From Homoserinimonas sp. OAct 916 (GTDB lineage Bacteria; Actinomycetota; Actinomycetes; Actinomycetales; Microbacteriaceae): a DNA stretch of 64,000 nucleotides. The position numbers and the translations under genes were made by a program. Each line of letters starts with the position of its first letter. Positions within the stretch are counted from its first letter, which is position 1. The notes under the pieces are model-generated. The model saw nothing but the letters and a program-made list of their open reading frames with translations, was not told where the DNA came from and made no database searches. Positions 1 through 64,000 of this stretch are shown piece after piece. The stretch covers positions 186,001 to 250,000 of the forward strand of contig NZ_QJHB01000004.1 in the NCBI RefSeq assembly GCF_003260275.1, in the 5' to 3' direction.

Positions 1-129
1 GCGATTGGAGCGCTCATCAACTTCGGCGAAAGTAAAAGTGCGCTCGCCATCGATGACTGCGGTCTGATCCGGGGTGTTTCGACCGAATTCGCGAATCCCG
101 CTGGCCATGTTCAACTGGATGTCTCTCAC
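1..129 (-). CDS. Acyl-CoA synthetase / AMP-dependent ligase, N-terminal part only
   Basis: The 43 visible codons start at a GTG that overlaps the stop of the upstream hotdog gene (GTGA). The peptide has the usual opening of an ANL-family ligase: a short helix, then NTPDQTAVIDGERTFTF and AEVDERSNR, which matches the conserved start where an acyl-AMP ligase reads 'pd..A....g..ltY.el...an'. The catalytic AMP-binding motif lies beyond the window edge. It is the last visible gene of the importer operon starting at 7491 and would activate the imported or released acid as a CoA thioester. The family call rests on the N-terminus only; the substrate is unknown. Confidence 0.6.
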   Translation of the reverse strand, partial: MRDIQLNMASGIREFGRNTPDQTAVIDGERTFTFAEVDERSNR

Positions 130-551
130 TGGGCGTCAGCCTCTTCCTTCTGGTTCATCAGCATCACCGCGTGAGCCTCGGCAACACGCGTGTTCTGCCC
201 GTCGAATACGGTCCAGCTGTAGTTCTGGATCAGTTTTCCGCCACTCGTCTCATGCGCGTCGGTGGGCACCAGTTCCACGGACAGCGTCGACCCCTCCGTC
301 ACCATCTGGAGAAACCGAACTTCTCTGAGCTCGACCAGGGCGATTGCGTGGTCAAGAGCGCCTGACTGCTCCAGGAGCCCACCCATGAGGAGCAGGATAC
401 CTTGACCAGGCAGGGGTGCCGACTCGCCTGCGGCCTGTTGCGCCAACGTGGGGTTGAACAGCGGATGCGTGTACCCACCGATCTTCACAATCGACTCGAT
501 AAGCTCCGCCGTGATCTCAACCGAGCCGGTTCTAATACGCGCTGCTGACAT
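126..551 (-). CDS. MaoC-like hotdog-fold protein (141 aa)
   Basis: A single hotdog-type domain with the MaoC-like pattern GGYTHPLFN near the N-terminus, a PLPGQGI loop, and a beta-rich second half. The start at 551 is preceded by GGGGGAG seven bases upstream; the longer frame has no such site. The His of the R-hydratase D-x4-H motif is present in YTHPLF, but the residue five before it is Ile instead of Asp, so full hydratase activity is doubtful; it may be a thioesterase-like or non-catalytic partner. It lies between the alpha/beta hydrolase and the CoA ligase with overlaps on both sides, consistent with acyl-CoA metabolism in this operon. Confidence 0.6.
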   Translation of the reverse strand: MSAARIRTGSVEITAELIESIVKIGGYTHPLFNPTLAQQAAGESAPLPGQGILLLMGGLLEQSGALDHAIALVELREVRFLQMVTEGSTLSVELVPTDAHETSGGKLIQNYSWTVFDGQNTRVAEAHAVMLMNQKEEADAQ

Positions 552-648
552 CAGTGTCTCCCCCGCTCGGCTCGCGCTCGTCAACGAATGCCCGGTAGCC
601 CTCCCGGGCGTCGGGCACATTCTCGGCCCTCCGGTCCATGGCGCTCAT
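532..648 (-). CDS. Small 38-aa ORF resembling the C-terminal tail of an enoyl-CoA hydratase
   Basis: An ATG at 648 overlaps the stop of the alpha/beta hydrolase (ATGA) and opens a 38-codon frame that ends 20 bases inside the MaoC-like gene. The peptide contains VPDAREGYRAFVDEREP, which looks like the 'EG..AF.eKR.P' trimerisation tail at the C-terminus of crotonase-family enzymes. The rest of a crotonase is absent. It could be the leftover of a deleted enoyl-CoA hydratase gene that still couples translation between its neighbours, or a real microprotein. Coding status is uncertain. Confidence 0.35.
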   Translation of the reverse strand: MSAMDRRAENVPDAREGYRAFVDEREPSGGDTDVSSAY

Positions 649-1442
649 CGGGACAGCTCCCGGGCGAACGAGAGTAGACGACCAGCGAATTCCTCGGGAG
701 CACGAAGGTGGGGCTGACCCTCGAGGTCGTTCATAATGGACAACCGGGCCTGCTTGGCCAACTTCATGGCCGTGTCGTCAAAGGCAGCAAGCATGTCGTA
801 CTCCGCATCGAGCAGCAGAACAGGTACGTCCAGCGCCGCGAGGGGCTCAGCCGGGTTGTGGCGGAAAGCCGCCTGATAGCCCCACGCATAGCGGTCAGCA
901 ACACGCAGCAGTTCGACACAGGCGATGTGCAGCATCTCGTCGCTCAGTCCCGGCCAGATTCGACGATACCGCTCCACCGCCCAGTCGAATTGAGCGCCCT
1001 TCCCATCCATGGGTATTTCCGGGTTCCAATTCGCCAAGAAATCGGCACGCTCCTGGTCGCTGAACAACGGCACTCCACTGAGGGAAACGCCTGAAACAGG
1101 CATGCGGTGCGCCATCTCAATCGCAATCGACGCCCCCGTGTGCACGCCGGCCAGGACCGGGCGGTCCATGCCGATCGAATCGGCTGCGCTGGCCAAGACA
1201 GCCGCGTAGTCAGGGATCTCATAGCCATCTGCCGGTGGCGGGTCAGAGGCGCCATAGCCCGGAGTGTCGAACGCAACGACCCGCGCATCTCGTCCGAGGA
1301 TGGCAACGACGTGTTCATACACCTTCGATGAGAGCGGCGACTCGTGGAGCAGCCCGATCCACGGACCGGAGTTTCCCGCGATGCGGTAGTGGACCTGACC
1401 CCACTCGCAGTCGACATACCCGCCGCGCACAGCAGTGCTCAC
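645..1442 (-). CDS. Alpha/beta-fold hydrolase with His in the nucleophile position (265 aa)
   Basis: The fold is clear: an oxyanion-side LLHESP segment (about 31-36), the DTPGYGASDPP motif (59-69), an acid candidate in LLLDAEYDM, and a C-terminal His in GQPHLRAPEEF. The nucleophile elbow reads GVHTGA (about 99-104), where hydrolases normally have G-x-S-x-G; the Ser position is occupied by His101. The GTG start overlaps the cupin stop (GTGA), so the longer upstream frame is not used. The cap region is short. It may hydrolyse or cleave an intermediate of the pathway served by the flanking importer, but classical serine catalysis is not expected. Confidence 0.75.
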   Translation of the reverse strand: MSTAVRGGYVDCEWGQVHYRIAGNSGPWIGLLHESPLSSKVYEHVVAILGRDARVVAFDTPGYGASDPPPADGYEIPDYAAVLASAADSIGMDRPVLAGVHTGASIAIEMAHRMPVSGVSLSGVPLFSDQERADFLANWNPEIPMDGKGAQFDWAVERYRRIWPGLSDEMLHIACVELLRVADRYAWGYQAAFRHNPAEPLAALDVPVLLLDAEYDMLAAFDDTAMKLAKQARLSIMNDLEGQPHLRAPEEFAGRLLSFARELSR

Positions 1443-2272
1443 TGGAATCCACCGGCCTTGACGAGGATCTCGGCGTCTTCCGTGCAACTGAGCGTCGGCG
1501 CTGGTGCGCCGGCTGGGATGTGTACGAGTGAACACGCTCCCAGGCTTTGCCCATCGACTGTAACGGTGCCGCTTGTTGAGATCACGAACCGCTCGCGCGG
1601 AACCGTCTCGAGCTGAGTAGATGTTCCTTTCGGCAACGCGACCAGCACCGTAGCGGCTTCGGTGACCGCATTGCTGCTGAGCAGTTTGCTCGACAGTCGC
1701 GTCGAGCCGAGCCCGGTCACAGTGTCGTCATGCGGGCGCCACACCATGAAACGTGTCTCCGCGCGACGGACGTAGCCGCGCGGGCCGATGCCTGACGCGC
1801 CCTCGAACACCGGGTTGCTCCCGGCCTCGTGATCAGCGCGGACAACGCGTGAGACTCGTCCGCTGCCGTCGCCGGGCGATTCCCCTTCCATCATCAGGAT
1901 GCTCTCGAAGCCCTGCTCGCTCTTCGCCATGTGCACCCACCCCGGCGGCCGCCAGAAGTAGTCGCCACCGACGAAGCTGCCCTCGGCAGTGAGATGGACA
2001 GCACCGCTCAGAAAGTACGCCTCTTCGACGCTGTCGTGGTATGCCTCGCACAGGTCGATATAGCCAGGTTCCGTGCGCACATGGTCGATGCGGCGACTGG
2101 TCGTGGGATCGATCCACAGGGTTCGCATCCAGTACCGGGTGAGAAGTTCTTCGACTTTGCCGGGGGTCCCTCCGAGGTTGTCGCGGAAGGCCGGCTCCAT
2201 GGACTCGTAGACATCAGCACCGTTGACCCACGGGGCAGCTGGCCCGTCAACAACGGTCGTTTGCAAGGGCAA
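1439..2272 (-). CDS. Two-domain cupin-like protein (277 aa)
   Basis: The protein shows a cupin-type barrel around residues 85-130 with EEAYFLSGAV, GGDYFWRPPGWVHM and a metal-ligand-like Glu/His set, and a second weaker beta-barrel half (SSNAVTEAATVLVALPKG onward) ending in LVHIPAGAPAP. It resembles DUF4437/ChrR-like cupins. The start is TTG at 2272, chosen because AAAGGA lies six to seven bases upstream. It sits 35 bases after the importer ATPase gene and overlaps the hydrolase. A second, smaller relative is encoded at 34276-34875 in the 13-gene operon, which suggests the two operons act on related compounds. A dioxygenase, isomerase or binding role is possible. Confidence 0.6.
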   Translation of the reverse strand: MPLQTTVVDGPAAPWVNGADVYESMEPAFRDNLGGTPGKVEELLTRYWMRTLWIDPTTSRRIDHVRTEPGYIDLCEAYHDSVEEAYFLSGAVHLTAEGSFVGGDYFWRPPGWVHMAKSEQGFESILMMEGESPGDGSGRVSRVVRADHEAGSNPVFEGASGIGPRGYVRRAETRFMVWRPHDDTVTGLGSTRLSSKLLSSNAVTEAATVLVALPKGTSTQLETVPRERFVISTSGTVTVDGQSLGACSLVHIPAGAPAPTLSCTEDAEILVKAGGFQ

Positions 2273-2307
2273 GGAAATTCCTTTGGTCGAGGGGCGGGAA
2301 GTGCGGG

Positions 2308-3150
2308 TCAGGCCGAAGCCGGCGAGGTGACCGACAGGTCGCCTGCATACGACTGATACGCGTGTCGCTCGCGCGGATCAGCCGAGAGCCGTGCCGACAG
2401 GAGCGTTTGCGTGTAGGGATGGTCGGGAGAGGCGAAGAGTTGGCTGGTGGGAGCGGTCTCGACGATCTCGCCCAAATACATGACAGCGATACGATCACTC
2501 ACCGACTCGACGGTGTGCATGTCGTGCGAGACGAAGAGGTAGGCCATTTTGTAGTCCTCCTGCAGCTCAGCAAGAAGTGCGAGAATCTGCGCACGGATCG
2601 ATAGGTCAAGCGATGACGTCGGCTCATCAAGAACCATGAACCGAGGGCGGCTGATGATCGCACGCGCGATCCCCACTCGTTGCTGTTGCCCTCCCGATAG
2701 CTCTCCGGGTAGACGTCGTGCCGCGTCGCCGGGCAGCCCGACCCGGTCGAGCGTCGCGAGGACCTGGCGGCGAATCTCTTTGGTCTTCAACCGTGGCTGA
2801 TGGATTTCGAGCGGCTCGGACACAATCCCGCCGACGGTCAGCCGCGGGTTCAGCGATTCGTACGGCTCCTGGAACACAATCTGCATGTCCGCGCGCATCG
2901 CGCGCATGGCGTGGGGGCTGAGCCCGCCGAGGTCGGTTCCATCGAAGCGAACGGAGCCCTCATCCAGATCCAGAAGCCGCAGGACCGCACGACCGAGGGT
3001 CGACTTGCCGGAACCACTTTCTCCGATGACTGCGAGGGTCTCACCCTCCTCGATATGGAGCGAAATTCCGCGCAGTGCGCGAACCGGGTCCCGCCCCCGC
3101 ACACGGGAAGCGAAGGTCTTGACCGCTGAATCGACCTCAACGAGCGACAT
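2308..3150 (-). CDS. Peptide-type ABC transporter ATPase, OppF/DppF-like (280 aa)
   Basis: All nucleotide-binding motifs are present: Walker A GESGSGKST at 43-51, Q-loop Gln95 in VFQEPY, signature LSGGQQQR from 152, Walker B FMVLDE at 172-177 and a switch His in VSHD. It would energise uptake with the second ATPase at 3137-3958, whose 3' end it overlaps by 14 bases. Unlike the ATPases of the second importer (21256-23162) it lacks the cysteine-rich C-terminal extension typical of OppD/OppF, so it is a short form. Part of the operon starting at 7491. Confidence 0.9.
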   Translation of the reverse strand: MSLVEVDSAVKTFASRVRGRDPVRALRGISLHIEEGETLAVIGESGSGKSTLGRAVLRLLDLDEGSVRFDGTDLGGLSPHAMRAMRADMQIVFQEPYESLNPRLTVGGIVSEPLEIHQPRLKTKEIRRQVLATLDRVGLPGDAARRLPGELSGGQQQRVGIARAIISRPRFMVLDEPTSSLDLSIRAQILALLAELQEDYKMAYLFVSHDMHTVESVSDRIAVMYLGEIVETAPTSQLFASPDHPYTQTLLSARLSADPRERHAYQSYAGDLSVTSPASA

Positions 3151-3958
3151 TGAGTCTACCTTCTGCCTTCGGCACCGAGCCGATGAGTTTCTTCGTGTAT
3201 TCGTGTTGCGGGTTGACCATCACCTGCATGACGTCACCGGACTCGACGATCTCCCCCTGATACATCACCACAGCACGTTGACAATACTGGGCGATCACCC
3301 CGAGGTCGTGGGTGACGAGCACCATCGACCGGTTTTCGGTTCGGACCAAGCCTGAGATGAGGTCCAAGATCTGTGCCTGCACCGTCGCGTCGAGGCCTGT
3401 GGTGGGCTCGTCGGCGAACAGCAGCTCCGGCCCCAACGTCGTGGCCAGTGCTATCACGACGCGCTGGGCCATTCCACCCGAGAGCTGATGCGCATAGCCG
3501 CTCAACACGCGTTCAGGGGCGACGATGCCGACTCCCTTGAGCATGGAGAGCGCAATCTCACGGGACTCGGCCTTTTTCGCGCCGGTCTTGTGGGCCTTCT
3601 GCACCTCGTAGAACTGACGCTCGATCGAGTAGATCGGGTTGAGCGAGCCGAACGGGTTCTGGGCGACGAATCCGATGTGGCGCCCCCGGATCGACTCCAT
3701 GACCTTCTTGCTCGCGTGCGCCAGGTCGGCCTTGCCGACCAGATTGATCGTGTCGGCGGTCACATGGCTGTTCGGCCCCAAGAGGCGCAAAATGCCTTTC
3801 ACCGTCGTGGACTTGCCACAGCCTGACTCGCCCATGATGCCCACGATCTCACCGCGGTGAACCTGAAGGTCGATACCTCTGACCGGGTTGACAACCCCGT
3901 CCGGTGTGTCGATGGTGACCGCGAGGTTCCGGACGTCGAGGACGAGTTCGTCGCTCAT
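3137..3958 (-). CDS. Peptide-type ABC transporter ATPase, OppD/DppD-like (273 aa)
   Basis: Walker A GESGCGKST at 43-51, Q-loop Gln100 in FVAQNPFGSLNP, signature LSGGMAQR from 159, and Walker B LLFADE at 179-184 followed by PTTGLD define a DppD-type nucleotide-binding subunit. The ATG at 3958 overlaps the end of the upstream permease gene by four bases, so the importer genes are translationally coupled. Together with its partner ATPase it would form the cytoplasmic motor of the importer. The usual C-terminal cysteine cluster is missing, as in its partner. Confidence 0.9.
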   Translation of the reverse strand: MSDELVLDVRNLAVTIDTPDGVVNPVRGIDLQVHRGEIVGIMGESGCGKSTTVKGILRLLGPNSHVTADTINLVGKADLAHASKKVMESIRGRHIGFVAQNPFGSLNPIYSIERQFYEVQKAHKTGAKKAESREIALSMLKGVGIVAPERVLSGYAHQLSGGMAQRVVIALATTLGPELLFADEPTTGLDATVQAQILDLISGLVRTENRSMVLVTHDLGVIAQYCQRAVVMYQGEIVESGDVMQVMVNPQHEYTKKLIGSVPKAEGRLNVAR

Positions 3959-4803
3959 CGGTGGCTCCTAGCTGTCGTGTCGCCGATGGCGTCGGCGAGC
4001 TGGTTGAACGCCAGAACGCACAAGAGCACGATCAGTCCGGGGAAGGATGCGATCCACCACTCACCCGAAGACATGTTTCCGGCCCCCGCGCGGATCATCC
4101 CGCCCCACGAAGGGGTCGGTGCGCTGACACCAACGCCCAAGAACGACAGGGCGGCGATCACCACGATCGCGTTGGCAATCGTGAGGGAGGTCTGCACCAA
4201 TACGACGCCCCATACGTTCGGCAGAAGATGGCGGAAGGTGATGCGCCTCGGTGACGCCCCCATTGCCATCGCCGCTTCGACGAAGCGGGATTCTCGCAGG
4301 GAGAGCACCTCGCTTCGCAGCAGTCGCATGTATCGGGGAATGTTGATCAGCGCGATAGCGACGACGACCATGTACAGCTTGTTCCCCGACAGGGTTACCA
4401 GCGCGAGTGCGAGGATCAGCAGTGGGAACGCCTGGAACGCATCCAGGCCGCGAACGAGGCGCTCACTGCCTTTACCCTTGGTGCTCGCGGCCAGACCCAA
4501 GACGACGCCCAGGACCAGGGACAGCACGGTGCCGGCCAGTGCGAGAGAGAGGTCGATGCGGGCCGCGTCGATGACCCGGCTGAACACGTCCGCCCCGGCA
4601 CCGTCGGTGCCGAACCAGTGGGCTCCGCTGGGGGCCTGCAGGCTGGCGCCCCCCTCCGTTGCTTTCGGGTCATAGGGCAATGGGGCAAACAGGCTGGCCA
4701 ACAGGAGGAGCACGATGAAACTCACTCCGACGGTGGCACCCGTGTGCTGGCGCATCACCTTCACGAAAGCGTGGCTCCTGGGCGTGCTGAAGACTTCAGG
4801 CAT
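3955..4803 (-). CDS. ABC transporter permease, DppC-like (282 aa)
   Basis: An inner-membrane permease of the binding-protein-dependent type. It has an N-terminal cytoplasmic stretch, a first hydrophobic segment (about 20-45), the DppC hallmark GTDGAGADVFSRV, and the cytoplasmic EAA loop EAAMAMGASPRRI followed by LLPN, which contacts the ATPase. Five to six membrane segments can be seen. It overlaps the DppB-like gene by eight bases and the ATPase gene by four. Substrate preference cannot be inferred; the DppBC family takes up peptides, nickel, glutathione and other small molecules. Confidence 0.88.
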   Translation of the reverse strand: MPEVFSTPRSHAFVKVMRQHTGATVGVSFIVLLLLASLFAPLPYDPKATEGGASLQAPSGAHWFGTDGAGADVFSRVIDAARIDLSLALAGTVLSLVLGVVLGLAASTKGKGSERLVRGLDAFQAFPLLILALALVTLSGNKLYMVVVAIALINIPRYMRLLRSEVLSLRESRFVEAAMAMGASPRRITFRHLLPNVWGVVLVQTSLTIANAIVVIAALSFLGVGVSAPTPSWGGMIRAGAGNMSSGEWWIASFPGLIVLLCVLAFNQLADAIGDTTARSHR

Positions 4804-5872
4804 GCGAGATCCTCGGGTCCAGCAGGCCGACGATGATATCGAGCAGGGTGTACACGATCAGCGTGATCGCGCCGGCGACCAGCACCATGCCCTGAACAAC
4901 GGGAAGATCAAGCTTCGTGATGCCTTGCAACGACCACGTGCCGATACCGTTCCACGCGAAGACTCGTTCAACGATCGCCTCTCCGCCCAAAAGTGACGCA
5001 AAGATGACACCGGCGTAGGTCACGATCGTTGTTCGGGATTCGGCGAAGGCATAGCGGACCACGGTGCGCTCCGGTAGACCCATCGCCCGAGCAAACTGCG
5101 CCTGTTGCGAGTTGAGTGCCTTGCCGATCGTTGAACGCGCCGTCTTGGCGAAGTACGCCGCATAGACCAGCCCAAGTGTGAGAACAGGCAACATCAGGTG
5201 GTGCGCCGCCGACACGAAGAGCGCGAAGTCGCCCGCCAACAACGAGTCAATCAGATAGGAGCCGGTCACCCGTCCCGGCCCTGTCTCGACGAGCCCGACC
5301 CGCCCCGACGGGGCAGGCGCGAGACCCAGTAGGAAGAAAACGACATAGATCAGAATGAGCCCCAGGAAGAAGTCCGGGATCGCTTGGAAGACTCCGGTGA
5401 CGAAACGGCTCACCTTGTCGGGCAGTCGCCCCTTGAAGTAGGCGCCAACCGCCCCGGCCGCAACGCCCACGACCGTCGCGAACAAGACCGAAAGGAGAAC
5501 CAATTCCAGGGTCGCGGGCAGCTTTTCAACAAGCTCGTCGACGATCGGGCGCTTGCTGAAATACGAATTGCCAAGGTCCCCCTGGACCAACCCACCAAGG
5601 TAGTCGACGTACCGCGTAAGAATCGGTTCGTCGAGTCCCAGGTCGGCACGAATCTGGGTGATCTGCTCGGCGGTCGCCATCGGTCCGGCGATGAGCTGGG
5701 CAGGATCTCCCGGGGTGACGCTGACCAGGAAGAAGGACAGCGTCACCACGATGAACAGTGCCGAGACCAGGAAGCCCAGCCGAGTCAGCACCAGCCGAAG
5801 CGGCCCTGACGCCTTCTTGATCGGTGCTTTCGAGCCAATACTGATGACAGCCGTTGGGCTTGATGCCACCAC
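4796..5872 (-). CDS. ABC transporter permease, DppB-like (358 aa)
   Basis: The protein opens with about 25 extra polar residues and then the DppB signature: a first membrane helix, VTPGDPAQ, a periplasmic region with LGLDEPILTRYVDYL, the EAA-loop RAMGLPERTVVRYA, and the C-terminal DPR motif (LLDPRISHA). The GTG start at 5872 shares one base with the TAG stop of the lipoprotein gene (TAGTG). It pairs with the DppC-like permease at 3955-4803 to form the membrane channel. Confidence 0.88.
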   Translation of the reverse strand: MVASSPTAVISIGSKAPIKKASGPLRLVLTRLGFLVSALFIVVTLSFFLVSVTPGDPAQLIAGPMATAEQITQIRADLGLDEPILTRYVDYLGGLVQGDLGNSYFSKRPIVDELVEKLPATLELVLLSVLFATVVGVAAGAVGAYFKGRLPDKVSRFVTGVFQAIPDFFLGLILIYVVFFLLGLAPAPSGRVGLVETGPGRVTGSYLIDSLLAGDFALFVSAAHHLMLPVLTLGLVYAAYFAKTARSTIGKALNSQQAQFARAMGLPERTVVRYAFAESRTTIVTYAGVIFASLLGGEAIVERVFAWNGIGTWSLQGITKLDLPVVQGMVLVAGAITLIVYTLLDIIVGLLDPRISHA

Positions 5873-7491
5873 TAGCCTCGGCTCAGATTCGCGTAAGGGA
5901 AACCGCCGGACGGAATTCCGATCCGACCTTGAAGATCTGAGGCTTCACCGGTGATATCGGGCATCTCGATGAGCGACAAGATCGGCTGGTAGTGACGCAG
6001 CATCTGCAGTGCCTCGTCGACAATCGCATCCCGCTCTTCACCCTTGTCAAGCTTGAGCGTCTGTGCCACGAGAGTGTCGAATTCCGCGTTGGCGAAGCCG
6101 GCCTTGTTCAAAGTGGACGTGGAAGCGTTGTACAGATACATCGAGAAACCGGGGTCAGGCTGTGACGGACGGTCCGTATACAGGTAGGCCTGAAGGGACT
6201 GGCTGGTGACATCTGCTTCGAAGTCGGCTGGCGACGGAATGTTTCGGATGGTCACCTCAACACCGATCTCCTTGAGGTCACTCTGGATCAGTCGCGCAAT
6301 GTTTTCGGCGTAGGGGCCGGGGCGCTCCGAGCTGATCGCGATCTCGAACTGCAGCCCCTGCGGGTAGCCCGCGGTTGCGAGCAGCTTTTTGGCTTCTTCG
6401 GGGTTGTACTCGATCATCGGCTCTTGGTCAGCCAACATATTGCTGGGCACTGCAGTCCAGGCCGGCTTGGCGTAACCCTGATAGATCGACTGCGCCAGCG
6501 TTTCGCGATCGATGGCCATGCTGATGGCGCGGCGAACATCAGGCTTCTGAAGGTCAGGATCCTTCATGCTCAGGTTAAAGTTGTGGCGGTTCGCATCCGG
6601 CTGCACGTTGACCTTCGCCGTTTCGCTCTCCTCGATCTTCTTGAGCTGGTCGATCGGCGGCTCGGAAATGAGGTCAACTTCGCCGGCCATCAGGAGCTGT
6701 GCGCGCGAGGCGCCGTCTGGAACACCCTTGATCAAGACGTTCTCGAAAAACGGCTTCGTGTCCCAGTAGTTCGGGTTCTGCGTGAGCCTGATCTCCTCAC
6801 CCGGGCTGAACGAGTCAAGCATGTAGGGACCGAATCCCGCAGAATTGCTGGCAAGCCACTCGCCGGCATAAGGATCTGCTTCCGTGGCGTGCGTCTTGAG
6901 CTCGGTGGAGTCAAGGATTCCCATGAGCGGGTAGGCAAGGATCGAGAGACTGATCGATGACGGTGCGGTGAGGTTGTACCGCACTGTGTATTCATCGATC
7001 TTTTCGATCGGGTTCTTTGCGTCAACGTTGGCGGGCGCCATCAGTGAGTTCGCCTGGATGCTGGTCGGGTTCGAGAGAAAACGCTCAAACGTCCAGACGA
7101 CATCATCAGCGGTCATCTCGTTGCCGTATTGGCTCTTCACTCCCTCTCGCAGCTTGAAGGTGAACTGGGTGCGATCGTCGTTCGACTCGAAGGACTCCGC
7201 GAGCCCCGGCACGACCTCGTCAACCGCGATGACCCGGCCCTCTTGGGCCTTGCTGTAGTCGTATTCCAAGAGACCCGAGAGTGTGGCATCGGTGGCGTAG
7301 ACCACTGTGTTGCCGGTATACACCATGGGGTCCAGCTGGGAGGGGACCGTCGCCCAGGCCATCGTCAACGACGTGTCCTTCGTGCCTTCCGCTGCTGGAT
7401 CGCTCTCAGTCGGTGCGCTACACCCTGCAAGTGTCACGAGCGCGGCGGCGACCGCAAGGACGCCGAGCCGACGAATCGGGAAAGAGGGCAT
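5872..7491 (-). CDS. Peptide-type ABC transporter substrate-binding lipoprotein (539 aa)
   Basis: A family 5 extracellular solute-binding protein. The start at 7491 gives a proper lipoprotein signal: charged PIRRLG, a hydrophobic core and the lipobox LAGC with Cys24, and GGAG lies five bases upstream; the 20-residue longer frame would disrupt this. The mature protein has the SBP_bac_5 features: KLREGVKSQYGNEMTADDVVWTFER, RRAISMAIDRETL and PEEAKKLLATAGYP. It would capture the substrate outside the membrane and pass it to the DppBC-like permeases. First gene of its operon; a palindromic operator lies 40-50 bases upstream. Confidence 0.9.
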   Translation of the reverse strand: MPSFPIRRLGVLAVAAALVTLAGCSAPTESDPAAEGTKDTSLTMAWATVPSQLDPMVYTGNTVVYATDATLSGLLEYDYSKAQEGRVIAVDEVVPGLAESFESNDDRTQFTFKLREGVKSQYGNEMTADDVVWTFERFLSNPTSIQANSLMAPANVDAKNPIEKIDEYTVRYNLTAPSSISLSILAYPLMGILDSTELKTHATEADPYAGEWLASNSAGFGPYMLDSFSPGEEIRLTQNPNYWDTKPFFENVLIKGVPDGASRAQLLMAGEVDLISEPPIDQLKKIEESETAKVNVQPDANRHNFNLSMKDPDLQKPDVRRAISMAIDRETLAQSIYQGYAKPAWTAVPSNMLADQEPMIEYNPEEAKKLLATAGYPQGLQFEIAISSERPGPYAENIARLIQSDLKEIGVEVTIRNIPSPADFEADVTSQSLQAYLYTDRPSQPDPGFSMYLYNASTSTLNKAGFANAEFDTLVAQTLKLDKGEERDAIVDEALQMLRHYQPILSLIEMPDITGEASDLQGRIGIPSGGFPYANLSRG

Positions 7492-7540
7492 GTCAACTCC
7501 ATTATTGATGTAGGCACTAGGGACTAATGCTGGCCGGTAT

Positions 7541-7551
7541 ATGTCTGACAT
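7541..7551. promoter_or_regulatory. Perfect 11-bp palindrome ATGTCTGACAT (candidate GntR/FadR-type operator)
   Basis: ATGTC-T-GACAT is a perfect inverted repeat in the intergenic region between the importer operon (start 7491) and the divergent acyl-CoA dehydrogenase gene (7753). It fits the t-nGT-n3-ACn-a half-site pattern known for FCD-type GntR regulators. Close copies occur at 13729, 26831, 26857 and 44833. A minus-strand promoter candidate (TTGCGC, 16 bases, TATATG) lies just upstream of it, so binding would cover the transcription start region. Confidence 0.6.
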
Positions 7552-7557
7552 TAACCA

Positions 7558-7581
7558 TATAATGTTGTACGGCGCATGCGC
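7558..7581. promoter_or_regulatory. TATAAT-like -10 element and a 10-bp palindrome in the divergent spacer
   Basis: TATAAT on the plus strand at 7558-7563 is a consensus -10, although no good -35 is visible at the right distance. It is followed by the palindrome GCGCATGCGC at 7572-7581. The spacer 7492-7752 (261 bases) holds no gene. If this -10 is used for the acyl-CoA dehydrogenase gene, the transcript would have a leader of about 180 bases. Confidence 0.35.
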
Positions 7582-7752
7582 AACTCGAATACGGAATCAT
7601 GCCCACCAGGGATCGCATGCACTACGGTCATGTTCTAATCACCAATATGGCCTCGCCCACCACGACTAGAATTTCGTGCCAATTCTCGGGACCTGAACTA
7701 TGAAATCACATTTTCTGCCAGCTGGCGTCCTTCGCCCCACGAGAGATAGCCG

Positions 7753-8919
7753 ATGCTGACCACCGCGCCGTTCGAGGAGCCGACCGAACGGCGAGAACTG
7801 CGCGCCATGATCGCCCAGATACTGGGCCACCACCTCCCTGCCACCGAGGCCTTGAAAGCCGACCAGGAGGGGCGATTCGATCGTGCCGCCTGGCGAGCGC
7901 TGGGTGAGGCGGGGGTGCTCGGCTTGGGCGCAGACGACGACGCCGGCGGCTCGGGCGGCACGGTTGGGGACGCGCTCGCGGCGACCGAGGAAATCGCTCG
8001 CACGCTGCCCAGCCTTGCAGTCGGCTTCGTCACCTGCGGGATGGCAATGCGCATGCTCACCGAAGAAGGCGCAGGCGCAGCGGCAGCTGACTTGGGCGCA
8101 ATAGCCTCCGGCGAGAAGATCTGCGCGTTCGGCCTGAGTGAACCCGGAGTAGGGACAGATCTGCTCAACCTACGAACCACCGCTCGCGTGGAAGACGGCC
8201 AATGGATCCTGAACGGACAGAAGACCTGGATCTCGCTCGGGCAGGAGGCCGACGTGATCTTCGTCCTCGCCCGCACTGACGCTCTGCAGGATGGTCGGAA
8301 AAGCCGCGGCCTGAGTCTCATCGCGGTTCCCGCCGAACAACCCGGCGTGATAACTCGACGCGTGCACCTGGCGGGAATGCGTGCGGCCATCACCTGCGAG
8401 GTCTTCCTCGATAACGCTGTGGCGCCTTTGGGGAACCTCGTGGGCACGCGCGGGCGGGCGATGGCCGTTCTGAGCCAGACCCTCGACATCGAACGGGTTC
8501 TCGCGGCCGGCATCAGCCTGGGCATTGCGCGCGGCGCTCTGGACCTGCATATTGCCTACGCCCGGGAACGCGAAGCCTTTGGCGCCCCCATAGGTGCGCT
8601 GCAGGCAGTCCAACACCCGGCTGCCGACTCGATCTCCGAACTCACCGCTGCGCGCGCGCTGGTCAACACGACGGTGCGGATGATTGAGTCCGGGCAGCAA
8701 TCACTGGCCATGTCAGCAATGGCCAAACTGTTTGCTGCAGAGACCACCGCGAAAATCGTTGACCGCGGGATGCGGGCGATGGGCGCCATGGGCCTGGCCG
8801 AGGAATCGCCCATGCAGATGTACTTCCGGGACGCTCGACTCCAGTTGTTCAGCCCCGTCTCCAACGAGATGATCCGCAACATCCTGGGCGAATCGCTTGG
8901 CCTGCCGAGGAGCTACTGA
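7753..8919 (+). CDS. Acyl-CoA dehydrogenase family protein (388 aa)
   Basis: A flavin-dependent alpha,beta-dehydrogenase of CoA thioesters. The middle-domain motifs GLSEPGVGTDL (127-137) and NGQKTWIS (154-161) and the C-terminal helical bundle are intact, and it ends in GLPRSY. The usual catalytic Glu of the YEGT motif is absent; the region reads FSPVSNEM. A Glu is instead present at 247 in LDIERV, the place used by isovaleryl-CoA-type enzymes, so it may still be catalytic. It would hand electrons to ETF (46676-48425). Two bases separate it from the VOC gene. The ATG has only a weak GAGAG site upstream. Confidence 0.85.
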   Translation: MLTTAPFEEPTERRELRAMIAQILGHHLPATEALKADQEGRFDRAAWRALGEAGVLGLGADDDAGGSGGTVGDALAATEEIARTLPSLAVGFVTCGMAMRMLTEEGAGAAAADLGAIASGEKICAFGLSEPGVGTDLLNLRTTARVEDGQWILNGQKTWISLGQEADVIFVLARTDALQDGRKSRGLSLIAVPAEQPGVITRRVHLAGMRAAITCEVFLDNAVAPLGNLVGTRGRAMAVLSQTLDIERVLAAGISLGIARGALDLHIAYAREREAFGAPIGALQAVQHPAADSISELTAARALVNTTVRMIESGQQSLAMSAMAKLFAAETTAKIVDRGMRAMGAMGLAEESPMQMYFRDARLQLFSPVSNEMIRNILGESLGLPRSY

Positions 8920-8920
8920 C

Positions 8921-9841
8921 GTGTTCGACGGCATCGACACCATCGTCCTGCCCGCCGCCGATATCGGCGCACTGCAGTCGCTGTACACAGACCTTTTCGG
9001 CTTTGCCCAAATCAGTGATGAACCCGTCACCGATGCCCACTGGCAGACCCTGTGGAACCTGCCGCTCAGGCCGACCCGAACCGTTCTGCTCGGCAAGCCG
9101 GCGAGTAATGGCGGGTGGATCCGGTTAGTCGAGGTGCCCGGGCTTCCCCCTGCATGCCCCGCCGGCCGGCCCGATCGTACCGGCCCCTACGCCTTGGACT
9201 TCTACCAGCGCGACGCGGCGGCCGCTGAGCACCGCATCGAGTCAGGCGGCTGGGAGTTCCGCTCACCGGCAACCCACTACACACTGCCAGGGACTGACCT
9301 GCCGGTGCGCGAACGCATGCTTGAACAGCCCATCTCCGGACTTGTGCACGCGAGCGTTCAGTACCGCCCCCGGGGCACGCGGTGCGTAATCGGTCACGAC
9401 GAATCCGAGGACACCAGCGAGGTCGTTGCCGTCGTATACCTCACTGACCGATTCGAGCAGGCGAAAGCGTTTGCCGCGGAAGTCCTGGGCGGGCAGAAGT
9501 ACTTCGAGGGTCGCTTCGACGATCCGGCCGTGGCGCAGATGTTGGCGCTTGAGCAGGGTGAAGGTTTCGCGGTCGCACTCTTCCGCGGACCAGAGTCCCG
9601 CAACGCGCGCCTCGAGTTCGCCGAACAGATTCCCGGTGGCCACCGCGCCGCCGATCCGATCCCGCGGGTGATCGCCAGCTGCCCGATAAGCGACCTCGAC
9701 GGCTTGGCCGCGCGCGTGGCCGACGGTCGGCACGGTCCGAGCACCGGCATCCTTCAGGCGACGGACTCCGCCGGCACCACCCGCCGCCTGGGGCTCCGCA
9801 CTGTGTACGGGGCCACCTTCGAGTTCTTCGAACGCGCTTGA
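8921..9841 (+). CDS. VOC-superfamily (glyoxalase/bleomycin-resistance fold) protein (306 aa)
   Basis: Two VOC modules follow each other: the first starts DTIVLPAADIGALQSLYTDLFGF and the second covers about 150-300 with EVVAVVYLTDRFEQA and ending in TVYGATFEFFE. The fold usually binds a divalent metal and catalyses dioxygenase, lyase or isomerase reactions. The GTG start at 8921 is preferred over the longer frame because GAGGAG stands eight bases upstream and it follows the dehydrogenase stop by one base. It overlaps the MFS gene by four bases. The substrate is not known; the context is acyl-CoA catabolism. Confidence 0.65.
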   Translation: MFDGIDTIVLPAADIGALQSLYTDLFGFAQISDEPVTDAHWQTLWNLPLRPTRTVLLGKPASNGGWIRLVEVPGLPPACPAGRPDRTGPYALDFYQRDAAAAEHRIESGGWEFRSPATHYTLPGTDLPVRERMLEQPISGLVHASVQYRPRGTRCVIGHDESEDTSEVVAVVYLTDRFEQAKAFAAEVLGGQKYFEGRFDDPAVAQMLALEQGEGFAVALFRGPESRNARLEFAEQIPGGHRAADPIPRVIASCPISDLDGLAARVADGRHGPSTGILQATDSAGTTRRLGLRTVYGATFEFFERA

Positions 9842-11013
9842 GGGTGGCGCGGACTGGCGACCCTCGGGCGCTCCTGGTCGGGGCCTGCGCACTGATCTTC
9901 CTGGCCATGGTGGCCAGCTTCGCACCCACCCCCCTGTACCCGCTCTACCAAGACGTCTGGCAGCTCAGCGAGATGCAGATCGCCCTCGCGTTCGCATCAT
10001 ACCCAGCCGGCGTGCTCGCGGTGCTCCTGCTGCTGGGGGGACTCTCTGACCGGATCGGCCGGCGCACGACCCTGTTCATCGGTATGGCACTCCTGGGAAT
10101 CGCGATGGTGGCCCTGAGTCTTGCGCCCTCTTTCGAATTGCTGCTTCTCGGGCGCCTTGTACACGGTTTTGGCAGCGGCCTGGCCACCGGTGCCGCCGCC
10201 GCGTTGCTGATGGAGGCCCATCCCGGCGGTCTCAGCGCCGGAGCGTTCCTGAACACCGTTTGCATTGCCAGCGGTATTGCCGTCGGCCCGTTCCTGTCAG
10301 GCGGGTTGGCCGAACTCACCGACCGACCACTGCTCTTCCCGTACCTGGTGATCGGGGCGGCCCTCGTCGTTCCCCTGGCCCTCCTCCTTCTCTCACCGCG
10401 CTCGTCGCCCGCTATCGGGCGTGTGCGGCTCATTCAGCCGATCGGCGTACCGCGACCTTTGCTCCTCCCCTTCTCCGTGGCTGCAGCCGCGATCGCAACG
10501 GCCAACCTGGGCATGAGCCTGTTCGGCAGCTTCGGCGCAGAGATCATCGCCACCGTGGGCTGGCACTCGCACGCTGCCACCGGGTGGTTCATCTCGTCAG
10601 TTCTCGTCCTCCTGGCCCTGGCTCAATTCATCGGACGCCGCTTCGCCCACACCAGGACCATGAGCGTCGGCGTCGTGGGTGCTGCCCTGGGCTGGACGCT
10701 CACGGCCATCGGAAGCCACCTGGAAGCTGCCCCCCTGCTGGTGACCGGTTCCCTGATTGTCGGTACGGCGAGTGGGTTGTGTCTCCTCGGGTCTGCCGGA
10801 TTCATCGCTGCCATCTCGCCCCCGCTCCGCCGCGCCGAGATCTATTCGGCGTATCTGGTGGTCGCGTTCTCGATGCTCGGCCTGGTCGCGCTGGGCGCAG
10901 GACCGATCATCACCGAGTATTCGATTGGCCTGGTTCTCGCGCTCGGCGCCGTCCTATCGACCGTGTTCGCCAGTTGGGTCCTCCTACAGGTAGCGCGCCA
11001 GCGGCGCGGCTGA
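9838..11013 (+). CDS. Major facilitator superfamily transporter (391 aa)
   Basis: A 12-helix membrane protein with the MFS loop 2-3 motif GGLSDRIGRRTTLFIG near residues 67-82 and the family's internal symmetry. The TTG start overlaps the VOC stop (TTGA); GTG at 9844 is an alternative. The first helix carries ASFAPTPLYPLY, a pattern common in drug/metabolite exporters of Actinobacteria. It would move a substrate or toxic intermediate across the cytoplasmic membrane. It is the last gene of the plus-strand unit and converges on the enoyl-CoA hydratase gene. Confidence 0.8.
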   Translation: MRVARTGDPRALLVGACALIFLAMVASFAPTPLYPLYQDVWQLSEMQIALAFASYPAGVLAVLLLLGGLSDRIGRRTTLFIGMALLGIAMVALSLAPSFELLLLGRLVHGFGSGLATGAAAALLMEAHPGGLSAGAFLNTVCIASGIAVGPFLSGGLAELTDRPLLFPYLVIGAALVVPLALLLLSPRSSPAIGRVRLIQPIGVPRPLLLPFSVAAAAIATANLGMSLFGSFGAEIIATVGWHSHAATGWFISSVLVLLALAQFIGRRFAHTRTMSVGVVGAALGWTLTAIGSHLEAAPLLVTGSLIVGTASGLCLLGSAGFIAAISPPLRRAEIYSAYLVVAFSMLGLVALGAGPIITEYSIGLVLALGAVLSTVFASWVLLQVARQRRG

Positions 11014-11035
11014 GCGCTGAAAGACCGGCTCAGCC
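11008..11035. terminator. Candidate bidirectional terminator between convergent genes
   Basis: GGCTGAGC at 11008-11015 pairs with GCTCAGCC at 11028-11035 around a 12-base loop; the MFS stop codon is within the left arm. There is no T-tract, as is common in high-GC Actinobacteria. The position between genes converging from both sides supports a terminator role. Confidence 0.4.
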
Positions 11036-11050
11036 CCCCGTGCAGGCGCC

Positions 11051-11728
11051 TCAGCGTGCGACGAAAGCCTCAATCTCATGCTCGTAGGCCCGCGCGGTCG
11101 CTTCGCGTTCCCCCGCCCCCCAGGTGCTGCGCGCAAGGGAAACGAGCGAGGGCTCCAGCGCGGCGACGGCCCGCGCGGCGGCGAAAGCGCTTTCGTCGAG
11201 CTCGACACGAGTGACGACGCGCGCCGCGCCCACCTCCGCCAGTTGGGCGGCGGCGACGCGTTCACCGGTCAGCAGCATGCGGCGGCTGAGCGCTCCGCCC
11301 AGTGCTCGACTCGCTACCGCGCCACCGATTGAGATGCCTACCTGAAGTTCGGGAAGGCTCAACCAGGCGTCGTCTGAGGCGATCAGCACGTCAGCGGAAC
11401 AGGCCAGCAGCGCACCAGCCCCGATCGCGGCTCCGTGCACCGCTGCCACGATTGGGGCCCTGCACCGCAACGCCCCGGTGATTGCCGCCGCTCCCCGCCG
11501 CAGCTGAGCGATCGCTTCTGCGCCATCGTCGGTTGCCGTGTATTCCGCGAGATCCTGGCCGCTGCAGAAATGCCGTGTTGCCGACCGGAGAAGCAGCACG
11601 TCCTCTTCGGTTGCCGAATCGAAAACCTCGGCGAGCGCGTCATACAGTTCACCGTTCAGCGCGTTGACCGGCGGCCGGTCGAGGACGACGTCAAGCAGCC
11701 GCCCCTCCCTGGTGCAGCGAATGCTCAT
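11051..11728 (-). CDS. Enoyl-CoA hydratase/isomerase family protein (225 aa)
   Basis: A crotonase-fold protein. Both oxyanion-hole segments are present (RHFCSGQDLAEY near 52-63 and AAIGAGALLACSADV near 99-113) and a candidate catalytic Glu in SLPELQVGIS. It is about 30-35 residues shorter than typical enoyl-CoA hydratases, with an abbreviated start and C-terminal tail. The ATG shares one base with the acyl-CoA dehydrogenase stop (TGATG), so both are made together. It would hydrate or isomerise the enoyl-CoA formed by that enzyme. Confidence 0.8.
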   Translation of the reverse strand: MSIRCTREGRLLDVVLDRPPVNALNGELYDALAEVFDSATEEDVLLLRSATRHFCSGQDLAEYTATDDGAEAIAQLRRGAAAITGALRCRAPIVAAVHGAAIGAGALLACSADVLIASDDAWLSLPELQVGISIGGAVASRALGGALSRRMLLTGERVAAAQLAEVGAARVVTRVELDESAFAAARAVAALEPSLVSLARSTWGAGEREATARAYEHEIEAFVAR

Positions 11729-12879
11729 CAGTAGGAACGGGGAAGCGCGAGCGCTTTGTGGGCGATGTGGTTGAGCAGCATCTCCGAGCTGACGGGTGCG
11801 ATTCGAAACAGCCGGACCAGCCCGGACAGAGTCGACAACCCGTACTCGCGGGCCATGCCGTTGCCGCCATGGGTCTGGATCGCAGCATCCAGTGCGAAGG
11901 TCGCCGCCTCGGACGCCGCCAGCTTGGCCATGGCCGCGGACAGGCCGGCGTTCTGTCCCGCATCGAAATCTCGGGCGGCCTTCTCTGTCAAAAGGCGCGC
12001 GCCCGCAAGCTTCGTCTCGGCGTGTGCCAGCGGATGCGAGATGGCTTGATGCGCGCCAATGGGAACGTCCCAGACCGTGCGCGTCCGTGCGTACTCGGCA
12101 GCCTTGTCGATCGCGTAGCGGGCGATACCGTTCAGCAGAGCCGCGCTGCTGATGCGCTCGGGGTTGAGCCCGGTGAACAGCACGGCAAGGCCGTCCTCGG
12201 CGCCGACGATCGCATCCGCCGGAACCCGCACATCGTCAAAGAACAAGGAGTACTGCCTCTCGGGCGAGATCACCTCGACCGCTATTTCGGTGCGAGACAG
12301 CCCCGGCGCGTCGGTGGGCACGAGAAAGACCTTGAGCCCTGGGGCAAGGCCGTCTGGTCCCCCTTCGCCCTGGGCGACAACCATGAGTGCATCGCAGTTG
12401 TCCACATGTGAGACGTAATACTTCTGGCCGCTGAGAACCCACTGGCCGTCTTCGAACCTGGCCCGGGTGGTGATCTTGTGGGTGTTGGATCCGGCATCGG
12501 GCTCGGTGATCGCAAAGCCGAGCACCTTCGAACCTTCGGCCAGCCCCGGTAGCCAGGTGGATTTCTGCTCCTCGGTCCCATGGTGCACGAGCATGGAGGC
12601 ACAGACCGCGGGGGACAACGAGATCAGCATGAGCGGCGAGCCGGCGATCGCGGTCTCCTCTGAGAGAACCGCGAGTTCCTCGATCCCCGCACCCCCGCCA
12701 CCGAACTCCTCGGGGATGAACACGCCGAGTCCACCGGCGTCGCCCAGGGCCTGCCACAGCTCACGGGCATTTCCCTTCTCCTCGCTCGTGCGCACGAAGT
12801 AGTCGTGGCCGAAGTCACGCATCAGGCGACGAATCGAGTCTCTGTAGGCATCAAGCTCGGCGGTCTTATCGGAGGGCAT
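11728..12879 (-). CDS. Acyl-CoA dehydrogenase family protein (383 aa)
   Basis: Typical acyl-CoA dehydrogenase layout with ITEPDAGSNTH and SGQKYYVSHVD flavin/substrate motifs and QTHGGNGMA in the C-terminal bundle, ending in ALPRSY. As in the gene at 7753, the YEGT base is replaced (RIAPVSSEM), while a Glu occurs in the GLNPERIS segment equivalent to the isovaleryl-CoA dehydrogenase base. The start at 12879 is chosen for its AGAAAGG site; it overlaps the racemase gene by 14 bases. It probably oxidises a branched or unusual acyl-CoA. Confidence 0.85.
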   Translation of the reverse strand: MPSDKTAELDAYRDSIRRLMRDFGHDYFVRTSEEKGNARELWQALGDAGGLGVFIPEEFGGGGAGIEELAVLSEETAIAGSPLMLISLSPAVCASMLVHHGTEEQKSTWLPGLAEGSKVLGFAITEPDAGSNTHKITTRARFEDGQWVLSGQKYYVSHVDNCDALMVVAQGEGGPDGLAPGLKVFLVPTDAPGLSRTEIAVEVISPERQYSLFFDDVRVPADAIVGAEDGLAVLFTGLNPERISSAALLNGIARYAIDKAAEYARTRTVWDVPIGAHQAISHPLAHAETKLAGARLLTEKAARDFDAGQNAGLSAAMAKLAASEAATFALDAAIQTHGGNGMAREYGLSTLSGLVRLFRIAPVSSEMLLNHIAHKALALPRSY

Positions 12880-13699
12880 GGGGGCCTTTCTCTTCGTTGG
12901 ATTTTGTAGCCGGGGCGGTGAACACGCAGACGTCGCACTCATCCGGATTCGGGACCTCGCCTGTGGCAAGCCACGCGTCGATGATGGAGGGTATGGTGCC
13001 CGCTCGCTGGGTACCCAGCGGTCGCGTGGCTGAGCGGCCCGAACGCACGACGTGATACGCAGATCTCAGCCCGGCCTCACTCGCGTCGATGACGGGAAAC
13101 GAGCAGCGCGATTGAACGGCAGCGGCGATCGGTGACATGCAGGTGCACCCGAGCAGCACTGCATCGGAGGAATCCTGAGCGACCGCCCGATGGCAGGCTG
13201 CCACAATGGCGTCGACGGTCGCGCCCTCTCCGCGGATCATTCGCGCCTTGACCCCGGCGGCCGTACCGACACGGTCGAGTTCCTCTTCGGCCCCGACGTG
13301 ATGAACCCCCGAACAGGCGACCCCGCCAGCGCAGTTCGCGAGACGCTCCCGATAGAGCCACCCCATCGACTCCGGCCAGACCGTGACAATCGAGAAACGC
13401 CGGCCACCATCTGCGGCTTCCGCTATGCCCGCCTCACCGGCACCGACCACCGGCACCGTGGACACGGTTCGGATGCGCTCGATGGCGTAGTCACCGAACG
13501 TATCGATCAGCAGCGCGTCACAGCCATCGGCCAACGCCGTTTCGGCCGCGTCGACGTGCGCCAGTTCGACCAGCAGATGGTCGTAAGGAGTGCGCGCGAA
13601 TGCTCGTACCCGCAGCTCCTGCAGCCGCACGTCGATGCCGTCGGGCGCAGCCAACACGGGAGCATCCTTGCCATCCGAGTTGATCACCGCTATCCGCAT
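12866..13699 (-). CDS. Aspartate/glutamate/hydantoin racemase-family protein (277 aa)
   Basis: The N-terminus MRIAVINSDG and two repeated alpha/beta halves match Asp/Glu/hydantoin racemases, which invert an alpha-carbon with two acid/base residues. The second catalytic segment VLLGCTCMS keeps its Cys; the first, LLIDTFGD, has Thr where most members have Cys. Thr/Cys pairs are known in some amino-acid racemases of this family. Start 13699 follows the family N-terminus; ATG at 13720 is possible. First gene of an operon with acyl-CoA dehydrogenase and enoyl-CoA hydratase. A role in amino-acid, hydantoin or arylmalonate-like chemistry is inferred. Confidence 0.7.
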   Translation of the reverse strand: MRIAVINSDGKDAPVLAAPDGIDVRLQELRVRAFARTPYDHLLVELAHVDAAETALADGCDALLIDTFGDYAIERIRTVSTVPVVGAGEAGIAEAADGGRRFSIVTVWPESMGWLYRERLANCAGGVACSGVHHVGAEEELDRVGTAAGVKARMIRGEGATVDAIVAACHRAVAQDSSDAVLLGCTCMSPIAAAVQSRCSFPVIDASEAGLRSAYHVVRSGRSATRPLGTQRAGTIPSIIDAWLATGEVPNPDECDVCVFTAPATKSNEEKGPHALR

Positions 13700-13728
13700 A
13701 ACCTCATCGTCTCCACTCATCTCTTGAA

Positions 13729-13739
13729 AAGTCTGACGT
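13729..13739. promoter_or_regulatory. AAGTCTGACGT, partial copy of the TTGTCnGACAA palindrome
   Basis: AAGTC-T-GACGT keeps the GTC-n-GAC core and lies 30 bases upstream of the racemase start (10 upstream of the alternative ATG). TTGACT at 13756-13761 on the minus strand could be a -35. The outer bases are less conserved than at 7541 and 44833, so this is a weaker site. Confidence 0.4.
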
Positions 13740-13744
13740 ATCAC

Positions 13745-14013
13745 TGGTCACTAAGTCAAGCATGAGGCCGAGAGGGGTGAATCGCTACATCGGTTTCCCG
13801 TCAGGCCGCCCTCAGGCTAGCCGCTCGCCGAAGGATGCTCGGGATTCATCCGAAGCCAGTCCGGCTGCGCGAAGACACTCTCGCGGCCCCCTCGGCCAAC
13901 GGATCAGGCAGACGTAGGCCGGTGAGCATCGGTTTCTCATGCGCATCCCCGTCGTGGCCATCACATCATAGGCCTTGCCCCCGCTGAGTGGACACCTCAA
14001 AGGAGTATGCGCG
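13745..14013. other. Intergenic stretch before the IS3 remnant; no gene seen
   Basis: About 270 bases with a possible -35 for the racemase operon at 13756-13761 on the minus strand. The right end, from about 13975, probably belongs to the left end of an IS3-type element because it leads directly into its orfA start (AAGGAG upstream of ATG 14014). Nothing else was recognised. Confidence 0.4.
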
Positions 14014-14094
14014 ATGGCAAATTCCCGTCGAGAGTTCACTCCTGAGCACAAATACGAGGCCGTGAAGCTGGTTATTGAGTATTTGAGGCTTTGA
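14014..14094 (+). pseudogene. IS3-family transposase OrfA, N-terminal fragment
   Basis: ATG at 14014 with AAGGAG upstream begins MANSRREFTPEHKYEAVKL, the standard start of IS3-family OrfA (the HTH region that recognises the IS ends). The frame stops after 26 residues because other DNA begins at about 14080-14094. The matching C-terminal part of OrfA and the start of OrfB reappear on the same strand after 15250, so the IS3 copy was split by the IS21-like element in between. Confidence 0.7.
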
Positions 14095-14187
14095 GCACCA
14101 CCCGATCGTGCGGTTCAACACCACCGATCGTGCGAGAGAGCACCAGTGGTGATGTGGCTCAGCGCCACTGGCGCTCCCCGTCACGGA

Positions 14188-14937
14188 TTACGTGCTGGCG
14201 AGAGCGGTTTGTTCCCGCATGTTGTAGTTGCCGGTCTCGACCCAGATCGTGTTGTGGATGATCCGGTCCATGATCGCGTCTGCGTGAACTCCCGAGCCCA
14301 AACGCTGGTGCCAGTCTTTCTGCTGATACTGGGTGCAGAACACGGTCGACGTTTCACCGTAACGGCGCTCCATCAGCTCCAGCAGCATGCCGCGCATCGA
14401 TTCCGTCGGACGGTCGAGTAGCCACTCGTCAATGACGAGCATGGTGAAGGCGGCATACTTCCGGAGGAACTTCCCGGCGCCGCCGGGGGCGTCCTGGGCG
14501 GCGACCCAGGCTTCTTCGAGGTCGGGCATCCGGACGTAATGGGCGCGGATGCGGTGTTCGCAGGCGCGTTTGGCGATCGCGCAACCCAGATACGATTTCC
14601 CCGACCCCGTGAACCCCTGGAAAACGACGTTCTGTTGCCTGGTCACGAACGAGCAGGTGCCGAGCTGGGTCAGCAACGGCCGGTTCAATCCACGCTCGTC
14701 GAGCAGATCGACGCGGCGCAGATCAGCGTTCGGGTAACGCAGTCCCGCCCGCCGGATCAAGCCAGCGACCTTCGAGTGGGTGAACGACGAGTAGGCGTCG
14801 TCGACGACCAGCCGGACCCGGTCTTCGAACGACATGCTGATACTCAGGGTCTCGTCTTGGGCCTCGATCGCCTCTAGCAACTCGCCCGCGTTCATCTCGC
14901 GGAGCTTGCGTTTGGTCTCCCCGTCCAGCCGGCTCAT
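14188..14937 (-). CDS. istB: IS21-family helper ATPase IstB (249 aa)
   Basis: Full-length IstB of the AAA+ class: Walker A GFTGSGKSY, Walker B LVIDEW and the IstB-type C-terminus with QYQQKDWHQRLGSG and DRIIHNT. IstB loads target DNA for the IstA transposase. The ATG overlaps the istA stop (ATGA). Since istA is reduced to its C-terminal tail, the protein has no partner here. Confidence 0.92.
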   Translation of the reverse strand: MSRLDGETKRKLREMNAGELLEAIEAQDETLSISMSFEDRVRLVVDDAYSSFTHSKVAGLIRRAGLRYPNADLRRVDLLDERGLNRPLLTQLGTCSFVTRQQNVVFQGFTGSGKSYLGCAIAKRACEHRIRAHYVRMPDLEEAWVAAQDAPGGAGKFLRKYAAFTMLVIDEWLLDRPTESMRGMLLELMERRYGETSTVFCTQYQQKDWHQRLGSGVHADAIMDRIIHNTIWVETGNYNMREQTALAST

Positions 14938-15143
14938 CGGGTGCCCCCGGCGTAGTAGGCGCTGCCGCGGACGTAACCACCATCATCGCCCTCCGGCTCA
15001 TCGGGGACGTACCCGGTTTTGTCCTGCCCGGTGTCCAGGATCGGCCGCAGGTGCGCATAACGCGGAGAGCGGGTCGGCCCCCGCAACGCCATCGCGCATG
15101 CAGCCTCCACCCGGACTGAGGAGAATCGGCGCGAGAGGCGAGC
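14934..15143 (-). pseudogene. istA: IS21-family transposase IstA, C-terminal remnant
   Basis: In frame upstream of istB the strand reads ARLSRRFSSVRVEAACAMAL, then RYAHLRPILDTGQD and ends YYAGGTR just before istB. This matches the IstA C-terminus, which normally follows the DDE integrase domain. A stop codon precedes it and the catalytic domain is missing. Confidence 0.75.
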
Positions 15144-15249
15144 CTAGTGAAGTGGTGCTCACCCGCGCCGATGGTGGTGCTCAACCACACCAATCGGCCT
15201 ACCGAGCGAGGGGGCTCACCCGCACCACAGGTGGTGCCCGCAGAAGCGA

Positions 15250-15511
15250 ATATTCAGTTATCACTGTGCCGTCGGGTTGCCACGTTCAATGCCCGTAACG
15301 ACACGGTCGAAACGGCGGTGACGGAGCCCGTGAGGGCCGAGGCGCTGCGGTTACGGAAAGAGAAAGGGGACCTGAACGTGCGTTTCTAAAAAAGCGTCCA
15401 TCCTTTTGGCCCCAGAAGCATCTGCTACTAGCGGCAAGCGTTCTTACTGATGCACGCGGAGAAGACCCGTTTCAGCATCACCCGAATGGCCCGATTACTA
15501 AAGGTCTGATA
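15250..15511 (+). pseudogene. IS3-family remnant: OrfA C-terminus (frameshifted) and OrfB N-terminus
   Basis: The plus strand gives RVATFNARNDTVET, then RAEALRLRKEKGDLNVR (the OrfA leucine-zipper region); a frameshift follows and the next frame reads KKASILLAPEASATS, the usual end of OrfA. A third frame gives MHAEKTRFSITRMARLLKV, the start of OrfB, and ends at 15511. It is the right half of the IS3 copy whose left half is at 14014. Confidence 0.7.
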
Positions 15512-16406
15512 GGTGTCGATCAAAACCACTTCTAATCCCCCTCACTCTCGCTTCGCGCCCGTGGGCGAGAGGAAATCGCTGGATAAGCTTTCGAGCGATC
15601 ACTTCATCATCAGCCGTAAGCGTGGCGTCGCGCCCAGGTTCCCTTCCGGCAAGATGCTCAACCACAAACTGCCATATCCTCAAATCCGGATCTTCACTTG
15701 AAACGGCGCACTCTCGGAGAGTATTAATGAGGTGCTGTGCAACAGCTTCAGGACAACCGCGGGTTATCCATTCGTAACAAGTGGAAAGTATGGAACGACG
15801 GGTGGCCATGTCCCGCAGCCTCCGTAGCTCTGCGAGTGGCGTGTCGTGATCATCTACTCTTATATCGAAACTGCCGCCAATACGATCAGATTCAAAAACC
15901 AAACCTGCCGAACGGTCTCCGCGTAAGTCACCACCTGCATTCCCAGCAGCCTCAAGTGCGTACAGGATCCGTTCGTCGATTGAGCCCGATGAAAGGATGA
16001 AAGCAGAATGGGCAGCCTCAAGTACGCCACCGTCGGACAGCATGTTCCCAGCTATAGCCACCTTCGCGTCACGATCAATCTGATGCCCGGAAAAATCAAT
16101 GCAATATCCACCAGTAAAAGCTGCCAGTTCACCGTTGCTAGTGACCATGACTACCTGCTTGTACTCCCCACCGTCATGCTGGCGGCAAACACTGGAAATA
16201 GATTCCAAGTCTCCACCGCCTAGTGCGTGCCGTGCGCACTCTCCGCCCAACTCCGGACTGGAAAATGCTTGTGAAGCGATGAGCACGTGCTCCTTTGAGT
16301 TGCTCCCTTTGGTCAGAATTTTTGCTAACACAGAATTCGAATGGGACACCGTGCCCAAGGCGATGTCCCCTGTCTCCTTGTCAAATGCGACTACCGTGTA
16401 CGTCAA
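15498..16406 (-). CDS. DUF1028 family protein (302 aa)
   Basis: The N-terminal 200 residues match DUF1028 proteins, which have an Ntn-hydrolase-like fold: MTYTVVAFDKETGDIALG, the SHSNSVLA segment, AFTGGYCIDFSGH and IAGNMLSDGGVLEA. The C-terminal 100 residues are helical and less familiar. These proteins often lie beside amidohydrolases and peptide importers, as here. The last codons overlap the edge of the IS3 remnant, so the natural C-terminus may have been replaced. It is the last gene of the operon starting at 26727. The biochemical function is not established for the family. Confidence 0.75.
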   Translation of the reverse strand: MTYTVVAFDKETGDIALGTVSHSNSVLAKILTKGSNSKEHVLIASQAFSSPELGGECARHALGGGDLESISSVCRQHDGGEYKQVVMVTSNGELAAFTGGYCIDFSGHQIDRDAKVAIAGNMLSDGGVLEAAHSAFILSSGSIDERILYALEAAGNAGGDLRGDRSAGLVFESDRIGGSFDIRVDDHDTPLAELRRLRDMATRRSILSTCYEWITRGCPEAVAQHLINTLRECAVSSEDPDLRIWQFVVEHLAGREPGRDATLTADDEVIARKLIQRFPLAHGREARVRGIRSGFDRHLSDL

Positions 16407-16420
16407 AGCGACTGCTCTCC

Positions 16421-16845
16421 TCAGTGGACGAGATGCTTGGCAAAGTGCCCCATCGTGGACAACGGGCCGCTGACGACTGAATGTGGGAGGACCACGAATC
16501 GCCGAATCTCCAACTCGACCAACTTAATAAGCCGATCGGCTACTTGCTCCGAGCTCCCTACCCACCCGACTTCGTTGATGATTCCAATGGATATGAGGCC
16601 GAGGATCTTTCTCATCAGGCTGAAGTCCGTGGGTTCTGCGATTTTGCAACCCCAAGCGGGAGTGTGCCCTCCAGAGTCTCCAAGAAGAGCAAGCTGGAGC
16701 ACAATAGCCCAAACACATACCCGTTAATGGATCGCAGGGCATCTCGAGCGCTTTCGAGAGGGTCATAGAACGGTCGACTCGCCTGGATCAATCTCGTTTC
16801 CGGCCCTATCGGATCAGGCGAGTAGGTAACCAGTAGCACCTCCAT
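16421..16845 (-). pseudogene. Broken LLM-class flavin-dependent oxidoreductase fragment
   Basis: ATG 16845 (AGGAG upstream) opens a frame reading MEVLLVTYSPDPIGPETRL that loses homology near 16690. In another minus frame the protein continues with ALLGDSGGHTPAWG and GIINEVGWVGSSEQVADRL, then VELEIRRFVVLP; the 'GtpeeVadrl..lve.G..rfvl' pattern is the C-terminal region of luciferase-like monooxygenases. Together the pieces give about 140 residues, less than half a normal enzyme, with at least one frameshift. It lies six bases after the M20 gene, so it was once part of the operon. Confidence 0.5.
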
Positions 16846-16851
16846 GGGAGT

Positions 16852-18036
16852 CTACGGCTCCTTCCGGTGGGCAAGGAACTCCCCTGCCACAGCGCTTCGC
16901 GTCGAAGCAGTTGATAAGAACCTTATGGCACTAAGGCCTAGTGCCTTCGCCCCATCGAGGACGGCCCTATCTCCCTCAACGCCACCAGCATACTCCGCGA
17001 ATTCACGGGTGTGCAGTGCGACATCACTGGGGCTTACCTTGATGAGTGGGTGGATAGTTGGTACCACGTGACTAACATTTCCCATATCAGTGCTACCAAT
17101 GACATTCGACTGTTTGTCTGGGACCTTCGCGTCACGACCAAACTCTTTAGCGCTTTGGACATAGAGTTCCATCAGGGCATTGTTGGTCACCAAATTATGG
17201 TAAACCCGTCCTATCGGTTCGTGGGTCAGGTCGCAGCCCGCGGCTCGAGATCCGGTTTCCAAGCAGTTCCACGCCCGCTCGACTAGATTGTTGAGATCGT
17301 CAAGCGTTGGCGATCGCATATACCACTCCGCCTGCGTATGTTCAGGCACGATATTCGGGAGGGTTCCGCCTTGAGTAATGATGCCATGAATTCGTTCGTC
17401 TCCGGAAATGTGTTGCCGCAGCGCCGCAACGTTTACGTATCCGAGCACGGCGGCATCCAGAGCATTCCTTCCGCGCTGCGGGGCGGCTGCCGCGTGCGCG
17501 GCAAGGCCATGATAGTCGACGCGCATGCGCTGAATTGCTATCGTATTCATCTCTGTTAGTTCGCTGCCAGCGGGATGAACCATCATCGCTGCATCAATGC
17601 CGTCAAATGCGCCGCGTTCGATCATGATAACTTTGCCTCCTCCGCCTTCTTCGGCGGGGGTACCCAGAACCACTATTCTTCCAGAACATTCACTGGAGAG
17701 TGCGCGGGCTGCGGCAATTGCTGCACCAATCCCAGCTGCTGCGATCACGTTGTGGCCACAAGCGTGGCCTATCTCGGGCAATGCATCATATTCACAAACT
17801 ATAGCTACAGTCGGGCCGGGGCCACTCGCGATCTCCGCTCGAAACGCAGTATCGAGCCCGCAGGCCGATCGGGTTACATCGAACCCGGCCTGCTCTAAAG
17901 CGCCTGTCAAGAGATCATGAGCTCGCACTTCTTCGAAAGCAAGTTCGGGATAAGCGTGGAGCTCTTGAGAGAGCCCGGTCAGGTTGTCCGCTTCGCAATT
18001 TACCGCGGTTGCGATGAGGTCTTTGAAGTTCGTCAT
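16852..18036 (-). CDS. M20-family amidohydrolase, AbgB/hippurate-hydrolase type (394 aa)
   Basis: A dimetal hydrolase of N-acyl amino acids or similar amides. Metal-site motifs are in place: HACGHN at 91-96 (Cys93, His95), GTPAEEGG at 126-132 with the Glu pair, AMMVHPAG, and a C-terminal His in VPTIHPLIKV. The lid/dimerisation domain (about 185-300) starts after MRVDYHGLAAHAAAAPQRG. Next to an amidase, DUF1028 protein and peptide-type importer it probably cleaves an imported amide. Eleven bases separate it from the LLM gene upstream. Confidence 0.88.
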   Translation of the reverse strand: MTNFKDLIATAVNCEADNLTGLSQELHAYPELAFEEVRAHDLLTGALEQAGFDVTRSACGLDTAFRAEIASGPGPTVAIVCEYDALPEIGHACGHNVIAAAGIGAAIAAARALSSECSGRIVVLGTPAEEGGGGKVIMIERGAFDGIDAAMMVHPAGSELTEMNTIAIQRMRVDYHGLAAHAAAAPQRGRNALDAAVLGYVNVAALRQHISGDERIHGIITQGGTLPNIVPEHTQAEWYMRSPTLDDLNNLVERAWNCLETGSRAAGCDLTHEPIGRVYHNLVTNNALMELYVQSAKEFGRDAKVPDKQSNVIGSTDMGNVSHVVPTIHPLIKVSPSDVALHTREFAEYAGGVEGDRAVLDGAKALGLSAIRFLSTASTRSAVAGEFLAHRKEP

Positions 18037-18046
18037 TCGAGGTTTC

Positions 18047-19045
18047 TCATTTCATATCGGCTGACAGTTGTGCCAACAGCGGCATGATTTCTGCCAGCTC
18101 TAGCTTCTTGCCCCCCACCGGAATGGGCGCCAACGCGATCTCGCTCACTCCAGCAGCTCGATACCGCTCCAACATTTGTCGACATGATTCCACCGTCCCG
18201 TACGCCACGTAGCTCCCAACCACATCTTCCCGCAGAGCATCAAAGATAGTTTCAGCCGGCCCGCCGAGCAATGGTTCGATCTCATCCCAGTGCCCGCTCT
18301 TTTGCAACGTAAATCCGCCCTGGGCTGAAGAAAGGCTCTTCGCCACAAAGTGTCGGGCGTTCCGGTACGCAGTCGCTTGGTCGGAATGTACACTCAGATA
18401 GACGAACGAGACAATTGGAAAACCGGCCTTGCGTGAAACCAGCTTGGCACTGATCTCATTGCGAGCCCACCGAATAAAGTGCGGCGAGGAAAATGCGGAG
18501 AGAATAAGGCCGTCAGCGCTCTGCGCTGCAAGTCGGAGCATCTGAGGTCCTTCTGCAGCCAACCAGATGGGCGTCGGGGATGGAGGAAAAAAGTCAAGTT
18601 CCACGCCATGAAGTGCGTCAAACTCATCACTCCAAGTGACCGCACGCCCAGCCAGGAGTGCTCTCGTAGCGTCCATCCGACTACGCAATGACCCAATCGC
18701 TTTAGATGGAGTGCGTTCAAGCGCAGAAAGCGCTTGTTTAGCCCCGAGCCCCACTCCTGGCACGAAGCGGCCTGGAAACATCAACTCAAGCGTTGAAATT
18801 TCCATCGCCAGCGCCGGGAGACTACGCAAATATGGGGAAGCGACACCGAGTCCAATTCCGAGCCCGTGGGTCGATGCCAAAACGGCCCCCGCGGTAGCAA
18901 AAGCACCCTTTCGAAAGTAGTCTTCTGTTATCCACAGCCGAGAGAATGCAGACTCCTCCGCGAAACGAGCAACAGCAACAGTTTGCTCTGGAGGTATTGC
19001 GCTGCTGAGCATGAGAGAAAGTCGCATTCCCGGGTTCTCATCCAC
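18047..19045 (-). CDS. LLM-class flavin/F420-dependent oxidoreductase (332 aa)
   Basis: TIM-barrel luciferase-like enzyme. It shows MRLSLMLSSAIPPEQ at the N-terminus, RLWITEDYF near strand 2, LGIGLGVASPYLRSLPALAMEI, and FPGRFVPGVGLG. Cofactor (FMN or F420) and reaction cannot be decided. ATG 19045 is taken as start; ATG 19027 (MRLSLML) is equally possible. It lies nine bases after the SnoaL-like gene and may oxygenate or reduce the compound handled by the operon. Confidence 0.8.
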   Translation of the reverse strand: MDENPGMRLSLMLSSAIPPEQTVAVARFAEESAFSRLWITEDYFRKGAFATAGAVLASTHGLGIGLGVASPYLRSLPALAMEISTLELMFPGRFVPGVGLGAKQALSALERTPSKAIGSLRSRMDATRALLAGRAVTWSDEFDALHGVELDFFPPSPTPIWLAAEGPQMLRLAAQSADGLILSAFSSPHFIRWARNEISAKLVSRKAGFPIVSFVYLSVHSDQATAYRNARHFVAKSLSSAQGGFTLQKSGHWDEIEPLLGGPAETIFDALREDVVGSYVAYGTVESCRQMLERYRAAGVSEIALAPIPVGGKKLELAEIMPLLAQLSADMK

Positions 19046-19054
19046 GATTCAGCC

Positions 19055-19618
19055 CTACTCTTCTAAGCTCGGTGAGTCGCGATCAGCCAGGGTGTACGTG
19101 TAGGTGATCGGCTCACCATAAGGGCCACCGCCCAGCCCGCGATCCTCAAACGTGTCGCCGAACGGGATTCGGGGCTCCGTCTTCGGCTGCAGTTTTGCCG
19201 ACTGAAAATGCCACATTTTCCACTCTGGCGCACCGTCACCGTTATCTCTGTGGTAAATTTCTGTGGCCATGCTCCCAAAAATTGAATGGTCATCGGGCTG
19301 TCGATCAGCCGTGACCGGCTCATCCAGCTTAAATACAAGCTCGCTAATCACCCATGCTGTGTCCGCTCGGACCTCGATGCGAACTATTGCGACTGTCTGG
19401 GACAACCGCGTGTGGAGATTTTGGTCAATAAGGTACTGCCAGAGGTCACTAAGTTCATCGACACCAAAATAGCTAAAACTATTTCGGTTGAACATTGAAA
19501 AATTTTTCCCCGATGGGAAACACTCTTGCATCGACGGAATATCGAGGCCAACGTTTGCCTTCCACCATTTTTTGTGTAGTGCGATTATTTGCCGTCTGTC
19601 GTGTTCCGTAGTATCCAT
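19055..19618 (-). CDS. SnoaL-like / NTF2-like protein (187 aa)
   Basis: An alpha+beta cone-type protein: helix HKKWWKANVGLDIP, FPSGKNFSMFNRNSF, a FGVDELSDLW helix and beta-strands up to WKMWHFQSAK. This order matches SnoaL/NTF2-like proteins, which act as isomerases, dehydratases or ligand-binding subunits of oxygenases. The start at 19618 is chosen because GGAGG is eight bases upstream; two nearer ATGs overlap or crowd that site. The reaction is unknown. Confidence 0.6.
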   Translation of the reverse strand: MDTTEHDRRQIIALHKKWWKANVGLDIPSMQECFPSGKNFSMFNRNSFSYFGVDELSDLWQYLIDQNLHTRLSQTVAIVRIEVRADTAWVISELVFKLDEPVTADRQPDDHSIFGSMATEIYHRDNGDGAPEWKMWHFQSAKLQPKTEPRIPFGDTFEDRGLGGGPYGEPITYTYTLADRDSPSLEE

Positions 19619-19693
19619 ACCCATTTCCTCCATAACATCTTTCGGTCGTTGTTGATCAGTCACATTCTGGCTATCTTTTCGCACTTGAACGTT

Positions 19694-21154
19694 TCAATAG
19701 TTGCTGGCCGGTACCTCAGCCATTTGTTGCGGGCGGCGCCGCTCCCACTGGAGCTGTGCCTCAAGACCGGCCGCCAGTTGCAGCAGAAGACAGTCAGCAA
19801 ATGGCTTGCCAATTAACTGCACGCCAAGTGGATACCCCCGGCCATCCACATGGGAAGGAATTGAAATTGCAGGTAGGCCAGCTACATTCACCCATCCGGA
19901 GAAAGCCCCCATTGCGTTGAGAGTCTTCCGCTCTGGGGCCGCGAGGTTGAGCTCGTCAGATAGAACGTCCTGGTTCGGCGTTAGAATTGCGCTCGTCGGC
20001 GTCACGAGCACATCAAAATCTTCAAGCCACGGTCTAACCAGAATGCGGGTCAAGCGCTTCATTTCCGCGACCGCCCGCACGTATTCTCGTACAGACATTT
20101 GATCAATCAACGCAAGCCGACTCTTCGTATCCGGATTCATCGGCTGACTTAGGTCATAATCAAGCAGATGAGTTCCGGCCGGGCCAACAAACTCTCGAAA
20201 CAGACTGATCGCTGGGCTCTGAATGATGGAAGGATTAACTTCAACTATTCGGTGTCCTTCCCCGGCTAATCTGTCAGCAACCGCGCGCGCAGCGTCTGCG
20301 CAATCGCTGTGAACGAAGATGTCACCTGGCGCCTCCGTCAGTATTCCGATCCGAAGTGCTTGCGGCTTATTCCGAATCGACTCCACGAAGCGGGGGGTAG
20401 AGGCAGCTGATAAAGTCCATGCGTATGGATCAGGCCCCGCGGTCACATCCAGAATTGCAGCGGTGTCGGCTACAGTCCTACTCAAGACCCCGTCCACCGA
20501 TGAGCCTTCCCAATTAGGAACGCGCTGCGGCAATAGACCACGCGATGGCTTAAGCCCTACCAACCCGCAGGCCGCAGCGGGCAATCTGATCGAACCGCCG
20601 CCGTCAGTAGCAGTGACGGCTGGAACTAGTCCAGCAGCAACCGCTGCGGCCGATCCCCCACTTGAACCCGCAGGAGTTATCTCGACGCCCCAGGGGTTCA
20701 GCGTCCGGCCATATTTGATGCTCTCGCCCGTTCCATCCGCAGCAAGCTCAGAAGACGTAGTGCGGCCGATCGGGATAAATCCAGCTTCAAGGAGTCTTTC
20801 AATGAAGATATCGCTTTCGCGTTGGGGTGCGCCTGAGACTGCCCACGAGGACTTCGTATTCGGTTGTCCTTTCACGTTCTGGACGTCTTTTATTGCGATC
20901 GGCACTCCGAAGAAGGGAGGCAAATCCCCTCCCCTTCCCATCTCTGCGGTCGCCATCTCAGCTCGTTCGAGGAAGTCATCCTCCAAGCTCGCCATGGCGT
21001 TCAAATGTGGGTTCAGTCGTAGCATCCGTGAGTAGTAGAACTCGCCGACCTGAAGCGGGGTAACTTCACGCTTTCGAATGCGACTGGCAACCTCAACGGC
21101 GGAAGAAAAGGGATCCATCTGCATGCTGCACTCCGAGTCATTCATATTTGTCAT
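19694..21154 (-). CDS. Amidase, amidase-signature family (486 aa)
   Basis: The Ser-cisSer-Lys triad is complete: Lys89 in AIKDV, Ser164 in PAGSSGGS and Ser188 in DGGGSIRLPAA, with the family spacing of 24 residues between the serines. It hydrolyses amides to acid and ammonia/amine in the cytoplasm. Length and the C-terminal LPAISIPSH motif are normal. It follows the importer ATPase gene by about 100 bases and precedes the SnoaL-like gene, fitting a role in opening the imported substrate. Confidence 0.92.
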   Translation of the reverse strand: MTNMNDSECSMQMDPFSSAVEVASRIRKREVTPLQVGEFYYSRMLRLNPHLNAMASLEDDFLERAEMATAEMGRGGDLPPFFGVPIAIKDVQNVKGQPNTKSSWAVSGAPQRESDIFIERLLEAGFIPIGRTTSSELAADGTGESIKYGRTLNPWGVEITPAGSSGGSAAAVAAGLVPAVTATDGGGSIRLPAAACGLVGLKPSRGLLPQRVPNWEGSSVDGVLSRTVADTAAILDVTAGPDPYAWTLSAASTPRFVESIRNKPQALRIGILTEAPGDIFVHSDCADAARAVADRLAGEGHRIVEVNPSIIQSPAISLFREFVGPAGTHLLDYDLSQPMNPDTKSRLALIDQMSVREYVRAVAEMKRLTRILVRPWLEDFDVLVTPTSAILTPNQDVLSDELNLAAPERKTLNAMGAFSGWVNVAGLPAISIPSHVDGRGYPLGVQLIGKPFADCLLLQLAAGLEAQLQWERRRPQQMAEVPASNY

Positions 21155-21255
21155 CTAGTTAAGTTCGCTTTCGTCCGCTCGCAATAACCATTCGAGAGTT
21201 GACCATCAGTGGCACCAGGTGCGCCACTCTCGCCGGATATAGCGAATATAGATTT

Positions 21256-22209
21256 TCAGATGGGTCCGTCCACGGATCGATGGATACAGGCCAACTGTCG
21301 CGTGCTACCAACCGGAAGGAGTAGAGGATCAACCGTCGCACAAGCTTCGTCGGCGATAGGGCAACGACCGCGAAACGCGCATCCATCAGGAATTGCGGAT
21401 GCGCTTGGAGTTTCTCCCTTCATTGGCGTGATCTCCCACTTGACTGCCGGATCGATTGGTGGCTCAGAGCGAAGTAGGCCTTGTGTGTACGGATGCCTCG
21501 GATTCGCGAAGATTTCCGCTGTCCTGCCAATTTCAACAATGCGTCCGAGATACATCACGGCGACTCGATCTGCTATGCGTCTTACGCTTGCGAGGTCGTG
21601 AGAAATAAAAACATAACCCACGTTTCGCTCTTCCTGGATGCGCTTCAGGAGATCTAGAACACGAGTTCGTACCGACTGGTCAAGGCTTGCGGTTGGCTCA
21701 TCCAATACCACAAGTTCAGGTTGACTTATAAGAGCGCGAGCGATCGCGACCCGTTGCGATTGACCACCTGAGAGTTCGCGTGGTCGTCTGCTTAGGAAGT
21801 CATCACCTAATCCGACACTATTTAGCGCCGCCACGGTTCGAGTGCGGGCGGCAGAAAGTCGAAGTCCATCCATTCTGAGCAATGGCTCCGCTACAATCCT
21901 TTCTACATTCCAGGACCGATCTAGAGCCTGGTCGGAGTGTTGAAAGACCATTTGGACGAGCCGGCGAAGCCTCTTATCAGTGGCAATATCGGCGATATCA
22001 TGGCCCGCTACACTGACGCTACCGCTCGTCGCTGTTTCCAGACCAGCGATTAACCGCGCAGTCGAAGACTTCCCGCAGCCAGACTCTCCAACAAGCGCAA
22101 TCGTCTCACCTCGAGCAACTTCGAAGCTCACTCCCCGCACAGCGTGAGTTTGAATCCGGCCCTTGACATAGGTGTGCCGCAAATCCCTAACATTAAGGAG
22201 ATTATTCAA
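21256..22209 (-). CDS. Peptide-type ABC transporter ATPase, OppF-like (317 aa)
   Basis: Walker A GESGCGKSS at 41-49, Q-loop in MVFQHS, signature LSGGQSQR from 146, Walker B LVVLDE at 166-171 and switch His in ISHD. The C-terminus has the oligopeptide-transporter cysteine cluster (GCAFRGRCPIADEACA and a later Cys-Ile-His). It overlaps the OppD-like gene by four bases. Codon use is richer in A+T than in the importer at 2308-7491. Confidence 0.9.
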   Translation of the reverse strand: MNNLLNVRDLRHTYVKGRIQTHAVRGVSFEVARGETIALVGESGCGKSSTARLIAGLETATSGSVSVAGHDIADIATDKRLRRLVQMVFQHSDQALDRSWNVERIVAEPLLRMDGLRLSAARTRTVAALNSVGLGDDFLSRRPRELSGGQSQRVAIARALISQPELVVLDEPTASLDQSVRTRVLDLLKRIQEERNVGYVFISHDLASVRRIADRVAVMYLGRIVEIGRTAEIFANPRHPYTQGLLRSEPPIDPAVKWEITPMKGETPSASAIPDGCAFRGRCPIADEACATVDPLLLPVGSTRQLACIHRSVDGPI

Positions 22210-23162
22210 ATGGACTCCAAGTTATGACAGTATGCAATCCGTGTATTATCAGCTATTGCTGGCGGTGGCGTTGTCTGGCAAACGGGTGTGCTAAACGGGC
22301 AACGATTTGAAAATCTGCATCCCGACAATCCAAAGTCAATTGGGTTCTCGCTTACGCTTGGAGTGCTGTCAGCCGAACCATCGGCATAGCTCTCCAAACT
22401 CTCAAGCAAGAATTTCGTGTATGGATGACGAGGGTTCGCGAAAACCTCGCGTGTAGGGCCGACTTCCATCACTTGGCCACCGTATAGAACAATCAATTGG
22501 TCGCACATACTGCTGACGACAGCGAGATCATGGGTGACCATCATCACCGACTTCTCATCGCTTTCACCCACTAGCTTTCGAAGTAGCATGAGAATTTGCG
22601 CTTGAATCGTGACGTCCAAGCCTGTTGTTGGTTCGTCGGCAATGAGTAGCGGGGCGCGAGTTGAGAGCGCCATCCCGATCACCACCCGTTGGCACATGCC
22701 ACCCGAAAGCTGATGAGGGTAAGAATTTGCCACCCTACCGACGTCGGGAATACCCACTCTCGCCAATAACTCATGTACCTCGGATCGTGCTTCCTTGAAA
22801 GTCATGTTGCAGCGTTGCCTAAGTACACGAATCACTTGTTTGTTGATTCGCATTGTTGGGTTGAGCGCAGCGCGTGGATTCTGCGAAATCAAAGCGATAT
22901 CTTCCCTAGAAGAGTTGACGTACTGATTCGTCAGACCTTTAAGAATTGACTTGCCGGCTACTCTCGCCTTGCCGCTTGTTACTCTGACTCCGCTTGGCAG
23001 AAGGCCCATAAGGGCGAGAGAAAACATCGATTTCCCAGATCCAGACTCGCCAACGAGCCCGACGATCGATCCCGGCTTTATCGATAGTGTGATATCTCTA
23101 AGCAGCGCAATTCCGGTCTCGAAAACCTCTACTTGGAGCCTGTCTACGTCAAGAACACTCAT
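22206..23162 (-). CDS. Peptide-type ABC transporter ATPase, OppD-like (318 aa)
   Basis: Start 23162 follows a strong GAGGAGGAA site and overlaps the permease stop; the 31-residue longer frame is not needed. Motifs: Walker A GESGSGKSM at 38-46, LISQNPRAALNP Q-loop, LSGGMCQR signature, Walker B LLIADEPTTGLD. The C-terminal cysteine cluster GCRFSNRCPFSTPVC is present. Works with the OppF-like ATPase. Confidence 0.9.
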   Translation of the reverse strand: MSVLDVDRLQVEVFETGIALLRDITLSIKPGSIVGLVGESGSGKSMFSLALMGLLPSGVRVTSGKARVAGKSILKGLTNQYVNSSREDIALISQNPRAALNPTMRINKQVIRVLRQRCNMTFKEARSEVHELLARVGIPDVGRVANSYPHQLSGGMCQRVVIGMALSTRAPLLIADEPTTGLDVTIQAQILMLLRKLVGESDEKSVMMVTHDLAVVSSMCDQLIVLYGGQVMEVGPTREVFANPRHPYTKFLLESLESYADGSADSTPSVSENPIDFGLSGCRFSNRCPFSTPVCQTTPPPAIADNTRIAYCHNLESI

Positions 23163-24016
23163 AATGAATTCCTCCTCGAGAGCCCGTCTCCGATCAGCTG
23201 AAATGAAAGAACTGCTAACAGCATCAGCAGCCCGGGGAAGAGCGCCGGCCACCATTTGCCCGTCAGGATGTCGCTATATCCTTCCGCAATCATGGTCCCC
23301 CACTCAGCGGTTGGGGGTTGAATCCCGATTCCCAAAAAGGAGAGCCCGGCGATATCGAGGATCGCCCATCCCGCTGTAACCGTTGTTTGGATCAACGGCG
23401 CACTAATGGCGTTGGGAAGAATGTGTCCGAATATGACTCGGCCGCGATTCGCGCCGGCGAGCTTGCTAGCCGGAATGTAATCTAGCTCTCGTTCTGAAAG
23501 TGCACGCGCACGAGCCAGCCGCACGAAATGTGGGGTCGAGCCAATGGTAACTCCGATTGCGACAAAGATAATTTCATGGCCCAGAAATGCAACGATCATG
23601 AGAGCAAGCACAAACCCGGGGAACGCCAGCAGCGCATCGGTGATCCGCATCACCACGTCATCAACCCAACCGCCGATATACCCTGCGACGGCCCCAAGAA
23701 TTGAGCCCAGTGCCATCGCCATAATGGCGACCCCAACAGCAAGCATTAAGTCGAGCCGAATCGCTGCCACTGAACGCGCCAATACATCACGGCCGTACCG
23801 GTCAGTCCCAAAAAGGTGTTCAGAATCTGGGGCCATTAGCGACTGCCCTGGTGCTGTCACGTTCGGGCTCGGGAGAAAGAGCGGACCGAAGGCGCCCAGC
23901 AACACCAACGCAAACAACAGAACTATCCCGGTAATAAGGGCACTGTTTTGACGAACGACGGTAAGCCGGAAGCGCTTCCTTGACGCGGCTCGCGTTGCAA
24001 GGTGGATCGAACTCAA
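23159..24016 (-). CDS. ABC transporter permease, DppC/OppC-like (285 aa)
   Basis: N-terminal hydrophobic segment, then the DppC hallmark LFGTDRYGRDVLARSV, five further membrane segments and the EAA-type loop ASKLAGANRGRVIF followed by HILPN. It overlaps both neighbouring genes by four bases. Forms the channel with the DppB-like protein encoded at 24013-25035. Confidence 0.88.
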   Translation of the reverse strand: MSSIHLATRAASRKRFRLTVVRQNSALITGIVLLFALVLLGAFGPLFLPSPNVTAPGQSLMAPDSEHLFGTDRYGRDVLARSVAAIRLDLMLAVGVAIMAMALGSILGAVAGYIGGWVDDVVMRITDALLAFPGFVLALMIVAFLGHEIIFVAIGVTIGSTPHFVRLARARALSERELDYIPASKLAGANRGRVIFGHILPNAISAPLIQTTVTAGWAILDIAGLSFLGIGIQPPTAEWGTMIAEGYSDILTGKWWPALFPGLLMLLAVLSFQLIGDGLSRRNSL

Positions 24017-25035
24017 GATTTACTACCTCCCAGCTCGATGCGAGGATCTGCCACAGAGTACAAGAGATCCACTATTAGGTTGATCGTCACATATCCGATC
24101 CCGACAATGATCACGAAGCCTTGAACCACGTCGAGATCACTCTGAGAAATGGCTGTGGCGAGATATTGACCAATACCAGGCCAGCTGAAGATTTTTTCAA
24201 TAATGATGTTGCCGGCGATCAAATACCCGGCGACCAATCCCATGGCCGTGATCACTGTCGGAAGAGCATTTCTTAGCCCTTCTTGAAGAAAGATACTGGG
24301 GCTTTTCAAATTGAATCCTCGTGCAGCACGTGCATGGCCACTAGCGAGTGCCTCTATAGTTGATGCGCGAGTAATACGGGTGACTGATATTGAGCCCAAC
24401 ACCCCGAGGATTAGCGCCGGCAACGCCAGTTGGCCTAGTGCTGCCAGAGTGACGCTAACTTCTCCCGCAAGTAGGCCATCTAGTGTGTAAAAACCGGTGA
24501 CTCGGGGAGGTGGCGACATTCCGAGGGGAAGTCGCCCTATAGGGCTGGGAAAGACGCCTAAGTTATACACCAAAAAGAATATAGCTAGTAGTGCTAACCA
24601 GAAACTCGGGATAGAGCCCCCCACCGCGGTGAGCGCTCGAACTAGAGTGTCTGGCCACCGGTTAGGGTTCGTAGCAGCGATGATTCCCATCGAAATGCCG
24701 ATTAGTGAGGCGATGAGGAAGCCAACGAGGCTTAGCTCTAAGGTAGCCGGAAGCCTATGCATTAGTTCGGTTGTAACTGATTTACCAGTGCGGATTGACG
24801 TGCCGAAGTCGCCTTGAATCAGGCCGTATAGGTACTGGAGGAACTGCTGATGCAGCGGAAGATCAAGTCCGAACTGTGTGCGAACCTGGGCGATAAGCTC
24901 TGGAGTGGCATTGCTACCCGCGCGGACCAACGCTGGGTCTCCAGGGAGAACCCTTGAGGCGAAGAAGACCAAGATTGCCATAATGGCGATCGTGACTGCG
25001 CTCGACCCTATGCGCTGGAATAGGTACCTTGCCAA
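24013..25035 (-). CDS. ABC transporter permease, DppB-like (340 aa)
   Basis: Start TTG at 25035 (LARYLFQRIG) with AAAGGAAA seven bases upstream; the longer frame would start inside a strong hairpin and lacks a site. Family features: first membrane helix, RVLPGDPALV, TQFGLDLPLHQQFLQYL, the EAA loop SGHARAARGFNLKSP, and ADPRIELGG at the end. Partner of the DppC-like permease. Confidence 0.88.
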   Translation of the reverse strand: MARYLFQRIGSSAVTIAIMAILVFFASRVLPGDPALVRAGSNATPELIAQVRTQFGLDLPLHQQFLQYLYGLIQGDFGTSIRTGKSVTTELMHRLPATLELSLVGFLIASLIGISMGIIAATNPNRWPDTLVRALTAVGGSIPSFWLALLAIFFLVYNLGVFPSPIGRLPLGMSPPPRVTGFYTLDGLLAGEVSVTLAALGQLALPALILGVLGSISVTRITRASTIEALASGHARAARGFNLKSPSIFLQEGLRNALPTVITAMGLVAGYLIAGNIIIEKIFSWPGIGQYLATAISQSDLDVVQGFVIIVGIGYVTINLIVDLLYSVADPRIELGGSKS

Positions 25036-25065
25036 TTGGCTTTCCTTTCTTTTCGAGAAACAAGA

Positions 25066-25102
25066 GGTGTCCTTGGGCCCAGAACGAAGGCCCAAGGACA
25101 CC
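25066..25102. other. Perfect 14-bp hairpin between binding-protein and permease genes
   Basis: GGTGTCCTTGGGCC (25066-25079) and GGCCCAAGGACACC (25089-25102) are exact inverted repeats with a 9-base loop, placed directly after the binding-protein stop (25108) and before the dppB-like TTG (25035). Such intercistronic hairpins in transporter operons usually shield the upstream mRNA from 3' exonucleases or cause partial termination, so that more binding protein than permease is made. Confidence 0.75.
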
Positions 25103-25107
25103 GAAGG

Positions 25108-26727
25108 CTATTCCCTCGTCAGGTATCGGAGCTGGAAGAGCTGATCGCTGCGCAAAGCGATTCCTGAAACATCAGCACGGGTGACAACAGACGTATCCAT
25201 TGCAAAAAGATTGACGAAGGCTGCCTCATCTATGACAATCTGTTGGGCTAGGGCAGAAAGTCGCTCACGCTCGGCGTCATCACCCTCGTCAATACCAGTG
25301 AGCACCAGTTCGTCAAACTTTGCATTTGAGAATCCGGTCTGATTTGTTGCTCTGTCAGTCAGAAGTACTGCGCGCATTTGAAAGAACGGATCCTGCACAG
25401 AAGATACCCAGTTGCCAATTAAGAATGGAAGCTTTTGGGAATAGCTTGATGTAATGAAGTCAACTTCTGCCATCTTCGAAATATTGACTGTCACCCCAAT
25501 TTCTGCCAAAGCAGATTGAATGTAAACAGCAGAATCTACGGAAATTTGGTCCGAAGACGATACCGAAAGTTCAACAGCTAGCCCTTCTAAGCCAGCATCC
25601 TCCAATAACTTCTTTGCTGCCGCAGTATTCGTTTCATATTGCGTAGTCTTGTCGTCGGGCGCAATGCTCGTCTCCATATTGTTCGGCACAATCCCATATG
25701 CAGGGCTTGCTTGACCGAGCATGACTTCTTCCATTAGCTGTTCGTAGGGAATGGCTTTCGCAATAGCTTGACGTACAACGTCATTGTCAAATGGTGCAAC
25801 CTTTGGGTTCATCCCAAGGAAATAGAAGAATCCGCTGGGCATGGTAAGGACTCTGAGTGCCTCGTCAGACGCAGCCTCCTGCACAAGGCGAGGCGTTAAC
25901 TGAAGCGCGACATCGATGTCCCCATTCTTGACCGCAAGATAGCGTTGATCCAGATCCGGCATATTTAGAATCGTAATCTTTTCCGCGAATACGTCCTCGG
26001 CATGCACATAATTGCTGTTCTTTACCAGCGTCATGCTTTCAGCGCCCGCCCAATCTTCAAGAGCAAAGGGACCGGACGGAGTCGCGTTGTTCGTAAAGTA
26101 ATCCGTGGCCGACCCGTCCTTTCCCGGATTGGCCATCCCCGCATCCGCACTAACGACCGAGAACGTGCTTTGGGCAAGGAACTTGTTTAGCGCTGGTGAT
26201 TGAGCATCAAGGGTGACCTCGATTGTCGATTCGTCTATCGCAACAATCTGGGACTCAGCATCGCTTATGTGCATAAATATCGAGCTCGACCCAGCCACAT
26301 AAGACGCTTCGGAAAGGGTGCGTTTCATACTGTAGACAACGTCCTCGGATGTCAGTGGAGTTCCATCAGCGAACGTAAGCCCATCGACAAGGCGATATGT
26401 CAAAGTTCTCCCATCCTCTGACGTCTCGGTACTCTCGATGACTCCGTTTATGTGCTTGCCAGTGGTCGCCAGGTATCCACCTTCAACGGGCTCAAATTCC
26501 TCTTCGACGAGGCCCGCATACAGATTGGCGGTAGCTTGCAACGCCGTGTAGCTCTTAGTTAAAATTGGATCAAGCCCTTCAACTTCACCCGCGCCGATCA
26601 CGAACGTGCGACTGACCTCTACCTCCTGCCCCGCTTCTTCGCCGGGCACTTCTGCTTGACATCCAGCGAGTGCTACCAGTCCGACCAGTCCGAGCGCGGC
26701 AGCTCGCGCGATACGACTATGTATCAT
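25108..26727 (-). CDS. Peptide-type ABC transporter substrate-binding lipoprotein (539 aa)
   Basis: Lipoprotein signal with lipobox LAGC and Cys23, an acidic linker, and family 5 solute-binding features: RTFVIGAGEVEGLDPIL, LTSEDVVYSMKRTL, VRQAIAKAIPYEQLM, AAAKKLLEDAGL. AGAGAAAGAG lies upstream of ATG 26727. First gene of the importer/amidase operon that runs to 15498; two copies of the TTGTCnGAC operator lie 104-140 bases upstream. Its A+T-rich codons set it apart from the homologue at 5872-7491, with which it shares only family-level similarity. Confidence 0.9.
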   Translation of the reverse strand: MIHSRIARAAALGLVGLVALAGCQAEVPGEEAGQEVEVSRTFVIGAGEVEGLDPILTKSYTALQATANLYAGLVEEEFEPVEGGYLATTGKHINGVIESTETSEDGRTLTYRLVDGLTFADGTPLTSEDVVYSMKRTLSEASYVAGSSSIFMHISDAESQIVAIDESTIEVTLDAQSPALNKFLAQSTFSVVSADAGMANPGKDGSATDYFTNNATPSGPFALEDWAGAESMTLVKNSNYVHAEDVFAEKITILNMPDLDQRYLAVKNGDIDVALQLTPRLVQEAASDEALRVLTMPSGFFYFLGMNPKVAPFDNDVVRQAIAKAIPYEQLMEEVMLGQASPAYGIVPNNMETSIAPDDKTTQYETNTAAAKKLLEDAGLEGLAVELSVSSSDQISVDSAVYIQSALAEIGVTVNISKMAEVDFITSSYSQKLPFLIGNWVSSVQDPFFQMRAVLLTDRATNQTGFSNAKFDELVLTGIDEGDDAERERLSALAQQIVIDEAAFVNLFAMDTSVVTRADVSGIALRSDQLFQLRYLTRE

Positions 26728-26830
26728 GAGATCTCTTTCTCTCTTTTAGTGGTTTCCTTGTTGAGTTGAAGCGGTTGATTTTGTCGACGCTCCTCAGGTT
26801 TACTGATCGGCTCGATTGTTGAAAGTCGAA

Positions 26831-26841
26831 TTGTCTGACTT
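26831..26841. promoter_or_regulatory. TTGTCTGACTT, operator-like palindrome copy 2 of the importer promoter
   Basis: TTGTC-T-GACTT has one perfect half site and lies just downstream of the minus-strand -10 candidate TATGAT (26846-26851). With the second copy 26 bases away (26857) it forms a tandem pair about two and a half helix turns apart, which would allow cooperative binding over the promoter. Confidence 0.55.
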
Positions 26842-26856
26842 AGGGATCATATTGAA

Positions 26857-26867
26857 TTGTCAGACTC
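26857..26867. promoter_or_regulatory. TTGTCAGACTC, operator-like palindrome copy 1 of the importer promoter
   Basis: TTGTC-A-GACTC occupies the space between the putative -35 region and TATGAT of the promoter of the operon starting at 26727. It shares the TTGTCnGAC core with 7541, 26831 and 44833. Confidence 0.55.
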
Positions 26868-27049
26868 ATGACTTGAAATGAAACGATACATGGTTTTCGG
26901 CCAAAAACGAAGTCTCATGTTTGTATTCTTGAATACGACGGAAATCACATCGCTTCAGCATCAATCCTGCGTTCACCTCATTTCAGCCTCGGGCGAACCG
27001 CAACGGTGCACGGGGTGGTCTCGGCTTGATCGTTTGAGGGCTGGTTCCA

Positions 27050-27312
27050 GAGCGTTCCTGATTTGCCCAAGTTCAATCGGTGAACTCATCGATTCCCACG
27101 TGCGTACGGGCGGCGTTGAACCAGCACACCCAGCCCAGTGTCGTGACTTCAACTTAATCGACAGACAGCCAGGGACCGCGGGGTTTGGTCAACTCCGCCT
27201 TGTAGATGCCGATCCGTGACTGGATCAGCGCGTTGTCGCAGCCATCGCTGACGGTCCCGACGGAGGGGTCAATTCCGTTCTCGATCAGCCTCTCGGTGAC
27301 AGTCAATCGATG
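27050..27312 (-). pseudogene. IS3-family transposase OrfB fragment
   Basis: The minus strand reads LTVTERLIENGIDPSVGTV, then NALIQSRIGIYKAEL, then RGPWLSVD followed by a stop, and continues TLGWVCWFNAARTH. This is the DDE integrase core of IS3-family OrfB with the central residues and a premature stop. Both ends are missing. No intact gene lies between 26868 and 27312; the plus-strand frame in the same place is an antisense artefact. Confidence 0.75.
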
Positions 27313-27319
27313 TTTATCT

Positions 27320-27725
27320 GGCGGGTTCAACCGGTCGTTGTAACACTGGGCTGTTGAAGAGAGCGTCTCTGCTCCTCCAAGACTTCACAGGGGTCTTCCA
27401 ACCGGGGGTCTTTCGGGAGCGGTTGTTAAGTGCGCGTGCGACGGCTTCGAGGTCCGCGGCGGACCGGCGCGAGAATTCGGTGCCTTTGGCGAAGTACTGG
27501 CGTAAGAGTCCGTTGGCTTTCTCGTTCGTAAGTCGCTGCCAGGGCGAGCGAGGATCGGCGAAGAACACTCTCGTACCGGTATCGAGCGCGAACTGCGCAC
27601 GATCGGAAAGCTCCTTTCCGCGATCCCAGGTGACAGTTTTGCAGAGTTGCTCGGGGAGCTTCGTCATCGACATAGTCAGGCCAGCGGTCACCGCGACGGC
27701 ACCGTAGCCATCGAGCGATGGCCAT
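27320..27725 (-). pseudogene. IS30-family transposase, C-terminal fragment with frameshift
   Basis: The minus frame contains TVTWDRGKELSDRAQF, FFADPRSPWQR, NEKANGLLRQYF and LNNRSRKTPGWKTP, the catalytic half of an IS30 transposase. After GWKTP the frame shifts; the neighbouring frame gives EVLEEQRRSLQQPSVTTTG and stop, the normal end. The N-terminal half is absent. CAACGACCGGTTGAA at the C-terminal end resembles IS30-type terminal sequence. Confidence 0.8.
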
Positions 27726-27799
27726 TCTTCACGGGTGGCTTCTCGCCCTAGCTCGTCTCGCCTTCTGCGGCAAAATAAGCTGTCATCTACACTCTCGGC

Positions 27800-28594
27800 T
27801 CAGCAACCGTCACCATAGGCGGAGCTGAGCTTGGCCAAATGTTCTTTCATGGACGACGAAGCGCCTACACTGTCGCCCGCCTCAATGCGTAAAAGGATCT
27901 CGATATGGTCCTCAGTGACGCTTGTCCAGAACGTCGCACCCAAGCCGTTTGGGACGGCTCGGGCCTGAAGTACGCGGAAAACCGGTTCGGCCATGACGCC
28001 CAAGAGCCGGTTGCTTGATGCCTCTACCACAAGGCCGTGGAAGTTGCGGTGATCACGGAATTTCCGGCCGCGTCCCCTTGCCTGGTTTTCTCGCTCGACC
28101 ATGACCCGCATCTCGTCGATATGGTGCTGTTCGTGGCGAAGGGCAGCCAGACCAGCCGCGGGGACCTCTAGAAGCTCACGTGCCTCTAGCAGGTTCGCCA
28201 AAGAAACGTCGTCAGCCCCCGACATCAGTCCCAGGCTCGTCTCGAGGTAGTCGCTTACCTGATCGAACCGCATCCGCGAGATGAACGTGCCACCGGTGGT
28301 CCCTCGGGTTGTATTGACCAGGTCGCGGGATGCGAGCGCACGCAGCGCCTCACGAACGGTACTCCGGCTAACGCCGAAAATCTCGGCCAGTTCAGACTCA
28401 GCCGGTAGCCGGTCCCCCGACCCGAGCGATCCGTCGAGGATGAGGTCACGCAGTTGATCGGCGACCTGCTGATAGGCAGGCCTAACCTTGCCTACCTGCG
28501 GGCCAAAGAGGGCTTCACGAGCCTTTGAACGAGCGACCAAGGCGTCGCCTTCAACTTCACCTCCGTTGGTCTTTCCAACCACGTATTGTCTCAC
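27800..28594 (-). CDS. GntR-family regulator, FadR/FCD subfamily (about 264 aa)
   Basis: N-terminal winged helix (AYQQVADQLRDLILDGS, GDRLPAESELAEIFGVSRS, TVREALRALASRDLV) and a C-terminal all-helical FCD ligand domain with metal-type His residues in RNFHGLV, VTEDHIEILL and MKEHLAK. Start is uncertain: GTG 28594 is given; TTG 28627 and GTG 28582 are possible. A near-operator TTGTCTCACTT overlaps this start. It is the only intact non-IS gene in the IS cluster and is the best candidate to bind the TTGTCnGACAA sites upstream of the surrounding catabolic operons. FCD regulators usually sense carboxylic acids or acyl-CoAs. Confidence 0.85.
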   Translation of the reverse strand: MRQYVVGKTNGGEVEGDALVARSKAREALFGPQVGKVRPAYQQVADQLRDLILDGSLGSGDRLPAESELAEIFGVSRSTVREALRALASRDLVNTTRGTTGGTFISRMRFDQVSDYLETSLGLMSGADDVSLANLLEARELLEVPAAGLAALRHEQHHIDEMRVMVERENQARGRGRKFRDHRNFHGLVVEASSNRLLGVMAEPVFRVLQARAVPNGLGATFWTSVTEDHIEILLRIEAGDSVGASSSMKEHLAKLSSAYGDGC

Positions 28595-28596
28595 TT
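28586..28596. promoter_or_regulatory. TTGTCTCACTT, one base away from the 26831 operator
   Basis: The site differs from TTGTCTGACTT by one base and overlaps the assumed start of the GntR gene. It could serve autoregulation if a downstream start (GTG 28582) is used. The mismatch breaks the right half site, so it is only a weak candidate. Confidence 0.25.
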
Positions 28597-28777
28597 TTCT
28601 TGGACTAGGTGGCGTTGCTGAATGCAAGAGTCGCGCACTATTGCGCGCATCCGCTCGAAGCGTACCATCCGAGCTATACCAATGACCCTAGTCTTCGGTT
28701 CCCGGGCGCACCTTGTCGATTCGAGTTGCTGTTGTCGCGATGGGTCACGTCCCGCTGAGTGGATGCTCCTATCGTTG

Positions 28778-29785
28778 TCAAGCAGCCTTTTGAGCGGGTT
28801 TTGCTGTTCGCTGCGTGTGGTTGTCGAGCCATATTTGGTAGGCATTTTGGAGCTCCGAGTCGGAGCGTTCGCCCATTTCTAGTCGCCGGAGTCGCTGGTG
28901 GGGAACGCCCAGCTGTATGGCGACTTCGGTCATCGCAAGCTGCAGTGCCTGCCTTCGTTGGCGTAGTAAGGGGCCTTGCTGAGTGCTGATCTCTGGGTGG
29001 GTGAGCAGAGTGAAGATTTCGTTGGTGACATGTCGTTTGAGGCAGCGGACGATGTCGCGATCGGAGAGGCCCTCGGCGCGGCGCTTATCGAAGTAAGCCA
29101 TCGTGCGGGGGTCTTTGTGGCGGCGGCGGCTGAGAACGATGCGGTGTAGCGAAGCGTTCGCCTGGCGGTCGCCGCCGCGGGAGAGGCGATGGCGGGGGCG
29201 CACTCCGGAGGACGCCGGGATCGGAGCGACGCCGCAGAGTGCCGCAAATTGTGCCTTCGTGCCGACGCGGTCGGGGTTATCGCCCAGAGTCGCCAGTAGG
29301 GTGCCGGCAACGACTGGTCCGATGCCGTGCACGGACATCAACGCTGGGTTACTTATGCGGGTGAGGTGCTTGGGGTCGGTGTCGATGTCTTCTATCTCTC
29401 GCGCGAGCTCTTGGGCGCGATGGGCGAGGCGCTTGAGGCAAAGGCGGCAGACATGGTCAGGAGTCACGCCTCTTCCCGGTCGTGTTCGCGCCACGACCTC
29501 AAGGAGTCTCGCACCCTCATAGCGGCGGAAGTCCGCCCGAACTGCCTCGGGCGCGGTCACTAGCTGGGCATGGATCTGGTTGATTGCGGCGGTGCGTGCT
29601 TTGGCGGCGGAGGTGCGTTCGGCGAGAAGCATGCGGATGGATTCGGCCAGGCCGTCGCGCTGTTTTGGTGTGGCCAGCCCGACCGCGGCGACGTGATGAG
29701 TGTCTCTGTGCGTATCGACCCCGACGTAGATTCCCGGCGGGAGCGAATCGGTGTCAACTGATGGGAGAGGTGTCGTGGATCTCAT
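28778..29785 (-). pseudogene. IS110-family transposase with internal deletion and HTH-like tail
   Basis: Open frame of 335 codons from ATG 29785 (GGAGGGA upstream). It starts GIYVGVDTHRDTHH, the first RuvC-like (DEDD) segment, but then jumps to PKQRDGLAESIRML, a part that normally comes about 100 residues later; the Glu and the two later Asp of the DEDD site are missing. The C-terminal transposase part is intact (SVHGIGPVVAGTLLA, FAALCGVAPIPASSG). After it comes LRQRRQALQLAMTEVAIQLG, an XRE-like helix-turn-helix tail that is not part of typical IS110 proteins. Catalytically dead. Confidence 0.8.
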
Positions 29786-30010
29786 AACTGTGTCCCTCCG
29801 TCGCGGAAAATGCGGGAAGTCACCGTGGACCGAGCAGGAAGACAACACAAAGGTGAGACGTCGCGGTCAAGCTCCTATCAAGTCATGCCCGCCAAATCCT
29901 TGGGTGACAATGGCCCCGAAGCGGTGGACAGATCCACTCCAAGACAACCGTTTGACCGGTGTCGGTGGAGTTTGGAGTCACACCGCTTCGGGGCTATATC
30001 CATTGTCTAT
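29786..30010 (-). ncRNA. Structured non-coding end of the IS110 element, candidate bridge-RNA region
   Basis: About 225 bases upstream of the IS110 gene without a gene. It contains three nested stems on the minus strand: CCCCGAAGCGGTG/CACCGCTTCGGGG (29914-29926 with 29981-29993, exact 13 bp), an inner ACTCCAA/TTGGAGT, and an innermost GACACCG/CGGTTGTC with one bulged base. IS110-type elements are known to encode a structured bridge RNA in a non-coding end next to the recombinase gene; position and folding fit. Whether it is expressed is unknown. Confidence 0.45.
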
Positions 30011-30055
30011 GTGGGGTTGGTCAACACCGTGCGGTCAGTATTTCTAGTCTACGCG

Positions 30056-30725
30056 GCAGTAAGTTCCGGAAAGGATCACCGCCTCGTCAATGACGTCGGC
30101 CAGGTTGTTCATGGTGGCCAGTTCAGGCATCGAGGCTTCGGAGAAGCAGCGGCGTTTAGCGGCTTCCCACTCGTCGTGCTGCTCGATCAGGACAGACCCG
30201 GACAGGCGCAGCAGGGCCGCGGCGTTGAGGAACGCGCCGACGACGTCGGTGCGACGTTTGAACTCCTCGTTCCAGCGGGTTCGTCGAGATCTGTCGCCAG
30301 CAGCGCTGCGGGAACAGGCGAATGCAAGCAGATTGGGTTGGGCGTCGGTGAGCATTGCGGCGACCTCCCGATAGGCACAGCCGAGCATCGTAATTACCCA
30401 CCGAACTGTTTCTGAAGGTGTTCCGCATCGGGCTGGGCAAAGATCGTTCGGATGATCGAGGCGACCATGTCTTGGGATACTTTCAGGACCACGGCGAGGT
30501 CGTTTCGCATGTAGGGCACTCGGCAGCGCTGCCAGCCGGTTCAGAACCCTTCGTTCTCGCTGTCCCCCATATCGAAACCAAGCACTTCCCGGCGCCGGTC
30601 GGAGGCAACACCGACCGCGACGACGATCGCCTGGGACACGATACGGTGCCCGAGCCTCGCTTTGCAATAGTTCACGTCGAGGAACACAGACGGCTAGTGG
30701 CGGACGCCGAGGGTGCGGGCCGGGA
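30056..30725 (-). pseudogene. IS256-family transposase remnant with frameshifts and deletion
   Basis: Pieces of an IS256 (Mutator-type) transposase occur in order in all three minus frames: VFLDVNYCKARLGHRIVSQA, REVLGFDMGDSENEGF then a stop, a deletion, WQRCRVPYMRNDLAVV, KVSQDMVASIIRTIFAQPDA, then STNPLER, FKRRTDVVGAFLN, LLRLSGSVLIEQHDEWEA and SEASMPEL. At least two frameshifts, one nonsense codon and about 40 missing codons make it inactive. Confidence 0.85.
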
Positions 30726-30786
30726 ACGGGGCGACCCCGGAGTCCAAGCCGGCGCAGATCCTAGACACCTTGAATTATTTCCCCTT

Positions 30787-30855
30787 GTCGACTCGACCCC
30801 GGTACCCGCGGGAATGGCCCGGGAGACCGTGAAACGCTCCGATCTGGCCGGCGAC
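30787..30855 (+). repeat. 69-bp IS982-type fragment duplicated from/with 31843-31911
   Basis: The segment encodes LVDSTPVPAGMARETVKRSD, the first-Asp region of the transposase at 31504, and matches 31843-31911 in all but a few bases. The rest of that copy is absent. The surroundings, 30726-31036, hold no gene; flanking sequence was not recognised. Confidence 0.8.
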
Positions 30856-31036
30856 GGGCCTCGTACTCTCGGCTCTTCTGCGGATTCAGGCTCTATTCCT
30901 CGATCCACCGGTGAGGCTCGGAAGTTGACGGCGCGGTAAACAGAGAATGCCTTCCGAATCAGGAAAAATTGAAACTAATTAGGGTTCATTTCTACCGACT
31001 CGAGAGGCACCTCGTAGATGCAAGTTTTCCATTGAT

Positions 31037-31440
31037 CTACTGCACTGTCAGCAACCTTCGATGACACGAATCTCGTGTCAGCCGCCGGGCTCGTCCCGGC
31101 GATGGCGTTGGCGGCTCGAACGGGCCATGCCGAGCTCGCCAACCGGTGGCTGACCTTGCCCGGATACCTCGGCGCGAACGCGGGCTTGAAAGTCACCGCG
31201 CTGGTCGCGGGAGTGCTCGCTGGCGCCGAATCCATCGACGACGTGGCGTTATTGCGTCACGGTGGGATGAAGAAACTCTTCGACGGCGCGTATGCACCGT
31301 CAATGCCAGGATCGTTCCTGCGCGCGTTCAACTTCGGCCACGTCCGCCAACTCGACGCGGTCGCCTCCAGATGGTTGATCAATGTCGCGAAGGCGACCCC
31401 GATCGTGGCAGGGATCGATGACCACGCCATAGATGAGTAA
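31037..31440 (+). pseudogene. IS1380-family transposase, N-terminal fragment
   Basis: The frame reads ATFDDTNLVSAAGLVPAMAL, then NAGLKVTALVAGVLAGAESI, DDVALLRHGGMKKLF and FNFGHVRQLDAVASRWL, which is the N-terminal third of an IS1380 transposase. No start codon with a ribosome site is visible, and the frame stops in GIDDHAIDE just before the DDE core would begin, where other sequence takes over. Confidence 0.85.
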
Positions 31441-31503
31441 TTCCTACTGGCTTCGTGGGCGCGGTGGCTTCTAAAGTCTGACGGAGGGTGTAAAACCCTT
31501 GGT

Positions 31504-32406
31504 GTGAACAATGAACTCAACACCCTCCTGACCACACTTTATGTCTTCCTCGACGACCGCATCCTCCAACGCCTCAGTCTGTCTCGAGCCGGCCGGCCGA
31601 GCCGCCGACCGGTCTTGACCGACGCAGAATTGCTCTGCCTGGTCGTGGCCCAGCACCTGCTGCAGTTCGACTCGGAAACCAGATGGGTCCGTTACGCCCA
31701 CACCCACCTGAAGGACATGTTCCCGGGCATGCCCCACCAGCCCGGATACAACAAGCGCGTCCGCGCCGCAGGCACCCTGATCTCAGCCGTGATCACCGAA
31801 CGCGCCCGAGACACCCCGTCCTGGCATGAACTGCTGCGCCTGGTCGACTCGACCCCGGTACCCGCGGGAATGTCACGGGAAACGGTGAAACGCTCCGACC
31901 TGGCCGGCGACGCAGGCTACGGGTATTGCGCCTCGCACTCCCGGTTTTTCTGGGGTTTCCCGCTCTACCTGATCAGCACACCCGAGGGCATGCCCGTCCT
32001 CTGGGCGCTGGCGAACCCGAAGATCGGTGAACGCGAAGTCACCCAAGCGATGCTCGAACAAGGCCACCATCTCGTCCCGGACGGGCAGGCCATCCTCGGC
32101 GACAAGGGCTTCGCCGGGAAGGACCTCGAGCGATTCATCAGTGAGGAACTTGGCGCCACCTTGATCCGGCCCGACCGCAAAGACGAGAAACCGAGATTCG
32201 GAAAGCTCGGCGGCATCCGCCAATGGATCGAGTCCTTGTTCGACACCCTCAAAGGACAACTCGGCCTCGAACGCCACGACGGCAGAACACTAGCCGGAGT
32301 TTACGCCTGAGTCGGCGCGAAACTCCTCGCCCTCGCCGCCGGAATCTGGCACAACTGGCTCATCGACGCACCCAGCAAACGCTCACTCATCGCCTACGAC
32401 CACTAG
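31504..32406 (+). pseudogene. IS982-type (DDE) transposase with one nonsense codon
   Basis: Near full-length transposase: LVDSTPVPAG (first Asp), ILGDKGFAGKDLE (second Asp) and RQWIESLFDTLKGQ (Glu). At 32308-32310 an in-frame TGA follows GVYA; the frame then continues VGAKLLALAAGIWHNWLID to TAG at 32404-32406, so a single CGA-to-TGA change probably broke it. The short version (268 aa) keeps the DDE triad. A 69-bp piece of a sister copy lies at 30787. Confidence 0.85.
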
Positions 32407-32435
32407 GAATAAATCATCTAGACCACGAAGAGGAC

Positions 32436-33409
32436 CTAGGTGTTCTTCCCATTGACGTTATGGACACGTTCGATGGGTGACTTGCTTCCGATGCCGGTAT
32501 AGGGTCTGTGATGATTGTAGTGATGGATCCATTCCTTGTATGCGGCCGCGCGAACGGTCTCTGAGTCCTAGTGGTGGGCGTAGGCCTACTCGGACGCGAG
32601 TTTGCGGTGGAAGCGCTCGTCTTCCCGTTGGTTTGCGGCCGGTAGTGTCGGGTGTATTTGTGGCTGACCTGCTCGCCGAGGGTGCCATTGAACAGCTTCG
32701 AACGGTTGCAGGACCCGTTGTCGGTCATCACCCGGGTGACGGTGATGCCCAGGTCGGCGCAGAACGCGTTGGCGCGTTCCCAGAACCCGGCGGCGGTCTC
32801 TATCTTCTCGTTTTCCAGGATCTCGGAGTAGGCGATGCGGGAGTGGTCATCGATCGCCGAGTGCAGGGAGGCGTATCCGACCCGTGAACGATTCTTACGT
32901 CCCTTCGCCCGCCCCAGGGTGCAGTGGCCACCACCGTCGGGGATGCGGCCGAGCTTCTTCACATCCACATGCACAAGATCGCCCGGGTTAGAGCGTTCGT
33001 AACGCACCGGTTTAGGTTTGCGGATCCGCACCCCGGTGTTCAAATCAATGTGCCCCAACAACGGCACCCCGTATCGTTTGAGGACCTACGACACCGTCGA
33101 CTGCGGAAGGTGCAGGTGGTAGGCGATCCGGTGCGGACCCCACCGCCGGGTCACCCGCAGGGCGACGATGCGTCGCTCGGTCCGCCGGGCCATCCGGTTC
33201 GGCGAGTGCCGCGGACGCGAGGACCGGTCCTGCAGCCCCGCCTCGCCCTCGGCCCGGTATCGGGCAACCCATTTGGAGACTGTGCCCGGGGCCACTTGGA
33301 AGCGCTCAGCGACGCGCGCCTGCGCCCAACCCTCGTTGAGGACCAGCTGGGCGATCTTCAAACGACCAGATGGATTCAGGGCGGCGCGGGCGTGGGTAAC
33401 GTATGACAC
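32436..33409 (-). pseudogene. IS481-family transposase with nonsense codons and frameshift
   Basis: Starting at ATG 33409 the frame gives the HTH part (RLKIAQLVLNEGWAQARVAE) up to a TAG near 33088, continues in frame with GHIDLNTGVRIRKPKPVRYE, VDVKKLGRIPDGGGH, IDDHSRIAYSEILE and VMTDNGSCN, then shifts frame after PQTNGK; the other frame reads ERFHRKLASE, stop, SETVRAAAYKEWIHHYNHHR and SPIERVHNVNGKNT, stop. The order is complete, but two to three stops and one frameshift inactivate it. Confidence 0.88.
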
Positions 33410-33521
33410 GAGGACCTCCGTGGATTGAGATGAGTGTGGTAGCCCATATCGATACCGGAGGTCCTCACCTCATGTCACATCACACGCCGCTGCACACAAC
33501 CTCCGTGGGAAGAACACCTAG
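33410..33521 (+). mobile_element. IS481 solo remnant: start and end of a deleted second copy
   Basis: The sequence before the IS481 gene (CGGAGGTCCTCG then ATG on the minus strand) is mirrored at 33460-33475 on the plus strand (GGAGGTCCTCACCTCATG). Shortly after, GGGAAGAACACCTAG at 33507-33521 repeats, in inverted orientation, the transposase end at 32436-32450 (HN-x-x-GKNT stop). The simplest reading is a second IS481 copy in opposite orientation that lost almost all of its coding region. Its TAG also supplies the stop of the thioesterase gene. Confidence 0.5.
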
Positions 33522-34276
33522 CGGTCACCTTCTTGGCCTGAATCGCTGTTCGCCCACACAACCCGGCGCGTCTGACGCACCTGTGCGATGAAAACACCGT
33601 GACGGTCATAGAGTCTGGACTCCTCGACGCAGAACTCTCGCGTTGCCCACATCGTGCTCTGGGTGACGAAGTGCCACGCGTGACGATCAAAGCGGACACC
33701 GGGCGCGAAATGGATCGTGAAATCAATCGTGGGCACGAACGCCGGCCGCTCCTCGCGGTAGAACATGCCGGGCGGCTGTGCATCGAGAAAGATCGCGGCA
33801 AGGCCGTACTGGCCCAGCTCCGGGGCCTGCTGGCTCGTCTCGTCGAAACGGATCCATGCCTCGGTCCGCTGGCGACGAACGTCGTCGGCGGCCGGGATCA
33901 GGCGGTGATCGAGGAAGGACTCGTATCTCATCTCGCCATAGGCGAAGTTGTATCGTGCCAGCGACATCGGATCAGGCAAGTGCCCGATATCCACCGGGAA
34001 ATCGAGAACCCGTTCAGTCATTCCGCGCCCGAGCTTTCCAAAGGCGGTCAGCCGCGAGTGGCCCTGCACGAGTTCCACGTTGACCGCGGCGGTGGAGACT
34101 CCCTCATGGAGAACCTCGACCCGCCACCGGCCCGTGACATCGCGCACCGCACCGGTGAACTGGATACTGACACTGAGCGGAATGAACCCGTCGACCACCT
34201 GGACCGACTCAATCACACGAGCAAGAACGTATCCGCCGTAGATGCCGTCATATCCGTGCCACACCGCCGGGAACAT
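33518..34276 (-). CDS. Acyl-CoA thioesterase, TesB-like double hotdog (252 aa)
   Basis: Two hotdog halves: HGYDGIYGGYVLARVIESV with RDVTGRWRVEVLHEG, and FDETSQQAPELGQYGLAAIF with IDFTIHFAPGVRFDRHAWHFV. Enzymes of this type hydrolyse acyl-CoA and can release CoA from dead-end intermediates. The ATG overlaps the cupin stop (TGATG). The last dozen residues run into IS481-derived sequence, and the stop codon belongs to that remnant, so the natural end may have been altered. Last gene of the 13-gene operon. Confidence 0.75.
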   Translation of the reverse strand: MFPAVWHGYDGIYGGYVLARVIESVQVVDGFIPLSVSIQFTGAVRDVTGRWRVEVLHEGVSTAAVNVELVQGHSRLTAFGKLGRGMTERVLDFPVDIGHLPDPMSLARYNFAYGEMRYESFLDHRLIPAADDVRRQRTEAWIRFDETSQQAPELGQYGLAAIFLDAQPPGMFYREERPAFVPTIDFTIHFAPGVRFDRHAWHFVTQSTMWATREFCVEESRLYDRHGVFIAQVRQTRRVVWANSDSGQEGDR

Positions 34277-34875
34277 CAGGCGGATTCCACGGGGACGCGG
34301 TGCACGAACGCGCTGGAGACCCTGGCGGCACCCCCCTCGCCGTCGATATGGTGCCACTGCGACAACTCGCGGCCGATCACGTCGGAGCCTTGGACAAGAA
34401 TCTCCTCGTCCCCCCGGGGGTGAGCCGACCACCGCGCTTCGGATGTCACGAGGAAGTCCCGACCCGCAGAGGCGCCGATGGGCACGGACACGATCCCTTC
34501 AGACACCGCACACGCACCGAGCTCGTCCACGGTCCTGAAAATCGCCGGCCCACCGAACCAGGCGAGCACACGACAGCCTTCCGGCGCTCGCATCTGCGTC
34601 CGCAAATAGTACGCGGGAATGAAAACGAGGTCTCCGGGCACGTAGCGGACACCTTCGATCTCAAGGTATCCGTCAAGAACGATAAACTCCTCCGCCGCGA
34701 AATAACCACCAGGTGTGGTTCTCTCGAACCCGCGGGGGAATCGCCCCATGATTGTGAAGGTTGCACCGGCAGACGCAAGCGGCACAAGGGACAGTGAGCG
34801 ATTGGCTCCCGGCATCGGCACGTCTCGCCACGTCTCAGGCTCCACCGACAGGTCCACGTATCTGGCCCGGGCCAT
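34276..34875 (-). CDS. Cupin-domain protein (199 aa)
   Basis: One cupin barrel with GGYFAAEEFIVLDGYLEI, VPGDLVFIPAYYLRT and a second similar beta region near RWSAHPRGDEEILVQG. It resembles the DUF4437-like cupin at 1439-2272, though shorter. The ATG overlaps the lyase stop by one base. Metal-dependent isomerase, dioxygenase or lyase activity is possible; nothing in the sequence decides it. Confidence 0.6.
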   Translation of the reverse strand: MARARYVDLSVEPETWRDVPMPGANRSLSLVPLASAGATFTIMGRFPRGFERTTPGGYFAAEEFIVLDGYLEIEGVRYVPGDLVFIPAYYLRTQMRAPEGCRVLAWFGGPAIFRTVDELGACAVSEGIVSVPIGASAGRDFLVTSEARWSAHPRGDEEILVQGSDVIGRELSQWHHIDGEGGAARVSSAFVHRVPVESA

Positions 34876-35738
34876 CAGCGCCTGGGCCTGTCCGCGAGTG
34901 CGAGGGTCTTGCGCGCGCCCCGCAGTACCGCGAGGTCGATGAGGCGTCCGGCGGAGTCCAGCACAACCCCGCTGCCCTCGGCTTCGGCCTCGGCAAATAC
35001 CTCGAGCACCGACTCTGCTTCGGCGATTTCCTCCTCGGTCGGTGTGAACACGTCGTGCACCACGGGGATCTGGGCCGGGTGGATGCAGGCGCGGCCCACA
35101 AAACCCTGACGACGCACGCGTTCAGTCGAGGCCAACAATGACTCAGGATCCGAAGTGAGCCGCGAGACCGGGCCAAGGGGCGGATTGATCTGCGCGGCCG
35201 CACTCGCGAGCACGATCATCGAGCGGATTCCGCCGAGCTCTGCCTCGTCTGCGCCGGGCTCAATACCGGTGTCAGCGCCCAAGTCGACCTCGCCGATCTG
35301 GAGCTGGTGCACCCGCGGGCCCTCCGCAATAGCGGGCGCTGCGAGAACTGCGCGGGCCGTCTCAATCAGCGGCATCAGTAGAGTGCCGATGTCTCCCCGC
35401 GCTGTCAGCAGGTCGGCCACCGCGGAAACATCGCCGGGGCCCTCACACTTTGCGATCACCAGGCCCGTGAGCGTCGGGATATTCGCCAGTGCGCCGGCGT
35501 CGGTGAGGAGGAGTGGGCCCGGGTTGATGCGAACCCAGAGCTCGGTCGCCAGGTCGGCGGGCTGCTCCCGCAGCCAGCGCACCACCGTCGAGCGCGCGTT
35601 GTCCTTCTCCGTCATCGGCACCGCATCCTCGAGGTCGAGGATCAGGGCGTCCGCTCCCCGGGTCAACGCCTTGCTGAGCTTCTCAGGGGCGTTGCCCGGA
35701 ACGTAGAGGTACGATCGCGGCAGACTGACCCCGCTCAT
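34875..35738 (-). CDS. HpcH/HpaI aldolase / citrate lyase beta (CitE)-like protein (287 aa)
   Basis: TIM-barrel lyase with LPRSYLYVPGNAPEKLSKA, DALILDLEDAVP (Asp/Glu metal ligand region), VRINPG, and the later LMPLIETARAVLAAP with Glu, IGEVDLGADTG and ACIHPAQIPVV. These match stand-alone CitE/CLYBL proteins, which act on malyl-CoA, citramalyl-CoA or beta-methylmalyl-CoA (C-C cleavage or thioester hydrolysis). The ATG overlaps the dehydrogenase gene by four bases. It probably cleaves a late beta-hydroxyacyl-CoA of the operon's pathway. Confidence 0.85.
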   Translation of the reverse strand: MSGVSLPRSYLYVPGNAPEKLSKALTRGADALILDLEDAVPMTEKDNARSTVVRWLREQPADLATELWVRINPGPLLLTDAGALANIPTLTGLVIAKCEGPGDVSAVADLLTARGDIGTLLMPLIETARAVLAAPAIAEGPRVHQLQIGEVDLGADTGIEPGADEAELGGIRSMIVLASAAAQINPPLGPVSRLTSDPESLLASTERVRRQGFVGRACIHPAQIPVVHDVFTPTEEEIAEAESVLEVFAEAEAEGSGVVLDSAGRLIDLAVLRGARKTLALADRPRR

Positions 35739-36895
35739 CCGACGACCGTCTCGCCCTTGATCAGTGACTTCGCCACGACCGTGCGCAAGACGTCGTTCGT
35801 CCCCTCACCGATGCTCATGAGGATTGCGTCACGATACAGTCGTTCGACCTCGAACTCCGTCGAGTACCCGTAACCACCGTGCACTTTGAGGGAGTCGATT
35901 GCTGCCTCCAGCGCCACCTCGGAGCAGAAGATCTTGGCCATCCCCGTCGCACCGTCAGCCCGCCCGTCACGAACGGCATCTGCTGACCAATACGCCATCA
36001 GTCGAGCCGCCTGGACTTGGGTGGCAAGCTGACCCAGTTTCATCTGAATGGCCTGAAAGTCGGAGATCGGCTTTCCAAAGGCGTGGCGCTGCTGCGAATA
36101 GGAGAGGGCCTCATCGTACGCACGCTGGGCGATGCCCACGGAACGCGCGGCGATGTTCACCCGTCCCCACTCGAGCGCCGAGAGCACTTGCTTCATGCCT
36201 GTGCCCTCGACCCCGCCCAGGAGCTGATCCTTGTGAACGCGAACGTTGTCGAGCTGGATCTCGGACGACTCGGTTCCCTTGTAGCCAAGCTTCGGGATGT
36301 CCTTGGTCACTTCGTAACCGGGGGTGTCCGCTTCGATCAGAAGGACACTCATTCCGGTGTGGGCTGGCGACGCACTCGGGTCAGTTTTCACGAGCACCGG
36401 CAGCGGGTCAGCGTACCGGGCATTGGTGATCCAGATCTTGGAACCGTTGACGACGTAGTGATCACCGTCGAGACGGGCGGTCGTGCGGATGCCCTGCAGA
36501 TCGGTGCCCGCGTCGGGCTCGGTCAGCCCGATGCCTGTTCGCCGCTTGCCCGTGGCCAGGTCTGGCAGGTACTTTTCCTTCTGTTCGGTGGTGCCGTGCA
36601 TGGCGAGGAGTCGGCATGACAACGAATGGCTGCCCAGAATGCCGGCAATCCCCATCCAACCACGCGCGATCTCCTCGAATACGAGCGCAAAGGCAACCGG
36701 ATCCAGGTCGAGGCCGCCGTATTCTTCAGGAACGGTGATACCGAACAGACCCATATCGGCCATACCCTTGACGATCTCGGTCGGGTAGCGGTCCGACTGT
36801 TCCCACTCGCGTGCGACCGGGATGATCTCTCGGTCGACGAACCGTCGCAACAGTGCACGAAACTCGCCCTGTTCCTCGTTCAGCTTGAAATCCAT
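35735..36895 (-). CDS. Acyl-CoA dehydrogenase (386 aa)
   Basis: Canonical acyl-CoA dehydrogenase: GIGLTEPDAGTDL, VVNGSKIWITNARYAD, REQ-type QRHAFGKPISDFQAIQ, VHGGYGYSTEF and the catalytic IGEGTND motif with the C-terminal Glu. It differs from the dehydrogenases at 7753 and 11728, which lack that Glu. FAD is reduced while a 2-enoyl-CoA forms; electrons go to ETF. AAAGG precedes ATG 36895. It follows the DUF35 gene by about 40 bases in the operon. Confidence 0.92.
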   Translation of the reverse strand: MDFKLNEEQGEFRALLRRFVDREIIPVAREWEQSDRYPTEIVKGMADMGLFGITVPEEYGGLDLDPVAFALVFEEIARGWMGIAGILGSHSLSCRLLAMHGTTEQKEKYLPDLATGKRRTGIGLTEPDAGTDLQGIRTTARLDGDHYVVNGSKIWITNARYADPLPVLVKTDPSASPAHTGMSVLLIEADTPGYEVTKDIPKLGYKGTESSEIQLDNVRVHKDQLLGGVEGTGMKQVLSALEWGRVNIAARSVGIAQRAYDEALSYSQQRHAFGKPISDFQAIQMKLGQLATQVQAARLMAYWSADAVRDGRADGATGMAKIFCSEVALEAAIDSLKVHGGYGYSTEFEVERLYRDAILMSIGEGTNDVLRTVVAKSLIKGETVVG

Positions 36896-36934
36896 TGGTA
36901 ATACCTTTCGAAGAGGACGGTCACGGCCGTCGGT

Positions 36935-37321
36935 TCAGTGGAAAACGGGAAGGGCACGGCCATCGGGCAGGTCGGTCCAGCCGACATTCACCTGGTCGCC
37001 AATTGCCCATTGGTCGCCGTCAACAAGACGGGTGAGGATGAGCGGCCCTTCGGTGAGGCGCACGCGGGCCACCGTGTAGGGGACGTCGACGTCTGGCCGT
37101 GGTGCCCGGTGGATCACGGTGCAGGCATCGACCTCGCCGGTACCCGCAGTCTCGCGAAGTTCCAGGTGATCCATTGATGAGCAGGCTGTGCACACTGCGC
37201 GGGGCGGGTGCTGAAGGTGCCCGCACTGCGTGCACTCCTGCACCATCAGCCGGTGTTCACGCGTGGCGTCCCACCATCCGGTGGTCACGTCATCAGCGGG
37301 GGGAACTTCAGGAAGGCTCAT
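36935..37321 (-). CDS. DUF35 Zn-ribbon/OB-fold protein (128 aa)
   Basis: N-terminal rubredoxin-like zinc ribbon CTQCGHLQHPPRAVCTACSS, followed by an OB fold (YTVARVRLTEGPLILTRLV). DUF35 proteins bind acyl-CoA and act as partners of thiolase-like enzymes or MaoC hydratases, for example in steroid side-chain aldolases (Ltp2) and acetone/HMG-CoA-type complexes. The ATG overlaps the thiolase-like gene by four bases, supporting a complex between the two products. Confidence 0.88.
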   Translation of the reverse strand: MSLPEVPPADDVTTGWWDATREHRLMVQECTQCGHLQHPPRAVCTACSSMDHLELRETAGTGEVDACTVIHRAPRPDVDVPYTVARVRLTEGPLILTRLVDGDQWAIGDQVNVGWTDLPDGRALPVFH

Positions 37322-38466
37322 CGGTCAACTCCTAGTACAACTGTCGCGTGGGTGGACAGGATGCCACCGGTGCCGTGGGCCACAGCGGTGCTGGCGCCCT
37401 CGACCTGCCGGTCTCCGGATTCGCCCCGTAGTTGACGGACCGCCTCGACCAGCAGCAGGATGCCGTACTGTCCCGGGTGGCAATAGGACAGGCCACCACC
37501 GGAGGTGTTGAGCGGTAATGCTCCGCCGGGCCGGATGCGGCCATCTGCGATGAAGCCAAGAACTTCGCCACGACCGCAGAAACCCAGCGCTTCGACGCTC
37601 AGCGCAGCGGTGATGGTGAAGGAGTCGTAGACCTGCAGAACGTCGACATCGGCAGGAGTTATGCCCGCGCGCGCGAAAGCGTCCCGACCCGATCCGATGG
37701 CACCCGGAGCGGTGAGGTCATCCACCGCGGTGAAAGACGTGTTGGTCGTCCGCTCGCCGTATCCCAGAATCTCCACGGGTTTGCGGGGGAGGTCGCGCGC
37801 CCGCTCGAGCGAGGTGAGCACCACTGCGCCGCCCCCGTCGGTGACCAGACAACAGTCGGCCACGGTCAACGGGCTCGAGATCATTGCCGAGGTCACGACG
37901 TCCTCCGCCGTGATCGGGCCCTTCCCATAGCGGAACGCCTTCGGGTTCAGCAACGCCCACTCGCGGGCGGCGACAGCGATCTCCGCGAGCTGTTCGCGGG
38001 TTCCGCCGAACTTGTGGAGGTACTGCTGGGCAGCCATCGCATAATACGAAACCGGGAAGAGCATGTCGTACGGCTCTTCAAACTGGGCCTCGGGGATGTG
38101 CGGCTCGTGCACGCCGCCAAGCCTGCGCGATTTCGCTGAACGCTGGTTTGAGGCGAAGCTGATGACGATCGTCGTCGCTTGACCGGCCTGAATGGCTTGG
38201 GCCGCGCGAGCGACCATCATCTCGTAGGCTGACCCGCCCGCGAAGGTCGAGTCGGTCCAGGTCGGCTGAATCGCAAAATAGTCGGCGAGCTGGGTTGCCG
38301 AAAAGCGAGAGATACCGGTCGTGGCGATGCCATCGACGTCAGCGAGGGTGAGCCCGGCATCGGCCAGCGCTCGCGTCACCGCCTGTGACTGCAGGGTGAG
38401 GATTGACTTGCCGGTCACACCGAGATCAGATTCGGCCGCCCCGACGATGGCCACGCGCGCAGTCAT
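37318..38466 (-). CDS. Thiolase-like protein, SCP-x/Ltp2-aldolase type (382 aa)
   Basis: The two-fold thiolase architecture is present (VAIVGAAESDLG at the start, GGGLSYCHPGQYG near 323-335 in the C-terminal half). The first active-site Cys is replaced: the GGS-A-Y-E region at 77-82 carries Ser79. A His (330) in CHPGQYG and Tyr280 in QVYDSF remain. Members lacking the nucleophilic Cys and paired with DUF35 are known to be retro-aldolases (Ltp2, DitF) or non-decarboxylating thiolase-like enzymes. With DUF35 downstream and a MaoC pair upstream, C-C cleavage of a beta-hydroxyacyl-CoA is the best guess. Confidence 0.8.
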   Translation of the reverse strand: MTARVAIVGAAESDLGVTGKSILTLQSQAVTRALADAGLTLADVDGIATTGISRFSATQLADYFAIQPTWTDSTFAGGSAYEMMVARAAQAIQAGQATTIVISFASNQRSAKSRRLGGVHEPHIPEAQFEEPYDMLFPVSYYAMAAQQYLHKFGGTREQLAEIAVAAREWALLNPKAFRYGKGPITAEDVVTSAMISSPLTVADCCLVTDGGGAVVLTSLERARDLPRKPVEILGYGERTTNTSFTAVDDLTAPGAIGSGRDAFARAGITPADVDVLQVYDSFTITAALSVEALGFCGRGEVLGFIADGRIRPGGALPLNTSGGGLSYCHPGQYGILLLVEAVRQLRGESGDRQVEGASTAVAHGTGGILSTHATVVLGVDR

Positions 38467-38894
38467 CGTGCACCCGGGCCATCTGCGCTGCCGAGGAGCA
38501 CAGTGGCATGGGCCGGTGCGGCAACGGTGCGACCTTCTGAACCGTCCTCGCCCACAACAACCACCCGCTGCTCAAGCACCAGATACTCGTCGCCAACCTC
38601 GGTGATCGTGCCTTCGCAACGTACCGTTTCACCGGCGAACACCAGGTTTCGGAAGGTGAAGTCGAGCTTGTGCGTGAACGACTGCGGACCGAGCCAGTCC
38701 TGGATCTGCTCCACGAGCAACGCGCCGAATACTTGACCGTCAACTACCGGGCCGGGCAGTCCGTTCTCCGCCACGACCTCGGGATCGTAGTGGAGTCTGT
38801 ACCAATCCCAGGTCGCTCCTGCATACGCCACCATGTCAACGAGGTTGATGGTGCGCTCAAGGACCGGCATCGAATCTCCCACCTGAAAGGTCAC
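38463..38894 (-). CDS. MaoC-family hydratase, catalytic-type subunit (143 aa)
   Basis: Hotdog-fold hydratase with an intact D-x4-H motif (WDWYRLHYD) and the FGALL/QDWLG helix. The next gene upstream encodes a hotdog protein lacking the His. In actinobacterial side-chain degradation (ChsH1-ChsH2 type) two such chains, one active and one scaffold, form an enoyl-CoA hydratase with DUF35; the arrangement here is similar. It overlaps both neighbours by four bases. Confidence 0.8.
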   Translation of the reverse strand: MTFQVGDSMPVLERTINLVDMVAYAGATWDWYRLHYDPEVVAENGLPGPVVDGQVFGALLVEQIQDWLGPQSFTHKLDFTFRNLVFAGETVRCEGTITEVGDEYLVLEQRVVVVGEDGSEGRTVAAPAHATVLLGSADGPGAR

Positions 38895-39391
38895 TTGGCA
38901 ACTCCCGACTGGACGAAAATTATGGTCTCCTTGTTTTCGGCCAACTCTTCACCATGCTGATTGGTGTAGGTCGCGGCCGAGGTGACGACGAGCATGTCTG
39001 CGCCCGTGCTGGTCTTCTTCTCGGCGAGATCAGTGATCTCCCAGGTCGCGGTTATGACGTCCTCGGGCCTGATCCGCCGGTGGAAGGTGTACCAGTTGCC
39101 GCCCCGCACCTTGCGGGTACCGGGGATCTCGATCTCCCACACGTGGCCGGCGTAGCCGTCGGCGGCAATCGGCAGGTTCGCGTACTGGTTGGTCTCGCAC
39201 ACGAGGGTCAGGGGTGCGGTGACGCCCTGCAGGCCCTGGGAACGCGCGTACTCGGGATCGGAGTACAGCGGGTTGTTGTCGCCGATCGCGAGACCGAAGT
39301 AGCGTCCGGCGGCACCACCGAGCTCCTCGGGAGCGGTGTACACCTTCGTAGTGCCCAGAAGGGCCCGGACCTCGTCGGTGATCAAGCTCAT
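38891..39391 (-). CDS. MaoC-like/FAS1-type hydratase N-terminal-domain protein, lacks catalytic His (166 aa)
   Basis: Start 39391 overlaps the RidA-type stop (ATGA). The domain shows YFGLAIGDNNPLYSDPEYA; the Asp is present, but the hydratase His five residues later is Tyr. Later parts GNWYTFHRRIRPEDVI and EITDLAEKK are typical of the MaoC N-terminal (FAS1-like) half. This argues for a scaffold role in a heterodimer with the protein at 38463-38894. Confidence 0.75.
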   Translation of the reverse strand: MSLITDEVRALLGTTKVYTAPEELGGAAGRYFGLAIGDNNPLYSDPEYARSQGLQGVTAPLTLVCETNQYANLPIAADGYAGHVWEIEIPGTRKVRGGNWYTFHRRIRPEDVITATWEITDLAEKKTSTGADMLVVTSAATYTNQHGEELAENKETIIFVQSGVAK

Positions 39392-40602
39392 GCCTTGTCC
39401 TCCGGGTAGAGGGCCATCGGGAGCACTTCGAGCATGAACTCGGGGCGAAGCAGTGCCTTGCAGATGCCGCCGGTCGAGGCCGGCCACGGTGCCTTCAGCA
39501 TCCGTTCCCGCACCGGCGCCACCTCGCGGTAGACCGGGAGAGCCGACTCCACGCAGTACTCGGTGGTCCACAGCAGGTTCTCGGCGCCCAGACCGGCGTG
39601 GGTGAGCAGCTCGATGATCGACCCATAGGTCACCTCGGCCTGGGCCGCCATGTCGCCCGGATAGAGCACCTCCTGGGTCTTCATGTCGAGCGAGGCGAAT
39701 CCAGACATGTACAGCGTGCGACCCGCTTTGATCCCCGGCGCGTAGGTCAGCGTGTCGTAGCGCGACCAACCCGGGTTGACCAACTCGAGCGGGTGCCGGG
39801 ACGCCGTGACGTCGATGGCGATCAATGACTCGGGGTGGTGGAGTCGGCTCATCAGAATTCCACCGGCCCCGGGGTACACACCGGCTCCGCCCAGACGCTC
39901 TTTACGCACGCGGTGAGTGCCCTTGTAGACGTCGCGCGTCGCAGGGGTCGAGTAGTCATAGGTCGTGACGGCCTGATCGATCGACATTCCGGCGCGCTGC
40001 AGGAGGTCGTCCGCCTTGTCGAGGCAGTAGGCATACTGGCTGACAAAATCACCGGCGAATACGACGTTGCCATCCGCATCGATGGGGACCACAGTGGGGA
40101 GGTAAACCGCCCCGTCGGTGCCTTCCTTGACGGCCGAGCGCTGCCAGGTGCCTGCCTCCCGCGACTCACTTGCGACCATCAGTTCACGGCCGCCCCCCTT
40201 CTTGGCCATGAGTTCGACCTCCAGGAAAGCCGTGCGACGCACGAGCCGCTCGACGATGATCGTCGACACGACTGGCTCATGCCCGCCGAAGAGTTCCTTG
40301 CGGACAGCGACCGCGGCCTCATAGTCCCCGATCCCTGACACCGTGACGTTCTCGGTGATGCGCACGACGTCTTCCGGCCCGAAGCCAGCACCTTCAAGGA
40401 TTGTGAGGACCTTGGTGTAGGCGATGCGCGCTTGCTGTTCCATCGTGCCTGTAACCGTCATCTTGCCGACGGTCTCATCAAAGGCAGCGCTGGTGTGCCC
40501 CGAGGTCCACGCGCTTTCGCCTTCCGTGAGGCCCAGGCTGAAGGTGAAGCCTTCGTAGGGGAACCAAGTGAATTTGGGTGTGGTGATCGCTTGCAGAGCC
40601 AT
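39388..40602 (-). CDS. Three fused RidA/YjgF-like domains (404 aa)
   Basis: A normal RidA chain is about 130 residues and trimeric. This protein has three successive units: about 25-137 (AWTSGHTSAAF, LEGAGFGPEDVVRITENVTV), about 150-270 (VVFAGDFVSQYA, LLQRAGMSIDQAVTTYDY) and about 285-398 (LYMSGFASLDM, LLTHAGLGAENLLWTTEYC). It may fold as a pseudo-trimer in one chain. RidA proteins hydrolyse reactive enamine/imine intermediates; RutC-like members act in pyrimidine breakdown. In this operon it may detoxify or hydrolyse an imine formed from a nitrogen-containing substrate. Confidence 0.75.
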   Translation of the reverse strand: MALQAITTPKFTWFPYEGFTFSLGLTEGESAWTSGHTSAAFDETVGKMTVTGTMEQQARIAYTKVLTILEGAGFGPEDVVRITENVTVSGIGDYEAAVAVRKELFGGHEPVVSTIIVERLVRRTAFLEVELMAKKGGGRELMVASESREAGTWQRSAVKEGTDGAVYLPTVVPIDADGNVVFAGDFVSQYAYCLDKADDLLQRAGMSIDQAVTTYDYSTPATRDVYKGTHRVRKERLGGAGVYPGAGGILMSRLHHPESLIAIDVTASRHPLELVNPGWSRYDTLTYAPGIKAGRTLYMSGFASLDMKTQEVLYPGDMAAQAEVTYGSIIELLTHAGLGAENLLWTTEYCVESALPVYREVAPVRERMLKAPWPASTGGICKALLRPEFMLEVLPMALYPEDKA

Positions 40603-40613
40603 AGTCGTCCTCT

Positions 40614-41978
40614 TTATTTGCTGTCTTCAACCGTTGTCTTGGCGACGACGGTCATGATGTTGTGGAGAGTGGGTTGATCTTCGAGGGCCTCGATCGCGGC
40701 GATGATGCGGGCGCTGTCGTCGCCGACGTTGCCGGTGAACTTGGCGTGGAGCTCCGCGTCGCTCAACGGGTTGTCTGGTCCCCCGGCGCTGCGTTCAACA
40801 GAGCCCACAATTCGCCGCCCGTCGCGCAGTCCCACCAGCACCTCGCCGCGTGCGTCTGCAGCGACGTTCGCAGAGGGGGCGAGCTCGATCGATATGCGCG
40901 CGGCGATTTCGGCAACCTGCGGGCGAGAAATGCTTGCAGGTTCGAATGTCGCCAACGTCATATCCTGATCGACGATGATGGCGGCCGCGCTCCACGGAAG
41001 CGAGAACTTCGCCGCATACGGGCTCGCCGGACGGGTCAGATCGCGGCTGGTGTCACACACTACCGACGCCGAGTCCGGGTGTACCCGTGCGGTGACGAAT
41101 TCGACATCCTCCGGGGCAAAATTCACCTGGCGTCGGGCAGCCTTTAGTGCATCAAGCGTTGCGTGAGAGAGCTGGCAGGCCGGGTACGGTTTGATGCCGA
41201 TCCGTGTGGTTTCCCACCGCTCTCCCAGAGCGTCGACGATGCTCTCGGGATTGGTGGCCCCGCTCGCGAGAGCATCAAAAACTCCGTGAGGCCCGTCAAA
41301 AACCGTCTCCGGGCCGGTGGCTCCCGCTGAGGCGAGGCGGGCGGCGATGATGCCAGACTGTGAGGCGAAACCCGGGTGCAGCTGCTTGGTCGACGCGCCG
41401 GTGGCCAGGAAGGCGAGGAGACCCCCAGCCTGACTGCCGGCAATCCCGAGTGCATTCGTGGTCTGCTCGACGTCGAGTCCGCACAGGCGCGAGGCGATGA
41501 GAGCTGAAGAGAATACCCCGGCGACCATGGTCGCGTGAAGTCCGCGAGAGTGGAAGCCGTGCGGGGCGGCTGCGGCGATTCGGCACACCGCTTCGTAGCC
41601 GACGATCGCCGCCAGGAGGATCTCCTCGCCGGAAGCACCGACCTGCTCCCCAACCGCGAAGGCCGCGGGGAGCACGACCGCCGTGGCGTGAACCAGCCCG
41701 CCCGCATGGGTGTCGTCAAAGTCAAGCGCGTGCACCAGGGTTCCGTTCGCCAAAGCCGCGGCCGGCGCCGACACTCGCGCCGAGGTGCCCAGGATCGTGG
41801 ACTCCGGTGGACCCCCCAGGCCGCGGGCGACGTGGATGGCCGGGTCTGCCGAGCCCGACCGGAACCCTGCAATCGAGTTGCCGATGCCGTCGAGCAGGTG
41901 ACGCACGGCGGCCTCACGCACGGGCTCGGGCATTGTGGTCACACCGAGCCCCCACGTTGCCAGGTCGCGCGCAATCAT
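40614..41978 (-). CDS. MmgE/PrpD family protein (454 aa)
   Basis: Helical N-terminal domain with HALDFDDTHAGGLVHATAVV, ATGASTKQLHPGFASQSG and a small C-terminal alpha/beta domain after RIGIKPYPACQLSHA. This follows MmgE/PrpD dehydratases, which act on methylcitrate-like hydroxy acids or on cis-aconitate-type acids. It is clearly distinct from the true prpD at 49491. It lies 11 bases before the RidA gene and overlaps the CoA-transferase gene, so it works on the operon's own substrate. Confidence 0.85.
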   Translation of the reverse strand: MIARDLATWGLGVTTMPEPVREAAVRHLLDGIGNSIAGFRSGSADPAIHVARGLGGPPESTILGTSARVSAPAAALANGTLVHALDFDDTHAGGLVHATAVVLPAAFAVGEQVGASGEEILLAAIVGYEAVCRIAAAAPHGFHSRGLHATMVAGVFSSALIASRLCGLDVEQTTNALGIAGSQAGGLLAFLATGASTKQLHPGFASQSGIIAARLASAGATGPETVFDGPHGVFDALASGATNPESIVDALGERWETTRIGIKPYPACQLSHATLDALKAARRQVNFAPEDVEFVTARVHPDSASVVCDTSRDLTRPASPYAAKFSLPWSAAAIIVDQDMTLATFEPASISRPQVAEIAARISIELAPSANVAADARGEVLVGLRDGRRIVGSVERSAGGPDNPLSDAELHAKFTGNVGDDSARIIAAIEALEDQPTLHNIMTVVAKTTVEDSK

Positions 41979-43228
41979 CGTGTCGCTGCTTCCGCCTTGG
42001 CGCCACCACGTGGCATCTCGCTGTCAACCGGAATTCCGAACGCTCCCTGCGCCGTCAACCTCTCGATCGTTTCCCTGTCGAATCCGGCGACGTCACTGAG
42101 AACATAGTCGAAATCCTCGTTTCGTCTCGGTGCACGCCGGTACTCAGGAATGTCATTGCCCACGCGCACGGGTGAGGCCACCTGCTTGAGAGTACCGAAG
42201 TGAGGGTGCTCAGTCTCAACAATGAGGTTGCGGGCCCGGGTGTGGTCCTCCTCCAGAGCCGCCCCCACATCGTTGATAGGGCCACACGGAATCGACGCTG
42301 GGTACAGTATGCTCAGCCACTCATCGACCGTCTTGGTCGTGAAAATCTCTTCCAGCTCGGCGAGCAGCTCCTTGCTGTTCTGCTGGCGGCCGGAGAAGTT
42401 CCCGTAGGGGGACTCCTCGAGAGCCCACTCTGGCCGGCCGACCAAGGGTGCGAGCCGTTGCCAGAATTTCTCCTTCGCGCAACCCACCACAATCCAGCCG
42501 TCGCTTGCCATGAAGGCCTGGAACGGCACGAGCGAGGGATGGGCCGAGTGCCTCGTGCGAACCGGGGTGAATCCCGCGTTCAAGTGCCAGGTCGCCGGGT
42601 AGGTCAGCATGGCGATTGCGGTGTCATACAGACTCACGTCGCAGTCCATACCCACACCGTCACGACGTGCGGCGTGGAGTCCGCTGAGCAACGAGATCGC
42701 CGCCACCAGCCCACCGGAATAGTCGACCATCGAAAGTCCAGACTTGGTGGGCGGGCCATCAGGCTCGCCGGTGAGGTCCATCCAGCCACTGAGGCCCTGC
42801 AGGATGTAGTCATAGCCCGGTTCGCTCTGACGCGGACCGGTCATTCCGAAGCCGGAGAGCGAGACACACACGATCGCAGGATTGAGGTGCTTCAGATCGT
42901 CATATTTGATGCGCATCTTGGCCGGCACATCACCGCGGAGGTTGGAGTAGACCACATCGGCGGTCTTGACGAGCTCCTCAAAGACCTCTCTGCCGGATTC
43001 GGTCGAGAGATCCAGGGAGAGGCTCTTCTTGTTGCGGTTGAACGTCTCGAAGAAGAGTGAGTCCTCGCCTTCGAAATAGGGGGGAACGTACCGTCCGACG
43101 TCACCGCCGAATCGTGGATCTTCGATCTTGATGACCTCGGCGCCGAGGTCGGCGAGGTGAACCGACCCAAAGGGCCCCGCACCGTACTGTTCTACTGCGA
43201 TGATGCGTACATCCTCGAGGGGTTTCAT
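41975..43228 (-). CDS. Family III CoA-transferase (CaiB/FRC type, 417 aa)
   Basis: Class III CoA-transferase features: N-terminal LEDVRIIAVEQYGAGPFGS, LADLGAEVIKIEDP, NRNKKSLSLDL, and the catalytic Asp169 in SMVDYSGG, the same residue number as in formyl-CoA transferase. It moves CoA from one acyl-CoA to a carboxylic acid and so can activate the pathway substrate without ATP. The ATG overlaps the LLM gene by four bases. Confidence 0.9.
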   Translation of the reverse strand: MKPLEDVRIIAVEQYGAGPFGSVHLADLGAEVIKIEDPRFGGDVGRYVPPYFEGEDSLFFETFNRNKKSLSLDLSTESGREVFEELVKTADVVYSNLRGDVPAKMRIKYDDLKHLNPAIVCVSLSGFGMTGPRQSEPGYDYILQGLSGWMDLTGEPDGPPTKSGLSMVDYSGGLVAAISLLSGLHAARRDGVGMDCDVSLYDTAIAMLTYPATWHLNAGFTPVRTRHSAHPSLVPFQAFMASDGWIVVGCAKEKFWQRLAPLVGRPEWALEESPYGNFSGRQQNSKELLAELEEIFTTKTVDEWLSILYPASIPCGPINDVGAALEEDHTRARNLIVETEHPHFGTLKQVASPVRVGNDIPEYRRAPRRNEDFDYVLSDVAGFDRETIERLTAQGAFGIPVDSEMPRGGAKAEAATR

Positions 43229-44259
43229 GTAATACTCTCCCTGATTTCAGCGATCATGGTAATGAGCTCATCCTGCGCAGCACGTATCTCAGCTGGGGTC
43301 ATGCCGTGTGTCGGGGCGCTCAGCTTGACCGCGTCGGCCAGCCCGTTGTATGCGGTGATGCGCTCGGCGACCTGGTCACGAGTGCCAGCCATCGTGAGCA
43401 CATCGACCATCGAGTCCGATACCTCGTTCGCAAGGTAGTCTGCGCCGCGTCCCTGCCGGAATGCATCGATGACCCGCTCTTGTTCTTCAGCCAGTCCGTG
43501 AAAGTCGAAGAAGTCGGCGTAGCTGCGCACGCTTGCATAAAAGCCCACGGTGCCCGCGACGTAGCGTCGCGCGGTCGTGATGTCCTCGTGAACTCCGCAG
43601 CAGGCGGAGACCACCACGTCGACGTCGGCGAGTGATTTGCCTTCGACCTTCTGGACGCCAGCTTCGAGCTCGGGCAGGACCCGGTCCGCCAGGAATGCCG
43701 GCGAGCAGAGCTCGTGACTGATCCAGCCATCGCCGATCTCGCCGGCGAGCTGAGTCATGATCGGACCCATGGCGGCGAGGTAGATCGGAATATCGGATCG
43801 GATCTGGTTGAGTGCGCGCTCGTAGCCGCGAATGCGCATCGGTTCGAAGTCGCCGTCGAGGTCGATGGGGCTGCCATCGGCCGCCCTGGACCAGAAATGG
43901 CGCACGTTGCGCACGGTCTCGCGCATATGGGCCACGGGCTTCCCCCAGCTCGCGTTGTGCCATTGTTCGTTGAGGCGCCGGACGCCCGAACCGACACCAA
44001 GGATGAAACGGCCGTCCGAGATCTCGTCAATGTCGAGCGCCTCGAGCGCCAGGATCATGGGGCTACGGGTGAAGCCAAGCGCGATGCCCGTGGCCACCTT
44101 GGCCGTCGTGGTCGCTCCTGCTACAGCGGCCGCAGTGACGGTCGCGCTGCGGTGGAGCTCTTGGACCCACAGAGTCTCGGCCCCCGCTGCCTCAGCCCGA
44201 CGGCTCACGTCGAGCAGTTCGGCCATCGACTCACCCCAAGGCTGGAAGGTGATCCTCAT
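43225..44259 (-). CDS. LLM-class flavin/F420-dependent oxidoreductase (344 aa)
   Basis: Luciferase-like TIM barrel with MRITFQPWGESMAELL, ETLWVQELHRSATVT, IALGFTRSPMILALEA, GRFILGVGSGVRRLNEQW and GTRDQVAERITAYNGLADAV. The ATG at 44259 lies four bases after the MaoC stop; the longer frame runs back into that gene. It could be an F420-dependent dehydrogenase/reductase or FMN monooxygenase. It is the second gene of the 13-gene operon. Confidence 0.82.
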   Translation of the reverse strand: MRITFQPWGESMAELLDVSRRAEAAGAETLWVQELHRSATVTAAAVAGATTTAKVATGIALGFTRSPMILALEALDIDEISDGRFILGVGSGVRRLNEQWHNASWGKPVAHMRETVRNVRHFWSRAADGSPIDLDGDFEPMRIRGYERALNQIRSDIPIYLAAMGPIMTQLAGEIGDGWISHELCSPAFLADRVLPELEAGVQKVEGKSLADVDVVVSACCGVHEDITTARRYVAGTVGFYASVRSYADFFDFHGLAEEQERVIDAFRQGRGADYLANEVSDSMVDVLTMAGTRDQVAERITAYNGLADAVKLSAPTHGMTPAEIRAAQDELITMIAEIRESIT

Positions 44260-44263
44260 CTGG

Positions 44264-44788
44264 CTACTCGCCGCCCAGGCCGAGCGGCTGCCTGCCCTCG
44301 GGAAAAATGCCTTCGAGCTGTTCTGCTCCACGCTTGTAGACGTAAAAAATACGTTTGAACGAGCAGACCTCGTCACCGGTCTGGTTCAGCGTGCGAGTGC
44401 GGACGGTGACGATGCCGGCGTGGGGGCGACTTCCGGACTCACGCTTCTCAAGCACGATCGACTCGCTGAACAAGGTGTCCCCGGCAAACACCGGGTGGGT
44501 CATCTTGATGTCGTCCCACCCCAGATTTGCGAACGCGTTCTGCGTAAGGTCAGTGACACTCTGGCCCACAGCGATTGCCACCGTCAGGGTCGAGACGACC
44601 AGCGGCTGGCCGAACTCGGATTTCTTGGCATATTCTGCGTTGAAATGCATCTGGTTGGTGTTCATTGTCAAGAGGGAGAACCACGTGTTGTCGGCTTCCG
44701 TCACAGTGCGGCCGAGAGGGTGCTTGTAAACGTCGCCCACCTCGAAATCCTCGAAGAAGCGCCCGGTCCAGCCCTCTTTGATTGACAT
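44264..44788 (-). CDS. MaoC-family dehydratase, mesaconyl-CoA hydratase-like (174 aa)
   Basis: MaoC domain with FEDFEVGDVYKHPLGRTV, WFSLLTMNTNQMHFNAEYA and FGQPLVVSTLT. The hydratase pair is N-x4-H (NTNQMH), the arrangement seen in the mesaconyl-CoA/itaconyl-CoA hydratase-like branch. Start 44788 is chosen for GAAAGG seven bases upstream. First gene of the operon that runs to 33518; the promoter with an embedded operator lies 35-65 bases upstream. With the CitE-like lyase at the other end, a mesaconyl/citramalyl-type step is conceivable. Confidence 0.8.
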   Translation of the reverse strand: MSIKEGWTGRFFEDFEVGDVYKHPLGRTVTEADNTWFSLLTMNTNQMHFNAEYAKKSEFGQPLVVSTLTVAIAVGQSVTDLTQNAFANLGWDDIKMTHPVFAGDTLFSESIVLEKRESGSRPHAGIVTVRTRTLNQTGDEVCSFKRIFYVYKRGAEQLEGIFPEGRQPLGLGGE

Positions 44789-44825
44789 CTGAATACCTTT
44801 CAAAAATGTGAGTTCGATTAGAACA

Positions 44826-44855
44826 ATACTAATTGTCAGACATTTTGATTGTCAA
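44826..44855 (-). promoter_or_regulatory. Promoter of the 13-gene operon: TTGACA, 18 bp, TAGTAT
   Basis: On the minus strand TTGACA (44855-44850) is a perfect -35; 18 bases further TAGTAT (44831-44826) fits a -10. The transcription start would fall about 30 bases before the MaoC ATG at 44788. The operator-like palindrome 44833-44843 fills the spacer, so a bound regulator would exclude RNA polymerase. Confidence 0.65.
44833..44843. promoter_or_regulatory. TTGTCAGACAT, candidate GntR operator in the promoter spacer
   Basis: TTGTC-A-GACAT is palindromic in nine of eleven positions plus centre and lies between -35 and -10 of the promoter at 44826-44855. It is the best placed of the TTGTCnGACAA-type sites in the window. 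Confidence 0.65.
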
Positions 44856-44930
44856 GGCAGACGCCGCGCGCCCTCGTTTGCTCCCGACGGACACGAGTCG
44901 CCTCAGCCCCGGGGATGCCGGGCGCCCGGG

Positions 44931-46673
44931 TCAGCGGTTGCTCACCTTGCCGAACAGGTTTGCGATCGGTGCAAGCAGCATCGGGCGTGCGGCAACGAGC
45001 GCGCCCGCTGTCACGGCGATTGACAGCGCAAACCACCAGAAGCCGACCCAGTTCACGACGTCTTCTCCGGCGAACATGTGATTCAGGTTGCGCAGTGCAC
45101 CGGTCGCCAAGACGAGGATGACATGGGCCAGGATGAAAAGGGCGAAGAAGATCATTGTCGGAAAGTGGAGGGCCCGCGCCAGTGGAGCCGGATAGATCCG
45201 ATTCAGCCTGTCGGCCTTCGCGGGCCACCACTGACTCATGCGCACCCCGGTGATGATTGCAATCGGCGCGGCCACGAACACGACGATGAAGTACATCAGT
45301 TGCTGCAGGCTGTTGTAGTTGACCCAGCCATTCTCAACGGGCCAGTCCAATGTCATGTATTGCAGCAGTGCAGACGCAGCGTTGGGGAACACTTCCAGGC
45401 TCGTCGGGACTATTCGCGCCCAGTGCCCGGTGACGAAAAGAAGAACGACAAAGATGAGCCCGTTTGCCATCCACAGAAGGTCAAGTGAGGTGTGCAGCCA
45501 CAGATTGATGCTCACCTTCGTCCCGCCCTTCTTCGGCGTCCAGAATGCCGGCGGCTTCAGCTGTGAGCGCACCTGGAGGCCCGAGCGAATGATCAAGGCG
45601 ATCATGAAGAAGTTGAGGAAGTGCGCCCACCTTGCCCACGCAGGAAAGCCAGCCTCAGTGTTCTCCGGCAGGGCGTACTCTCCGGGATATCGCTTGAGGA
45701 ATTCTGGCACCCCGGGCAGCGTTGTCAGCCCACGGGCCGCAAGCACCAGGATCGCTGCAACGATCACCGCCGCCAGCGAGCCGAGCACGCCCATCTTGAC
45801 CCAGTATCCGAGAGTCTTCTGGCCGATCATGATGGGTTCACGCGCGGGCCTTGCAGGCTTTGCGCGCGTTACAGAAACGGCAGGGCGTGCGGTTTCTGCA
45901 GGCACTACAGGTTGTGCAGGCACTGACGGCTGTACAGGCACTGCCGGTTTTGCCGGCTCGGCCGGTTTTGCTGCTGGAGCCGGGGTCGCCACCGGTTGGG
46001 GCTGAGCGGGAACGGCATGATCGGTTTCTGATGTCGTTGATCGCCCAGCCGCCGTTGGTCCATCTGCCGTTGTAGCCTCCTGACCTGTGCGAGTGGGCCG
46101 AGCGGGCGCGAACCCGGCCGCCGGCCAGGCATCGCCACCTGCAACTCGTGGTAGGCCACGGCGCAACGATACCCCTCCGGTATCTGGCTCAGTCGGCTCA
46201 GCAGCCGGCACCTCAGCGGCAGTTGCCTCCATTGCTTGATTCGCCTGGACGGGCTGCTCGGGCTGAGCCCCTCCGACAGGCGCCGAGCGGTCAGGCTCCC
46301 GCGCGGGAGCGGTCGGTTCAGAATCCGGGCTCACCCCGGCGGCCGCTGCGGTGACGCGACTGGGCGGCCACGGCGCACCGCCGACCACACGAGGCAGCCC
46401 CTGGCGCACGACGGGCGCCCCGACCTGAGTCTCTGCAGCCGTTTCCTGAACGGTCTCCTCGGGGGCCAGCGACGACGATGGAGTGGGTGTTGCGGGGCCA
46501 GCAGGCGCACTCTCCACCAACGCCACTCCCCCCGGCGCTTCGTCCGTCGGCTGTGGCGCTCCAGAATCGTGTTCGGCACCGAGGCCAGGGGGCGCGGCAG
46601 CAATAGGCGGCCACGGCTCGCCTCCGTGCGTACGCGGCAAACCTTGACGAATCTGACCCGTGTACGTTGCCAA
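44931..46673 (-). CDS. Cytochrome b-type membrane protein with repeat-bearing disordered N-terminus (580 aa)
   Basis: Residues 1-285 are low-complexity Pro/Ala/Glu-rich and probably disordered, except for three copies of a motif R-[QR]-G-L-P-R-x2-G-G-x2-W-P at 9-22, 90-103 and 171-184, spaced exactly 81 residues. Residues 290-565 form about six membrane helices like a cytochrome b/formate-dehydrogenase-gamma domain, with candidate haem ligands His351 (RWAHFLN), His394 (LWLHTSL), His503 (RALHFPT) and His517 (ILAHVIL). It begins two bases after etfA ends. The context suggests a membrane acceptor passing electrons from ETF to quinone, but no quinone or Fe-S motif is visible. Confidence 0.75.
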   Translation of the reverse strand: MATYTGQIRQGLPRTHGGEPWPPIAAAPPGLGAEHDSGAPQPTDEAPGGVALVESAPAGPATPTPSSSLAPEETVQETAAETQVGAPVVRQGLPRVVGGAPWPPSRVTAAAAGVSPDSEPTAPAREPDRSAPVGGAQPEQPVQANQAMEATAAEVPAAEPTEPDTGGVSLRRGLPRVAGGDAWPAAGFAPARPTRTGQEATTADGPTAAGRSTTSETDHAVPAQPQPVATPAPAAKPAEPAKPAVPVQPSVPAQPVVPAETARPAVSVTRAKPARPAREPIMIGQKTLGYWVKMGVLGSLAAVIVAAILVLAARGLTTLPGVPEFLKRYPGEYALPENTEAGFPAWARWAHFLNFFMIALIIRSGLQVRSQLKPPAFWTPKKGGTKVSINLWLHTSLDLLWMANGLIFVVLLFVTGHWARIVPTSLEVFPNAASALLQYMTLDWPVENGWVNYNSLQQLMYFIVVFVAAPIAIITGVRMSQWWPAKADRLNRIYPAPLARALHFPTMIFFALFILAHVILVLATGALRNLNHMFAGEDVVNWVGFWWFALSIAVTAGALVAARPMLLAPIANLFGKVSNR

Positions 46674-46675
46674 AA

Positions 46676-47638
46676 CTACTTCTTTCCCGCTTCCAGCGCG
46701 CTGATGAGCTGCGGAACGACAGTGAACAGATCGCCGACGATACCGTAGTCCGCCACCTCGAATATTGGAGCGTCGGCATCCTTATTGATCGCAACGATCA
46801 TCTTTGACGTCTGCATCCCCGCGCGATGTTGTATCGCCCCTGAAATACCGAGCGCGATATACAGCTGCGGCGCGACCGAGACACCAGTCTGTCCCACCTG
46901 ATGGTTGGCGCGGATATAGCCCGCGTCGACTGCAGCGCGCGAGGCGCCCACAGCCGCGCCCAGCACGTCCGCGAGATCTTCGACCAGCTTGAAGTGGTCC
47001 TCTGAGCCAAGACCGCGCCCGCCCGAAACAACCTTCACCGCGCCGCGCAGCTCAGGCCGTGACGACACTGCGGTCTCTTCTTCGAACGACTCGACGATCG
47101 AAGAAGGCTTACCCGAGGGCTCTACAGTGAGCGTTTCAAGGTCGACGGCCTGTGCGGCTGCCCGAGCGTCGATAGACCCTTGCCGAACCGTGATGACAGG
47201 GGCGCCGAAGGTGGCCGTCGAGGTGACGTTGTAGGCCCCGCCGTATACCGAGTGGTGGGCAACAACGCCGACGTCATCCCGCGAGATACCGGTTGCGTCC
47301 GCCGAAATCGAATGCTTGGCGCGCACGGCGAACCGTGCAGCGATGTCGCGCCCATCAGGCGAGTGCGACACCAGGATCGCTTCAGGATTCACTCGCTCAG
47401 CCGCAGCCGCGAGCGCATCAACCGCCCCACCATCCAGACCGGTGCCGTCGGCCACGAGCACGGCGGCGGCGCCGAGTTCGGCGACTTCCCCGGCATGGTC
47501 GGCTGAACCCAGGAGCAAGGCCACAGGGGTTCCCACTGCATCAGCCGCACCGATGAGTTCTGCGGCAGATTTCGCGATTGCACCTGCAGGCGTGGTCTCT
47601 ACGACGACGAGGATCGCGTCAGCAGCATATTCAGTCAT
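46676..47638 (-). CDS. etfA: Electron transfer flavoprotein alpha subunit (320 aa)
   Basis: EtfA with the C-terminal FAD signature [20 protein letters not shown], the preceding [11 protein letters not shown] and [12 protein letters not shown] segments, and [19 protein letters not shown] near the end. The start 47638 ([10 protein letters not shown]) is set by the family N-terminus, ten bases after the etfB stop. With EtfB it collects electrons from acyl-CoA dehydrogenases, of which the window encodes three. Confidence 0.93.
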
Positions 47639-47648
47639 ATCTTCGCCC

Positions 47649-48425
47649 CTAAGCCAAACGGTTCTTGAGCAGGAAGTCGGCAAGGTCCTTGCCTGCTTCT
47701 CCGTCATCAACGATCTTGATACCTGCCTCGCGCGGAGGTTTCTCTGCAATGCTCAGCATGATGGATCGGGCGACTTCAGGATCATCTGCGCGCACGCCCA
47801 GGTCGGCAAGCGACACAGTCTCGAAAGGCTTCTTCTTCGCAGCCATGATCCCTTTGAAGCTCGGAAAGCGCGGATCAGGGAACGCCTCGGTGATCGAAAC
47901 CACTGCGGGGAGCTGAGCCGACACCCGCTGCGCACCGCCGTCGATGGGTCGCGTGCCGGACACTTTGGAATCCGTGATTTCAATCTCGCTCAAACCCGTC
48001 AGCTGAGGCACTTCCAAATACTCGGCAATTGCCGCTGGAACCATGCCGCCCGAGCCATCAGTCGACACGTTGCCCGAGATCACCAGGTCAAATCCGTCCC
48101 GTTTGATCGCAGCGGCAAGGACCTGTGCCGTCAACACGATATCGGCTCCCGCGAGAGCCTCGTCGGCCACATGAATCGCTCTGTCGGCGCCCATGCCCAA
48201 GGCCTTGCGCACGGTCGATACTGAGCCCGCTGGCGCAGCCGCGAGTGCAACAACCTCTGTGCCCGGATTGGCGTCAGCGTAGGTCAGGGCCGCTTCAAGC
48301 GCCCGCTCGCTGATCTCGTCGAGTACAGCCTCACTGGCCCCGCGATCGGCGAGGCCGGTCTCGAGGTTGAGCTTTCGGTCGCCATACGTGTCCGGTACTT
48401 CTTTGACCAGGACGATCAGCTTCAT
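47649..48425 (-). CDS. etfB: Electron transfer flavoprotein beta subunit (258 aa)
   Basis: Etf[20 protein letters not shown] at the start, the AMP-site/structural segment [34 protein letters not shown], and the recognition-loop region [27 protein letters not shown] precedes ATG 48425; the longer frame is not needed. First gene of the etfB-etfA-cytochrome b operon. Confidence 0.93.
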
Positions 48426-48708
48426 CGATTCTCCTTCAACGTCTCCCGCGAACACTCTATACGGGGTCACCCACAACAAAACAACTGCGACAGTCAAAAC
48501 TCAGACATTTTCGGTATTATTGATTTGTGCGTCACAGCACGGACGGGAATAGCGGCACGACCGACGTGGAATATTGGTTCTGCAACTCAGATCGAACTGA
48601 AAAGGCAGTGACTCGTCACGCTCAGAAGATCGCGGAACGCCAGCACTTCACTGAGGATTGCCCGCACTGAGGCCGTGGTGGAGTAGAGCAACCAGCAAGC
48701 CCGGTCGC

Positions 48709-48716
48709 TGTATACG
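48709..48716. promoter_or_regulatory. TGTATACG, upstream TGTATAC site of the prp regulator
   Basis: One of two TGTATAC motifs spaced 63 bases (six helix turns) upstream of the GntR gene at 48790. The helical phasing would permit looping between two bound dimers. The assignment to the adjacent GntR protein is inferred. Confidence 0.35.
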
Positions 48717-48771
48717 CACAGCGGGAGGTCGCGCCGTCAAGCGCGGGAGAACTCGCTCATTTCACCGTCAA

Positions 48772-48779
48772 TGTATACA
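48772..48779. promoter_or_regulatory. TGTATACA palindrome just upstream of the prp GntR gene
   Basis: A perfect 8-base palindrome ten bases before the ATG of the GntR gene, directly before its TGGAG ribosome site. Binding here would block expression of the regulator and the prpDBC genes behind it. It is a likely autoregulatory site. Confidence 0.45.
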
Positions 48780-48789
48780 ATGGAGTTCC

Positions 48790-49443
48790 ATGAAGGCAGG
48801 CGAACGCGCATACACGGTGCTCCGCGATGACATTCTCAACTGGCGCCTGGCTCCCGGCACACCGTTGGCCGAGATCGAGCAGGCCGAACGCATCGGAGTC
48901 TCGCGCACGCCGGTTCGAGAAGCCCTCGCCCGACTGATCGCCGAAGGACTCGTGGAGTCCCGAGGTCGCGTCGACTCCGTTGCCGCCTTTTCCACCGACC
49001 ACCTCGTCGAGTTGTTCGAGTTCCGTGAGGCACTCGAGACCCAGGCCGCTCGCCTGGCCGCCCGCCGCCGCGATCCTGAGGTCTTCCGGAGTCTCCGTGA
49101 CGAGTTCCAGCTCGCCGCCGCCAAGAGCTCCGTCGACGAGAGTGAACGGGATGCCTTCTACGCGCTGGTCGCCCGCTTCGACGCCGCCGTCGACCGCTCG
49201 GTGGACAACCGCTACCTCACGAACGCCCTGACCGGCCTGCGCACCCACCTGGTCCGCGCCCGCCGGCTCTCCCGGGACAACCCGGAACGCCTGGCCCGCG
49301 CGGCAGCCGAACACCTGCTCATCACCGAGGCGATCCTTGCCCAGGACGAGACCCTCGCGGTGCAGGCCACCGCCGTGCACCTGCATTCCAGCCTGGTCAA
49401 CGTGATGGCCACCCTGCGGCAGACCGAGCCGCAACCGGCGTGA
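48790..49443 (+). CDS. GntR-family regulator of the methylcitrate genes (217 aa)
   Basis: Winged-helix N-terminus ([42 protein letters not shown]) and a C-terminal FCD-type helical domain ([34 protein letters not shown]). ATG 48790 has GGAG upstream and begins the conserved N-terminus; the 44-residue longer frame would cover the operator-like palindrome. It sits 47 bases before prpD in the same direction. It probably senses a propionate-pathway intermediate. Its pattern differs from the FCD regulator at 27800. Confidence 0.85.
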
Positions 49444-49490
49444 AACCGGCCCCGAATCAGACAAGCCCGATCACTACAGAAAGAGCATCC

Positions 49491-51026
49491 ATGAAAATGC
49501 ACAACGTTCGTGTCCACTCCAGCGAAGAGAACCTCCAGAAGGAGGACCAGCTGGCCTGGAAGATCGCCGAAGTGGCCACCGACCCAGTGGCGGTGACCGA
49601 TGACGTGACCGACATGATCATCAACCGCATCATCGACAACGCCGCCGTGGCCGCCGCCTCGATCGGCCGTCGCCCGGTCTCCGCCGCCCGCGCCCAAGCG
49701 CTCTCCCACCCGCAGTCGGTGCACGGCAAGGGCGCGAACGTGTTCGGCCCGGATGCCGCCATTCGCACCTCCCCGGAATGGGCGGCCTGGGCCAACGGTG
49801 TGGCGGTGCGCGAACTGGACTACCACGACACATTCCTGGCGGCGGACTACTCGCACCCGGCAGACAACATCCCGGCGATCATCGCCGTCGCCCAGCACGT
49901 CGGCGAAGAGCGCGGCCTCACCGGATCCGACCTGGTACGCGCCATGGCGACCGCCTACGAGATCCAGGTCGACCTGGTGAAGGCGATCTGCCTGCACAAG
50001 CACAAGATCGACCACGTCGCCCACCTCGGGCCGTCGGCAGCAGCCGGCATCGGCACCCTCCTCGGCCTCGACACCGAGACGATCTTCCAGGCCATCGGCC
50101 AGGCCCTGCACACCACCACGGCCACCCGGCAGTCCCGCAAGGGCGAGATCTCGAGTTGGAAGGCTCACGCCCCGGCGTTCGCCGGGAAAATGGCCGTGGA
50201 GGCCGTCGACCGGGCGATGCGCGGCGAGACCAGCCCCACCCCGATCTATGAGGGCGAGGATGCGGTGATCGCCTGGCTGCTGGATGGCCCGGATGCCTCC
50301 TATGAGGTGCCCCTGCCGGAAGCAGGCGAGGCGAAGAGGGCGATCCTGGACACCTACACGAAGGAGCACTCGGCGGAGTACCAGGCGCAGGCGCTGATCG
50401 ACCTGGCCCGCAAGCTGCACCGCGAACATCCGGAACTGGCCGAGGGCGACAGCATCGACAGTATCGTCATCCACACCTCGCACCACACGCACTATGTGAT
50501 CGGATCGGGAGCGAACGACCCGCAGAAGTACGACCCGAGTGCGAGCCGCGAGACCCTGGACCACTCGATCCCGTACATCTTCGCGGTCGCCCTTCAGGAT
50601 GGCGCCTGGCACCACGTGGACTCCTACACGCCGGAGCGCGCGAACCGCGCCGACACGGTGACCCTGTGGAACAAGATCACGACGGTCGAAGACGCCGAGT
50701 GGACCCGCCGCTACCACTCGCTGGACATCAGCGAGAAGGCGTTCGGTGGGCGGGTGGAGATCACGATGACCGATGGAACCACGATCACCGACGAGCTGGC
50801 GGTCGCCGACGCGCACCCGCTGGGTGCCCGTCCGTTCGCCCGCGCCGAGTATGTGGCGAAGTTCCGGATGCTCGCCGAAGGCGTGCTGGAGGATGCGGAG
50901 ATCGAACGCTTCCTCGCTCTCGTCGAGCGTCTGCCAGAATTGACCGCCGACGAGTTCGGAGGCCTCACCATCCAGGCGATTCCCGGAATCCTGGCGGCCG
51001 CACCCGCCCCGGAAGGACTGTTCTGA
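49491..51026 (+). CDS. prpD: 2-methylcitrate dehydratase (511 aa)
   Basis: Full-length Prp[61 protein letters not shown] and the [19 protein letters not shown] segment. It removes water from 2-methylcitrate to give 2-methyl-cis-aconitate. Start 49491 has GAAAGAG upstream; ATG 49497 is close. Its stop shares one base with the prpB start (TGATG). Gene order prpD-prpB-prpC is usual in Actinobacteria. Confidence 0.93.
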
Positions 51027-51937
51027 TGTTGTATGCCAAGACGAATCCCACCGAGAAGCGCCGCCTGTTTCGCGAGCGCCTGGCGACCGGGGAGCTGCTG
51101 CGCTTTCCGGGGGCGTTCAACCCGCTGTCTGCCCGGATGATCGAGACGAAGGGTTTTGACGGTGTCTACATCTCCGGCGCGGTGTTGTCGGCCGACCTCG
51201 GCCTGCCCGACATCGGGCTGACCACGCTCAGCGAGGTGGCCGGCCGGGCGAAGCAGATCGCCCGCATGACCGAGCTGCCCGCGATCGTCGATGCCGACAC
51301 CGGCTTCGGCGAGCCGATGAACGTCGCCCGCACCATCCAGGAGATGGAGGACGCCGGGCTCGCCGGCCTGCACATCGAAGACCAGGTGAACCCAAAGCGT
51401 TGCGGGCACCTCGACGGCAAGCAGGTAGTGGATGAGGACACCGCGCTCAAGCGCATCCGTGCCGCCGTCGACGCTCGCCGGGACGAGAACTTCCTCATCA
51501 TGGCGCGCACCGACATCCGCGCCACGGCGCCAGGGGACGGCGGCCTGCGGCTGGCGACCGAACGCGCCAAGAAACTGGTCGACGCCGGGGCCGACGCCAT
51601 CTTTCCCGAGGCCATGGGCACCCTGGCCGAGTTCGAGGCGGTGCGCGCCGCCGTCGACGTGCCGATCCTGGCGAACATGACCGAGTTCGGCAAGAGTGAC
51701 CTGTTCACGGTCGACCAGCTCGCTGGAATCGGCATCAACCTGGTGATCTGGCCGGTCTCGCTGCTGCGCCTCGCCATGGGGTCGGCCGAACGCGGCCTGG
51801 ACACGCTCAACGAGCACGGCACCCTGGAGCCGATCCTCGGCCAGATGCAGCACCGCGCAGACCTCTACACCTCACTGGACTACGAGGGCTACAACCGGTT
51901 CGACACCAACGTGTTCAACTTCCAGGTGGAACGCTGA
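51026..51937 (+). CDS. prpB: Methylisocitrate lyase (303 aa)
   Basis: Isocitrate-lyase-superfamily TIM barrel: PGAFNPLSARMIETKGFDG, IVDADTGFGEP (metal site), HIEDQVNPKRCGHLDGK with the catalytic KRCGH loop, and FPEAMGTLAEF. It cleaves 2-methylisocitrate to pyruvate and succinate. Start at ATG 51026 is dictated by the overlap with prpD and the family N-terminus; the longer frame upstream is antisense-free but lies in prpD's coding region. Confidence 0.94.
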   Translation: MLYAKTNPTEKRRLFRERLATGELLRFPGAFNPLSARMIETKGFDGVYISGAVLSADLGLPDIGLTTLSEVAGRAKQIARMTELPAIVDADTGFGEPMNVARTIQEMEDAGLAGLHIEDQVNPKRCGHLDGKQVVDEDTALKRIRAAVDARRDENFLIMARTDIRATAPGDGGLRLATERAKKLVDAGADAIFPEAMGTLAEFEAVRAAVDVPILANMTEFGKSDLFTVDQLAGIGINLVIWPVSLLRLAMGSAERGLDTLNEHGTLEPILGQMQHRADLYTSLDYEGYNRFDTNVFNFQVER

Positions 51938-51990
51938 GAGCAACCAACCGCCGTCATCGTCCCCGGACTGAGATTCGGTGACGGTGGCGG

Positions 51991-52013
51991 CATCACCCTC
52001 ATCCGGGGTGATG
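51991..52013. other. 8-bp stem-loop between prpB and prpC
   Basis: CATCACCC (51991-51998) and GGGTGATG (52006-52013) pair around a 7-base loop. It is followed by two imperfect CACGTCAnTGAGCC repeats (about 52018-52048). There is no T-run. It may lower transcription or stabilise mRNA between prpB and prpC. Confidence 0.4.
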
Positions 52014-52093
52014 AACCCCACGTCAGTGAGCCGCACGTCACTGAGCCCCGAAACAACAATTCCAAACCAATGAACAGGCTGCGAAGGAGCACC

Positions 52094-53206
52094 ATGACCA
52101 CCACCGACATCAAGAAGGGCCTAGCCGGAGTCGTCGTCGACCACACCGCGATCTCCAAGGTCAACCCTGACACCAACTCCCTGCTGTATCGCGGCTACCC
52201 CGTGCAGCAGTTGGCCGCGCACTGCAGTTTCGAGCAGGTTGCCTACCTCTTGTGGCACGGTGAACTACCCACCGACGACCAGTTGGCCGAGTTCCAAGCG
52301 ACCGAGCGCGGCCGACGCGCACTCGACGCCAATGTGAAAGCCACCATCGACCTGCTGCCGATGACCGCGCATCCGATGGATGTTCTGCGAACCGCGGTCA
52401 GCGCGATCGGGGCATCCGACCCCGACGCCGAAGACTCCAGTGCAGAATCGAACCTGGCCAAGGCGATAAGCCTCTACGCGAAGCTCCCGGCGATCGTCGC
52501 TTACGACCAGCGGCGTCGTCGCGGCGAAGAACTCGTACCCGCGCGTGACGACCTGGACTATTCGCAGAATTTTCTGCACATGACATTCGGTGAGATTCCG
52601 GATGCGGTCGTCGTCGATGCATTCACCGTGTCGATGATCCTGTACGCGGAGCACTCGTTCAACGCGTCGACCTTCACCACACGTGTGATCACCTCGACGC
52701 TGAGCGACCTCTACTCTGCAGTGGTCGGCGGCATCGGGGCGCTGAAGGGTCCGCTGCACGGTGGGGCGAACGAAGCGGTCATGCACGTGTTCGACGAAGT
52801 CGGCGACGCCGCCAACGCGGAGGCCTGGTTGGAGAATGCGCTGGCCGAGAAGCGCAAGATCATGGGCTTCGGGCACCGAGTGTACAAGAACGGCGACTCG
52901 CGGGTGCCCACGATGAAGGCGGCGTTGGACACCCTCGTCGACCACTACGACCGTCCCGAGGTGTTGGAGTTGTACACGGCACTCGATGAGGCGATGACCA
53001 GCCGCAAGAACATCCTGCCGAACCTCGACTACCCGTCGGGGCCCGCGTACAATCTGATCGGCTTCGACACCCCCACGTTTACGCCACTGTTCGTCGCCTC
53101 CCGCGTGGTCGGCTGGACGGCGCACATCATGGAACAATTGGCCGCGAACGCCCTGATCCGCCCATTGTCTGCGTACAACGGCGTTGACGAACGTCACCTG
53201 CCCTGA
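52094..53206 (+). CDS. prpC: 2-methylcitrate synthase / citrate synthase family (370 aa)
   Basis: Citrate-synthase fold with the catalytic set: His in LKGPLHGGANEAVM, His in IMGFGHRVYKNGDSR, and Asp in the FDTPTFTPLF region. It condenses propionyl-CoA with oxaloacetate. GAAGGAG precedes ATG 52094, so the eight-residue longer frame is not used. Its position after prpD-prpB favours methylcitrate synthase over citrate synthase. Confidence 0.92.
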   Translation: MTTTDIKKGLAGVVVDHTAISKVNPDTNSLLYRGYPVQQLAAHCSFEQVAYLLWHGELPTDDQLAEFQATERGRRALDANVKATIDLLPMTAHPMDVLRTAVSAIGASDPDAEDSSAESNLAKAISLYAKLPAIVAYDQRRRRGEELVPARDDLDYSQNFLHMTFGEIPDAVVVDAFTVSMILYAEHSFNASTFTTRVITSTLSDLYSAVVGGIGALKGPLHGGANEAVMHVFDEVGDAANAEAWLENALAEKRKIMGFGHRVYKNGDSRVPTMKAALDTLVDHYDRPEVLELYTALDEAMTSRKNILPNLDYPSGPAYNLIGFDTPTFTPLFVASRVVGWTAHIMEQLAANALIRPLSAYNGVDERHLP

Positions 53207-53209
53207 CGA

Positions 53210-53548
53210 ATGGCTGAGACCACCGCCTTCGAGGCCATCTCCACCCCATTGCGTCGGGAGATCCTGCTCACGCTGCTGCAGGCCGCCCCTGCCGGCGACG
53301 GGGGCGCCGCAGAGTTGAGCGCCTCAGAGATTGCCAGCCGAGTCGACGCCGTGCGCACCACCGTGTCCAAGCAACTTGCGGTGCTGCGACGGTCCGGCGC
53401 CGTCGCGGTGCGGCATGCGGGCACCTACAGCTACTATCGCATCGCGCCGGCCGCCCCGGAGGCGATCGTGGACTGGCTCATCCCGTTTCTCGACGCCCTT
53501 GAGACCCACGAGCTTTCACGACCGGAGACGGCAGACACCCTTGGGTGA
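53210..53548 (+). CDS. ArsR-like winged-helix regulator (112 aa)
   Basis: Small winged-helix protein: AISTPLRREILLTLLQ, LSASEIASRVDAVRTTVSKQ (recognition helix), LAVLRRSGAVAVRHAGTYSYYRIA. No cysteine metal site is visible, so it is not a classical metal sensor. It starts three bases after prpC ends and may respond to a metabolite; whether it controls the prp genes is unknown. Confidence 0.75.
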   Translation: MAETTAFEAISTPLRREILLTLLQAAPAGDGGAAELSASEIASRVDAVRTTVSKQLAVLRRSGAVAVRHAGTYSYYRIAPAAPEAIVDWLIPFLDALETHELSRPETADTLG

Positions 53549-53595
53549 GCGAGGGCCCGAGGCGTCGAGACGATCGCTGAGCGACCGCTTGACCG

Positions 53596-54690
53596 TCACG
53601 CCTTCGCTACAGCTTCTTTCAACGCGCCAAGAATGAGCGTTACGGAGGCGGGGTTGGCGTTCGGCCCCATCAGGCCGATCCGCCACACGGTCGACGCGAA
53701 CTGACCCACGCCGGCACCGATCTCGATCTGGAACCTCTCCAGCAGGTAGCGCCTGACCTTCGCGGAATCCACGCCGTCGGGTACGACGACACTCGTCAGC
53801 TGTGGCAGTCGGTGGCCCTCAGCGGCGAACAGGTCGAGACCCATCTCCTCGATGCCGTTCTGCAACGCGGTGCCCGCGGCCCAGTGTCTGGCCCACACGT
53901 TCTCGAGCCCCTCGGCCAGCACCCGCTCGAGACCGGCCTCAAGGCTTGCGACCATCGCGACCGGTGCGGTGTGGTGGTAGGTGCGTCCCGACGCCTTGGT
54001 GCCCGCATAGCCTCCGAGCATCCCCAGGTCGAGGTACCACGACTGCGGCTTCTCGATGCGGCGCTCGAACGCGGCATCCGAGATCGTGAAAGGCGCCAGA
54101 CCCGGGGCCACACCGATGCATTTCTGGGTGCCGGCGTAGCCCACGTCGATACCCCAGTCGTCGGCGGCCAGTTCGGTCCCGGCGATGGAGGTGACCGCAT
54201 CTGCGATCAGGATCGCATCGCCCTTCAGTTCGCCCAGCGCGCTGATGTCCGACAGCGAACCGGTTGAGGTCTCGGCGTGTACGGCAGCGATCACCTTCGG
54301 GGCAGGATGCGCCGCGGCGACCCGTTCGGCATCCACCGGTTGCCCCCACTCGTGGTCGACACGCACCACCTCGGCGCCGCACCGGGCGGCGACATCACAC
54401 ATGCGCTCACCGAACAGACCGTTGACCGCGATCACCGCGACATCACCCGGCCCGACGGTGTTGACGAACGCCGCCTCCATGCCCGCCGATCCGGTCCCGC
54501 TCAGCGGCAGGGTGCGCTGGTTCGTGGTGCCCCAGACGGTGCGCAGCATCTCGCAGGTGTTGTCGAGGCGCTCAATGAACGCCGGATCGAGGTGCCCGAG
54601 CAACGGAAACCCCAGGGCAACCGTCGCCTCCGGGTATGCGTTGGTCGGTCCGGGACCGAAAAGATGGCGTTCGGGCATGATCTGCGGCAC
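53596..54690 (-). CDS. Class V aminotransferase, alanine/serine-glyoxylate type (364 aa)
   Basis: PLP enzyme of the AGXT/PucG group: HLFGPGPTNAYPEATVALG, PLSGTGSAGMEAAFVN, HAETSTGSL, ADAVTSIAGTELAADDWGID, and the Schiff-base Lys in YAGTQKCIGV. It transfers amino groups between alanine, serine or a ureidoglycine-type donor and glyoxylate. GTG 54690 with GAGGAG six bases upstream is the likely start. It converges on the ArsR gene. Confidence 0.85.
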   Translation of the reverse strand: MPQIMPERHLFGPGPTNAYPEATVALGFPLLGHLDPAFIERLDNTCEMLRTVWGTTNQRTLPLSGTGSAGMEAAFVNTVGPGDVAVIAVNGLFGERMCDVAARCGAEVVRVDHEWGQPVDAERVAAAHPAPKVIAAVHAETSTGSLSDISALGELKGDAILIADAVTSIAGTELAADDWGIDVGYAGTQKCIGVAPGLAPFTISDAAFERRIEKPQSWYLDLGMLGGYAGTKASGRTYHHTAPVAMVASLEAGLERVLAEGLENVWARHWAAGTALQNGIEEMGLDLFAAEGHRLPQLTSVVVPDGVDSAKVRRYLLERFQIEIGAGVGQFASTVWRIGLMGPNANPASVTLILGALKEAVAKA

Positions 54691-54769
54691 GATTGTCTCC
54701 TCGCTGAAGTGGTCACTCTCCCCTCTCACCCTACAGAAGAGGTGAAGGTGAGGTGCTGTCCTCAGCCAG

Positions 54770-55432
54770 TTACAGGCTGCTCACGAAGTCGCTGTCAAGC
54801 AGCACGGTGCCGCGCGGCGTTCTAAGCTCCAGCTCGAAACCGGACTCCCCCACCGCCACTTCGAGGTCGGCGCCGATCGCCGTCAACACGGGGTGCACCG
54901 AGTCTGGGCTCGGGTGCAACGCGCGGAATGCGAGCAGGTCGACCTGTGGCACCGTCATCGTCGCCGGGTGGCTGAACGAGCCAGACCAGTCGATCAGAAA
55001 GGGCACTACCCCGGAATCATCTGCGTACGGGGTTGTCAGGGTCCAGCTGAGCAGACTTCCATCGGGCAGCCGCCTCGACATGGTCTTCTGCTCACCGCAG
55101 TCGAAGCCGGCCTCCTTGGCCGTCTCGATGACCGCACTGATCCGTTCAGTGCGCAACGCCCAGGTGGCGATCCGGGTCGAGGTGAGGCCGCCGATCTTGA
55201 ACGGGATGCGGTAATCAGCAACCGTCTCGTCCGGGTTGCGTCCGATGATCTCGAGATAGCTCGTGTCGGTGAAACGAACCAGGTAGTTGCGAGACCCGAG
55301 CCCTGCATGGTCACCGCCCAATATCGGCTCCACACCGGTGAGCTCTGCGAAGCGCCGAACCGTTTCAACAAGGTGCGGTGTCGCCAGCACGATGTGATCG
55401 AGACGGGTTGGAACCGCGGCAGTCGCATTCAT
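54770..55432 (-). CDS. VOC/glyoxalase-like protein (220 aa)
   Basis: Glyoxalase_3-like domain: RLDHIVLATPHLVETVRRFA, GVEPILGGDHAGLGSRNYLV, YLEIIGRNPD, and a C-terminal half with HPVLTAIGADLEV. AAGGAG precedes ATG 55432. It is isolated between the aminotransferase and LysR genes. Function unknown. Confidence 0.7.
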   Translation of the reverse strand: MNATAAVPTRLDHIVLATPHLVETVRRFAELTGVEPILGGDHAGLGSRNYLVRFTDTSYLEIIGRNPDETVADYRIPFKIGGLTSTRIATWALRTERISAVIETAKEAGFDCGEQKTMSRRLPDGSLLSWTLTTPYADDSGVVPFLIDWSGSFSHPATMTVPQVDLLAFRALHPSPDSVHPVLTAIGADLEVAVGESGFELELRTPRGTVLLDSDFVSSL

Positions 55433-55571
55433 CGCAGCACGGCTCCTTATCTCGACCGGATGCGCCCCTTCCTCCAGCGGGCGCTTGGGGCAGGGTGCTA
55501 CCCGCCCCAAGTCTAGGCGGGGCGTCTCGCGGGCGGCCGAGAGTGTAGCGATACGGCGCGTCGCCCCCCGC

Positions 55572-56429
55572 CTACCGCCTCGCCAGCAACGGCCTCCCCA
55601 CGATCGCCTGGGTGAGCGCAGCGACCGGGTCGGGCGCAGCCAGCGGGTTCGACAGCAGGGTGAAGTCGACCGCACCGAGTTCGGGCAGCGCGAACCGCTG
55701 GCTCACCCGCATCAGGTCTCCCGGGATCAGGGTCTGCGGAAAGATCGCGACCCCCAACCCGGCCCGCACCGCAGCCAACACACCACTCACCTCACGCGTG
55801 TTGCAAGTGATGCGCCAGGTGCGCCCTGCCTCCTCCAGGGCGGCGATCGACATCTGCCGGCTGATCGAAGGCCCCTGGTAGGTGATCAGCGGCACCGGTT
55901 GCTCTGGGTCGATGACGGTTTGCTCCTGACCGATCCAGACCATGGAATCACGGGACACCCTGGTGCCTTCGGTGGGGGCGTCTGGCGACTGTTTGATGAA
56001 GATAAGGTCGAGTTGCCCGGCCTTGAGCCGACGGTACAGCGGTGCGCTCTGGCCCACGGTGAGCTCCAGGTTCACCTCGGGGTTCAACTGGCGGAAATGC
56101 CGCAGGATTCGCGGAAGCTCTGTGATCGCCAGGTCGTCTGCGGTACCGAACCGCAACCGGCCCCGCATGGCGCTGCCGGTGAAATAGCTCGACGCCGCGG
56201 TGTGCGCTGCGAGGATGGTGCGCGCGAACCCGGCCATGGCGTCCCCGTTGTCGGTCAGATGAACGTCACGGGTGTCGCGCGAGACCAGTTGGCGGCCCGC
56301 CGCCTTCTCCAGCTTGCGCACGTGCTGGCTCACCGTCGGCTGGCTGAGCCCGAGCCTTGTCGCCGCGCCCGTGAAACTGCGCGTCTCGGCCACGGCAAGA
56401 AAAGTGGCGAGCAGGACGGGATCGTACAT
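55572..56429 (-). CDS. LysR-family transcriptional regulator (285 aa)
   Basis: N-terminal winged helix LATFLAVAETRSFTGAATRL, SQPTVSQHVRKLE, then the periplasmic-binding-like effector domain (RLRFGTADDLAITELPRIL, SGVLAAVRAGLGVAIFP). ATG 56429 (MYDPVLLATF) fits the family start. Divergent from the MFS gene at 56539, which it most likely controls; the 110-base spacer would hold the operator. Confidence 0.88.
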   Translation of the reverse strand: MYDPVLLATFLAVAETRSFTGAATRLGLSQPTVSQHVRKLEKAAGRQLVSRDTRDVHLTDNGDAMAGFARTILAAHTAASSYFTGSAMRGRLRFGTADDLAITELPRILRHFRQLNPEVNLELTVGQSAPLYRRLKAGQLDLIFIKQSPDAPTEGTRVSRDSMVWIGQEQTVIDPEQPVPLITYQGPSISRQMSIAALEEAGRTWRITCNTREVSGVLAAVRAGLGVAIFPQTLIPGDLMRVSQRFALPELGAVDFTLLSNPLAAPDPVAALTQAIVGRPLLARR

Positions 56430-56538
56430 GTCGGCCCCAATCGTGAATACGGCATCAGTTGAAAACCATGGCACTCATTACAAACACGGGTCTCATTCGA
56501 AAACGCAATGGTAGATATAGCCTCAATTTAGTACAGGA

Positions 56539-57942
56539 ATGGTGGTGTCGCCGGTAATCTCTATGACTACGCCCTCGATATTCTGCAGGACTCTTGTGAC
56601 CTCCGCTCCCCACACCGCCTTTCCACCCACCGCCCCGATGCCCATTGCGGCAACCCCACCGCGCTGGCGCGACACTCTGGCATCCCTGAAAGTGCCAAAC
56701 TTCCGCCTCTTCACCCTGTCCAACGTGATCGCGATGTCGGCCATCTGGATGCAGCGCATCGCCCAGGACTGGCTTGTGCTCGAACTCACCGGCAGCGTCG
56801 TTGCGGTGGGCATCACGGTGGCCATGCAGTTCTCCCCGATGCTCGTGTTCGGCCTGTTCGGTGGCGTGATCGTCGACCGCCGCTCGAAGCGGATGCTGTT
56901 GATGATCACGCAATCGATCATCGGGACGTTGAGCCTCCTGCTGGCCGTGCTGGCGCTGAGCGGCGCCGTTCAGGTGTGGCACGTCTACCTCATCGCCCTC
57001 GTCGTAGGATTTGTCAGCATCATCGACAACCCTGCCCGCCAGGTGTTCGTGAACGAGATCGTGGGACCGAGGCACCTGCGCAACGCAATCAGCGTGAACT
57101 CGTCGGTCTTCCAGCTCGGCGGCCTGATCGGGCCGGCCGTCGCCGGTATCCTGCTGGTGGCCGTCGGGGCCGGTTGGGCGTTCGCCATCAACGCGGCCGC
57201 CTGCCTGATCACCGTCTTCACGCTCTCACAGTTGCGCACCTCGGCGCTGATTCGCACGCCCCCCATGCCCCGGTCGAAGGGACAACTGCGGCAGGGCATC
57301 CGTTATGCCGCCGGCAAGCCGACGATTCTTTTCCCGTTGATCATGCTGGCCTTCCTGGCGGTGTTCGCGTTGAACATGCCGGTGATGCTCGCCGCATACG
57401 CGGCCGACGTGTTCAACCTCGGCGCCGGCGGCTACGGCCTGTTCAACAGCCTGGTCGCCACCGGGGCGCTGGTGGGCGCGCTGGCGTCGACGCGCACCGC
57501 TGGCGTGCGGCTTCGGAGCGTCATCGCCGCCGGCGGTCTCTGGGGAGTACTGCAGGCGACGGCGGGGCTTATGCCGAATGTGGTGGCCTTCAGCGCCGTG
57601 CTGGTGCTCTCCGGCTTCGCCACGCTGCTCTTCTTCACCGCAGCCAACTCGTTGATCCAACTCACCTCGAACCTGGGCATCCGCGGCCGCGTGATGAGCC
57701 TCTACGTGCTCATCATGATGGGCGGCCAAGCCCTGGGCGGACCCCTGATGGGCGTGATCGTCGAACACTTCGGAGCGCACTTCGGGATGATTGTTTCCGG
57801 GCTGGTCCCCGCCGTCGCCGCCGGCATGCTCGGCGTACTCCTGGCCCGGCGGGGCGGTTTGACGCTGCACTGGAGCAGACATCATCCCCTTCAGCTGGTC
57901 GTGCCGCGCCCCAGCGAAAATTCTCCTTCCCCTTTCGAGTGA
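56539..57942 (+). CDS. MFS transporter, EntS/MFS_3 type (467 aa)
   Basis: Twelve-helix exporter with FRLFTLSNVIAMSAIWMQRI, FGLFGGVIVDRRSKRMLLM (loop 2-3), IDNPARQVFVNEIVGPRHL and RGRVMSLYVLIMMGGQALGG, typical of enterobactin-exporter-like MFS_3 proteins. Start is uncertain: ATG 56539, 56563 or 56638 are all possible, with no clear ribosome site at the first. Substrate unknown; the divergent LysR gene suggests induction by an effector. Confidence 0.8.
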   Translation: MVVSPVISMTTPSIFCRTLVTSAPHTAFPPTAPMPIAATPPRWRDTLASLKVPNFRLFTLSNVIAMSAIWMQRIAQDWLVLELTGSVVAVGITVAMQFSPMLVFGLFGGVIVDRRSKRMLLMITQSIIGTLSLLLAVLALSGAVQVWHVYLIALVVGFVSIIDNPARQVFVNEIVGPRHLRNAISVNSSVFQLGGLIGPAVAGILLVAVGAGWAFAINAAACLITVFTLSQLRTSALIRTPPMPRSKGQLRQGIRYAAGKPTILFPLIMLAFLAVFALNMPVMLAAYAADVFNLGAGGYGLFNSLVATGALVGALASTRTAGVRLRSVIAAGGLWGVLQATAGLMPNVVAFSAVLVLSGFATLLFFTAANSLIQLTSNLGIRGRVMSLYVLIMMGGQALGGPLMGVIVEHFGAHFGMIVSGLVPAVAAGMLGVLLARRGGLTLHWSRHHPLQLVVPRPSENSPSPFE

Positions 57943-57965
57943 ACCCACGGCAAAGGAGTCTTGGC

Positions 57966-58916
57966 ATGCTTCAACAACGGCAACTCGGCGATCTCACCGT
58001 CTCCGAGATCGGACTCGGATGTGTGGGAATGTCCGCAGAGTACGGAGCCGCGCACGAGAGGAATGAGAGCGCCTCGTTGAACACCCTGGAGCGTGCGTTC
58101 GAGCGTGGAATCACGTTCTACGACACGGCCGACTGTTATGGCCCATTCACCAATGAAGTTCTCCTTTCGAAATTCTTAGGCGACAAACGAGAAGACGTCG
58201 TCATCTCCACCAAGGCAGGACTGGTGCGTGAAACGGGAACGGACACGTACGTGATCAACGCCCGACCCGAGCACCTGAAGACGGCATGCACAGAATCGCT
58301 CCAGCGTCTGAACATCGAGGTGGTCGATATCTACTTCCTCCACCGGGTGGATCCTTGCGTACCGATTGAAGACAGTTGGGGCGCGCTCCTGGAGCTTCAG
58401 CAAGAAGGCCACGTGAAGCATCTGGGCATCTGTGAAGCCACTCGCGAGCAACTGGATGTGGTTCACCGAATGGGCGCAGTGACCGCCGTACAATCTGAGT
58501 TCTCCCTGTGGACACGCGACGCTGAAGAAGAGATCATTCCCTGGTGCGAGGCCAACGGGGCAGGTTTTGTGCCGTTTGCGCCATTGGGTCGCGGCTTCTT
58601 GACCGGAACCATCGCATCAGCAGATTTCGACGATGACGATATCCGCTCCACCAACCCGCGGTTTGCCCGAGAAGCCATTGCCGCGAATCAAGCAATCGTG
58701 GAGGGGATCAGAACAGTGGCGACGAACCACGGCGCCACACCCGCGCAGATCGCGATCGCGTGGATCCTGGCACAGGGCGAATCGATCGTCCCGATTCCCG
58801 GCACCAAGCAAGTCGCGTATATGGAGGAGAACGTGGGTGCGGCAACCATCGATCTCACACAAACCGATCTGGCACTACTGGAAGCGCTGCCTCCCACCGT
58901 CGGATCCCGATACTGA
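57966..58916 (+). CDS. Aldo/keto reductase (316 aa)
   Basis: AKR TIM barrel, AKR13-like: LGLGC-type GLGCVGMSAEYG, the catalytic tetrad Asp53, Tyr58 (DTADCYGP), Lys83 (STKAG), His126 (FLHRVDP), and the NADPH-site segment PIPGTKQVAYMEEN. AAAGGAG precedes ATG 57966. It reduces aldehydes or ketones with NADPH. It follows the MFS gene by 23 bases and may be cotranscribed. Confidence 0.92.
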   Translation: MLQQRQLGDLTVSEIGLGCVGMSAEYGAAHERNESASLNTLERAFERGITFYDTADCYGPFTNEVLLSKFLGDKREDVVISTKAGLVRETGTDTYVINARPEHLKTACTESLQRLNIEVVDIYFLHRVDPCVPIEDSWGALLELQQEGHVKHLGICEATREQLDVVHRMGAVTAVQSEFSLWTRDAEEEIIPWCEANGAGFVPFAPLGRGFLTGTIASADFDDDDIRSTNPRFAREAIAANQAIVEGIRTVATNHGATPAQIAIAWILAQGESIVPIPGTKQVAYMEENVGAATIDLTQTDLALLEALPPTVGSRY

Positions 58917-59150
58917 GCGGTTTCGCCGTGCGCGGGCCCGTTGACTTCGAGCACGCACCGGCGACGATGCGGCCGACGCAAGCCCGCCTTCACGCTCCGC
59001 GTAATACTAGGGTGGGGGCACAATGGACCACACGTGTGATTCGAACGCCATCGCCGGGGCAGCCCTGTGGCATTCGCCCAGGTTGCCAGAATCAACCCGA
59101 CCCTTGACCCAGGCTCCACGGATGTCGATGACTCGTAGGCCGAAGACTCC

Positions 59151-60623
59151 GTGAACCCCCTGCTCACCCTTGCCGCCTCCGCACCGCTCCTGATCGTCTG
59201 CGGATTGCTGGCCGCTCGGGTCAAGGCCACACCGGCAGCACTCATCGCGATCATCGTGGCGATCGCCGTCTCACTCGCGTGGTTCCCGATCGATGGGGCA
59301 ACCGCACTCGACACCGCCGGAACACTCGGCCCGCTCGTGCTCGAGGTGGTATTGATCATCCTGGGTGGAGTTCTTCTCGCCGAGATACTCACCGCGTCCG
59401 GGGCGCAATCGACGATCGCACAATGGCTGACCAGCGCGTGCCGGGGTCGTGGCCGCGTCGTACTGCTGATCTCGCTCGGTGTGACACCGTTCGCCGAATC
59501 GGTCACCGGCTTCGGTCTCGGAGTGATCGTGGCCATCCCGCTACTCATCCACATCGGATTGAGCCGCACGAAGGCGGCTGTGGTGGCCCTGCTCGGACTG
59601 GTGCTCGTGCCGTGGGGGGCGCTCGCTCCCGGCACTCTCATCGCGGCCCGGCTCGGAGGCGTCGACTTCGTGGGTGTCGGGGTCTGGGGTGCCGTGTTCA
59701 CCCTCCCGGTGCTGTTGATCACCACTCCGGTGGTTCTTGTGATCGCCGTCGGGCGCGTGCAGGCCCGGCGATCCATCGTCGATGCCGTCATCGCCATCGG
59801 GGTGCTGTGGTCTTCCCTCATCGCCGCGAACCTTCTGCTCGGCCCGCCGCTCGCGGGTGCCACCGCATCACTGGTAACAATTCTGGCCATTCTGCTGGTC
59901 GCCCGAATCGTGGAACGCAACCGGCTCCATGCGGACCGTACTCTTGGGCGTGCCCTGCTGCCGTACGGGGTGCTGGTTCTCGGTCTGCTCACCACCTCAG
60001 TGCTGGATCGGATGCTTCCCCTCGGCATGACGGGGCGCATCCTGGCCAGCCCCGCCCTGTGGCTGTTCGTGACCGCTGCGCTCGCTCTCAGGCTGCTGCG
60101 ACTCATGCCAGACCTCGTGCCCACCCTCGTGCGCAGCAGCGCCAGGCGCGGCATTCCGGTTGCGCTCACCACCGGGCTCTTCCTCGTGCTCGGTGGCCTG
60201 ATGGCAGCGAGCGGCACCAGCCTGTACCTGGCCCAGGCCGCGTCGCAGCTGGGCCCCGCCTACTTGTTGTTCATCCCCCTCATCGGCGCCATCGGCGGCT
60301 ATGTCACCGGATCCAATTCCGGCTCGGCCGCCATGTTCTCGGCGAGCACCGCCCAGGCGGCGATCACCATTGGCGCAGACCCCCTCACCGCGGTGGCCGC
60401 CCAGAACGTGGCCGCATCGGCGGCCACCATGGCATCCCCTCCGCGCGTGGCGCTCGCGATGAGTGTGGCGGCCGCAACCGCCGACGCGGAGCCGGCCGCA
60501 GTGATCGGGCATGACGCTTTGGAGTCAGAAGGGCCGCTGCGCTCAGCACCGGTGACCCAGGTCACCCTGCTGGTGGCCACCTCGATCGCGGTGACCCTCG
60601 GCCTGTGGTTGCTGGTTCTCTAA
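59151..60623 (+). CDS. L-lactate permease (LctP) family transporter (490 aa)
   Basis: About 12-14 membrane helices with the LctP hallmarks GVTPFAESVTGFGLG, WGALAPGTLIAARLGG and YVTGSNSGSAAMFSAST. The family imports lactate or glycolate with protons. GTG 59151 is the likely start. The 234-base region before it (58917-59150) has no gene; TAATACTAG at about 59010 could be a -10. Confidence 0.85.
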   Translation: MNPLLTLAASAPLLIVCGLLAARVKATPAALIAIIVAIAVSLAWFPIDGATALDTAGTLGPLVLEVVLIILGGVLLAEILTASGAQSTIAQWLTSACRGRGRVVLLISLGVTPFAESVTGFGLGVIVAIPLLIHIGLSRTKAAVVALLGLVLVPWGALAPGTLIAARLGGVDFVGVGVWGAVFTLPVLLITTPVVLVIAVGRVQARRSIVDAVIAIGVLWSSLIAANLLLGPPLAGATASLVTILAILLVARIVERNRLHADRTLGRALLPYGVLVLGLLTTSVLDRMLPLGMTGRILASPALWLFVTAALALRLLRLMPDLVPTLVRSSARRGIPVALTTGLFLVLGGLMAASGTSLYLAQAASQLGPAYLLFIPLIGAIGGYVTGSNSGSAAMFSASTAQAAITIGADPLTAVAAQNVAASAATMASPPRVALAMSVAAATADAEPAAVIGHDALESEGPLRSAPVTQVTLLVATSIAVTLGLWLLVL

Positions 60624-60708
60624 GCGGCCCGCGCGCCCCAGCCCCGGCGACACGGACCGCGGAACCACTGCCGCGCCGGACCGGACCGGACCGAACTAGG
60701 ATTCATCT

Positions 60709-61581
60709 GTGAGTCCTCGTCGACTGATCACACGGGTAGACGCTATCCTGCTCGCAAGCGTGTTGCCGCTGCTTTCAGGATGCGCTGACAGCGCCGCAAC
60801 ACAGTTGCCTGACGGCGTGAGCGTGAGTGTTCACCAGGGCCGGTTGGATGGGCAGGCGCGCCGCCTGCAGATACGCATCAGTAACAGCGCCGACATCCCG
60901 CTTGCCATCGATCGTTTGAGTTTCAGCTCTGCAGCGTTCACCACGGCCGCCGAGTACCCCAAAGTGCCGGTTGTCATCGCGCCCAGGGAGGCGACCAACA
61001 TGCCAGTACTCCTCGGCGAGTCGGTGTGTGATGCCACGAAGACGACGCCATTCGTCACGGTAGATTTCAGTACCAGCGCAGTCCATGGCCACACCACGGT
61101 GATCCCGGAGGACGCGCTGAACCAATTGGCTGGCGTGACGGACCGAGACTGCCTGGACGCATCGATCTCGAAAATTGCCGTGATCTCGGGGCCGACGGAT
61201 CTGCGCATCCAGACCGTCAAGGGCAATCCAGTCGCCCTGATCGATTTGCAGGTCGAGCCGACCGGTGCATCAGCCAGTTTCACCCTCGTTTCAGCGCGGG
61301 ACACTCCGCTTCTGCGACTGATCGACGTGAACGACCCGCAACCGGTCTCTTTGCTTCCACTCGCCATCGAGGTGTCAGGAGAGGACTCGCCGTCCACAGT
61401 GACCATCGCCGTGGTTCCATCGCGCTGCGACGCCCACGCGTTGGCGGACGACAAACGGGGCACGATCCTCCCGATCGACGTCGAAGCGGGTCGCCGATCC
61501 GGCGTCAGCTACTTCCCCGTGTCTGAGAAGATCAAGGCCGATCTCTACGAGTACATTCGCGAAACATGCGCAGCCCGATGA
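60709..61581 (+). CDS. Putative lipoprotein of unknown function (290 aa)
   Basis: Signal peptide with LLASVLPLLSGC (lipobox LSGC, Cys near 25), then beta-rich sequence without recognised motifs; four later Cys could form disulfides (SVCDATKT, DRDCLDA, SRCDAH, ETCAAR). It would be anchored to the outer face of the membrane. GTG start. No functional hint from neighbours; it precedes a strong hairpin. Confidence 0.65.
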   Translation: MSPRRLITRVDAILLASVLPLLSGCADSAATQLPDGVSVSVHQGRLDGQARRLQIRISNSADIPLAIDRLSFSSAAFTTAAEYPKVPVVIAPREATNMPVLLGESVCDATKTTPFVTVDFSTSAVHGHTTVIPEDALNQLAGVTDRDCLDASISKIAVISGPTDLRIQTVKGNPVALIDLQVEPTGASASFTLVSARDTPLLRLIDVNDPQPVSLLPLAIEVSGEDSPSTVTIAVVPSRCDAHALADDKRGTILPIDVEAGRRSGVSYFPVSEKIKADLYEYIRETCAAR

Positions 61582-61598
61582 GAGAAGAAATGACGAAG

Positions 61599-61624
61599 CC
61601 CCCACGATGGCGAGATCGTGGGGG
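61599..61624. terminator. 10-bp stem-loop terminator
   Basis: CCCCCACGAT (61599-61608) pairs with ATCGTGGGGG (61615-61624) around a 6-base loop, 17 bases after the lipoprotein stop and just before the tRNA-like sequence. It can serve genes from both sides. Confidence 0.75.
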
Positions 61625-61630
61625 CCTGTC

Positions 61631-61670
61631 GTAGCGGGGGCGGGACTCGAACCCGCGACAACACGTTTGT
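61631..61670 (-). other. tRNA 3'-end-like sequence, candidate attachment site
   Basis: The minus strand has a perfect T-arm (GCGGG-TTCGAGT-CCCGC) followed by an acceptor-like CCCCGCTA. No matching D-arm, anticodon arm or proper 5' acceptor strand is found in the next 90 bases, so it is not a complete tRNA. Such tRNA 3' ends typically remain where an integrase-driven element entered a tRNA gene. The region 61671-61878 holds no gene. Confidence 0.5.
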
Positions 61671-61878
61671 GTCTGACCAACCTTTTCCGCGCTGTTGCGT
61701 TCTCCGCAAACTCGAATAATCTCGATCTGACTAGGTGTTTCTTGTGACGTACAGGATTACTATATCAAATCAGCACGGCTCGCCTAGACCGATCTAGAGC
61801 GAATAAACGTTGAATAAACGTGCGCGTATCGAGTCCGGGTCACCTGCCCGAATGAGCCCGGCACTTCGCTTGGTTTCG

Positions 61879-62604
61879 TCATCCGAACTGTGCCGCCACG
61901 CGTAGACGGTCGAGACCCTCCGCGGCGCCTGCGGCGCTCGTGGCCAAGGGGTCCGTCATGGCAGCCTCGTATGCCGTGAACAGCTTGTCCCTCTCCTTGC
62001 GGTTCAGTCCGTCGCCCACCCGGTCCGAGATCCGGATCAACGAGGAGAGAATAGCGAGATCTTGTAGGTGGCGGCCGCGTAGAGGATCTCTCGTGATGCC
62101 ATACGCAAATGCTTTCCCCAGTAGCGCTCCCTGAAGTGTTGGACGATAAACCGTCGCTACCTCACGCAGATGTAAGACCTCGAGCGGCTCAGCACGGTCA
62201 AGGACGTTCTGGGCACCCGGTGTTTCAAGAGTCGTCCCGCCACGCACGCCAATGCGCTTGGCGCGGGCACCGATCCCCTCAGGGAGCAGAATGTCGATCT
62301 GGCCCTCTCCATCAGTCCACCGGTGCTGATGGCCCCGCCAATCCTCACCATCCGGCTCGAAGCCGCAGTCGACCAGTGCCTGAGTGAACTCCCGCATGAT
62401 GGTCGGGTGAGCTCGGATATCGAGCACGGCATCGCCATCATCGGTCGGACGCATGGGGTCGCTCTGGCGCTCCCAGCACCACAACTGGACCATTTGGCCG
62501 CCGATGAGGCACCAGCCGCCTCGGACAATCTTCGCCACGGCGATAATTCCACGCCATGACGCCTCTTGCTTCGTCGTCATGGCGGGCAACGTCAGCGGCG
62601 CCAT
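61879..62604 (-). CDS. Nucleotidyltransferase-like protein, AbiEii/toxin type (241 aa)
   Basis: Minimal nucleotidyltransferase core: GG at 35-36 (CLIGGQMVQLW), the DxD pair in TDDGDAVLDI (Asp56/Asp58) and a third Asp in GQIDILLPEG, then helices LHLREVATVYRPTLQGALLG. This is the arrangement of AbiEii/MenT-type toxins. ATG 62604 has GAAGGG six bases upstream and overlaps the HTH gene by 13 bases, as in toxin-antitoxin pairs. It may modify tRNA or another nucleic acid; toxicity is inferred. Confidence 0.6.
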   Translation of the reverse strand: MAPLTLPAMTTKQEASWRGIIAVAKIVRGGWCLIGGQMVQLWCWERQSDPMRPTDDGDAVLDIRAHPTIMREFTQALVDCGFEPDGEDWRGHQHRWTDGEGQIDILLPEGIGARAKRIGVRGGTTLETPGAQNVLDRAEPLEVLHLREVATVYRPTLQGALLGKAFAYGITRDPLRGRHLQDLAILSSLIRISDRVGDGLNRKERDKLFTAYEAAMTDPLATSAAGAAEGLDRLRVAAQFG

Positions 62605-63248
62605 TGGACACCCTTCAATAGTTCGAGCGCGCGGCCATCCTCGCGTGGACGATTCCAATCGACAAGGTCGGCAATCACCAGCCCCAGAAGGACAGGCCTG
62701 GCAGGTCTTTTCGCGACGACATGTAGGCGAATGTTCGGTGATGAAGACCTGATCAGCAAGTTGTCTTGCACGAAGCGATCCAGGTCAGTAACCCCGATGT
62801 ACCCTTCGAACTCGGCGGAGACCGAGAGCCCCGCACGCGGGTCACTGATTCCGGATGCCACAACTCTCGAGTCTGCGGCAATCTCCGGGATGTCTAACGT
62901 ATTTGCGGCAACCTCCACCGCGTTGATCTGGCGCGCGCGCATCCAGGAATAAAGCAGTCGCAGTGGATCATCGTCATCGCGAAGGCGCTCGATATACGTG
63001 CCGAGAAAGAAGCGCTCTTGGGCGTCAAGGTCGCGCAGTTCCTTGCCCGACATCGCGTTGACGAGCAGCCCGGCCATCTTGGAACTCAACGGTCGACGAT
63101 TCGCCACCCGCTGATTCACCTCGCCCTGCTGGATCACCCACGATCTACCGACGCGCTGAGCAGCGACCTGACCGGAATTGATCATTGTAAGCGCACGCTG
63201 CCGAGACACCCCACGGGCCTTGGCGAACTCGGCGACACTCAGCTGCAT
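62592..63248 (-). CDS. HTH-domain protein, likely antitoxin/regulator partner (218 aa)
   Basis: N-terminal excisionase/MerR-like helix-turn-helix (LSVAEFAKARGVSRQRALTM, VAAQRVGRSWVIQQGEV) and a C-terminal part of unknown fold. ATG 63248 lies six bases after a TATAAT, so the transcript would be leaderless. It is the upstream partner of the nucleotidyltransferase gene; in AbiE-like systems the first gene encodes the DNA-binding antitoxin. Confidence 0.6.
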   Translation of the reverse strand: MQLSVAEFAKARGVSRQRALTMINSGQVAAQRVGRSWVIQQGEVNQRVANRRPLSSKMAGLLVNAMSGKELRDLDAQERFFLGTYIERLRDDDDPLRLLYSWMRARQINAVEVAANTLDIPEIAADSRVVASGISDPRAGLSVSAEFEGYIGVTDLDRFVQDNLLIRSSSPNIRLHVVAKRPARPVLLGLVIADLVDWNRPREDGRALELLKGVQWRR

Positions 63249-63254
63249 TGAACA

Positions 63255-63283
63255 ATTATAGTCGTTCGACAATAGAAGCTCAA
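63255..63283 (-). promoter_or_regulatory. Promoter of the HTH/nucleotidyltransferase pair, leaderless transcript
   Basis: On the minus strand TTGAGC, 17 bases and TATAAT (63260-63255) make a good promoter. The expected start point falls on the ATG at 63248, so translation would be leaderless, which is common in Actinobacteria. Confidence 0.65.
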
Positions 63284-63289
63284 TGCTCG

Positions 63290-64000
63290 CATCAATCGCT
63301 CTTTGCGTACCTTCGGGCCGACGAGGTCGGCGTCGATGTCATCGCGGTAGGAGAGCATCACCGGCGGGAGTTTGCGATCTCGGCGCCAGACACCCTGCTG
63401 GCCGGCATCGCCACCGCAACGAAGAACATCCGTCTCTCCTCGGGCGTCACGGTACTTTCCTCCGACGACCCCGTGCGGGTCTTTCAGCGCTTCGCGACCG
63501 TCGACGCACTCTCGAATGGGCGTGCCGAAGTGATCCTCGGGCGCGGATCGTTTACCGAATCCTTCCCGCTGTTCGGTTACGACCTGTCCGATTATGAGGT
63601 GCTCTTCGACGAGAAGATCGACCTTTTCCATAAACTCCTAGACGAAAAGCCGGTGACCTGGGAAGGGACAACTCGTGCCGCCTTGCATGAGGCCGACGTA
63701 TTCCCGAAGACAGAGTCGGGGCGGTTGAAGACCTGGGTCGGTGTGGGTGGCTCACCGCAGTCGGTGATCCGCACCGCAAACTACGGCTTCCGGCTCATGC
63801 TCGCCGTTATCGGCGGCTCCCCAGAGCGTTTCGTGCCGTACATTGATCTGTATCGTCGCGCGACCGAGCAGTTCGGAACGACCGCCCACCCGGTGGGCTT
63901 GCACTCCCCCGGGTTCATCGCCGACACTGACGAGCAGGCAAAAGAAATAGTTTTCGAGGACTACAAGGCAATGCGTGACAAGATCGGCGCGGACCGCGGC
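63290..64000 (+). CDS. LLM-class oxidoreductase, 5'-truncated and cut by the window end
   Basis: Reading frame ADEVGVDVIAVGEHHRREFA, SSGVTVLSSDDPVRVFQRFA, GRAEVILGRGSFTESFPLFG is a luciferase-like (LLM) enzyme of the type annotated as putative FMN oxidoreductase. The family normally has some 30 more residues before the ADEVG helix; here no ATG, GTG or ribosome site precedes it and the upstream sequence is the promoter region of the divergent HTH gene. The 5' end seems lost by rearrangement, so this may be a pseudogene. The 3' end is beyond the window. Confidence 0.7.

Follow-up and report, generated by a model that had tools for sequence, protein, structure and literature searches.

What does an apparently orphan operon of 13 genes in Homoserinimonas sp. 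OAct 916 degrade, and by which route? An initial annotation, made from the sequence alone, took these consecutive genes for a CoA-dependent catabolic operon with mostly overlapping neighbours, and our analysis agrees on both points. The 13 genes all fall within positions 33518 to 44788 of the 64,000-nucleotide stretch that was analysed (the window), on its minus strand; their order and location are as described, and overlaps of 1-4 bases occur at nine of the 12 junctions (from g1 to g13: +4, -4, -4, +11, -4, -4, -4, -4, +39, -4, -1 and -1 bases). Pfam curated cut-offs were passed by 12 of the 13 proteins, which backs the families named earlier. The remaining protein, g12, called a cupin, was without a hit in Pfam; its predicted model, however, is cupin-like (mean pLDDT 88.5). 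Among open-licence PMC papers, the whole gene set was not found as one described pathway, just as had been stated; five of the genes, however, match the itaconate/methylsuccinate cluster (PMC12290011, PMC9875883).

Layout and distribution of the operon

The operon splits into three parts, which we call A, B and C. It contains three MaoC proteins, namely one Ich-like protein (g1) and one split pair (g6/g7).

g1, 44264..44788, minus strand: MaoC hydratase of the RipB/Ich kind; part A
g2, 43225..44259, minus strand: LLM (luciferase-like) oxidoreductase; part C
g3, 41975..43228, minus strand: family III CoA-transferase; part A
g4, 40614..41978, minus strand: MmgE/PrpD protein, candidate dicarboxylate isomerase; part A
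g5, 39388..40602, minus strand: three Rid domains fused in one chain, catalytic arginine missing; part C
g6, 38891..39391, minus strand: FAS1_DH-type MaoC, probably the inert hydratase half; part B
g7, 38463..38894, minus strand: MaoC carrying D-x4-H, the probable catalytic half; part B
g8, 37318..38466, minus strand: candidate retroaldolase with a thiolase fold but no nucleophilic Cys; part B
g9, 36935..37321, minus strand: ChsH2-type zinc ribbon/OB-fold (DUF35) partner; part B
g10, 35735..36895, minus strand: acyl-CoA dehydrogenase; part A
g11, 34875..35738, minus strand: CitE-like CoA-ester lyase of the RipC/Ccl kind; part A
g12, 34276..34875, minus strand: cupin-fold protein without Pfam match
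g13, 33518..34276, minus strand: acyl-CoA thioesterase fold; peripheral

The cluster extends past these 13 genes to an Opp importer and a CoA ligase, and the natural unit is thus larger. The following features of the window belong to the wider cluster.

1..117, minus strand: start of an acyl-CoA ligase, continuing off the window into contig C84
553..633, minus strand: enoyl-CoA hydratase remnant, full-length in D. sucinum (L005)
645..1535, minus strand: alpha/beta hydrolase
1439..2272, minus strand: ChrR-type cupin, N-terminus uncertain
2308..7551, minus strand: peptide-type ABC importer, OppF, OppD, OppC and OppB (named by eye) with a binding protein
7753..8919, plus strand: acyl-CoA dehydrogenase
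8897..9841, plus strand: conserved protein, VOC-like by eye, without a hit in Pfam or NCBIfam
9838..11013, plus strand: transporter, MFS by eye
11051..13744, minus strand: enoyl-CoA hydratase, acyl-CoA dehydrogenase and Asp/Glu racemase-like protein
27800..28627, minus strand: FadR/GntR regulator

In several relatives the GntR gene sits immediately upstream of g1, and in the window transposase-like genes separate the two; a second GntR copy follows the acyl-CoA ligase. The window also holds a separate Prp-type gene set at 48.7-53.2 kb (named by eye).

The gene-neighbourhood comparison that the initial annotation had proposed found the triple-Rid gene in 20 distinct genomes, most of them with a similar gene order, and Dactylosporangium and Nonomuraea are among the carriers of the cluster; among 150 genomes of the host's family, the host itself was the single carrier. 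At most other Rid-gene loci g1-g11 follow one another in this order, entirely or over large stretches, and the operon is therefore more than a chance arrangement. Presence was scored within the stretch examined in each genome (5.9 to 64 kb), and the identity thresholds for the presence and gene-order tables were chosen gene by gene; in the presence table, the window's own second cupin and racemase appear as absent only through masking by overlapping better hits. Parts A and B travel together. That is, g6, g7, g8 and g9 are each present at 19 of the 20 loci, and part A is represented by g4 at 18, g3 at 17, g10 and g11 at 16 each, and g1 at 14. The thioesterase g13 is peripheral, being found at three loci. 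No LLM gene occurs within the stretch examined of one genome (G722, L046).

A plasmid search with the Rid protein gave 143 records, none covering 80% of it, and the best 20 of these showed 32-34% identity over about one third. With the LLM protein, the best 15 of 105 records reached at most 33% identity. Three plasmid loci without annotated genes (L056, L057 and L058) were read by tblastn only.

The methylsuccinate-type genes

Part A (a MaoC, a CoA-transferase, an MmgE/PrpD protein, an acyl-CoA dehydrogenase and a CitE protein, plus a GntR regulator) comprises the genes of the characterised cluster for itaconate and methylsuccinate (PMC12290011). The CoA transferase, isomerase and dehydrogenase of that cluster were assayed in the same study, and single deletions of PA0878-PA0883 were made in another (PMC9875883), in which PA0878-0886 were also cloned into Pseudomonas putida KT2440. 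The isomerase of the methylsuccinate route was reported to be almost confined to Pseudomonadota (96.2%; PMC12290011). A Rhodococcus rhodochrous plasmid carries a bare GntR-MaoC-CoA-transferase-PrpD-ACAD-lyase cluster in identical order, with 43-72% identity, and Caballeronia has all five part A genes (32-61% identity) and a weaker GntR match.

The protein g1 passed the mesaconyl-CoA hydratase cut-off of Pfam and is nearest to RipB/Ich, and the CitE-like g11 is nearest to RipC/Ccl. These results support the earlier suggestion of citramalyl-CoA-like late steps. In NCBIfam, however, the scores of g1 (197.2 of 340 bits for RipB/Ich), g3 (251.9 of 700 bits for mesaconate CoA-transferase) and g11 (151.6 of 375 bits for RipC/Ccl) are below the equivalog cut-offs, and the substrates of these three proteins may therefore differ. 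The g4 protein passed both MmgE/PrpD Pfam cut-offs and retains the carboxylate-binding Asp, His and two Lys of the family. At the column of the catalytic Tyr of IDS epimerase, the sole Tyr column compared, g4 and the Rhodococcus and Caballeronia proteins have His. We rejected g4 as a canonical 2-methylcitrate dehydratase PrpD, since its scores were 38.9 of 950 and 22.9 of 458 bits.

The history of part A was considered from a tree of g3, g4 and g10, built from the 15 of the 20 Rid genomes in which all three genes are present and two bare clusters. One of these bare clusters is actinobacterial; a more distant Rhodococcus set (L054) and two partial sets (L055 and L056) were excluded. The bare Rhodococcus cluster was nested within the Rid-bearing clusters, with a support of 98 against G155 and G395 and of 43-44 for its exact position. 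This tree thus gives no support to the idea that parts B and C were added to a bare part A, and the nesting rather suggests a loss in Rhodococcus.

The LLM protein, the Rid trimer and the hydratase-aldolase genes

The combination of RidA and LLM genes had earlier been read as RutC/RutA chemistry, hinting at a nitrogen-containing substrate. In such a route, the LLM protein would open a nitrogen ring, the Rid protein would hydrolyze the enamine, amidases would free ammonia, and the CoA steps would finish the carbon skeleton. The relatives offer some support for this. The LLM and Rid genes are neighbours in G155, where they are separate from the remaining cluster genes, and in G189, where they lie on a short contig; furthermore, nitrilase genes were found at six, isochorismatase genes at two and alpha/beta hydrolase genes at five of the 20 loci.

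The proteins themselves argue otherwise. The predicted model of g5 has three Rid units (mean pLDDT 91.9), in keeping with the triple RidA described earlier, but the place of the catalytic arginine is taken by V112 and S376, as judged by alignment, and by A246 in the middle domain, as judged by position only. This arginine is required for imine hydrolysis by Rid proteins, and the functions of the arginine-less subfamilies were called unknown (PMC4433059). We found no literature on fused Rid enzymes beyond that paper. Against the RutC equivalog, g5 scored 54.7 of 169.1 bits, far below the cut-off. Its closest whole-chain folds are chorismatases (for the nearest, Z 25.4, 289 residues, rmsd 3.1, 14% identity), which are not deaminases. 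The best score of g2 was with an F420-type subfamily, TIGR03617 (189.5 of 278.15 bits, below the cut-off); the F420 enzyme CofE is encoded in the host genome, over its cut-off. The RutA equivalog did not appear among the best 25 of 26 families for g2. Since the Rid domains show no catalytic arginine, the nitrogen clue is weak, and we consider catabolism of a nitrogen heterocycle of the Rut kind unlikely, although the nitrilase and isochorismatase genes of some relatives leave a nitrogen-containing substrate conceivable. It is possible, and we suggest it tentatively, that the LLM protein and the arginine-less Rid trimer form a new two-enzyme step, in which the chemistry of the Rid fold would be that of a chorismatase and not of a deaminase. 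Such a step might open the pathway for a class of substrates not so far known to be broken down by such a route, possibly 2-methyl-3-substituted succinates derived from pyrroles or imides, which the joined aldolase and methylsuccinate parts would finish.

As judged from sequence, g6-g9 resemble the hydratase-retroaldolase ChsH1/ChsH2/Ltp2. The D-x4-H motif is present in 18 of 18 g7 proteins, and Tyr replaces that His in 18 of 18 g6 proteins; the pair is thus probably one inert and one catalytic hydratase half. The g8 protein is related to Sal (9myr, 190.5 bits) and Ltp2 (188.7 bits), the latter through 6ok1, which we take to be TcLtp2. YDHF and Tyr344 of 6ok1 match the numbering in PMC12329534. 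The YDSF motif occurs in all 16 g8 orthologs. In the window's g8, Ser stands at the oxyanion His of Ltp2, His330 at its acid Tyr344 and Phe at the nucleophilic Cys of 7yvy; of the 16 orthologs, 15 extend over this last position, and none of them has a Cys there. The g8 protein exceeded the cut-off of NCBIfam NF004811 (457.5 of 421 bits), whose name 'acetyl-CoA acetyltransferase' is an annotation. This match speaks for a putative thiolase-type role, but despite this subfamily placement the absent Cys disfavours a canonical thiolase. The window's g9 carries a C4 zinc pattern.

These likenesses raise the possibility of steroid- or terpenoid-like side-chain catabolism, in which part B, like the igr operon, would attack a side chain borne on a ring, and a dicarboxylate derived from the ring would go to part A. 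The relation of g8 to Ltp2 and Sal, together with its missing thiolase Cys, and the similarity of the MaoC halves and DUF35 to ChsH1/ChsH2 favour this view. However, no ring-degradation gene was noted among the window's ORFs, which were read by eye and not all scanned with models; YDSF replaces YDHF, and MaoC and DUF35 are unfused. We therefore regard it as rather improbable.

In another view, the operon would degrade tetrapyrrole (heme or bilin) fragments: oxidised pyrroles would give 2-methyl-3-substituted maleates and succinates, from which part A would release pyruvate by cleavage, and propionate side chains would be taken off by part B. This would suit the methyl-plus-substituent pattern of pyrrole rings and the heme-oxygenase gene pair and g12-like cupin beside cluster genes of the deep relatives G155 and G189; a literature search on bilins added nothing of use. 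We consider it very improbable and rejected it as a general role, because the pair is linked in only two of the 20 genomes, seven of the 20 (some incomplete) have no heme oxygenase at E 0.001, and the host's own lies on another contig.

Proposed pathway and comparison with known systems

We favour, with a probability of roughly 55%, a GntR-controlled operon that degrades a branched, side-chain-bearing carboxylate; a substituted methylsuccinate would be the intermediate, and pyruvate and an acyl-CoA the products. What we observed is which genes are present, that their order is conserved, how they are related and which active-site motifs they carry, and from these we infer the reactions, the order of steps and the substrate. 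The substrate would be taken up by the Opp importer and activated with CoA by the ligase beside the window, and the LLM enzyme and the fused Rid trimer may carry out an oxidation or ring opening. A dehydrogenation would follow, after which the g6/g7 pair would add water and g8/g9 would shorten the side chain by retro-aldol cleavage. The 2-methylsuccinate-type dicarboxylate left over would be stereo-isomerised by g4 and receive CoA from succinyl-CoA through g3; g10 would then dehydrogenate, g1 hydrate and g11 cleave it to pyruvate and an acyl-CoA.

This reading turns an apparently orphan operon into a testable pathway, in which five steps have characterised counterparts and the hydratase-aldolase part has structural ones; g2 and g5 remain and can be tested as a pair. 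If it is true, Rid proteins without the catalytic arginine would gain a role, and the methylsuccinate route would be widened to Actinomycetota.

Among known systems, the Rut pyrimidine pathway (RutA, RutC) shares with the operon an LLM protein and a Rid-fold protein, but differs in the RutC score, the arginine and the F420-type affinity of the LLM protein. Anaerobic benzylsuccinate beta-oxidation is encoded by genes including BbsAB, BbsEF and BbsG. Like the operon, it has a class III CoA-transferase, a dehydrogenase and a thiolase fold with a DUF35 partner; BbsB, however, has HDAF where g8 has YDSF, and g8 scored 146.6 of 750 bits with the BbsB equivalog, below the cut-off.

The 3x-RidA proteins (PMC4433059) have three Rid units per chain as g5 does, and chorismatases share its whole-chain fold at low identity; g5 differs in showing no catalytic arginine in any unit and in having an LLM gene nearby, adjacent in some relatives. 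ChsH1-ChsH2/Ltp2 of the cholesterol side chain and Shy-Sal of bile acids have, like the operon, a MaoC pair with one half inert by motif, a thiolase fold without the nucleophilic Cys and a C4 zinc DUF35 partner. In contrast to these, g8 has YDSF instead of YDHF or YDCY and His330 at Tyr344, MaoC and DUF35 are separate genes, and ring genes were not noted in the window.

Compared with the itaconate/methylsuccinate cluster of Cupriavidus necator and Pseudomonas aeruginosa (Ict, Ich, Ccl, Mcd and Msi; PA0878-PA0883), the operon adds the LLM protein, the Rid trimer, the MaoC pair and the thiolase-like/DUF35 pair, has a different importer and scores below the equivalog cut-offs. The two nevertheless share five families, and a bare actinobacterial version of that cluster with a GntR gene exists.

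Composition of the operon and the wider cluster

The initial annotation had described an operon of 13 genes, and every gene was found on the minus strand, from g1 (44788) to g13 (33518). The intergenic distances from g1 to g13 were +4, -4, -4, +11, -4, -4, -4, -4, +39, -4, -1, and -1 bases. Families were assigned with Pfam and NCBIfam as follows.

33518-44788, minus strand, 13 genes:
g1, MaoC, mesaconyl/itaconyl-CoA hydratase kind
g2, LLM
g3, CoA-transferase III
g4, MmgE/PrpD
g5, Rid
g6, FAS1-type MaoC
g7, MaoC
g8, thiolase fold
g9, ChsH2-type zinc ribbon and OB fold
g10, acyl-CoA dehydrogenase
g11, HpcH/CitE lyase
g12, no Pfam or NCBIfam match; predicted structure cupin-like (mean pLDDT 88.5)
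g13, acyl-CoA thioesterase

Genes for electron-transfer flavoprotein alpha and beta, named by eye, lie near the operon (46676-48497), which is consistent with several acyl-CoA dehydrogenases.

The natural unit extends past these 13 genes. In Dactylosporangium sucinum, this operon adjoins genes that are syntenic with the region 645-13744 of the window. Most of the set (an alpha/beta hydrolase, an ABC importer, an acyl-CoA dehydrogenase, and a conserved protein labeled VOC-like by eye) also occurs in two other relatives (G836 and G888). A CoA ligase gene, starting at the window's left edge, continues into the neighboring sequence; after it comes a GntR copy (L076:15633-16445) that is 79% identical to the window copy at 27800-28627, which is related to the GntR gene that immediately precedes g1 in several relatives. 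Each half of the split cluster has one GntR copy. Between the window GntR gene and g13 (28778-33409) lie several reading frames that, judged by eye, are transposase-like and appear to split the cluster of the host; a segment of lower G+C (0.51-0.55) at about 16-28 kb also lies between the halves.

Within the lower-G+C DNA, 15498-26727 encodes a DUF1028 protein, an M20 hydrolase, and a second LLM protein, as well as an amidase and another ABC importer of the peptide type (both named by eye), and looks like a separate catabolic island. In the Asp/Glu racemase-family protein at 12866-13744, Thr apparently stands where members of the family usually have the first of their two cysteines, a feature of single-Cys members like arylmalonate decarboxylase.

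Distribution in other genomes

With the Rid gene (g5) as the search tag, the host itself was the single positive among 150 genomes of its family; related loci were found in 12 of 394 genomes sampled from the class, 4 of 396 sampled from the phylum, and at six loci of a named-genome collection (two Dactylosporangium, one Sphaerimonospora, two Nonomuraea, and an actinobacterial metagenome bin). These counts share genomes, since the host is in the family, phylum, and class samples and G866 was taken as the contig of locus L008; removal of overlaps left 20 distinct Rid-bearing genomes. In the stretch compared at each of the 20 loci, g5 was present in all by construction, g6, g7, g8, and g9 in 19 each, g4 in 18, g3 in 17, g10 and g11 in 16 each, g2 in 15, g1 in 14, and g12 in 12; a CoA ligase gene occurred in 11, a GntR gene in 10, and g13 in 3. 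Genes are missing partly because contigs are short.

The gene order was mostly that of the window. The exceptions were G751 (g6-g7 precede g1), G395 (g1 and g2 reversed), G821 (g11 reversed), and G155, where the LLM-Rid pair lies about 16 kb from the remaining genes on one contig; no LLM gene was found within the stretch compared in G722. The Rid match in G769 (L050) is interrupted by one in-frame TGA, and this copy may be decayed or mis-sequenced.

Proposed mechanism

We give a probability of about 55% to a class of mechanism in which the LLM-Rid pair would act on the CoA ester of a branched carboxylate, hydration and retro-aldol cleavage would shorten it, and a methylsuccinate-type dicarboxylate would finally be converted to pyruvate and an acyl-CoA.

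The predicted structure of g5 (mean pLDDT 91.9) is a single chain with three Rid units. Its best whole-chain structural matches were chorismatases (Z 25.4, 289 aligned residues, rmsd 3.1), and single-domain Rid structures ranked below them (Z ≤19.4). PMC4433059 reports fused 3x-RidA proteins and the dependence of imine hydrolysis on an essential arginine. Alignments placed V112 (unit 1) and S376 (unit 3) of g5 where this arginine stands; A246 of unit 2 corresponds to it by position only. In NCBIfam, the top-scoring models for g2 were F420 subfamilies, whose cut-offs it did not reach; CofE, above its cut-off, is encoded in the host genome. The LLM and Rid genes are side by side in two deep relatives (G155 and G189), and we infer that the two proteins work together.

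It seems to us rather unlikely, though possible, that the pathway starts from a nitrogen heterocycle. A tetrapyrrole-derived substrate is suggested by two adjacent heme-oxygenase family proteins that, with a g12-like cupin, adjoin cluster genes in the same deep relatives (L020:1035-2566 and L065:437-1905); these pairs are the sole pointer to such an origin, and their absence elsewhere weakens this reading.

As to the shortening of a branched CoA ester, PMC12329534 states that thiolases require a nucleophilic Cys, that Ltp2 uses Tyr294 of YDHF and Tyr344, and that Sal uses Tyr302 and Cys304 of YDCY. The g8 protein has Phe where 7yvy, a solved acetyl-CoA acetyltransferase, has its Cys, and none of the 15 orthologs covering the site (16 compared) has Cys there. 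It carries the motif Y280-D-S-F, found in 16 of 16 orthologs, and His330 at the position of Ltp2 Tyr344. In the hydratase pair, g7 keeps D-x4-H in 18 of 18, and Tyr replaces the His of this motif in g6, again in 18 of 18, a pattern suggesting a catalytic half and an inert half. Judged from these residues, retro-aldol cleavage is most likely the reaction of g8/g9; against this stands the above-cut-off score of g8 for the NCBIfam subfamily "acetyl-CoA acetyltransferase."

Comparison with known systems

The products of g1, g3, g4, g10, and g11 belong to the same five families as the itaconate/methylsuccinate cluster, to which we liken the window without classing it as a member, because g1, g3, and g11 score below the NCBIfam equivalog cut-offs. 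For that cluster, the literature describes assays of the CoA transferase, MmgE/PrpD isomerase, and C4-CoA dehydrogenase of C. necator and P. aeruginosa (PMC12290011), and single deletions of PA0878-PA0883 that identified the genes required for each substrate (PMC9875883). All five genes occur in Caballeronia (32-61% identity to the window proteins). A Rhodococcus rhodochrous plasmid carries a bare cluster (43-72% identity) in the order GntR, MaoC, CoA transferase, MmgE/PrpD, dehydrogenase, and lyase. In a tree of g3, g4, and g10, the bare Rhodococcus cluster was nested among Rid-bearing clusters, its exact place being weakly supported; thus the joined cluster may date far back in Actinomycetota, the bare form being a reduction of it. 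The exact acid-base pair of the presumed g8/g9 cleavage is unlike those of both Ltp2 and Sal.
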